Source of the DNA: a virus
Virus record (IMG/VR): IMGVR_UViG_3300009154_003182
Coordinates: 1 to 26,727 of that record
DNA: 26,727 bases
Reading direction: 5' to 3' (one strand)
The position numbers and the translations under genes are program-made. Shown piece after piece: positions 1-26,727 of this stretch (the first letter of the stretch is position 1; every line of letters starts with the position of its first letter). The notes under the pieces are model-generated. The model was not told the origin of the DNA. It did no database searches and saw only the letters and a list, made by a program, of their open reading frames with translations.

Positions 1-156
1 AATTATGATCCAGAAGATCCATACCTGACAGTGGACGAAAAAAAACTAATACCGGTTCTGGTGGAGGCCATCAAAGGACTACTCAGCGAAGTTGACGAGT
101 TGAAAACAATAGTTAAATCTCTTACACAAAGAATTGACCAAAACAATAAAGTATGA
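1..156 (+). CDS. Tail fibre, C-terminal end (probable S74 intramolecular chaperone), partial
   Basis: The frame is open from the window edge to TGA at 154-156 and encodes the last 51 residues of a larger protein whose start lies outside. The segment KLIPVLVEAIK followed by a heptad-like coiled coil (LLSEVDELKTIVKSLTQRID) resembles the C-terminal end of the intramolecular chaperone domain (peptidase S74, endosialidase type) that trimerises phage fibres and is then cleaved off. The position directly upstream of further fibre genes agrees with this. The catalytic Ser/Lys region is not in the window, so the S74 assignment rests on the tail helix and context only. Confidence 0.6.
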   Translation, partial: NYDPEDPYLTVDEKKLIPVLVEAIKGLLSEVDELKTIVKSLTQRIDQNNKV

Positions 157-180
157 TGGGACGGAATCATGTTCACATTT

Positions 181-253
181 GGGTCAACAGTAGTTCACAG
201 CACACACACATGTGACCCTCCATGCCAGCTGGGCTCACACCCCAGCACATGGA
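181..253 (+). other. Two stacked inverted repeats after the fibre gene
   Basis: GGGTCA (181-186) pairs with TGACCC (213-218). It is followed at once by a hairpin in which TCCATG (219-224) pairs with CATGGA (248-253) and GCTGGG (228-233) pairs with CCCAGC (241-246) around a 7-nt loop. No T-tract follows, so it is not a classical intrinsic terminator. It may stabilise the 3' end of the upstream fibre mRNA or slow transcription before the next late promoter. The rest of 157-345 is non-coding and rich in CACA/CACATGTG. Confidence 0.45.
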
Positions 254-304
254 ACATGTGTGCCAAGCGGCAGCCCCTATGTGAGACACCACCACACACA
301 TGTG

Positions 305-312
305 TATAAATA
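305..312 (+). promoter_or_regulatory. T4-type late promoter (TATAAATA)
   Basis: This is an exact TATAAATA box, the consensus recognised by the T4-family late sigma gp55. It lies upstream of a good Shine-Dalgarno (AGGAGGT, 326-332) and the first leader ORF. It has no matching -35 element, as expected for late promoters. Confidence 0.7.
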
Positions 313-345
313 ATCACATGACCACAGGAGGTCAGGGAATCACAC

Positions 346-438
346 ATGGCTAAATATCGCATGATCACTCATGAGACACCACACATGCCACATGCACAAG
401 TGTGGTGCATGGATAACACAAAGGCTCACATGCTATAA
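346..438 (+). CDS. Short leader ORF before the first fibre copy
   Basis: This is a 30-codon ORF from ATG to TAA. AGGAGGT lies 13 nt upstream, a rather long spacing. Its stop overlaps the first codon of the collagen-like fibre frame by four bases (ATAA at 435-438), in the same relative frame as the leader ORF of the second cassette (1337-1423). Both leaders sit between a TATAAATA promoter plus Shine-Dalgarno and a fibre gene that has no Shine-Dalgarno of its own. This suggests a coupling peptide whose translation delivers ribosomes to the fibre start. The peptides share only AK and VW motifs, so peptide function is doubtful; position and frame appear conserved. Confidence 0.35.
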   Translation: MAKYRMITHETPHMPHAQVWCMDNTKAHML

Positions 439-878
439 CCATATCCCGTAACATATTCAACCTGGCTCCTGGCGTGAGCACTGGTGGTGTGCTGAACCCC
501 AGTGCTGGCGGCACTGGTTTGTCCACCCTAACTGCCAACAATGTGATCCTGGGTAACGCCACTGGTGCAGTACAATTTGTGGCCCCTGGCACCAACGGTA
601 ATGTGCTCACCAGCAACGGCACCACCTGGACAAGTTCCAGTGCTGGCGCAGGCACAAGCGGGTTCAGTGGTGTGAGTGGATACTCAGGCACAGCAGGTGC
701 AGGAGGCACCGCAGGCACAAGTGGATTCTCAGGCGCAAGCGGCACCAGCCGATACAGTGGTACAAGCGGATTCTCAGGCGCAAGTGGCACCAGTGGATTC
801 TCACATGCGCAATTGCTTGGCTACCCATGTTACTTATTGAAAACAGTCAACAACAGCGTCAGACAGGCGCAGCAGTAG
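435..878 (+). pseudogene. Collagen-like tail fibre, broken copy
   Basis: Translated from codon 435 the frame reads ITISRNIFNLAPGVSTGG, then a TANNVILGN...VQFVAPGT...GTTW segment and Gly-X-Ser triplets, matching the N-terminal half of the intact fibre at 1420-2481. The expected ATG is ATA here: one G-to-A change converts ATGA to ATAA, removing the start while keeping the leader stop. Downstream starts are only GTG (474), without Shine-Dalgarno. The collagen-like part ends near 803, after which the frame runs into about 25 unrelated residues and stops at 878. The receptor-binding C-terminal domains of the intact copy are absent. It could still be expressed weakly from AUA through coupling to the leader ORF. 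Confidence 0.6.
651..803 (+). repeat. Collagen-like Gly-X-Y repeat, first copy
   Basis: About seventeen triplets of the type G-(T/A/V/F/Y)-S, mostly GTSGFSG or GASGTSG, encoded by near-identical 9-18 nt units. This is the usual substrate for slippage and recombination between fibre genes. The same motif recurs at 1633-1806. Confidence 0.8.
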
Positions 879-982
879 AATCATTCAGAAATGAAATGGT
901 TAGAGCTAATGAAACCAACCAACAAGTGTTGTTGGCAACTACAATGAATACAGTTCCTAAAATAATAGAGGGAAATCGATGA
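827..982 (+). CDS. Small hypothetical protein in the fibre cluster
   Basis: A 51-residue frame starts MLLIENSQQQRQTG and ends IIEGNR, rich in Gln, Asn and Glu and probably helical. It lies in a different frame from the broken collagen-like fibre and overlaps its tail. Its stop overlaps the start of the next gene as ATGA (979-982), the packing used by real genes here. The frame is open further upstream (AIAWLP before the ATG, from about 809), so the original protein may have begun earlier, perhaps at ATG 805 if 1-2 bases were lost or gained. It could be a stand-alone small tail protein or the displaced C-terminus of the neighbouring fibre gene. Function unknown. Confidence 0.45.
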   Translation: MLLIENSQQQRQTGAAVESFRNEMVRANETNQQVLLATTMNTVPKIIEGNR

Positions 983-1254
983 GACTCACAATTGTAAAAG
1001 ACGATTCCATTGTTATTATAAATGGCAATTTTAATAATACTGTTGACCTGTCTGCCTTACCTACAGGATTACACGCTGTTCAATGGTATGAAACTTGGGG
1101 CGAAATTGAATGGGTGGATGAAAATGGTAGAGCAATTAAAAATGAAAAAATTGATTCATTGGATGATTACCAATGGGTTATAGATGCTTGGTATGTTAAG
1201 AACCAAGAAGTAATCAACAATCCTACACCATCATGGATGCAACAGTATACCTAA
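979..1254 (+). CDS. Small phage protein often found next to tail/fibre genes
   Basis: 91 residues starting MRLTIVKDDSIVIING, with the core HAVQWYETWGEIEW and ending in a Trp/Tyr-rich tail. I recognise the general pattern (MRLTIxKDD...HAVQWYxxxGE) as a small uncharacterised protein common beside tail and fibre genes in many phages; no biochemical role is known to me. No signal peptide or membrane segment is visible. Its ATG overlaps the preceding stop (ATGA), suggesting translational coupling. It is followed by the second late-promoter cassette, so it probably ends a transcription unit. Confidence 0.7.
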   Translation: MRLTIVKDDSIVIINGNFNNTVDLSALPTGLHAVQWYETWGEIEWVDENGRAIKNEKIDSLDDYQWVIDAWYVKNQEVINNPTPSWMQQYT

Positions 1255-1259
1255 CAGAT

Positions 1260-1296
1260 GGGCTGTAAAACACTATAAATAACTGTATAGCAGCCC
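1260..1296 (+). repeat. Inverted repeat flanking the second late promoter
   Basis: GGGCTG (1260-1265) and CAGCCC (1291-1296) are perfect complements, and the 25-nt loop contains the TATAAATA box. An RNA reading through from upstream could fold here; in DNA it could mark a recombination border. Confidence 0.45.
1274..1281 (+). promoter_or_regulatory. T4-type late promoter (TATAAATA)
   Basis: This is a second exact TATAAATA box, 35 nt upstream of AGGAGGT (1316-1322). It would drive the second leader ORF and the intact collagen-like fibre, and probably the RCC1 and modification genes behind it. Confidence 0.7.
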
Positions 1297-1336
1297 AGCT
1301 AGATATCATGCACACAGGAGGTTTGGGAATATTACT

Positions 1337-1423
1337 ATGATTTCTAACCATCAAGCTAAACCCCGTCTTGAACATGGTCCAGTGTGGTCTGTGATATTTA
1401 AAAAACTGGATTCCATAATATGA
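1337..1423 (+). CDS. Short leader ORF before the intact fibre
   Basis: A 28-codon ORF (MISNHQAKPRLEHGPVWS...) from ATG 1337 to TGA 1421-1423, preceded by AGGAGGT 14 nt upstream. Its stop overlaps the fibre start as ATGA (1420-1423). The fibre ATG has no Shine-Dalgarno of its own, so the fibre is probably translated by coupling to this leader. The arrangement mirrors 346-438. Whether the peptide itself does anything cannot be judged. Confidence 0.4.
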   Translation: MISNHQAKPRLEHGPVWSVIFKKLDSII

Positions 1424-2481
1424 CCATTTCACGCAACTTGGCTGACCTTGCCTTAGGTATTGGCAGTTCTGGGATTTTGGGCCCCACCAATGGCGGTACA
1501 TCTGCAACCACACTGACTGCTAACAATGTGATATTGGGAAACGGAACTACTGCTGTTCAGTTTGTGGCTCCAGGTACCAGCGGCAATGCACTTTTCAGCA
1601 ACGGCACAACATGGATAGCCTCAAATATAGCTGGGGCAAGTGGATTCTCAGGCACAAGCGGGATAAGCGGATTCAGTGGAGTCTCAGGTACAAGTGGATT
1701 CAGTGGCGTAAGTGGTGTAAGTGGTGTAAGTGGCGTAAGTGGCTTCAGTGGCGTAAGTGGCTTCAGTGGCATAGGTATCAGCGGCACAAGTGGCTTCAGT
1801 GGACTTGGCAGCGCAGGTGGTGGTGGTGGCTTTAACACAAATAACAATAACGTTATTGGTTTCGCTGTGACTTCCTCACTTTCATCTGTGTATACAGCAT
1901 CAGCCACAGCAGGCCTACGTTATATTATTTACTCTGTGCATATTACAAATATTGGTACTGCTAGTGCCAATATATCTGGCAGTTTCAACGGTAGTACCTA
2001 CTCAAGTATTTCATTTGCTCAGTCAGTGCCATTACCAGTGGGTTCCAGTGTGGAACTCTTCAAGATGCCCAAGATCATGCAGCCATCTGATGTGTTGAGA
2101 CTACAAGCAAGTGCAGATACTACATTGCATGCCACAATCTCGTACGAGACACAAACAAGTTCTGTATTGTTTGGTGCAGGTGTATCCATCACATCAGCCG
2201 CAACTTACACTGATTTATACACTGCAACTGGTGTTTGTGTGGTGCAAAGTGTGCTGTTGTCTAACATAGATACAACATACGATGCCAAAGCTCGCGTGGT
2301 TTGGACAGATGGGTCTAATAACATTCAGGGTTATTACTGTTACGAATTGGTTATACCGCAAGGCGCTACCGTGGAAGTTATGGAAGCGTCAAAAGGATTA
2401 CCAAACGGATACAAAGTTAGAGTGTATTGCAGCGTTGCAAACCGTTTACAAGCCATCATTGCTGGTAAGGTGTCGGCGTAA
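1420..2481 (+). CDS. Collagen-like tail fibre / adhesin
   Basis: 353 residues. An N-terminal attachment-type segment (MTISRNLADLA, then TANNVILGN and GNALFSNGTTW, residues 1-70) is followed by a collagen-like stalk of G-X-S triplets (about 72-130), a poly-Gly linker, and two related C-terminal beta-rich modules (about 145-245 and 250-353). Each module has a YTA...SVxxxNI pattern suggesting an internal duplication. This layout is usual for trimeric phage fibres: N-terminus to the tail, stalk, then receptor-binding head. The stalk contains no Pro or Lys, only Ser/Thr as modifiable side chains. The start overlaps the leader stop (ATGA). The next gene begins one base after its stop, suggesting co-translation with the RCC1 protein. 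Confidence 0.8.
   Translation: MTISRNLADLALGIGSSGILGPTNGGTSATTLTANNVILGNGTTAVQFVAPGTSGNALFSNGTTWIASNIAGASGFSGTSGISGFSGVSGTSGFSGVSGVSGVSGVSGFSGVSGFSGIGISGTSGFSGLGSAGGGGGFNTNNNNVIGFAVTSSLSSVYTASATAGLRYIIYSVHITNIGTASANISGSFNGSTYSSISFAQSVPLPVGSSVELFKMPKIMQPSDVLRLQASADTTLHATISYETQTSSVLFGAGVSITSAATYTDLYTATGVCVVQSVLLSNIDTTYDAKARVVWTDGSNNIQGYYCYELVIPQGATVEVMEASKGLPNGYKVRVYCSVANRLQAIIAGKVSA
1633..1806 (+). repeat. Collagen-like Gly-X-Y repeat, second copy
   Basis: About 19 G-X-S triplets (GFSGVSGVSGVSG and variants) encoded by AGTGGYRTA/TTC-type 9-nt units repeated almost exactly, for example three consecutive GTAAGTGGT-like units near 1708-1740. Length variation by slippage is likely. Confidence 0.8.
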
Positions 2482-3687
2482 ATGAGCGTTAGTACCACAA
2501 CCACCAAAGGCGTCTGGAAGTTACAAGATGTCAGGGATAACATCTTGAATAACCAGTGGACACAAGCAGGCAATTTATATGGCTGGGGTGTTAACAGTTA
2601 TGGTGAATTGGGGGTCAATAATATTGTTGCATGTTATGCGTCACCTATTCAAATCCCCAGCAACTCTTGGAACAGTATAGCGGCGGGTGCTCATTCTCTA
2701 GCTATAAAAACAGATGGCACTTTATGGACTTGGGGATGTAATATTGGAGGTCAATTGGGTGATAACACCAGAGTATCACGATCTTCACCGGTTCAAATTC
2801 CTGGTACCACCTGGAATGACATATCTGCATCAGGACAGTTTTCCTTGGCTAGAAAAACGGATGGAACGTTGTGGTCTTGGGGTAAAGCCTCTGGTGGTAA
2901 TTTGGGTGACGGTACTGTGGTTAATAAATCTTCACCGGTTCAAATTCCTGGTACCACTTGGAATGACATAGCAGCAGCTGGCGACCCTTACAATACCGGT
3001 AATTTTTCTTTAGCTAGAAAAACAGACGGTACGTTATGGGCTTGGGGTTATAATATAGACGGCAATTTAGGTGACAATACTATTGTTAGTAAATCTTCAC
3101 CGGTTCAAATTCCTGGTACCACGTGGAATGACATAGCAGCAGCAGGTATTGTTAATCAATTTAGTGGCGGTGAGCACTTCTTTTCTTTAGCCAGAAAAAC
3201 AGACGGTACGTTATGGGCTTGGGGTGATAACTGTGTGGGTCAATTAGGACAAAACACCATTGTGCGTAGATCTTCACCAGTTCAAATTCCTGGCACCACT
3301 TGGAATGACATAGCAGCAGGCATGTACATGGGACAATTTTTTGGTGGTAATTTTTCTTTAGCTAGAAAAACAGACGGTACTTTATGGGCTTGGGGAGGTA
3401 ACGATTGCGGAATGTTGGGAGACGGCACCGTGATTAATAGATCGTTGCCGGTGCAAATTCCTGGTACCACTTGGAGCAGCATATCAGCAGGCTCAGGTGC
3501 CGCGGATGGTGGTTTTGGGTTAGCGTTAAAAACAAATGGCACTTTATGGGCTTGGGGATATAACTTTTATGGTCAGTTGGGTGATAACACTTTCATAGAT
3601 AAATCTTCCCCGATTCAAATCCCAGGCACTTCCTGGAATCGCATAGCCGCAGGCGGTGGTCATTCTTTAGCTATTATATGCATGTAA
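2482..3687 (+). CDS. RCC1-repeat beta-propeller protein 1
   Basis: 401 residues: a 30-residue N-terminal segment (WKLQDVRDNILNNQW), then seven repeats of about 50-58 residues of the form (L)WAWGxNxxGxLGDNT...SSPVQIPGTTWNDIAAG...SLARKTDGT. Seven repeats is the number needed to close an RCC1-type seven-bladed propeller. The conserved strands are almost identical between blades, while the GYNxxGxLG loop and the loop after IAAG differ in sequence and length. With a fibre gene immediately upstream, the likeliest role is a virion adhesin or fibre tip; no enzymatic motif is visible. The N-terminal WxLxxVxxxI segment resembles short attachment peptides of other phage tail proteins. Eukaryotic RCC1 is a Ran exchange factor, and that role is not implied. 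Confidence 0.75.
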   Translation: MSVSTTTTKGVWKLQDVRDNILNNQWTQAGNLYGWGVNSYGELGVNNIVACYASPIQIPSNSWNSIAAGAHSLAIKTDGTLWTWGCNIGGQLGDNTRVSRSSPVQIPGTTWNDISASGQFSLARKTDGTLWSWGKASGGNLGDGTVVNKSSPVQIPGTTWNDIAAAGDPYNTGNFSLARKTDGTLWAWGYNIDGNLGDNTIVSKSSPVQIPGTTWNDIAAAGIVNQFSGGEHFFSLARKTDGTLWAWGDNCVGQLGQNTIVRRSSPVQIPGTTWNDIAAGMYMGQFFGGNFSLARKTDGTLWAWGGNDCGMLGDGTVINRSLPVQIPGTTWSSISAGSGAADGGFGLALKTNGTLWAWGYNFYGQLGDNTFIDKSSPIQIPGTSWNRIAAGGGHSLAIICM

Positions 3688-3703
3688 AGGGGTAAAAATT
3701 CCA

Positions 3704-4423
3704 ATGAAATATTTCAAATTCACAATGATCGACGCAAAAACGGGAATTTCCATCAACAGACAAACTCCTGTGGAAGGACCCATTATGCCCCCTATTCACG
3801 GCCTGGAAGTGTTGTTTCAGGACACTGCAATCTCGGAATTCTGGTATGGTCGTTCTGGTTCTGAACAAGCTGTTGACGACCCAGAAAATCAAACCTGGGA
3901 AATTTCGTTAGCAGAATTTTCTGAAATCATTGCAATCACAATACAACGATCCATCAATAGGATCCGAGATGATCTTTACACAGCAGAAAAACAAGCAAGG
4001 GACACCATCCTGGGCAAGTATCATGCCACCGCTTCACTTGCTGGCATATACAAGCATGATCAAGCTGTTGCATATCTAAATGATCCCTCTGTGATGGGGT
4101 CAGAGCTGGTTGTGGAAGCTGATGTTCGTGGTGTATCAGTTCATGATTTGGCTTTAAGGATCAAATCCCATCATGAAACATTCAGATTGCAAGAAGCCAC
4201 AATTGCAGGTATTCGTGGCATGTTACTTGATAGACTGAATGATTATGCTTATAATGGAAGTGCGGATCCTTGGGCTGCTTACCAGGATTATCTGAGACCA
4301 GAACAAGTGGGCACAAGATCACAAATGGTTTTCGAAAACGGTGTCATGATAGAGAAACAAATGCCTGTGACTGTGCCTTATCATGGTTATGATATTGTGA
4401 CCAGATTCACCTACAGGAACTGA
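3704..4423 (+). CDS. Hypothetical tail-cluster protein
   Basis: 239 residues, not assigned to a family. The first 65 residues look beta-rich (MKYFKFTMIDAKTG... LEVLFQDTAISEFWYGRSG). Residues about 70-190 are probably helical (RSINRIRDDLYTAEKQAR, HDLALRIKSHHETFRLQEATIAGIRG), and a short beta C-terminus ends in YRN. No signal peptide or membrane helix is seen. The general layout recalls tail-fibre-associated or fibre-assembly proteins that carry a helical DUF4376-like region, but this is only a resemblance. It lies between two RCC1 genes, with a GGGG Shine-Dalgarno 11 nt upstream, so it is probably expressed with them as a structural or assembly factor. Confidence 0.6.
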   Translation: MKYFKFTMIDAKTGISINRQTPVEGPIMPPIHGLEVLFQDTAISEFWYGRSGSEQAVDDPENQTWEISLAEFSEIIAITIQRSINRIRDDLYTAEKQARDTILGKYHATASLAGIYKHDQAVAYLNDPSVMGSELVVEADVRGVSVHDLALRIKSHHETFRLQEATIAGIRGMLLDRLNDYAYNGSADPWAAYQDYLRPEQVGTRSQMVFENGVMIEKQMPVTVPYHGYDIVTRFTYRN

Positions 4424-4425
4424 TC

Positions 4426-5565
4426 ATGACCATCACAGTAAACAAATGTGGCCCCTGGCTGCTTGATGAAGTGTATCAGAAGATCAATGCTGGGAACTAC
4501 ACTTTTAGTTCCAGACTTTATGCTTGGGGATGTAATGCAGCTGGGCAGCTAGGTCAAAATGATACTATCAGTAGGTCCTCACCAGTTCAAATTCCTGGTA
4601 CTTGGAGTAGTGTAACAGCAGGTTATGGATTTTCGTTTGGTATAAAACCAGATAACACGCTTTGGGCTTGGGGATGTAACACCTACGGACAACTTGGTGA
4701 TGGTACTGTAATTTCTAAATCATCACCAGTTCAAATTCCAGGATCCACTTGGTGTAAAATTTCATCGGGCGGTGGTGGAAGAACAACTTTAGGATTACAA
4801 ACAGATGGTACTATGTGGGGTTGGGGATTTAATAATAACGCAGGATCTTGTTTAATACCAGAAGGTTCTGGCTTAACACGTTCTTCACCAACCCAAATTC
4901 CAGGTACTACTTGGAATGATATTTGCATGGCGCAATACAATGGGTATGCAAGAAGAACCGACGGGACTCTTTGGGCTTGGGGTGAAGGGACTTATGGTGC
5001 TGTGGGAGATAATACTGCTTCATTGAGAAATTCTCCTGTTCAAATTCCAGGTACTACCTGGAATGATATATCAGCAAATGCCACCGGTGGTGCTGGTTCG
5101 GCATATGCTAGAAGAACGGATGGTACTTTATGGGCTTGGGGATATAATAATTATGGTCAAGTAGATAGTACTATTACCCAGAGATCTTCACCTATACAAA
5201 TTCCTGGTACTACCTGGAATGAAGTATCTGCAGGTTCACTTCATGCTTTAGCCAGAAGAACAGATGGTACTCTTTGGGGATGGGGTTATAATGGTTATGG
5301 TAATTTAGCTCAAAATAATACCGTGGCTTATTCATCGCCAGTTCAAATTCCCGGAACCACTTGGAATAGCATCGGCAAAGGTGAATTTGGTGTAAATAAT
5401 TTAGCTACTAAAACCGATGGAACCATGTGGGCATGGGGCTATAATTTGGTTGGTGGTTTAGGTGATGGTACTACTATTAATAGATCATCACCAGTTCAAA
5501 TTCCCGGTAGTGCATGGATATCTGTTAGTATAGCACAAATTAATGGCTTAGCAATTTCATGCTAA
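4426..5565 (+). CDS. RCC1-repeat beta-propeller protein 2
   Basis: 379 residues: a short N-terminal segment (PWLLDEVYQKINAGNY) equivalent to that of the first RCC1 protein, then seven RCC1-type repeats with the signature AWGxNxxGQLGD...SSPVQIPGTTWN...ARRTDGTLW. It is more diverged than the other two: blade 3 carries an unusual FNNNAGSCLIPEGSGL loop and blade 5 has lost the LGD motif. No enzymatic residues are apparent. It starts 2 nt after the upstream stop. Its 3' end overlaps the next gene, a 2OG oxygenase, by 7 nt, which ties adhesin and modifying enzyme into one translational unit. Confidence 0.75.
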   Translation: MTITVNKCGPWLLDEVYQKINAGNYTFSSRLYAWGCNAAGQLGQNDTISRSSPVQIPGTWSSVTAGYGFSFGIKPDNTLWAWGCNTYGQLGDGTVISKSSPVQIPGSTWCKISSGGGGRTTLGLQTDGTMWGWGFNNNAGSCLIPEGSGLTRSSPTQIPGTTWNDICMAQYNGYARRTDGTLWAWGEGTYGAVGDNTASLRNSPVQIPGTTWNDISANATGGAGSAYARRTDGTLWAWGYNNYGQVDSTITQRSSPIQIPGTTWNEVSAGSLHALARRTDGTLWGWGYNGYGNLAQNNTVAYSSPVQIPGTTWNSIGKGEFGVNNLATKTDGTMWAWGYNLVGGLGDGTTINRSSPVQIPGSAWISVSIAQINGLAISC

Positions 5566-6128
5566 CCAATCCATTTCAACATATATCAATCCAGTATAAC
5601 GCGATCCCGTCACACATTTGTGATTATCTACTGTCAAAGGCGCAAACACCTCTACCTACGACTGTGTTCAACGATGGTCAACAAAAAATCTCTGATTATC
5701 GTATAACCAATTCACACCATCTAGATCAAGAAACCATCGACAATATCAAAAACACAGTCGCTAATATACACAAAGATCTTCCGTTCAAATCAACCCTAAA
5801 ATCAATCGAGACTCCTCAGTTGCTGTCATACTCAACCGACGGCAAATACGACGAGCATAACGATTCGGAAGACTTCATAAATAATAAGCTAACTCGGATT
5901 GTTCCTCGTGACATAACCATGATCTTCTACCTAAATGATGATTATGAAGGCGGGGAACTAGAGTTCACAAAACTTCAAATCACTTATAAACCCAAGAAAG
6001 GTGACATCATCGCCTTTCCCAGTTATTATGAATATTCGCATCGAGTGCATCCTATCAAACAAGGAACCAGATATGCACTTGTCACATGGATGGAAACGGA
6101 GACTAGATTGTATGAGCGAAACACTTGA
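5559..6128 (+). CDS. 2-oxoglutarate/Fe(II) oxygenase, prolyl-4-hydroxylase type
   Basis: 189 residues with a double-stranded beta-helix core. The iron ligands are visible as H100-N-D102 (DEHND) and H161 in SHRVHPIKQGTR, with R171 as the expected 2-oxoglutarate carboxylate ligand. The spacing and the FYLND...GGELEF...GDIIAFPS pattern fit the P4H-like family, which hydroxylates Pro/Lys or similar groups using O2 and 2-oxoglutarate. There is no signal peptide. It overlaps the preceding RCC1 gene by 7 nt and the next oxygenase gene by 17 nt. A plausible substrate is the Pro-Gly in each RCC1 blade (IPGTTW) or a sugar or surface component; this is inference. All catalytic residues are present. Confidence 0.85.
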   Translation: MLTNPFQHISIQYNAIPSHICDYLLSKAQTPLPTTVFNDGQQKISDYRITNSHHLDQETIDNIKNTVANIHKDLPFKSTLKSIETPQLLSYSTDGKYDEHNDSEDFINNKLTRIVPRDITMIFYLNDDYEGGELEFTKLQITYKPKKGDIIAFPSYYEYSHRVHPIKQGTRYALVTWMETETRLYERNT

Positions 6129-6711
6129 ACCAAATCCCGAATACGAACATCATGGATTCATAATCCTCAGGAATTTTATTCCTGAGTTCATGGCTGATTA
6201 TTTCAGGAATTATTTAGAGACACTTAGGCTAACCGATAAGATGGAATCAGGTGATGGCCAAGTTTCTCAATCCGATTGCATTTACGGTGATCCTGCACTT
6301 GACACATTTATGGCGATGTCGACACCGATTATCTCTAAGGCAATTGGTAGAGCTCTGCTTCCCACATACACCTATTCCAGAATCTACAAACCTGGAGCCA
6401 CTCTGGATCCACACACAGACAGATCAGAATGTGAACATTCTGTGTCCATCAGTTTTGGGGGAGAGTATGATGCCATTTGGCCCATGTGGTTGATTGACCC
6501 TGAAGTGCATGGCAGTCCACATGTGGCTGATCTGTATCCAGGCGACTGTGTGGTGTATAAAGGAACCCAACTAACTCATTGGCGCCAAGAATTTCTGGGT
6601 AAGACTCAATACCAAACATTCATGCATTATGTGGATGCAAATGGTGCATTCAAACACAGACTGTATGACACTAGACCCTATCTGGGCATGAGGGCAAGCA
6701 CCAAGCGATGA
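6112..6711 (+). CDS. 2-oxoglutarate/Fe(II) oxygenase, second family
   Basis: 199 residues from ATG 6112; the frame is open further upstream, but that stretch lies inside the preceding gene, and MSETLEPNPEYEHHGFIILRNF is a natural N-terminus. Iron ligands: H101-T-D103 (LDPHTD) and H156 in THWR, with R158 near the 2OG site. The pattern YSRIYKPGATLDPHTDR ... SISFGG ... GDCVVYKGTQLTHWR is that of phage and bacterial 2OG oxygenases distinct from the neighbouring P4H type. Substrate unknown. The 3' end overlaps the next gene by ATGA (6708-6711). Two different 2OG oxygenases in tandem suggest either two sequential oxidations or two substrates in the adhesin/glycan pathway. Confidence 0.8.
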   Translation: MSETLEPNPEYEHHGFIILRNFIPEFMADYFRNYLETLRLTDKMESGDGQVSQSDCIYGDPALDTFMAMSTPIISKAIGRALLPTYTYSRIYKPGATLDPHTDRSECEHSVSISFGGEYDAIWPMWLIDPEVHGSPHVADLYPGDCVVYKGTQLTHWRQEFLGKTQYQTFMHYVDANGAFKHRLYDTRPYLGMRASTKR

Positions 6712-7847
6712 CTGACATAGCCAAAGAACTATTTGACAAAAAGGACTTTCAGGGTTCACTTCAATACATGACTGAACTTCATGGTCAAGAGGGTTATGAT
6801 AGAGACGGTCTGAAGTTGAATATGGCTAAATGTTTCTATCATTTACAAAGAGCCGACCTGGCGGAAAAACTGCTGTATCAAATTGCACAACTTGATGATA
6901 ATGGCATGACTGATCTGGCTTTGTATAAGAATGCTCAGGGTAAGTTTGATGAAGCACACCTCATGTACAAATCCATCCACACACCACAAGCCAGGTTCAA
7001 TCTGGCTTGGCATCTGTTAAGGGAACACCAGTTTCTGGAAGGCATGCAATTACTAAATTCTGGTAGAGATCTTGGAGTATTCGGTTCGGCTCATCATTAT
7101 GGTGTGGATTACTCCAGAGTGTACACAGGTGGAAAAGCGAACAAACTGGCAGTGTTGATGGAGGGTGGTCATGGAGATGAATTGATCTTTGCTCGTTGGC
7201 TGCCTCATGTGGCTGAATTTTGTAATCACATGCAAGTGTATTGCAGTAAGGGCATGGTTCCGCTTTTTAGACAGTTTGGGTTTGATGCTCATGATCATGA
7301 TCTGTTCAGGGGGGCTGACTATGATCAGTTTGTGCCCAGCATGGCCATCCCAGTATTGTTCAAACTGGAACATCCCCTGGCAGAGTGTGTGATGCCCTTC
7401 CTGCCTTCACACTCTGGCCACACTGGTAAGATTGGCATCAAATATCGTGGTAATCCAGAATTTGAACATGATCAGTTTAGAGAAATTCCCATTGAGATCT
7501 TTGAGGGTGTGGAACAATATGGTGAGCTTGTGGACCTACAGCTGGACCACATACTCACAAACAAGGGCATCAAGGTGGGTAAACACATAAACACCTGGGT
7601 GGACACTTATAATGTGATTAATCAATTGGATTTGGTGATCACCAGTTGCACCAGTGTGGCTCATCTTTCTGCATCCATGGGTAAATACACCATCATATTG
7701 GTGCCCCTGATGTCCTACTTTGTATGGCAGGGTTTACCTTGGTATGGAGAACGTGTGAAGGTCATCAAGCAAAGTGTTTATGGCTCTTGGCAGGAATCCG
7801 AACAAGAATTACATAACTTTTTAGGTGGCAAATGTCCGGTACGCTAA
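6708..7847 (+). CDS. TPR domain plus GT9-like (GT-B) glycosyltransferase
   Basis: 379 residues. The first ~130 form three to four TPR-like helical pairs (FDKKDFQGSLQYMTELHG, KCFYHLQRADLAEKLLYQIA, KNAQGKFDEAHLMYKSI). The rest matches the heptosyltransferase-like GT9 GT-B fold: MEGGHGDELIFARWLPHV at the N-domain nucleotide loop and LVITSCTSVAHLSASMGKYT in the C-domain, the typical DLVIsxDTSvAHLAgAlGkp motif. TPR-GT9 fusions generally transfer sugars to proteins or lipopolysaccharide-like acceptors. Acceptor and donor cannot be deduced. It is coupled to the upstream oxygenase (ATGA) and overlaps the third RCC1 gene by 16 nt, so it is expressed with both. Confidence 0.75.
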   Translation: MTDIAKELFDKKDFQGSLQYMTELHGQEGYDRDGLKLNMAKCFYHLQRADLAEKLLYQIAQLDDNGMTDLALYKNAQGKFDEAHLMYKSIHTPQARFNLAWHLLREHQFLEGMQLLNSGRDLGVFGSAHHYGVDYSRVYTGGKANKLAVLMEGGHGDELIFARWLPHVAEFCNHMQVYCSKGMVPLFRQFGFDAHDHDLFRGADYDQFVPSMAIPVLFKLEHPLAECVMPFLPSHSGHTGKIGIKYRGNPEFEHDQFREIPIEIFEGVEQYGELVDLQLDHILTNKGIKVGKHINTWVDTYNVINQLDLVITSCTSVAHLSASMGKYTIILVPLMSYFVWQGLPWYGERVKVIKQSVYGSWQESEQELHNFLGGKCPVR

Positions 7848-8974
7848 AAACTAATGTGTTCACTCTCAACAAAATGTACCAGGTGATCGTGGATGGGTGT
7901 ATTGGTGTATACAACGCGAAATATGATCCAGGCGAATTGTGGGTTTGGGGATATAATGTGCACGGCGAGTTAGGTGATAACACTACTAATTGTAAATCGT
8001 CTCCAGTTCAAATTCCAGGCACTACATGGATTGATATATCTGGTGGAGGAAGTTTTGTGGGTTTTTCTTTAGCCAGAAAAACAGATGGTACTTTATGGTC
8101 TTGGGGTACAAATGGAACGGGTCAGTTAGGTGATGGAACTATCCTAAGGAAATCTTCACCAGTCCAAATTCCTGGCACTACTTGGAATGATATAGCAGCA
8201 GGTAGTACCCATTCTTTAGCCAGAAAAACAGATGGCACTCTATGGGCTTGGGGCGCTGGCGGCGCATTAGGCGATAATACTATCGTTAGCAAATCATCAC
8301 CTGTCCAAGTACCTGGCACTACTTGGAATGATATAGCAGCAGGCACTGGTTTTTCTTTAGCCAGAAAAACAGATGGTACTTTATGGGCTTGGGGATCTAA
8401 TAGTTTTGGTGGATTAGGCGATAATACTATCGTTAGCAAATCATCACCTGTCCAAGTACCTGGTACCACCTGGAATGATATAGCGGCTCTTGGATATTCA
8501 CTGGCCAGGCAAACTGATGGTACTTTATGGGCTTGGGGAATTAATCAATACGGTCAGTTAGGAGATAGTACAGTTATTAGCAAATCTTCACCTGTTCAAA
8601 TTCCTGGCACTACTTGGAATGATATAGCAGCAGGCACTAGTTATTCTTTAGCCAGAAAAACAGATGGTACTTTATGGGCTTGGGGAGTTAATGCTTATGG
8701 TACATTAGGTGATGGAACTACCAACTGGAGATCATCGCCAGTTCAAATTCCTGGCACTACTTGGAATGATATAGCGGCAGCAGTATCTGGCGATATTGCA
8801 TATGCACTAGCCAGAAGAACTGATGGTACTCTATGGGCTTGGGGTGATAACAGTTGGGGTCAGTTAGGAGATAGTACGGTTATTAGCAAAAGTTCACCAG
8901 TTCAAATTCCTGGCACCAACTGGAATGATATATCAGCTGGTTATGCTCATGCTTTAGCTCGTAAAGTTGTATAA
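7832..8974 (+). CDS. RCC1-repeat beta-propeller protein 3
   Basis: 380 residues: a 35-residue N-terminal segment, then seven repeats of the WGxNxxGxLGDNT...SSPVQIPGTTWNDIAAG...SLARKTDGTLW type. The third blade is the shortest because its AWGAGGALGD loop is contracted. Blades 3 and 4 share a 51-nt identical stretch (8266-8316 and 8413-8463), so recent duplication or gene conversion is evident. Closer to RCC1 protein 1 than to protein 2. The start lies inside the TPR-GT9 gene (16-nt overlap) and the stop overlaps the GT25 start (TAATG), embedding this adhesin between two glycosyltransferases. Probable virion-surface adhesin; no catalytic motif seen. Confidence 0.75.
   Translation: MSGTLKTNVFTLNKMYQVIVDGCIGVYNAKYDPGELWVWGYNVHGELGDNTTNCKSSPVQIPGTTWIDISGGGSFVGFSLARKTDGTLWSWGTNGTGQLGDGTILRKSSPVQIPGTTWNDIAAGSTHSLARKTDGTLWAWGAGGALGDNTIVSKSSPVQVPGTTWNDIAAGTGFSLARKTDGTLWAWGSNSFGGLGDNTIVSKSSPVQVPGTTWNDIAALGYSLARQTDGTLWAWGINQYGQLGDSTVISKSSPVQIPGTTWNDIAAGTSYSLARKTDGTLWAWGVNAYGTLGDGTTNWRSSPVQIPGTTWNDIAAAVSGDIAYALARRTDGTLWAWGDNSWGQLGDSTVISKSSPVQIPGTNWNDISAGYAHALARKVV
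8266..8463 (+). repeat. 51-nt direct repeat within RCC1 protein 3
   Basis: Positions 8266-8316 and 8413-8463 are identical over 51 nt (start ATTAGGCGATAATAC), spaced 147 nt apart, exactly one 49-residue blade. This exceeds what protein constraint needs, since neighbouring blades use different codons. It points to recent unequal recombination or gene conversion. Confidence 0.8.
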
Positions 8975-9645
8975 TGATCTCTCTACATAATTCGTATGAA
9001 ACGTTAATTGAATCCACTTACATCATTACTCTACCAAAAAATCCCATAAGTGTGCAATTGACCGACAGATGCATCACATCACTCAATCAAGTTCAACAGC
9101 CATACACCCTATGGGAAGGATTTGATGGCACTCAATCCACGTTAGAGATACCACACCATCTCAAAAACAAGTCACACATTCTGTTCCCAAAACTGGTGTT
9201 CACCGAACTTTCCCATGCTCAGCAGGGTTGTTTCCTGAGTCATTATTCTCTTTGGTGTCATTGTTTAGAGATTGACCAACCCATCACCATCCTGGAACAT
9301 GATGCTGTGATGATCAAACCATACACAAAACATGCGCTGTATAATTCCATCATCTACCTGGGATCCTGGGAACAATACAATGGTGAGCCCATTTATGCCA
9401 CTCCTCCGCATGCCTCTGACTATCAAGGACATTTGAGATCACTTTGCAGATCACATGCTTATTCCATCGATCCTGCGGTGGCCAGACATTTAGTTTCATA
9501 CACCATCAGAAATGGCTTGATAAATAGTTTGGACATGATGATCAGAGCAGATCTGTTCCCCATGGCCATGTTTGATCTTTATGCGTTTGACGCACCTGCA
9601 CCTTCCACAATTGCGAGAAATAATAATGAACAACCAGTTACGTGA
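8974..9645 (+). CDS. GT25-family glycosyltransferase
   Basis: 223 residues. The N-terminal YIITLPKNP, then LWEGFDG, LSHAQQGCFLSHYSLW and ITILEHDAVM (E108-H109-D110) are the hallmark order of GT25 enzymes. This family includes lipooligosaccharide galactosyltransferases (LgtB/LpsA type) and the procollagen galactosyltransferases. GT25 members are GT-A inverting enzymes using UDP-sugars. The later HAYSIDPAVARHL segment is the conserved Y-x-I/L-S region. It starts by TAATG overlap with RCC1 protein 3. The acceptor could be a phage adhesin or a host surface glycan. The family assignment is firm, the acceptor unknown. Confidence 0.85.
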   Translation: MISLHNSYETLIESTYIITLPKNPISVQLTDRCITSLNQVQQPYTLWEGFDGTQSTLEIPHHLKNKSHILFPKLVFTELSHAQQGCFLSHYSLWCHCLEIDQPITILEHDAVMIKPYTKHALYNSIIYLGSWEQYNGEPIYATPPHASDYQGHLRSLCRSHAYSIDPAVARHLVSYTIRNGLINSLDMMIRADLFPMAMFDLYAFDAPAPSTIARNNNEQPVT

Positions 9646-10084
9646 TCTTTATGTGGACTTTCAAATTGCAGATTTTGATGATGATCTGATTGCAATTTGT
9701 GTCAGAACAGTTAATATATTGAAATGGGGATTCCAGGAGGCATCAGAGGGTGAATTTGAACCAGCTCAAAATGAATGGCCAAGCAGGTTTTTTAAACTTC
9801 AGCCCCATTTTCCCTCCATGAAAAACAGAAAGTCATGCAGACAAGCATTGGATTATGCAATGAAACTTGAACAGGAACATGAAGTCAGGGTAGTCAATAT
9901 CATGACCACCATGATTGCCATCACCTATGTGTACCATTTACCAACTGTAGGTCTGTATGACGCAGCCAAAAATAACATGGAGTTCGGTAGGAAAGAGGCT
10001 GAACTCATGCTGATTGAAGACAAGATGAGCACTAACTGGATCAAAGAACCTTCCCATAGAGATTTTTCAAATATCCTTCTATGA
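9626..10084 (+). CDS. Hypothetical protein in the glycosylation cluster
   Basis: 152 residues from ATG 9626 (MNNQLRDLYVDF); earlier in-frame starts lie inside the GT25 gene and give an unlikely N-terminus. Acidic, mostly helical, with a hydrophobic stretch around VVNIMTTMIAITYVYHLP that is too interrupted for a confident membrane helix. No known motif recognised. It overlaps the GT25 end by 20 nt and the next gene by ATGA (10081-10084), so it is translated within the sugar-transfer operon; a helper or acceptor role is possible but unsupported. Confidence 0.6.
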   Translation: MNNQLRDLYVDFQIADFDDDLIAICVRTVNILKWGFQEASEGEFEPAQNEWPSRFFKLQPHFPSMKNRKSCRQALDYAMKLEQEHEVRVVNIMTTMIAITYVYHLPTVGLYDAAKNNMEFGRKEAELMLIEDKMSTNWIKEPSHRDFSNILL

Positions 10085-10707
10085 CAAGAAAATGCATTCA
10101 TGTGGTCCGAATTGGCAATTATTTGCCTGAGCTCTGGGCAATCACTTATCCTAATATCAAGACATACGCCGATAGAATCAGAAGTGATCTAAACATAATC
10201 ACAACTAGAAAATACCCTTTATGGAATGTGTTATATGAAAAGATGCAGGTTTATGAATACGGCATAAACTATGATCACAACTTCCTGCTAGACATGGATG
10301 TTTTGATCCACCACCAATTTCCAGACTTCTCTACTATCTGTAATAAGTATCATGTGGGTTTCAATGACAACTTTTTTGCCACTGATTACTTTGATACCCG
10401 CAATCCATACTTTGAACGTGATGGCAGAAATGTGGGTATAGCATCAAATGCTGTGATCACTTGTAGGCACACTCATGATCTTTGGTGCCCACTGCCATAT
10501 GATCACGAACAAGTCAAACAGTATCTACTTCATTCAAGAAGCGGAGTTGACGAATTCGCTTTGTCGTTTAATCTAGCTAGATATGGTTTGAAGTACAACG
10601 GCATCACCTGGGAAGATTGGCAACGTTATTACTTTGTGCATCTGGGCACAGGTGAAAATCCCATCAGTCAAGCTAACATGATCTTATCAAAATGGAAAAG
10701 TGAATGA
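10081..10707 (+). CDS. GT-A glycosyltransferase, GT8-like
   Basis: 208 residues. The FLLDMDVLIHHQF motif (D71-M-D73) is a typical metal- and nucleotide-sugar-binding DxD following a beta strand. Upstream, YPNIKTYADRIRSD and KYPLWNVLYEKMQVYEYG match the pattern common in small GT8-like enzymes of phages and marine bacteria. GVDEFALSFNLARYG near residue 160 would be the DE-containing active-site helix. Donor and acceptor unknown. Overlaps the preceding and following genes by ATGA. A related but distinct assignment (another GT-A family) is possible. Confidence 0.65.
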   Translation: MTRKCIHVVRIGNYLPELWAITYPNIKTYADRIRSDLNIITTRKYPLWNVLYEKMQVYEYGINYDHNFLLDMDVLIHHQFPDFSTICNKYHVGFNDNFFATDYFDTRNPYFERDGRNVGIASNAVITCRHTHDLWCPLPYDHEQVKQYLLHSRSGVDEFALSFNLARYGLKYNGITWEDWQRYYFVHLGTGENPISQANMILSKWKSE

Positions 10708-11621
10708 GAAACACCACCTTTATGCTGACTGGAGGCGCAGGTCGAATTATTTGTGCAATCCCGGTTTTGGAAAAATATCATCGGTTGAATCCCAATGACA
10801 ATTTCAAAGTGATTGTGCATGGATGGGAGCATTTATACTGGAATCATCCCTTGCTTCAGCAAAGAACATTTGGGGTTGGCCAGAAAGGCATGTTTGACCT
10901 ATTGATCAAAGATAATAATTTGGTCTCCCCAGAACCATATTTTCGTTGGTCATATTACAATCAAAAAAAGTCCATGATTGAGGCTTTTGACGAAGAGATC
11001 AATCACACAGACGATCATGGTGACTTGTTGCCGCCAAAACTTTACTGTCATAATAATGAAATTGAGACTGCTAGAACCATGATTCAGCAAGCTCTGGACA
11101 TGAAGAAAAAGAAAAAGTTCATAGTGTATCAGCCGTATGGTAGCGGCATCCAAGTTGTGAACAACAGGCCCATGGATGCATCATCCAGAAGTCTGGATGT
11201 GGATCATGCACTGAAGCTGGGCAGATTATTATCTCAAGATGCAGTGGTCTTATACTTTGGTCCTAGCGAATACATTCATCCCCAGGATGATTTCATGCTG
11301 AATGCTAAGAACATACCAAATGTGGATCTGAGATTTTACATGGCCATGATTTCACAATGTGATTATTTTGTGGGGTGTGATTCTGTGGGTCAGCACATGG
11401 CAAGGGCGTTTGGAAAACCAGGCACTGTGATTTTGGGATCCACATTTGCTCAGAATGTTTCTTACCCAGACTGGTTCAACATCTATAAGAAACAAGGAAT
11501 GACCATATACAATCCCATGCGAATATCCGGACCAGACTCTGAATTTGCTGATAGGCTCAATCATGACTCCATGACCTTCACAGATGAACAACTGAATGAA
11601 ATTTACAGGACTTGCAAATGA
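10704..11621 (+). CDS. GT9-like (heptosyltransferase-fold) glycosyltransferase
   Basis: 305 residues in a GT-B arrangement. The N-domain begins TGGAGRIICAIPVLEKYH, where a glycine loop follows strand 1. The C-domain has FIVYQPYGSG and SQCDYFVGCDSVGQHMARAFGKPGTVILGST, the GT9 donor-site pattern. Comparable to the TPR-GT9 protein at 6708 and to the split GT9 at 16068/17045. It probably transfers a heptose-like or other sugar; specificity is not predictable. Starts by ATGA overlap with the GT8-like gene and ends by ATGA overlap with the methyltransferase (11618-11621). Confidence 0.7.
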   Translation: MRNTTFMLTGGAGRIICAIPVLEKYHRLNPNDNFKVIVHGWEHLYWNHPLLQQRTFGVGQKGMFDLLIKDNNLVSPEPYFRWSYYNQKKSMIEAFDEEINHTDDHGDLLPPKLYCHNNEIETARTMIQQALDMKKKKKFIVYQPYGSGIQVVNNRPMDASSRSLDVDHALKLGRLLSQDAVVLYFGPSEYIHPQDDFMLNAKNIPNVDLRFYMAMISQCDYFVGCDSVGQHMARAFGKPGTVILGSTFAQNVSYPDWFNIYKKQGMTIYNPMRISGPDSEFADRLNHDSMTFTDEQLNEIYRTCK

Positions 11622-12226
11622 CCAATTATAATTTCTTCCAATTCCACGATTTTATTAAGGGTAGTGTTACATCCATTATAGATATAATCGGCGTACCACA
11701 AACAGTGATTGAGATTGGAGTGTTCTACGGGCATTTCACTTTCAACATGGTGGAGAGTACTGCTTGTCTAAATCCAACGTATCGTCATTATGCTATTGAT
11801 CCTTACGGATACTCACACGATCTAGAAGATGCAGACATCAAAAAAGCATACGATGCATTCACTCATAACTTGTCAATATGTCCTTACAAATCTAATGTGG
11901 AGTTCATGAGACAAAACTCTACCCCTGCGTTGTTAGAGTTATTGTACAGAAAAGTCAAAGCGGATTTGATCTATATTGACGGAGATCATAGAGCTTCGGG
12001 GGTTCTAAAAGATCTTGTTCTTTCCTGGGAATTATTAAAAGTGGGCGGTGCTATCTTATGTGATGACTCTCACACATGGGTATACACAGACAAGAATAGA
12101 GAAAAGCCTGTGCAGATGTCACCCAAACTGGCAATAGACAATTTCATTCATTGTAACTGGGATAAACTGGAACCCATTCTGTTACCCAATGGTTATCAAA
12201 CAGCATTTATTAAGAGAGCAGACTGA
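11618..12226 (+). CDS. Class I SAM-dependent methyltransferase
   Basis: 202 residues starting at ATG 11618, which overlaps the upstream stop as ATGA; a TTG two codons earlier is the only in-frame alternative. The motif order VIEIGVFYGHFTFNM (motif I, SAM-binding), AIDPYG, ADLIYIDGDHRASGVLKDL and VGGAILCDDSH fits the Methyltransf_24-like families (cephalosporin hydroxylase/TylF-like relatives), which methylate sugars or small molecules. D in IDGDH probably binds metal. In this context it may O-methylate a transferred sugar. It ends the first sugar-gene unit; 12227-12374 is non-coding and holds a promoter. Confidence 0.75.
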   Translation: MTNYNFFQFHDFIKGSVTSIIDIIGVPQTVIEIGVFYGHFTFNMVESTACLNPTYRHYAIDPYGYSHDLEDADIKKAYDAFTHNLSICPYKSNVEFMRQNSTPALLELLYRKVKADLIYIDGDHRASGVLKDLVLSWELLKVGGAILCDDSHTWVYTDKNREKPVQMSPKLAIDNFIHCNWDKLEPILLPNGYQTAFIKRAD

Positions 12227-12345
12227 CCGTCTGTAAACTGGATGTCGGAATAGGCTCACCAATCTGTTAATCAGTCATTTAGTGACAATGTTATGCGATC
12301 CTTATGGGATATTAACATGTTTGTGTGTTATTTGAGTCTGGTCTA

Positions 12346-12374
12346 TTGAAAGGTTTAGATTTAGATCCTATAAT
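12346..12374 (+). promoter_or_regulatory. Sigma-70-like promoter, leaderless geometry
   Basis: TTGAAA (12346-12351), 17-nt spacer, TATAAT (12369-12374). The ATG of the GT2-FkbM gene at 12381 begins 6 nt after the -10 box, so transcription would start at or next to the start codon and the mRNA would be leaderless. The 148 nt upstream contain no other gene; a weak GTCA/TGAC hairpin lies near 12278-12290. Confidence 0.65.
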
Positions 12375-12380
12375 GTGATC

Positions 12381-13838
12381 ATGACCCATACCTTCAAATA
12401 TTCCATCATCATACCCACCTATAATCACTGTGATGATTTGCTCAAACCTTGCATAGACAGTGTGATAGCATACAGCCGTATGACTGATGTGGAACTGGTT
12501 ATCAGCGCCAATGGCTGCACAGACAACACCAGAGCATATCTGGACCAACTAAAAGCTCAATTTGAAAACATGGGTTTTGGTGATCATTTGACAGTGGTGT
12601 GGCACGATGAACCACTGGGTTTTAGTCGTGCTGTGAATGCAGGAATAAAAGCAAGCTCTGGTGCTCGTGTGCTATTGTTGAACAACGATGTCATACTGCT
12701 GCATCAACCACGTAACACATGGTTGAACAGACTGAATGCACCTTTTGAATCAGACTCCACTGTGGGTATTACCACCACACTCATGTTGCACTCTCCGCAA
12801 ACTGGCAGAGACTTTGCAGTGTTTTTCTGTACCCTGATTGATCAGAGACTGATTGAGCAGATTGGCATGTTGAACGAAGCATATGGTGTGGGTGCAGGAG
12901 AAGATACCGAATACTGTTTCATGGCAGAAGAGGCAGGTTGGCGTGTGGTGGGTGTAGCCAAAACCAGATATGAACCCAGCATTGGCACCAACGCTAGTGA
13001 CTTCCCCATCTGGCACAAAGCAGAAGGCACCATGCATGATCCCATATTGGTGCCCAACTGGACAGAGCTGTTCAACAACAACACCATCATGCTACAAGAA
13101 AAGTTCACTCCTGATTATTTGGTACAATCTCCCCAGGAAATTGCAGAAAAGTTTCCTCAGCTGTTGATTCCCGATGCTGAAACTCCTGCATTGTTTGCAG
13201 AGGTGTTCACAAACAATTCATACCACTTGAGCCTGGGTCATGTGCGCAATAAAGAGGTGATTGATATAGGTGCTAATGTGGGATTTTTTAGTGTGGCGGC
13301 AGCAGCACTGGGAGCAAGCAGAGTTTGGGCTTATGAACCTGTGAGTGTGACTCACGACAAATTGTTGAACAGTGTGAATACCACCGGACTTTCACATAAA
13401 ATCAAATGCCACAAACAAGCAGTCATGGGCTTGCCCACACCACCATTGATGATGGGGTTGCATGATCTTCATGGTAGTAACAGTGTGTACAAACAAAGTG
13501 AGCAATCTGAACTGGTTCCAGTGACCACATTGACTGATATCATGAAACAAACATTCAGTCACAATGTGATCCTAAAACTGGATTGTGAAGGCGCAGAATT
13601 CGACATCATACTGGATACTGCTCCTGAAGTGTTTGATCGCATCAAATGCATACATTTGGAAATTCACACCAACCTGCATCCTGTGCATAAAACTAGAGAA
13701 GTAATCACAGACAGACTGTTACAGTTGGGATTCAAACGTGTACACAGTCACAATATAGGCATTTATTGGTACAATGCCCAAGGAGAAGTAGTTAGTTGGA
13801 CACCTGGTCATTATTTTGTGGAAATGTGGCAGAAGTGA
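12381..13838 (+). CDS. GT2 glycosyltransferase fused to FkbM methyltransferase (copy 1)
   Basis: 485 residues from ATG 12381; GTG 12375 is in frame but lies against the -10 box. Residues about 1-235 form a GT2 GT-A domain: YSIIIPTYNHCDDLLKPC, SANGCTDNT, the donor-site LLLNNDV and GAGEDTEYCFMAEEAG, with the ED expected at the catalytic base. Residues about 270-485 form an FkbM methyltransferase: VIDIGANVGFFSVAAAALG, VWAYEP, LKLDCEGAEFDI and HLEIH. The fusion probably adds a sugar and O-methylates it. It starts a separate transcription unit. The same fusion recurs at 14605, and the GT2 part alone at 13858. Codons are rich in GTG/CAC/ACA compared with the RCC1 genes. Confidence 0.85.
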   Translation: MTHTFKYSIIIPTYNHCDDLLKPCIDSVIAYSRMTDVELVISANGCTDNTRAYLDQLKAQFENMGFGDHLTVVWHDEPLGFSRAVNAGIKASSGARVLLLNNDVILLHQPRNTWLNRLNAPFESDSTVGITTTLMLHSPQTGRDFAVFFCTLIDQRLIEQIGMLNEAYGVGAGEDTEYCFMAEEAGWRVVGVAKTRYEPSIGTNASDFPIWHKAEGTMHDPILVPNWTELFNNNTIMLQEKFTPDYLVQSPQEIAEKFPQLLIPDAETPALFAEVFTNNSYHLSLGHVRNKEVIDIGANVGFFSVAAAALGASRVWAYEPVSVTHDKLLNSVNTTGLSHKIKCHKQAVMGLPTPPLMMGLHDLHGSNSVYKQSEQSELVPVTTLTDIMKQTFSHNVILKLDCEGAEFDIILDTAPEVFDRIKCIHLEIHTNLHPVHKTREVITDRLLQLGFKRVHSHNIGIYWYNAQGEVVSWTPGHYFVEMWQK

Positions 13839-13857
13839 ACAAGAATAATCAATACCC

Positions 13858-14583
13858 ATGAAATATTCCATATTGATCCCCACTTACAACCATTGCGCAG
13901 ATTTACTAAAACCTTGTGTGGATTCCATACTCACTTATACTAACATGACCAATGTGGAACTCATCATCAGTGCAAATGGCTGTGTGGACAACACATGGAG
14001 TTATTTGCATGATTTGGATAACCGATTCCGTCAAGTGGGCATGCAAAACCACTTCAAATACACATGGTCAGATTCACCTTTGGGATACAGCGGGGCCAAC
14101 AATAAAGCTATTCCCATGGCCACAACTGACAAAATTGTGCTATTGAACAATGATTGTGTACTATTACATCAAACACGTGATCATTGGCTCAATCTGCTGC
14201 ATGCCCCATTCACCCAGAACACACTCACAGGGATATCTGGTGTGGTGAAAAGTCATGAACAAATTGTGAACAGAGATTTTTTGTTATTCTTTTGTGTGAT
14301 GATTGATCGCAAAGTGTTTGATCGTATAGGGTTATTGAACGAGACATATCAAGTGGGCGGATGTGAAGATGTGGAGTTCTGTATTGAGGCAGAAGAAGCA
14401 GGATTCATCGTGACCACATGTGACCATGGTTTGCATACTACTACACAAGCAGGAGTATGGAGCGGTGAATTCCCACTCTACCACAAAGGTCAAGGCACCA
14501 TATATGATGCTCAACTGGTTCCTGATTATGCACAAGCACAATCACATAACAATGCCCAACTAAAACACAAATATAATACCTGA
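13858..14583 (+). CDS. GT2 glycosyltransferase, tandem paralogue without FkbM
   Basis: 241 residues, aligned along its length with the GT2 half of its neighbours: MKYSILIPTYNHCADLLKPC, SANGCVDNTWSYL, KIVLLNNDCVLLHQ, VGGCEDVEFCIEAEEAG, and PLYHKGQGTIYDAQLVPDY at the end. The methyltransferase domain is absent, and the gene ends cleanly with a stop rather than degrading, so this may be a functional single-domain form or a clean deletion product. No clear Shine-Dalgarno precedes ATG 13858; the gene lies 19 nt after the upstream stop. Likely a sugar transferase with related but different specificity. Confidence 0.8.
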   Translation: MKYSILIPTYNHCADLLKPCVDSILTYTNMTNVELIISANGCVDNTWSYLHDLDNRFRQVGMQNHFKYTWSDSPLGYSGANNKAIPMATTDKIVLLNNDCVLLHQTRDHWLNLLHAPFTQNTLTGISGVVKSHEQIVNRDFLLFFCVMIDRKVFDRIGLLNETYQVGGCEDVEFCIEAEEAGFIVTTCDHGLHTTTQAGVWSGEFPLYHKGQGTIYDAQLVPDYAQAQSHNNAQLKHKYNT

Positions 14584-14604
14584 CCCTAACACCAAGGATT
14601 CATA

Positions 14605-16068
14605 GTGAAATATTCCATAATTATCCCCACCTTCAATCATTGTGATGATTTGTTAAAGCCATGTATAGATAGTATTCTTGCACACACTCACATGGATCAA
14701 GTGGAACTAATCATTTGTGCAAATGGGTGCACAGACAACACTTCATATTATTTGAACAGATTGGCACACCAATTTGAAAGTTTGGGGTTTCATGACCATT
14801 TCAAAGTGATCACACATGACGCACCATTGGGCTTTGCAAAGGCCTGTAATGCTGGTATCAGAGCATCTCAGGGCGATAGAGTAGTGTTGTTGAACAACGA
14901 TTGTGTGTTGCTGCCCCAATCCACCCACGACTGGCTAAATCTGTTGAATGCACCCTTTGAATCACAGAATGACGTAGGTATCACATGCATACTCAAATTA
15001 TTCAGTGAGCAGACACAACGAGATTTCGCAGTGTTCTTTTGTGTGATGATTGACCGCAACGTGATCAACAAAGTGGGTCCGTTAAACGAGGATTATCAAG
15101 TGGGTGGTGGGGAGGACATGGAATACTGCTGGGTCACTGAACAAGCAGGATTTCAGATTGTGAATGTGGACCAAACACATTATACAGGCACCACTAACAC
15201 AGGCTCATTCCCATTGTACCATAAAGCAGAAGGCACCATGCATGATGCAAATTTGGTTCCGGAATGGACATCCATCTTTGAGCACAATCTGAATAAACTG
15301 GCAGTCAAAGTGTCACAGCAAGTTAAACCCCCTGTGGTGCCTGTAACAAAAGCTGTCTCTCACACAGATGTGGCCACACAGTATGATTGGCTACAACATG
15401 TGAACAAGGAGAGTGCGGCACTGTACAAAGAAGTAATTCTAGAAAACACTTATCAGGTCACACCGGATCAATTTCGAGACACAAGTGTGATTGATGTGGG
15501 CGCCAATTTGGGCATGTTTAGTATATTGGCAGCAGGGTTGGGTGCCCCACAAGTGATCAGTTGTGAGCCTGTGGGTGGCACCTATGACATATTGTGTAAT
15601 AATTTACACAGAGCACACATGAACTCAGTTGTACAACCCATAAAAGCTGCAATTGTGGGTGTCTCACAAGGACCAGTCACAATGGGCATTAACACAGACA
15701 GCAACATGAACAGTTTGTATAAACCAGGTGAATATTCTGAGTTAGTGCCCACAGTGAGCTTGAAACAATTGATACAAATGACCACACAGCCACATGTGTT
15801 TTTGAAAATGGATTGTGAAGGTGCAGAGTATGACATACTCATGGACAGTGAAGATCATGTGTTTGAAAAAATCACACATGTGGCAGTTGAGATTCATGGA
15901 GACATGCATCCCACACACAAGGGCCTTGAGATTGCACAACACAGACTGAGCATGCTGGGTTTCACATGCACCAGCACACTACCGTTCGGTATTTGGTGGT
16001 GTGATCACACAGGTGCCCCTGTCAAGTTTGACCCCCTGAACATCACCATTGAGACTTGGAAAAAATAA
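14605..16068 (+). CDS. GT2 glycosyltransferase fused to FkbM methyltransferase (copy 2)
   Basis: 487 residues, starting at GTG 14605 with AAGGA 8 nt upstream; this matches the ATG AAA TAT start of the adjacent paralogue. GT2 domain: YSIIIPTFNHCDDLLKPC, CANGCTDNT, VVLLNNDCVLL, VGGGEDMEYCWVTEQAG. FkbM domain: VIDVGANLGMFSILAAGLG, VISCEPVGG, LKMDCEGAEYDILM, VAVEIHGDMH. All key motifs are kept. The linker between domains (PPVVPVTKAV) is longer and Pro/Val-rich relative to copy 1. Ends by TAATG overlap with the next GT2 gene. Confidence 0.85.
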   Translation: MKYSIIIPTFNHCDDLLKPCIDSILAHTHMDQVELIICANGCTDNTSYYLNRLAHQFESLGFHDHFKVITHDAPLGFAKACNAGIRASQGDRVVLLNNDCVLLPQSTHDWLNLLNAPFESQNDVGITCILKLFSEQTQRDFAVFFCVMIDRNVINKVGPLNEDYQVGGGEDMEYCWVTEQAGFQIVNVDQTHYTGTTNTGSFPLYHKAEGTMHDANLVPEWTSIFEHNLNKLAVKVSQQVKPPVVPVTKAVSHTDVATQYDWLQHVNKESAALYKEVILENTYQVTPDQFRDTSVIDVGANLGMFSILAAGLGAPQVISCEPVGGTYDILCNNLHRAHMNSVVQPIKAAIVGVSQGPVTMGINTDSNMNSLYKPGEYSELVPTVSLKQLIQMTTQPHVFLKMDCEGAEYDILMDSEDHVFEKITHVAVEIHGDMHPTHKGLEIAQHRLSMLGFTCTSTLPFGIWWCDHTGAPVKFDPLNITIETWKK

Positions 16069-17048
16069 TGGCACCACATGTATTATGCTCCATAAGCACC
16101 AAAGGCAGGTACAACACCACATTACCTTTGGCCATACAAAGTGTGGCCATGCAGACCAGAGTACCTGATCATTTGATTGTGTATGATGACAATGAGGATG
16201 CAATAGATCCTAGGTCTGTACCTGTTTATGATAATCTGTTCAAAATCATGAGTGCCAGAGGCATCAGTTGGGAATGGATATGGGCAGGTAAAAAAGGTCA
16301 ACATCACAATCATCAGATGGCCAACCAAAAGGCGTCTGAATGGGTGTGGAGGGTGGATGATGACAACCAAGCTGAACCACAAGTGTTGGAAACCTTATTG
16401 CAACATGTGAATGATAAAGTGGGCGGTGTGGCAGTTGCATGCTTAACACCCAGTTGGGATCAATCACCGCGTGTGGCCACAGGATTGATAGATCGTATAG
16501 ATGCTGAACCCAACATACAGTGGGGCAGAATTTTAAACAAACAACAAGTGGAACACTTGCATTGCTCTTTCTTGTACAGAGCTGGTGTGTGTGACTACAA
16601 TTTGTCATTGAGTAGAGTGGCCCACAGAGAGGAAACATTGTTCAGCTGGCAGTTGCATCAAAAAGGCTACCAGTTATGGGTGGTGCCTGGACCAGTCACC
16701 TGGCACATGAAACTGGATGAAGGTGGTATACGCTCACAAGATCAGGCAGCTCTTTATGAAGCAGACAATCACATATTTCACAGTTATACCCAAACTAAAA
16801 ATCGCACTGTGGTGGTACTGGATAATGGCATGGGTGACCATATTGTGTTTAAGAGACTGTTACCCATGCTCAAAGACCCTGTGGTGTATTCATGTTATCC
16901 GGACATCATACCAGGGGCCAGCATACAAGAAGCCAAGAACCGGTTTGGTAGCCTGGATGAATGGAACATTTATAAAAAGATGCATGAATGGGGCTGGGAC
17001 AAAAGCCTGGAATCTGCTTACAAAAAAATGTATGGAATCAAATCATGA
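16068..17048 (+). CDS. GT2 glycosyltransferase with a GT9 N-terminal half fused at its C-terminus
   Basis: 326 residues from ATG 16068 (TAATG overlap with the upstream stop; an earlier in-frame TTG is less likely). Residues about 1-235 are a GT2 domain (VLCSISTKGRYNTTLPLAIQS, VWRVDDDNQAEP, REETLFSWQLHQKGY). From about residue 245 it changes to VVVLDNGMGDHIVFKRLLPML, the N-domain start of a GT9/heptosyltransferase-like GT-B enzyme, and stops 80 residues later at MYGIKS. The missing C-domain is encoded by the next gene, coupled by ATGA. The GT2 and the split GT9 may act one after the other on the same acceptor. Confidence 0.7.
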   Translation: MAPHVLCSISTKGRYNTTLPLAIQSVAMQTRVPDHLIVYDDNEDAIDPRSVPVYDNLFKIMSARGISWEWIWAGKKGQHHNHQMANQKASEWVWRVDDDNQAEPQVLETLLQHVNDKVGGVAVACLTPSWDQSPRVATGLIDRIDAEPNIQWGRILNKQQVEHLHCSFLYRAGVCDYNLSLSRVAHREETLFSWQLHQKGYQLWVVPGPVTWHMKLDEGGIRSQDQAALYEADNHIFHSYTQTKNRTVVVLDNGMGDHIVFKRLLPMLKDPVVYSCYPDIIPGASIQEAKNRFGSLDEWNIYKKMHEWGWDKSLESAYKKMYGIKS

Positions 17049-17491
17049 TTGTGATAAGTGCCTGGGCCAAACAATTACCTGATAACCATGTTAACCCAAA
17101 AAACTATCCTTGGTGGCCAGAACTTATAAGCAAGTTACCACAGCCCATTGTGCAAGTGGGTCTGCCAGGTGAAACACAACTGGTGCCCGATTTCCAATGT
17201 GGCCTAAGTCTGGAAGATTTGGCATCACTCATTCAGGAATGTGACTTTTGGATCAGCTGTGACTCCTTTGTGCAGCATTATGCATGGGACTTGGGTAAGC
17301 CTGGTGTGGTGCTGTGGGGACCCAGTGATCCCATAATTTATGGACATCCAGAAAACATGAACATCACAAAAGGTAGGGAGTTTCAATCAAAAGAGCAATT
17401 TCTCATGTGGCATTTGATTGAAAATAGAACAGACTGGTGGCACACACCTGATCATATCATATACATGATCAAACAGAAATACAATTGGTGA
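17045..17491 (+). CDS. GT9-like C-terminal domain as a separate protein
   Basis: 148 residues from ATG 17045 (ATGA overlap with the preceding stop). MIVISAWAKQLPDN resembles the first strand of a GT-B C-domain. LIQECDFWISCDSFVQHYAWDLGKPGVVLWGPSDP is the GT9 donor-site motif, also seen in the complete proteins at 6708 and 10704. It lacks any N-domain, which is present at the C-terminus of the preceding GT2 protein. The two chains therefore probably reassemble into one GT-B enzyme. An alternative is an old nonsense or frameshift split; the precise start/stop overlap argues for stable two-chain expression. Confidence 0.7.
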   Translation: MIVISAWAKQLPDNHVNPKNYPWWPELISKLPQPIVQVGLPGETQLVPDFQCGLSLEDLASLIQECDFWISCDSFVQHYAWDLGKPGVVLWGPSDPIIYGHPENMNITKGREFQSKEQFLMWHLIENRTDWWHTPDHIIYMIKQKYNW

Positions 17492-17514
17492 TCATGACCA
17501 CCTAAATATTGATT

Positions 17515-18096
17515 ATGAATAGTTGGATCAAACTCACAGTTGCAAAAAAACTGGATGCACAGAATAGAAAACTTTGGTACAAGTGTGTGCAACAAAATAC
17601 CCCTTCAGGATTGTTGCATCATACTCAACTGCCTGATCAACATGATGTGAAATCCACCAGTTACTATCACAAAAGTCTACCGTCTGGTGCTCAAACTTAT
17701 GTGATACCATTAGTAAGAGATCTGGTACATCATGAAGTTTACAAGATCTCCCATGCTTGGGACGCATGTTTTCCTCACACAGACTTTGTGATAGACTACA
17801 GTCAGCCAGCTGATCATACTGTGCCCATCACACATGCAGACATACCTGAACATAAAATTGCACAAGTCATGGATGCATGGTGTAAAGCGCAACATAACAC
17901 ATGGATGCAGGACAAGCTGGAAAAAGGATGGTCATATGGCACACATTTGAGTGTCAAAAACAAGACACATCCCTGGTTACAGCCTTGGGAAAGTTTACCA
18001 CCGCAAGCTCAATCTCCCCACATGCAAGCTGTCAAAGATTTACTCAAAATCTTAACGGAATTTGGATACAGTATCAAACAAAAACTTGACGCATAA
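17515..18096 (+). CDS. RyR-domain protein
   Basis: 193 residues from ATG 17515, preceded by a TAAATA element (17504-17509) but no Shine-Dalgarno. Residues about 115-190 match the RyR domain (ryanodine-receptor repeat): VMDAWCKAQHNTWMQDK, KGWSYGTHLSVKNKTHPWL, PWESLPP and AVKDLLKILTEFGYSI. The N-terminal half (PLVRDLVHHEVYKISHAWD) is unassigned. RyR domains occur in bacterial and phage proteins with unclear, perhaps ligand-binding, roles. It may be a late gene closing the glycosylation block. A run of nine T follows the stop, without a convincing stem. Confidence 0.7.
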   Translation: MNSWIKLTVAKKLDAQNRKLWYKCVQQNTPSGLLHHTQLPDQHDVKSTSYYHKSLPSGAQTYVIPLVRDLVHHEVYKISHAWDACFPHTDFVIDYSQPADHTVPITHADIPEHKIAQVMDAWCKAQHNTWMQDKLEKGWSYGTHLSVKNKTHPWLQPWESLPPQAQSPHMQAVKDLLKILTEFGYSIKQKLDA

Positions 18097-18154
18097 CGAT
18101 TTTTTTTTACATTAATCTACCCTTAATATAGTGTGCAAGCATATAAAAAAGTAC

Positions 18155-18182
18155 TTGACGTGTATTCCGTATATGTTATCAT
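18155..18182 (+). promoter_or_regulatory. Sigma-70-like early promoter
   Basis: TTGACG (18155-18160), 16-nt spacer, TATCAT (18177-18182). The predicted start is near 18189, followed by GGAGGA and ATG 18207. It separates the late sugar and fibre region from the early-type genes. Confidence 0.65.
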
Positions 18183-18206
18183 GCACACATGATGGAGGAA
18201 CACAGC

Positions 18207-18608
18207 ATGCAGTTTCCAGAAGTGGGTACCCAAGTTGAGGTGGAAATTGACACTCAGCAGGCACACAATGCCATGGCCCCAGATTCCAAACATCGTTGCG
18301 GCCCCACAACTGTGCTGAAGGGCATGGTTGTAGCACGGTTCACCTGGATGAAAGAATATTTCACTATTGTGAACAGCCAGACCAAGGCCCACAATTTTAT
18401 TGCCCCTCACTTGATTATGAGCATCAACAAGCAGAAATTTGATAAACCCTTACCCACACAGGACAAGGTGGTCCGGATCAAAAGCAGCAACGGCAAGGAC
18501 ACATACACTGTTACACGTAACGGCATCACCAACAAATGGAGCTGCGATTGCCCTGGGCATGTGTTCAAGAAAAAATGTAAACATACTGTGGAAGCGCAAG
18601 CTGCTTAA
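18207..18608 (+). CDS. SWIM zinc-finger protein
   Basis: 133 residues starting at ATG 18207, chosen because GGAGGA (18195-18200) sits 6 nt upstream; the in-frame ATG at 18189 coincides with the predicted transcription start. The C-terminus WSCDCPGHVFKKKCKHTVEA has the CxC...CxH spacing of the SWIM zinc-binding motif, used for DNA or protein contacts (SWI2/SNF2, MuDR, Sws1 proteins). The N-terminal 85 residues form no recognised domain; around them VVRIKSSNGKDTYTVTRNG looks like the short beta strands that commonly precede SWIM. Likely a small DNA-associated early protein. Confidence 0.75.
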   Translation: MQFPEVGTQVEVEIDTQQAHNAMAPDSKHRCGPTTVLKGMVVARFTWMKEYFTIVNSQTKAHNFIAPHLIMSINKQKFDKPLPTQDKVVRIKSSNGKDTYTVTRNGITNKWSCDCPGHVFKKKCKHTVEAQAA

Positions 18609-18612
18609 TGTG

Positions 18613-18640
18613 TTGACATTTGATGCGCATGTGCTATTAT
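18613..18640 (+). promoter_or_regulatory. Sigma-70-like early promoter, leaderless geometry
   Basis: TTGACA (18613-18618), 16-nt spacer, TATTAT (18635-18640). The ATG of the alarmone-hydrolase-like gene is at 18647, 6 nt after the -10 box, so the mRNA should begin at the start codon. No Shine-Dalgarno can exist in this arrangement. Confidence 0.7.
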
Positions 18641-18646
18641 GTGTGT

Positions 18647-19240
18647 ATGACAGAAAATCCAGCCAAGAACCACCCACTAGTGCAGGCGGCTATTGAATTT
18701 GCTACGGCTGCTCATGAATCTATTGGGCAACGTCGCAAGTATAGCGATGAGCCATATATTGTGCATCCGCTGCATGTGATGGATCTGCTCTTGGCACATG
18801 CTGTGAATGCTGTCACTCCTGAAATGTTGGCTGCGGCTGCTCTGCATGATACGGTGGAAGATACGCCCATCACCATGGAGCAGATTCAGGATGAGTTTGG
18901 TGCCCAAGTGGCTGACCTGGTATCAGATCTTACTGATGTGTCTGTGCCGTCAGATGGTCCGCGTCGTGTGAGAAAGGCAATTGATCTTGTGCACACTGCG
19001 GGTGCCTCTGCTCAAGCTCACACAATTAAATGTGCGGACATTGTATCCAATGCTCCAAGCATAACTGAACACAATCCAGGCTTTGCTCGCAAGTGGCTTG
19101 CAGAAGCAGCAGCCATCCTTGCAGTTTGTTCAGATGCAGATCCTGGTGTGCTCGCAGAAGCGCAACGTGTGGTGCAGGAGTGTTTGAACAGTTCGTGGCT
19201 CTCCTGCACAGTGATGACCATGAGTATCACAACGCTTTGA
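18647..19240 (+). CDS. MESH1-like (p)ppGpp hydrolase / HD-domain phosphohydrolase
   Basis: 197 residues from ATG 18647; the in-frame ATG at 18620 lies inside the promoter. The RelA/SpoT hydrolase HD fold is visible: RRKYSDEPYIVHPL with H40, ALHDTVEDT with H67-D68 and E71-D72, and IKCADIVSN with D131. These metal ligands have about the spacing of SpoT and MESH1. No synthetase or TGS domain is present, so it should hydrolyse (p)ppGpp or a related nucleotide rather than make it. A phage could use this to block the host stringent response or relieve inhibition of its own replication. NADPH phosphatase activity, known for animal MESH1, is an alternative. Confidence 0.8.
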   Translation: MTENPAKNHPLVQAAIEFATAAHESIGQRRKYSDEPYIVHPLHVMDLLLAHAVNAVTPEMLAAAALHDTVEDTPITMEQIQDEFGAQVADLVSDLTDVSVPSDGPRRVRKAIDLVHTAGASAQAHTIKCADIVSNAPSITEHNPGFARKWLAEAAAILAVCSDADPGVLAEAQRVVQECLNSSWLSCTVMTMSITTL

Positions 19241-19267
19241 TACCCATAACAGTATGTGGATAATCTG

Positions 19268-19295
19268 TTGACACATATGCAACTCATGTTATAAT
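19268..19295 (+). promoter_or_regulatory. Sigma-70-like early promoter for DNA ligase
   Basis: TTGACA (19268-19273), 16-nt spacer, TATAAT (19290-19295): both hexamers are consensus. The start is predicted near 19302, followed by GGAATGGAG and ATG 19321. Confidence 0.75.
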
Positions 19296-19320
19296 TAGGC
19301 ATTGGAATGGAGTCCACATC

Positions 19321-20646
19321 ATGAATAATGCAGCGCAAGTCATACAAGCGTTGGAGGCCACCAACAGCAGGTTGGACAAAGAACAAATCATCCAGCAAGC
19401 GTTTGATGCAGGTTGTGCTGAGTTCTTTGAGGGTGCTCGCATGGCGCTGGATGTTTTAACCACATACGGCGTCAAGCAGCTTCCAGAATCAGAGGCTGCA
19501 TCAGGCACCATGACATGGGATCAGTTTAAACATTTGGCTGATCAGTTGGCCACTCGCAAACTATCAGGCAATGCTGCAAGAGCTGCTATCACATTGGCAG
19601 CCAACAATACATCGGCTGTGGTATGGAACACATGGTATCGCCGCATACTTTTGCAAGATCTAAAGTGTGGTACGTCTGAGAAGACCATCAACACTGTGCT
19701 CAGTCGTAATGGCAAGGCAGGTAAGGCATGGGAAGTGCCAGTGTTTAGTTGCCAGCTAGCCAAGCCTGCAGATGACCATCCCAAAAAGATGGTGGGAATA
19801 AAGCTGGTGGATCGCAAGTATGACGGTGTAAGGCTGTTGACTGTGATTCAGAAGAGTGGAGTAGTTCAGCAGTTTACTCGCAACGGTATCCAGAACAAGA
19901 ACTTTCAACACATCTGTGACATGCTGAGTGCCCTTGTACCAGACTTGGCAGAGGACATGGTGCTGGATGGTGAGATAATCAGTGCAAACTTCCAGGCACT
20001 CATGACACAGGTGAACCGCAAGGGTGATGTAGACACTTCAGACAGCCGGCTCATGCTGTTTGATCTTATTCCGCTTAAGGCGTTCCGCACAGGTGAGCAC
20101 AAGGTGGGTCAGATGGTGCGTCACAAGAGCCTTTGTGCACTTGAGACTCGTTTGGCGGAACTCACTCAAGGCGTGGTGGCTGTGGAGCCCAAGCTGGAGG
20201 TCAACCTGGACACTGTGGAAGGACAAGTTGCACTGCAACTGTTCAACCGTGAGGTGTTGGCAGAGGGCTTGGAAGGGGTCATGATCAAGGACCCTCATGC
20301 ATCATACAAAACCAAGCGATCAGATGCCTGGTTGAAGATCAAGCCATTCATTACAACAGACCTGGAAATTGTTGCAGTGGAAGAGGGTGAAGGCAAGTTT
20401 GTGGGCACCCTGGGGGCACTGGTGTGTGAAGGTGAAGACCAAGGTCGCAAGATCCGTGTGAACGTGGGCTCAGGGTTTTCCGAAGCTCAGCGTACAGAAA
20501 TTTGGGCCAATCGCTCACACATGATGGGTCGTGTGGTGGAGATCAAGGGTGATGCACTCACCATGGATCAAAATCAAGACACCTGGAGTTTGCGCTTCCC
20601 AGTGTTCATGCAGTTTCGAGGATTCACCGCACACGAGAAGATCTAG
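19321..20646 (+). CDS. ATP-dependent DNA ligase
   Basis: 441 residues. The helical N-terminal region (about 1-150) precedes the adenylation domain: nucleophile K166 in DRKYDGVRL (motif I), DGEI at 216-219 (motif III), EGLEGVMIKDPHASYK (motif IV) and DAWLKIKP (motif V). A C-terminal OB-fold follows (VGTLGALVCEGEDQ, VNVGSGFSEAQR). This is the T4 gp30-like size class; it seals nicks during phage replication and repair using ATP. It starts under its own consensus promoter with a Shine-Dalgarno, and its stop overlaps the next gene as TAGTG. No catalytic residue is missing. Confidence 0.9.
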   Translation: MNNAAQVIQALEATNSRLDKEQIIQQAFDAGCAEFFEGARMALDVLTTYGVKQLPESEAASGTMTWDQFKHLADQLATRKLSGNAARAAITLAANNTSAVVWNTWYRRILLQDLKCGTSEKTINTVLSRNGKAGKAWEVPVFSCQLAKPADDHPKKMVGIKLVDRKYDGVRLLTVIQKSGVVQQFTRNGIQNKNFQHICDMLSALVPDLAEDMVLDGEIISANFQALMTQVNRKGDVDTSDSRLMLFDLIPLKAFRTGEHKVGQMVRHKSLCALETRLAELTQGVVAVEPKLEVNLDTVEGQVALQLFNREVLAEGLEGVMIKDPHASYKTKRSDAWLKIKPFITTDLEIVAVEEGEGKFVGTLGALVCEGEDQGRKIRVNVGSGFSEAQRTEIWANRSHMMGRVVEIKGDALTMDQNQDTWSLRFPVFMQFRGFTAHEKI

Positions 20647-20909
20647 TGCAGGTTCTGGTACAAACCTGGCAAGTGGGTGCACATCATGCATTTTATTGTG
20701 TGAACAAACACATAAAGGCACAAATTGTGCACATGTGTCGCACCCAGTTGGGACGCAGTCATGGTGAGCTAAGTGCATGGTGTGTGAGTCATCGTGCACA
20801 CCCAGAGATTGACTTGCTAAATCCCAGGCTGCAATTTTATAGCAAGATTCCTGTTGTGATGGTGAGGGACGTCAACATGGTCACGCAATTAAAATTGATG
20901 TTCACCTGA
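20646..20909 (+). CDS. Small hypothetical protein
   Basis: 87 residues from GTG 20646, overlapping the ligase stop (TAGTG). Sequence: QVLVQTWQVGAHHAFYCVNK, CRTQLGRSHGELSAWC, then RLQFYSKIPVVMVRDV. It has several His and Cys residues but no regular zinc motif. No family recognised. Its position between ligase and the UV endonuclease, with end-to-end packing, suggests an early replication- or repair-associated protein. The start is less certain because GTG is used without a separate Shine-Dalgarno. Confidence 0.55.
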   Translation: MQVLVQTWQVGAHHAFYCVNKHIKAQIVHMCRTQLGRSHGELSAWCVSHRAHPEIDLLNPRLQFYSKIPVVMVRDVNMVTQLKLMFT

Positions 20910-20918
20910 ACAGGGCCC

Positions 20919-22010
20919 GTGTATGGTAGACACAAGTGCATCATATGTTACTATGAATCACAAAACAAGGATATCACTGTGGACAAGCGTATAGGCTATT
21001 GTTGTAAACTGCTAACTGAGCAGACGTTTGACAACAAAAAGGCTGCTGTGGCCTGGCAAGAGGCACACAATGGTAAGAGCACCACAGTGGCTTATCTGGA
21101 CAAGCTGTCCTATGTGCAAGCTGTGGAAAAGGTGCGTGGTATCATTGCACACAATCAGCAGGCCCTCATGCGCCAATTTCAAATTGTCTCCACTTGGCCC
21201 CAAGCTCTGCACATGGTGAGGTTGGGCAGTGAGCAGATGCCTGTGAGGACCTTTCCCAAGTACAAAGGCATATATGACGAGCCTGTGATCCGTGCACAGC
21301 AATCTGAATGGCAGCTGGTGGGTGACCTGGCTCGCAAATTGGATCTGCGCTTGAGTTTACATCCTGGGCCATACACCATCATAACTTCTGACAATGCAGA
21401 TGTTGTGTCTCGGGCTATTGAGGATCTGGATTATCATGCAGAGCTGTTTGAGCTCATGGGTTATGATGCCACAGACCAACGACAGGAAATCAACATTCAT
21501 GGTGGCCCCAAGTGTACAGACTTTGCACACCGTTTCACACATGCATTTTCCAGATTGAGCAAACATTGCCAACAGTGGCTGAGTTTGGAGAATGATGAGT
21601 TCAGCCACTGTGTGGACGACCTGCTGTGTGTGAGTCATATGGTAAAGATTTGCATGGACATCAACCATTATTGGATTCACACAGGTGAGCACATGGAACC
21701 TGATGATACACGCATTCCACAAATTGTGGATTCATGGCGAGGAGTGAGGCCCGAAATGCACATTGCATGGCCTGCGGAAATTTACATGAAACACCACGCC
21801 CCTGATCAGCTGCCGGACATGGACACATTACTCACAGAAGGTCATAAAAAGACCAAACTGCGAGCACACAGTGATTATGCATGGATTCCGGCCGTAACAG
21901 ACCATGTGCTTCAGTTTTGGGATCAGTTTGATTTGTGTGTGGAAGCCAAAATGAAAAACTTGGCTTCACAGCAAGTTTATTCACGTGCATGTGAGTTGGG
22001 TTTGACATAA
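20919..22010 (+). CDS. uvsE: UV damage endonuclease (UvdE/UvsE type)
   Basis: 363 residues from GTG 20919, the first start after the in-frame stop at 20907-20909. RIGYCCKLL at the N-terminus, LDLRLSLHPGPY (H148), INIHGGP (H194), LENDEFSH (E224), MDINHYWIH (D247, H250) and RGVRPEMHIAW are the TIM-barrel motifs and metal ligands of the UVDE family. That family nicks DNA 5' of UV photoproducts and some abasic sites. The N-terminal extension HKCIICYY has one CxxC pair only. The enzyme would repair phage DNA in sunlit water. It is the last gene before the SpeD-like gene; its final codons overlap a possible promoter for it. Confidence 0.85.
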   Translation: MYGRHKCIICYYESQNKDITVDKRIGYCCKLLTEQTFDNKKAAVAWQEAHNGKSTTVAYLDKLSYVQAVEKVRGIIAHNQQALMRQFQIVSTWPQALHMVRLGSEQMPVRTFPKYKGIYDEPVIRAQQSEWQLVGDLARKLDLRLSLHPGPYTIITSDNADVVSRAIEDLDYHAELFELMGYDATDQRQEINIHGGPKCTDFAHRFTHAFSRLSKHCQQWLSLENDEFSHCVDDLLCVSHMVKICMDINHYWIHTGEHMEPDDTRIPQIVDSWRGVRPEMHIAWPAEIYMKHHAPDQLPDMDTLLTEGHKKTKLRAHSDYAWIPAVTDHVLQFWDQFDLCVEAKMKNLASQQVYSRACELGLT

Positions 22011-22023
22011 ATTAAACTATAGT
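21996..22023 (+). promoter_or_regulatory. Possible promoter for the SpeD-like gene
   Basis: TTGGGT (21996-22001), 16-nt spacer, TATAGT (22018-22023), with ATG 22031 seven nt further: again close to leaderless. A perfect TTGACA (22002-22007) also lies here, but its only partner, TATTAA, is 15 nt away and touches the start codon. The element is weaker than the other three early promoters. Confidence 0.35.
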
Positions 22024-22030
22024 ATTAAAT

Positions 22031-22426
22031 ATGCTACTCATAACACGTGAAGGAACTAAATCTATGACTTGTGAACCATTTTGGGGTTACCACCTCACAA
22101 TTGACGCTAAAGCATGCAAGATAGAGTCTGCCAGAGATGGTGAACTTATTGCTCGCTTCCTCAAACATCTGGTTGTTGAGATTGATATGATTGCTCATGG
22201 TTCGCCTCAAGTGGTCCATTTTGGTGAGGACAATAAGACTGGCTGGACTGGCGTTCAGCTGATTACTACCTCCAATATTATTGGTCACTGGTGCGATGAA
22301 AGTGGGGACGCCTACTTCGATGTGTTTTCTTGCAAGACTTATGACACACAAAAGGTTGTGGATCTGTTTAACAAGTATTTCGAGCCAGAACGTATCAGGA
22401 CCAACTTCCTCACTCGCCAGGCATAA
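22031..22426 (+). CDS. SpeD-like pyruvoyl-dependent decarboxylase (S-adenosylmethionine decarboxylase family)
   Basis: 131 residues, the size of class 1B bacterial/archaeal AdoMetDC. It has GYHLTIDAKAC (cf. GKHLxxEfyxC) and TGVQLITTSNIIGHWCDE followed by YFDVFSC. S81 would be the serine converted to the pyruvoyl group. H86 and C101 lie 5 and 20 residues later, exactly the Ser63/His68/Cys83 spacing of the Thermotoga enzyme. The usual ESH around the cleavage serine is TSN, losing the conserved Glu and His next to it, so the substrate or processing may differ (AdoMet, ornithine or arginine). speD genes occur in many T4-like cyanophages. A strong terminator follows. Confidence 0.75.
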   Translation: MLLITREGTKSMTCEPFWGYHLTIDAKACKIESARDGELIARFLKHLVVEIDMIAHGSPQVVHFGEDNKTGWTGVQLITTSNIIGHWCDESGDAYFDVFSCKTYDTQKVVDLFNKYFEPERIRTNFLTRQA

Positions 22427-22428
22427 TT

Positions 22429-22481
22429 ACCATGATGGAGGATGACTATTTGATCATCCTCCATCCAGATGGTTTGTTTTT
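22429..22481 (+). terminator. Intrinsic terminator after the SpeD-like gene
   Basis: A perfect 12-bp stem (22434-22445 with 22454-22465) closes an 8-nt loop and is extended by ACCAT/ATGGT (22429-22433 with 22469-22473, 3-nt bulge). It runs into TTTGTTTTT (22473-22481). It ends plus-strand transcription. The right arm encodes the last residues of the convergent homing endonuclease, whose stop codon lies in the loop. Confidence 0.8.
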
Positions 22482-23645
22482 AGTTACACGTTTTATCCTA
22501 TTAAATTTACCTGGAGATAAGCTCCATTGCTCTTCAAAATGGCGGCGAGTTCCTGATACTTCCCCGTGTTTGGGGTGGTATAAGGTATAGGTGGTCAAAT
22601 CCTCTTTTCTCTTTTTAGGCCCTCTGTATATTTTACTCTTACCTTTGATATAACCTTCAGGTATCGGAGTATCTATAACATGCTGTTTATCTATTGAGCC
22701 ATTTGTTATCCAGTACCATTTGGTTGATCGTATCTGTCTTGGTTTTTTAGCGGGCAGCAACACCCTACCTTTGCTCCAGCCTTCAGGAACATTTTCATAA
22801 GATCTAAACTGTTTATTATTAATACCGTCAGTAAACCACATTAGACCTTTCTGAGATATGCCCCTGTTGACTCTGGCCTGATCAGTTATAGGTAACCTAC
22901 CTTGAACCCATCCTTCGGGGCATTCTTTTGAATGGGCCTCTATCAGCCCATTATTAAACCATTGGTCACCCAAATGCTGAGCACCAATCTTCTCTTTGGT
23001 TATTTCAGACATTTTTGTCCCCAGTAGGCGCTTACGGTGTGCTTCTGTTTTTTGAGGCAGTTGGCCCATGGTCCACCCTGATGGCAGGGGCTCATCCTTG
23101 GGCAACAACTTTTGTATTGTACCGTTATGACACACATTACTAGATTTAATTACCTCCTTATGTCTCTCATATGCATGGGGAGGAAAATGCACTTCTCTTT
23201 TTAAGCTAGCTAACCTTTTGTTCTGTTTGCTTTTATCACTAATACCGTACCACCAGCCTTCTGGGAGTCCATTACTAGTATCTATAGCTTTAGTCTTTTT
23301 ACCATTTGTAACCATCCTTAATCCACTTGTGTGAAACTTGTCTGATCCGTTGTGTTGGTTTAGCCAATTAGGTCTTTCTGCTGCATTTATGCGTGTTAGA
23401 TATTCAGATTCATTAGCTCTAGCTTCACTAGCTGATTTAAATATTTTAACAACTCTTACCACATCCGGTTCTCCGTGATCTTGTCTGAATTGTGTAACTA
23501 GATTACTACTGGTGAAATAAGTGGTCCACAAATTTGATGGATGGGCTTGTTTGGTAATTTTGGCCGATTCACTTCCATAATACCAAACATTATGTTGACG
23601 CCAGCCTATAATATAGGTATATGGTTGATGTTTAAGATTGGTCAT
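22446..23645 (-). CDS. Homing endonuclease-like protein (GIY-YIG-like N-terminus, repeated DNA-binding motifs)
   Basis: 399 residues, AAGGAG 9 nt before ATG. Residues 1-100 resemble GIY-YIG-type phage nucleases: PYTYIIGWRQHNVWYYGSE, LWTTYFTSSNLV, GEPDVVRVVKIF, SASEARANESEYL. Then come five degenerate repeats of the type W(F/I)TNGxxNKxx...PEGWxxGR (around residues 110, 165, 235, 280 and 325), with intervening NUMOD3-like stretches (EAHRKRLLGTKMSEITKEKIG). A final TLYHPKHGEVSGTRRHFEEQW module resembles IENR1/NUMOD1-type DNA-binding elements. The gene is more AT-rich than its neighbours, lies antisense, and separates an intact SpeD-like gene from a truncated second copy, as expected of a mobile gene. 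No intron is apparent. Confidence 0.75.
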   Translation of the reverse strand: MTNLKHQPYTYIIGWRQHNVWYYGSESAKITKQAHPSNLWTTYFTSSNLVTQFRQDHGEPDVVRVVKIFKSASEARANESEYLTRINAAERPNWLNQHNGSDKFHTSGLRMVTNGKKTKAIDTSNGLPEGWWYGISDKSKQNKRLASLKREVHFPPHAYERHKEVIKSSNVCHNGTIQKLLPKDEPLPSGWTMGQLPQKTEAHRKRLLGTKMSEITKEKIGAQHLGDQWFNNGLIEAHSKECPEGWVQGRLPITDQARVNRGISQKGLMWFTDGINNKQFRSYENVPEGWSKGRVLLPAKKPRQIRSTKWYWITNGSIDKQHVIDTPIPEGYIKGKSKIYRGPKKRKEDLTTYTLYHPKHGEVSGTRRHFEEQWSLSPGKFNRIKRVTKNKPSGWRMIK

Positions 23646-23761
23646 GCTGAATGCTCCTTAATAGCGTTTAGAGTAGTTGGATGCTCGCAACATCGTGAAC
23701 TACACTTTTATTTAGTGTCAGTTAATCGACACATCCGCTATTATAGTTAACTTTAATATAA
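23646..23761. other. Non-coding spacer with inverted repeat
   Basis: An AT-rich stretch between the divergent endonuclease and the truncated SpeD-like copy. It holds an inverted repeat GTGTC (23715-23719) / GACAC (23728-23732). On the minus strand a CTAAATA element (23709-23715) could be a weak late-type promoter for the endonuclease. No gene is seen. Confidence 0.35.
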
Positions 23762-23959
23762 TTCACGTTAGTGCAGCTAATTGAAACCTCTGCAATTGTG
23801 TGTCATTACGTGCCAAAGACTTGGACTCTACATCTGGACGTTTTTTCTTGTATGGATTTTGACAGCCAGACAGTTATTGAGCTACTACGAGAATACTTTG
23901 GTGTTCAGGCTTGGAATCAGCGAGACTTTTCCAGAGAAGCTCCTGACTTGAATTCATGA
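23762..23959 (+). pseudogene. 5'-truncated second SpeD-like copy
   Basis: The frame opens after TAA at 23759-23761 and reads FTLVQLIETSAIVCHYV...LHLDVFSC, matching the last ~60 residues of the SpeD-like protein from TGVQLI onward. The Ser, His (+5) and Cys (+20) positions are kept, but the whole N-terminal beta-chain is missing. Outside these motifs it is clearly diverged from the first copy, so it derives from a separate paralogue or allele rather than a recent duplicate. The truncation border lies next to the endonuclease cassette, suggesting loss of its 5' part when that cassette arrived. GTG 23771 could start a 62-residue remnant. Its stop overlaps the next gene as ATGA. Confidence 0.65.
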
Positions 23960-24258
23960 GATTCAAACAACTAACGGAAGTACTGAACATACAAGAGCTT
24001 GAGACTCAATCTCTTGTATCTCGTTATAAACATTTGTCCAGCACAGAGCATACAACTGCATCAATACATGATGCGGTTCATCAACTTAAACAGCAGTTAT
24101 TGACTTTAGATGACGTCAGTTATCAGGGTATTGATTTGCTGATGAGGGAAATAAGTCAGGTGCATGAGGTTCATGTGCACGATCTACATGATGCATTTGT
24201 GCATGCAGAAGGTGTCACTCCTGATGAATGGATTCAAGCTCACAAATCCGCAACTTGA
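23956..24258 (+). CDS. Small hypothetical phage protein
   Basis: 100 residues, acidic and mostly helical, His-rich toward the C-terminus (QVHEVHVHDLHDAFVHAEG, then TPDEWIQAHK). The N-terminus MRFKQLTEVLN resembles many small uncharacterised proteins of aquatic T4-like phages, but I cannot name a family. The start overlaps the stop of the truncated SpeD-like frame (ATGA), so the gene probably once followed an intact second speD and relied on coupling to it. The last 44 nt overlap the convergent cupin-like gene on the other strand. Confidence 0.6.
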   Translation: MRFKQLTEVLNIQELETQSLVSRYKHLSSTEHTTASIHDAVHQLKQQLLTLDDVSYQGIDLLMREISQVHEVHVHDLHDAFVHAEGVTPDEWIQAHKSAT

Positions 24259-24502
24259 GATCTGAGTCACCTTTTATCAATCTGTGATACACATGAGCTG
24301 GCACTTCGAATACGTGACCCACTTGTAGTGTGTGTGGAAGCTGATTGTCCAACTGGAACTGCCAACCTGTACCTTGGATCACTGTGATGTGTCTGTGGTT
24401 GCGATCAAGATGCCACACCATTTCTGCGTCACTAACATCCACTCTAAAAGTTCTCTCAAATTCATGTGCACTCAATTGGGTGTGAGCATAAGGCATCACC
24501 AT
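24215..24502 (-). CDS. Cupin-like protein
   Basis: 95 residues. The pattern VWHLDRNHRHITVIQGTGWQ, then LPHTLQVGHVFEVPAHVYHRL, corresponds to the two cupin motifs (His-rich first motif with turn, then GxxxxVPAxxxH), suggesting a small single-domain beta barrel. The putative ligands WHxDRNxRH and HVYHRL retain several His residues, so metal binding is plausible. Reaction unknown. The start overlaps the stop of the preceding repeat protein as ATGGTGA (24496-24502), making it the last gene of the minus-strand operon. The 3' end overlaps the convergent gene 23956-24258. Confidence 0.6.
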   Translation of the reverse strand: MVMPYAHTQLSAHEFERTFRVDVSDAEMVWHLDRNHRHITVIQGTGWQFQLDNQLPHTLQVGHVFEVPAHVYHRLIKGDSDLKLRICELESIHQE

Positions 24503-25116
24503 CGGGCATTATCCTTGTAGCCTGCCTTAATTAGTGCAACAGCACACTTGATGGCCCCCGGTTTACCTTTGCCCTTGAACTCAGGGTCATTCAGGATAGC
24601 TTCCACTTCAAGTGGGGGATATCCAAATAACTCCACACGCTGTTGGGCAACCAGTGTGCGCAACAGAGGCAACGTGGCAGTGTATGTGACCCAAAACCAT
24701 CCAGGTATCACCACAGGGGCTCCGTCCAAACTTGTGAGCGGATTTGAGTGGCATTGAAAATCCTGACCCACCTGGTCAGGCGCACCTATCAGATTGGTCA
24801 GTTTATTGTGTGTACAATTAAAATCCCTGCCCACATATTCAGGAGCATGGTTAAGGCTGGTGAGCTGATTGCGGCTGCAACTGAACGAGCCTCTCACACT
24901 ATGGGGCGCACCCAACAGTGTGGTCAGTTTACCATCAGCGCACCCAAAGCTGCCACTCACATGACCAAATTGCACAGGCATACGACTCACCTTCTTCCTC
25001 AGATACACACTGCCATCCACATCTATCAGGCCTGTTTGTGGATTAATGAGTGTGATGGGACCCGTCACTAAAAAATATTTGTGTAATGTGGCCTCAATTT
25101 GTTTAACATCTACCAT
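24496..25116 (-). CDS. Tandem 20-residue-repeat (LRR-like) protein D
   Basis: 206 residues. The conserved N-terminal domain MVDVKQIEATLHKYFLVTGP and VQFGHVSGSF is followed by about five repeats of 20 residues, consensus GxFxCxxNxLTSLxGAPxxV, with a Cys and an Asn in each. A capping segment (LPLLRTLVAQQRVELFG) and the conserved C-terminus GKPGAIKCAVALIKAGYKDNARW close the protein. The repeats resemble short LRR-like solenoids known from phage and bacterial proteins of unknown role. It overlaps both neighbours by 7 nt; the Shine-Dalgarno AAGGAG of the start is supplied by the C-terminal codons of the upstream paralogue. Confidence 0.7.
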   Translation of the reverse strand: MVDVKQIEATLHKYFLVTGPITLINPQTGLIDVDGSVYLRKKVSRMPVQFGHVSGSFGCADGKLTTLLGAPHSVRGSFSCSRNQLTSLNHAPEYVGRDFNCTHNKLTNLIGAPDQVGQDFQCHSNPLTSLDGAPVVIPGWFWVTYTATLPLLRTLVAQQRVELFGYPPLEVEAILNDPEFKGKGKPGAIKCAVALIKAGYKDNARW

Positions 25117-25862
25117 CTGGCATTCTCCTTGTATCCTGCTCTGATCAATTCCACAGCAGCTTTAATTGCACCTGGTTTACCTTGACCTGCATGGTTGTTC
25201 ATGATTGTGGATACCTGTTTGGGAGCGCCCAACATGTTCACTGTTTTAGCATGCACAGTGAGCAGTTGTAACAAAGATAAATTCTTTTTCCAATCACAGT
25301 CAAAGTAATCTCCAACCTGTTGTGGTGCGCCCTGAAAGCTTTTCAAAGGATTATATCTACAGTCGTATCTGTCCCCCACCTGATTAGGACCACCTTCCAA
25401 GCTGATCAGTTTGTTACTACCACAATGAAAGCTGCCCCCCACCTGCCGGGGAGCACCTTGCAGACTGGTTAACCGATTATCGTAGCAGGAGAACCAGTCA
25501 CCCACTTGTTCCGGAGCACCCATCAAGTTGGTGAGCTTATTATGCATACAGCTAAAACCACCGCGTACAACACGGGGTCCACCCTCAAGATCTGTGAGCA
25601 GATTACTAAAGCAAAAAAAGTCACCATGTATAGTGTGTGGTGAACCTTTCAGACTGATCACACCTTTTTCGTAACAGACAAAATCGCCCTTGACTGTGCC
25701 AAACTGCACATGAAACATGCCTTGGCTTATGTCCAATCCTTTGAATATGACATCGCCCACCGCATCCACTTCCCCGGTGTGGGGATTCACAGTAAAAGTG
25801 CCTTTCCCTCTGATCTGGAAATGCTTTCTGACCAGTTTGCTGATTTGTTTTACATCTACCAT
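25110..25862 (-). CDS. Tandem 20-residue-repeat (LRR-like) protein C
   Basis: 250 residues, the longest of the set. N-terminal MVDVKQISKLVRKHFQIRGK and VQFGTVKGDF, then about seven 20-residue repeats (for example GGFSCMHNKLTNLMGAPEQV and GGSFHCGSNKLISLEGGPNQV), the cap LSLLQLLTVHAK, and the C-terminus GKPGAIKAAVELIRAGYKENARW. Repeat number differs from its neighbours, while the N- and C-terminal domains are conserved, so the solenoid length is what varies. It overlaps both adjacent genes by ATGGTAG. No enzymatic motif, signal peptide or membrane helix is visible. Confidence 0.7.
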   Translation of the reverse strand: MVDVKQISKLVRKHFQIRGKGTFTVNPHTGEVDAVGDVIFKGLDISQGMFHVQFGTVKGDFVCYEKGVISLKGSPHTIHGDFFCFSNLLTDLEGGPRVVRGGFSCMHNKLTNLMGAPEQVGDWFSCYDNRLTSLQGAPRQVGGSFHCGSNKLISLEGGPNQVGDRYDCRYNPLKSFQGAPQQVGDYFDCDWKKNLSLLQLLTVHAKTVNMLGAPKQVSTIMNNHAGQGKPGAIKAAVELIRAGYKENARW

Positions 25863-26527
25863 CTGGCATTCCTGTTACATCCTGCACGGATCATGTCTGC
25901 TGCTGCCTTGATCATGCCAGGTTTACCTTGCCCTGCATATTTCTCAAGGATGGCAGCTATTTCTGTGGGCACGTTGTATATGTGATCCACACGCTGGGGA
26001 TAATTTAACAATCGCAACAAGGGTAAAGTGTGTGAATAGCTGACAACCACATGTTTCCCCACATGTGCAGGAACACCTTCCAAACTTGTGAGAGGATTTC
26101 TATTACACACAAATGAGTCGCCCACGTGACTGGGAGCACCTTTTAGATTAGAGAGCTGATTGTTTTGGCAAAGGAATGACCCTGCCACATGTGTGGGAGC
26201 CCCTTCCAAACTTGTGAGCAGATTGTAGTTGCATGTGAAGGATCCGCCCACATGTGTGGGTGCGCCTATCAAATTTGTGAGGCGGTTTTCATCACAGTGG
26301 AAACTACCCCCCACATGTGTGGGACAATTGATCAGACTGGTCACTTGACCATTACCCAAATCACAGTCCCCTGTCACTTTACCAAATTGCACAGGCACAT
26401 GATCCAATATGATGCGATTGTACACACCTCCCTTCACATTCACAACACCTTGATCTGTTATGTTCACTTTGCCTGTGACCTTGAAGTGTGTGTCCAGCAG
26501 GGTTTCTATTTCTTTCTTGTTTACCAT
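25856..26527 (-). CDS. Tandem 20-residue-repeat (LRR-like) protein B
   Basis: 223 residues. N-terminal MVNKKEIETLLDTHFKVTGK and VPVQFGKVTGD, then six 20-residue repeats in which four consecutive units read GAPTHVGGSF-C-N-LTSLE almost unchanged, indicating recent intragenic duplication. The cap HTLPLLRLLNYPQRVDHIYN and C-terminus GKPGMIKAAADMIRAGCNRNARW follow the family pattern. It starts inside the stop of the next upstream paralogue (ATGGTAA, 26521-26527) and its own stop overlaps the following paralogue (ATGGTAG). Confidence 0.7.
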   Translation of the reverse strand: MVNKKEIETLLDTHFKVTGKVNITDQGVVNVKGGVYNRIILDHVPVQFGKVTGDCDLGNGQVTSLINCPTHVGGSFHCDENRLTNLIGAPTHVGGSFTCNYNLLTSLEGAPTHVAGSFLCQNNQLSNLKGAPSHVGDSFVCNRNPLTSLEGVPAHVGKHVVVSYSHTLPLLRLLNYPQRVDHIYNVPTEIAAILEKYAGQGKPGMIKAAADMIRAGCNRNARW

Positions 26528-26727
26528 CTGGCATTACCCTTAAATCCTGCTTTAATTAATTCCGCAGCAGCTTTTATTGCACCTGCTTTACCCTGTTGTT
26601 TATATTTGTTCAATATAGCCTCCAGTTTGAACTGGTCAGGGAATGGCCAAATCTGAGAGGCCACCAGGGTGCGCAATAAGGGTAAATTTTCCGTATAGTT
26701 GAATTGCACATGGCCTTTGATCTCCTG
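26521..26727 (-). CDS. Tandem repeat (LRR-like) protein A, C-terminal part
   Basis: The frame is open to the window edge, so only the last 68 residues are seen: GHVQFNYTENLPLLRTLVASQ (cap), then LEAILNKYKQQGKAGAIKAAAELIKAGFKGNARW. This matches the C-terminal domain of the three following paralogues; the repeats and start lie beyond the window. Its terminal codons carry AAGGGT ahead of the next ATG and overlap it as ATGGTAA. The operon promoter must lie to the right of the window. Confidence 0.65.
   Translation of the reverse strand, partial: QEIKGHVQFNYTENLPLLRTLVASQIWPFPDQFKLEAILNKYKQQGKAGAIKAAAELIKAGFKGNARW

What the first reader, a model, noticed from the sequence alone, without database searches (positions are those of the whole stretch)
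1420..9645. Possible adhesin-modification system: hydroxylases and GT25 interlocked with collagen-like and RCC1 proteins
Two different 2OG/Fe(II) oxygenases, a TPR-GT9 and a GT25 are interleaved, by overlapping start/stop codons, with RCC1 adhesins behind a collagen-like fibre. Prolyl-4-hydroxylases act on Pro-Gly contexts, and nearly every RCC1 blade carries IPG. GT25 includes the enzymes that glycosylate hydroxylysine of collagen. The collagen stalk has only Ser/Thr, so hydroxylation would more likely target the propellers and glycosylation either. Together this could be a phage pathway that hydroxylates and glycosylates its own receptor-binding proteins to vary recognition or shield the virion.
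Basis: inference. Interest (0 to 1): 0.7.

Follow-up and report, generated by a model that had tools for sequence, protein, structure and literature searches.

The report
Phage adhesins with dedicated modifying enzymes
A T4-like aquatic phage carries three beta-propeller adhesin genes interlocked with two prolyl-hydroxylase-like enzymes and a glycosyltransferase that, in every related phage found, occurs together with these propellers, which suggests (but does not prove) that the phage chemically decorates its own host-binding proteins.

Summary
At 1420-9645 a collagen-like protein, three 7-bladed RCC1 propellers, two 2OG/Fe(II) oxygenases (OGa, OGb), a TPR-glycosyltransferase (TPR-GT) and a GT25 run in one overlapping gene string. 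The same order recurs in about ten other viruses, directly behind T4-like baseplate genes in one, and in a related arrangement in isolated cyanophage S-SRM01. Best supported is the TPR-GT: all 47 TPR-GT-anchored loci carry RCC1 genes, only 1 of 50 control phage records has either (it has both), and its model resembles TPR protein-glycosyltransferases (OGT/SPINDLY). The P4H-IPG idea gained unexpected support: blade Pro-Gly tracks module-type OGa (205 seen vs 75 expected with it; 29 vs 109 without) and is not general RCC1 sequence. But these phages form one clade, so this is one evolutionary event. Generic 2OG enzymes are common without RCC1 (21/50 controls). The collagen stalk has no Pro or Lys, so collagen-type hydroxylation there is excluded; the GT25-hydroxylysine link is unsupported. 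By-product: OGb's family, annotated 'ferrochelatase' in many marine phages, folds as a prolyl-hydroxylase-like oxygenase.

The parts
1420..2481 (+). collagen-like fibre protein (G-X-S repeats, no Pro or Lys in the stalk)
   Evidence: PF01391 24.2 bits, phrog tail-fibre profiles; composition; module position conserved
2482..3687 (+). RCC1 propeller a, N-terminal tag KGVWKLQDVRDNIL
   Evidence: PF00415/PF25390; position-specific N-terminus
3704..4423 (+). g3, conserved protein of unknown function between RCC1 a and b (possibly assembly factor)
   Evidence: conserved in L003-L005, L007, L010, L011, L016, L226; only weak phrog matches
4426..5565 (+). RCC1 propeller b, 7 IPG blades
5559..6128 (+). 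OGa, 2OG/Fe(II) oxygenase, P4H/PKHD-like, intact HxD...H...R
   Evidence: PF13640 3.6e-17; best PDB match B. anthracis P4H 3e-9; invariant H100, D102, H161 and R171 within the module subfamily
6112..6711 (+). OGb, second 2OG oxygenase (family annotated 'ferrochelatase' in phages)
   Evidence: phrog_2954 1.3e-44; invariant H99, D101, H154; AF2 pLDDT 94.5, top hits P. putida P4H-EF-Tu and PHD2
6708..7847 (+). TPR-glycosyltransferase, GT-B, OGT/SPINDLY- and GT9-like
   Evidence: AF2 pLDDT 88.4 and fold search; linkage to RCC1
7832..8974 (+). RCC1 propeller c, 5 IPG + 2 VPG blades
8974..9645 (+). GT25-family glycosyltransferase
   Evidence: PF01755 3.8e-12; also in RCC1 modules without OGa
9626..10084 (+). 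conserved unknown gene of the module's downstream part
   Evidence: homologues in L004 and L064 at the same position
10081..10707 (+). conserved unknown gene of the module's downstream part
   Evidence: homologues in L003, L004, L010, L064
10704..11621 (+). GT9-like glycosyltransferase (weak Pfam match)
   Evidence: PF01075 0.0074; homologues L004, L064
11612..12226 (+). methyltransferase (Methyltransf_24)
   Evidence: PF13578 3.7e-15
1274..1281 (+). TATAAATA, T4-type late-promoter-like site 146 nt before the collagen-like gene
   Evidence: 2 in window, 0.93 expected by chance; same element just before coll or g3 in relatives

Best explanation
This is the adhesin locus of a T4-like (Kyanoviridae-related) aquatic phage, with a dedicated post-translational decoration set. 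A collagen-like fibre protein and three RCC1 propellers, each with its own N-terminal 'address' of about 30 residues, are probably built onto the baseplate/tail-fibre apparatus. The TPR-GT, whose gene always accompanies RCC1 genes, most likely binds the propellers through its TPRs and glycosylates Ser/Thr (SSPVQ-IPG loops or similar) in the cytoplasm before assembly. In this clade OGa and OGb, both prolyl-hydroxylase-like, most likely hydroxylate the loop proline of the repeated [IV]PG turn; other clades use a fused or separate sulfotransferase and a different 2OG oxygenase instead. Shown: gene order, conservation, linkage, predicted folds, the motif-enzyme co-distribution. Inferred: virion location here, substrate, chemistry, and function (altered receptor binding, stability, or shielding).
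For: Same order coll-RCC1-g3-RCC1-OGa-(OGb)-TPR-GT-...-RCC1-GT25 in L003, L004, L005, L007, L010, L016 and, right behind a baseplate wedge gene, L226/G014; related arrangement in isolated cyanophage S-SRM01 behind baseplate and tail-fibre genes. TPR-GT: 47/47 TPR-GT-anchored loci have RCC1, 57/78 RCC1-anchored loci have TPR-GT; among 50,697 phage records TPR-GT occurs in 4, all with RCC1; in 50 whole control records with the same baseplate gene RCC1 1, TPR-GT 1, the same record. TPR-GT model resembles TPR-bearing protein glycosyltransferases OGT/SPINDLY and GT9/TibC. Module-type OGa in 12 distinct viruses, all with RCC1. Pro-Gly in RCC1: 205 observed vs 75 expected with OGa, 29 vs 108.5 without; 135 loci without OGa have 0 PG in 2049 blade linkers. 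OGa best solved match is a P4H, OGb fold best match P4H/PHD2. Late-promoter-like TATAAATA within about 30-150 nt before coll or g3 in several members. An RCC1 protein, GAP32 gp1, was found in virions by MS (PMC5259590).
Against: No modification is shown. OGa-bearing TPR-GTs are one clade (100/99), so OGa-IPG is one event and may be shared ancestry. Four PG-bearing fragments (L009, L046, L051, L064) show no OGa, though all are fragments. P4H-like 2OG pairs are common in phages without RCC1 and their neighbours show no PG excess. S-SRM01 has RCC1 and a 2OG enzyme but no IPG. NCBIfam places OGa nearest PiuC/YbiX PKHD hydroxylases of unsettled substrate, below cut-off. Fold scores for the TPR-GT are weak (TM about 0.4). 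OGb is absent between OGa and TPR-GT in L004 and G014.
Confidence: 0.5

Rival explanations
1. The enzymes remodel the host surface (LPS/O-antigen or capsule) to block superinfection, and merely lie in the same hypervariable host-recognition region as the adhesins.
For: This is the published reading for glycosyltransferases in the host-recognition cluster of pelagimyophages and cyanophages (PMC7029224; PMC7824862). Downstream genes 10704-17491 (GT9, GT2, GT2+FkbM, methyltransferase) look like a polysaccharide set.
Against: The TPR-GT is tied to RCC1 genes and was not found in RCC1-less relatives, which host-surface work would not need; TPR-GT and the oxygenases lie between RCC1 paralogues in conserved order; the TPR-GT fold points to protein acceptors; late-promoter-like sites suit virion-time expression.
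Confidence: 0.2
2. OGa/OGb act on a host protein (for example EF-Tu, as the Pseudomonas prolyl hydroxylase does) or other host targets in takeover, not on the adhesins; only the TPR-GT modifies RCC1.
For: The top OGb fold hit is the P. putida P4H bound to EF-Tu; OGa+OGb-like pairs occur in phages without RCC1 (about 29 of 80 OGa-anchored loci; 156 phage records for OGb); generic PF13640 in 21 of 50 control records, 20 of them without RCC1.
Against: The module-type OGa subfamily is found only with RCC1 (12/12 viruses) and its presence tracks the blade PG motif.
Confidence: 0.15
3. The 2OG enzymes are auxiliary metabolic genes that drain or sense 2-oxoglutarate to steer host nitrogen metabolism.
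For: Proposed for cyanophages, which carry many 2OG enzymes (PMC3037559; PMC9602691).
Against: Does not explain fixed placement between adhesin genes, the RCC1-only OGa subfamily or the PG correlation.
Confidence: 0.05
4. IPG is only a structural turn of this RCC1 lineage, inherited with the module; the co-occurrence with OGa is shared ancestry without function (this concerns the hydroxylation half only and can be true together with the other rivals).
For: All OGa-bearing members form one clade in the TPR-GT tree; blades are homogenised within genomes.
Against: Both have been kept together over deep divergence (TPR-GT 35-39% identity to the window within the clade) and in a conserved gene order; Pro-Gly is depleted in other RCC1 phages and rare in bacterial RCC1.
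Confidence: 0.25

Closest known systems
Bacterial autotransporter heptosyltransferases (TibC/Aah with TibA/AIDA-I)
   Same: GT9-type-fold protein glycosyltransferase that hyperglycosylates an adhesin (PMC4358343; 4rap in fold search)
   Different: Phage-encoded; TPR domain instead of TibC's beta-barrel, thumb and iron finger; substrate propellers rather than autotransporter passenger domains; activity untested
O-GlcNAc transferase / SPINDLY (GT41)
   Same: N-terminal TPR superhelix plus C-terminal GT-B domain; top fold hits
   Different: Weak similarity (TM about 0.35, about 10% identity), much shorter TPR part; GT part also resembles GT9
Mycobacteriophage virion glycosylation
   Same: Phage structural proteins carry glycans (Freeman 2023, as cited in PMC12619734)
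   Different: Targets there are capsid and tail tube; no hydroxylases; no RCC1
Mimivirus collagen hydroxylation/glycosylation
   Same: Virus with collagens and collagen-modifying enzymes (PMC9546862)
   Different: Hydroxylysine in real collagens; here the stalk has no Lys or Pro
2OG/'ferrochelatase' clusters of marine T4-like phages and pelagiphages (HTVC008M, Syn9, S-SCSM1)
   Same: OGb homologues among several 2OG genes, near baseplate, tail-fibre or other virion genes
   Different: No RCC1, no TPR-GT; no PG enrichment near OGa-like genes in RCC1-less loci
Prolyl 4-hydroxylases (B. anthracis P4H, P. putida PPHD, PHD2)
   Same: Sequence (OGa) and fold (OGb) best matches, catalytic HxD...H
   Different: Low identity; PKHD/PiuC is an equally plausible relative of OGa

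Membership tests
Prolyl 4-hydroxylase (2OG/Fe(II) dioxygenase) | HxD...H iron triad and downstream basic residue | tested here: met
   OGa H100/D102/H161/R171, OGb H99/D101/H154/R156, conserved in the alignments
Prolyl 4-hydroxylase (2OG/Fe(II) dioxygenase) | closest structural/sequence relatives are P4Hs rather than other 2OG enzymes | tested here: inconclusive
   OGa: P4H 3e-9 in PDB but PKHD/YbiX-type 5e-15 in NCBIfam, below cut-off; OGb: P4H/PHD2 top by fold, TM 0.66-0.71
Prolyl 4-hydroxylase (2OG/Fe(II) dioxygenase) | hydroxylates peptidyl proline | not testable with these tools
   needs peptide or MS assay
Protein O-glycosyltransferase with TPR (OGT/SPINDLY, GT41) | TPR array plus GT-B catalytic domain | tested here: met
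   AF2 model and fold search; TPR profiles
Protein O-glycosyltransferase with TPR (OGT/SPINDLY, GT41) | detectable GT41 sequence homology | tested here: not met
   no GT41 Pfam or NCBIfam match; hence 'works like', not 'is'
Bacterial autotransporter heptosyltransferase | acts on an adhesin; here tested only as linkage to an adhesin gene | tested here: inconclusive
   47/47 loci with RCC1; that RCC1 is the substrate is inferred
Bacterial autotransporter heptosyltransferase | N-terminal beta-barrel, iron finger, dodecamer | tested here: not met
   N-terminal half is helical TPR in the model; iron finger and oligomer state not tested
Collagen | Gly-X-Y repeats above the family cut-off, with imino acids | tested here: not met
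   24.2 vs 27.2 bits, 0 Pro in the stalk; triple helix still possible
GT25 (PF01755) | profile match above cut-off | tested here: met
   46.9 vs 24 bits
GT25 (PF01755) | hydroxylysine acceptor (collagen branch of the family) | not testable with these tools
   no Lys in the stalk; no lysyl hydroxylase recognised
RCC1 virion adhesin | protein present in virions | not testable with these tools
   indirect only: GAP32 gp1 by MS (PMC5259590); baseplate neighbourhood

The most novel reading that the evidence does not exclude
A phage adhesin-maturation pathway: P4H-type enzymes hydroxylate the repeated [IV]PG turn of RCC1 propeller adhesins, and an OGT-like TPR-glycosyltransferase dedicated to these propellers glycosylates them, with clade-specific add-ons (sulfation, other oxidation) that alter or shield the receptor-binding surface. 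It would be the first hydroxyproline-bearing, enzyme-decorated phage receptor-binding proteins known to me.
Probability: 0.3. Interest if true: 0.85.

Novelty: new variant of a known kind. Interest (0 to 1): 0.62.

Why it matters
Many marine and freshwater phages carry unexplained 2OG oxygenases and glycosyltransferases in their host-recognition regions; published readings are host LPS change or nitrogen metabolism. Here two enzymes have a specific, testable partner: the TPR-GT is tied to RCC1 propellers, and an oxygenase subfamily co-varies with a repeated motif in the same propellers. If shown, phage host range could be set partly by post-translational chemistry that no genome-based tail-fibre analysis sees. 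The correction of 'ferrochelatase' also removes a wrong metabolic story from many phage annotations.

Tried and rejected
Rejected: IPG as the universal RCC1 consensus (bacterial loci mostly carry SPVQVG-type loops; about 5% of rough regex matches contain PG; 135 loci without OGa have 0 PG in 2049 linkers). Rejected: the collagen stalk as hydroxylase/GT25 target (no Pro or Lys). Rejected: generic '2OG gene near tail fibre' as evidence (21/50 controls). Tried: PG enrichment near OGa in RCC1-less phages, none (obs/exp 0.95, the same as control). The first baseplate control used 10-kb flanks that might miss the module, so it was repeated on 50 whole records (searches failed on the handle limit). 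An OGb scan of viral contigs found nothing. hhalign of OGb against OGa is weak (E 0.008, prob 5%), so OGb's class rests on the model and the motif. g3 gave only weak phrog matches. The window has no megablast match among phages. The loose OGa-anchored scans mostly returned distant P4H-like genes.
Full report
Source and place. The window is a complete 26,727-base IMG/VR virus record with no close relative among phage records. Its first bases are the end of a gene that resembles the C-terminus of the long-tail-fibre protein of S-SRM01 (inference). In L226 (record G014) the same module lies behind a T4-type baseplate wedge gene, and in the isolated Kyanoviridae phage S-SRM01 RCC1, unknown, RCC1, TPR protein, 2OG, RCC1 and sulfotransferase genes follow the baseplate and tail-fibre genes. 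So this is most likely the tail-fibre/host-recognition region of a T4-like phage.

Anatomy. 1420-2481 collagen-like; 2482-3687 RCC1 a; 3704-4423 g3 (unknown, conserved); 4426-5565 RCC1 b; 5559-6128 OGa; 6112-6711 OGb; 6708-7847 TPR-GT; 7832-8974 RCC1 c; 8974-9645 GT25; then 9626-12226 further conserved genes and a polysaccharide-like set to 17491. From RCC1 b to GT25 neighbouring genes overlap by 1-17 nt. TATAAATA sites lie at 305 and 1274 (about 0.9 expected by chance); in relatives the same word lies just before coll (L003, L016) or before g3 (L003, L010, L011), which suits T4-type late expression. This is suggestive only.

Conservation. The order coll-RCC1-g3-RCC1-OGa-OGb-TPR-GT-(..)-RCC1-GT25 recurs, as far as the contigs reach, in L003, L005, L007, L010 and L016, with OGb missing from that slot in L004 and G014. 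A second layout, without OGa, is short coll-RCC1-RCC1-TPR-GT-RCC1-GT25-methyltransferase (L020, L048, L054 and others), in which the TPR-GT has an N-terminal sulfotransferase domain. S-SRM01-like phages instead carry a separate PF13759 2OG gene and a separate sulfotransferase.

TPR-GT and RCC1. From TPR-GT as anchor, 47/47 viral loci hold RCC1; from RCC1 as anchor 57/78 hold TPR-GT, many of the rest being cut by contig ends. In 50,697 phage records TPR-GT occurs in four (three phages), all of which have RCC1. In 50 whole records chosen by the baseplate wedge gene, RCC1 and TPR-GT occur once each, in the same record, while a generic 2OG domain (PF13640) occurs in 21. In 39 bacterial RCC1 loci no TPR-GT was found within about 6 kb. 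The model (pLDDT 88) has an N-terminal TPR array and a GT-B-like part whose best solved matches are the TPR protein glycosyltransferases OGT and SPINDLY, then GT9 heptosyltransferases and TibC (TM 0.3-0.4, weak). The linkage is shown; RCC1 as the substrate is inferred.

Oxygenases. OGa has an intact HxD...H...R and is nearest B. anthracis P4H among solved structures, but nearest PKHD/YbiX-type models in NCBIfam, below cut-off. OGb is barely seen by Pfam; its alignment has invariant HxD...H, and its model (pLDDT 94.5) matches P. putida P4H/EF-Tu and PHD2 best. phrog_3531 joins both in one protein, and fused OGb-OGa genes are seen in several RCC1-less loci.

Motif test. The window has 18 IPG and 2 VPG in 21 blades. 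I asked whether this is ordinary RCC1 sequence. It is not: 135 loci without module-type OGa (phage and bacterial) show 0 PG in 2049 blade linkers, and further loci only isolated cases. Module-type OGa (over 130 bits; next best hit 112) was found in 12 distinct viruses, all with RCC1 genes (L006's OGa lies about 17 kb or more from its RCC1 array, and L008, L014, L015 and L024 are second arrays of OGa-bearing records). PG in RCC1 is 205 observed vs 75 expected from composition with OGa, and 29 vs 108.5 without; the other genes of the module show no PG excess (127 vs 117). Exceptions: L009, L046, L051 and L064 carry PG but show no OGa; they are fragments of 7.5-31 kb. The main caveat is that the TPR-GT tree puts the OGa-bearing modules in one clade (100/99; a second, distant TPR-GT-like gene of L010 falls outside). 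There is thus one joint gain, not many. The co-retention over deep divergence is real, but independent evidence is lacking.

Other tests. Each RCC1 paralogue has a position-specific N-terminus (first 28 residues: mean identity 0.51 between the same positions of different viruses, 0.32-0.35 between positions), while blade linkers are more alike within a virus (0.78) than between viruses (0.67). This suits three differently addressed adhesins whose propellers recombine or convert within a genome (inference). The collagen stalk has neither Pro nor Lys. GT25 occurs in RCC1 modules with and without OGa.

Literature. RCC1 proteins in phages are mostly unexplained; GAP32 gp1 was detected in virions (PMC5259590), and phAPEC6 encodes eleven (PMC7247149). 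2OG genes of cyanophages are read as nitrogen-related (PMC3037559), GTs in host-recognition regions as LPS-modifying (PMC7029224; PMC7824862). An Fe(II)-dependent oxygenase is among the most frequent genes of the variable islands of marine phages and is listed under host recognition there (PMC3909814). No held paper found describes an RCC1-TPR-GT or RCC1-P4H link; the library is open-access only.

Conclusion. A conserved gene module, to my knowledge undescribed, that most likely modifies phage propeller adhesins; glycosylation by the TPR-GT is the better supported half, proline hydroxylation of IPG a specific and now better motivated hypothesis, GT25-hydroxylysine chemistry unsupported.

Noticed in passing
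window 6112-6711; phrog_2954; 156 phage records: Proteins annotated 'ferrochelatase' in cyanophages and pelagiphages are 2OG/Fe(II) oxygenases with a prolyl-hydroxylase-like fold; a published heme/iron interpretation (PMC9599517) rests on that name.
   Followed up: yes
L020:7683-9500 and about 20 other loci: In a sister clade the RCC1-linked TPR-GT carries a fused N-terminal sulfotransferase domain; S-SRM01-like phages have a separate one.
   Followed up: partly
window 2482-8974 and L003-L016: RCC1 paralogues have position-specific N-terminal tags but blades homogenised within each virus, as if propellers recombine between adhesins.
   Followed up: partly
window 3704-4423: Conserved protein g3 always between RCC1 a and b in this clade; function unknown, perhaps an assembly factor.
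   Followed up: partly
L006, L008, L014, L050, L051: Tandem arrays of several large RCC1 genes, in some cases in the same viruses as the module but at a separate place.
   Followed up: no
window 12375-16068: Three tandem GT2 genes, two of them fused to FkbM methyltransferase domains, evidently duplicated.
   Followed up: no
window 474-878: A second, shorter collagen-like reading frame whose end looks unrelated; perhaps a truncated fibre gene.
   Followed up: no
window 24496-26527, minus strand: Three tandem paralogues with leucine-rich-like repeats (N-x-L-T-S/N-L-x-G-A-P), seen in the translations only.
   Followed up: no
window 17509-18093: RyR-domain protein (PF02026, 6.5e-16) next to the glycan genes.
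   Followed up: no
NC_020484 (L282), NC_008296 (L287): 2OG clusters near virion genes together with a tryptophan halogenase, in HTVC008M and Syn9.
   Followed up: no
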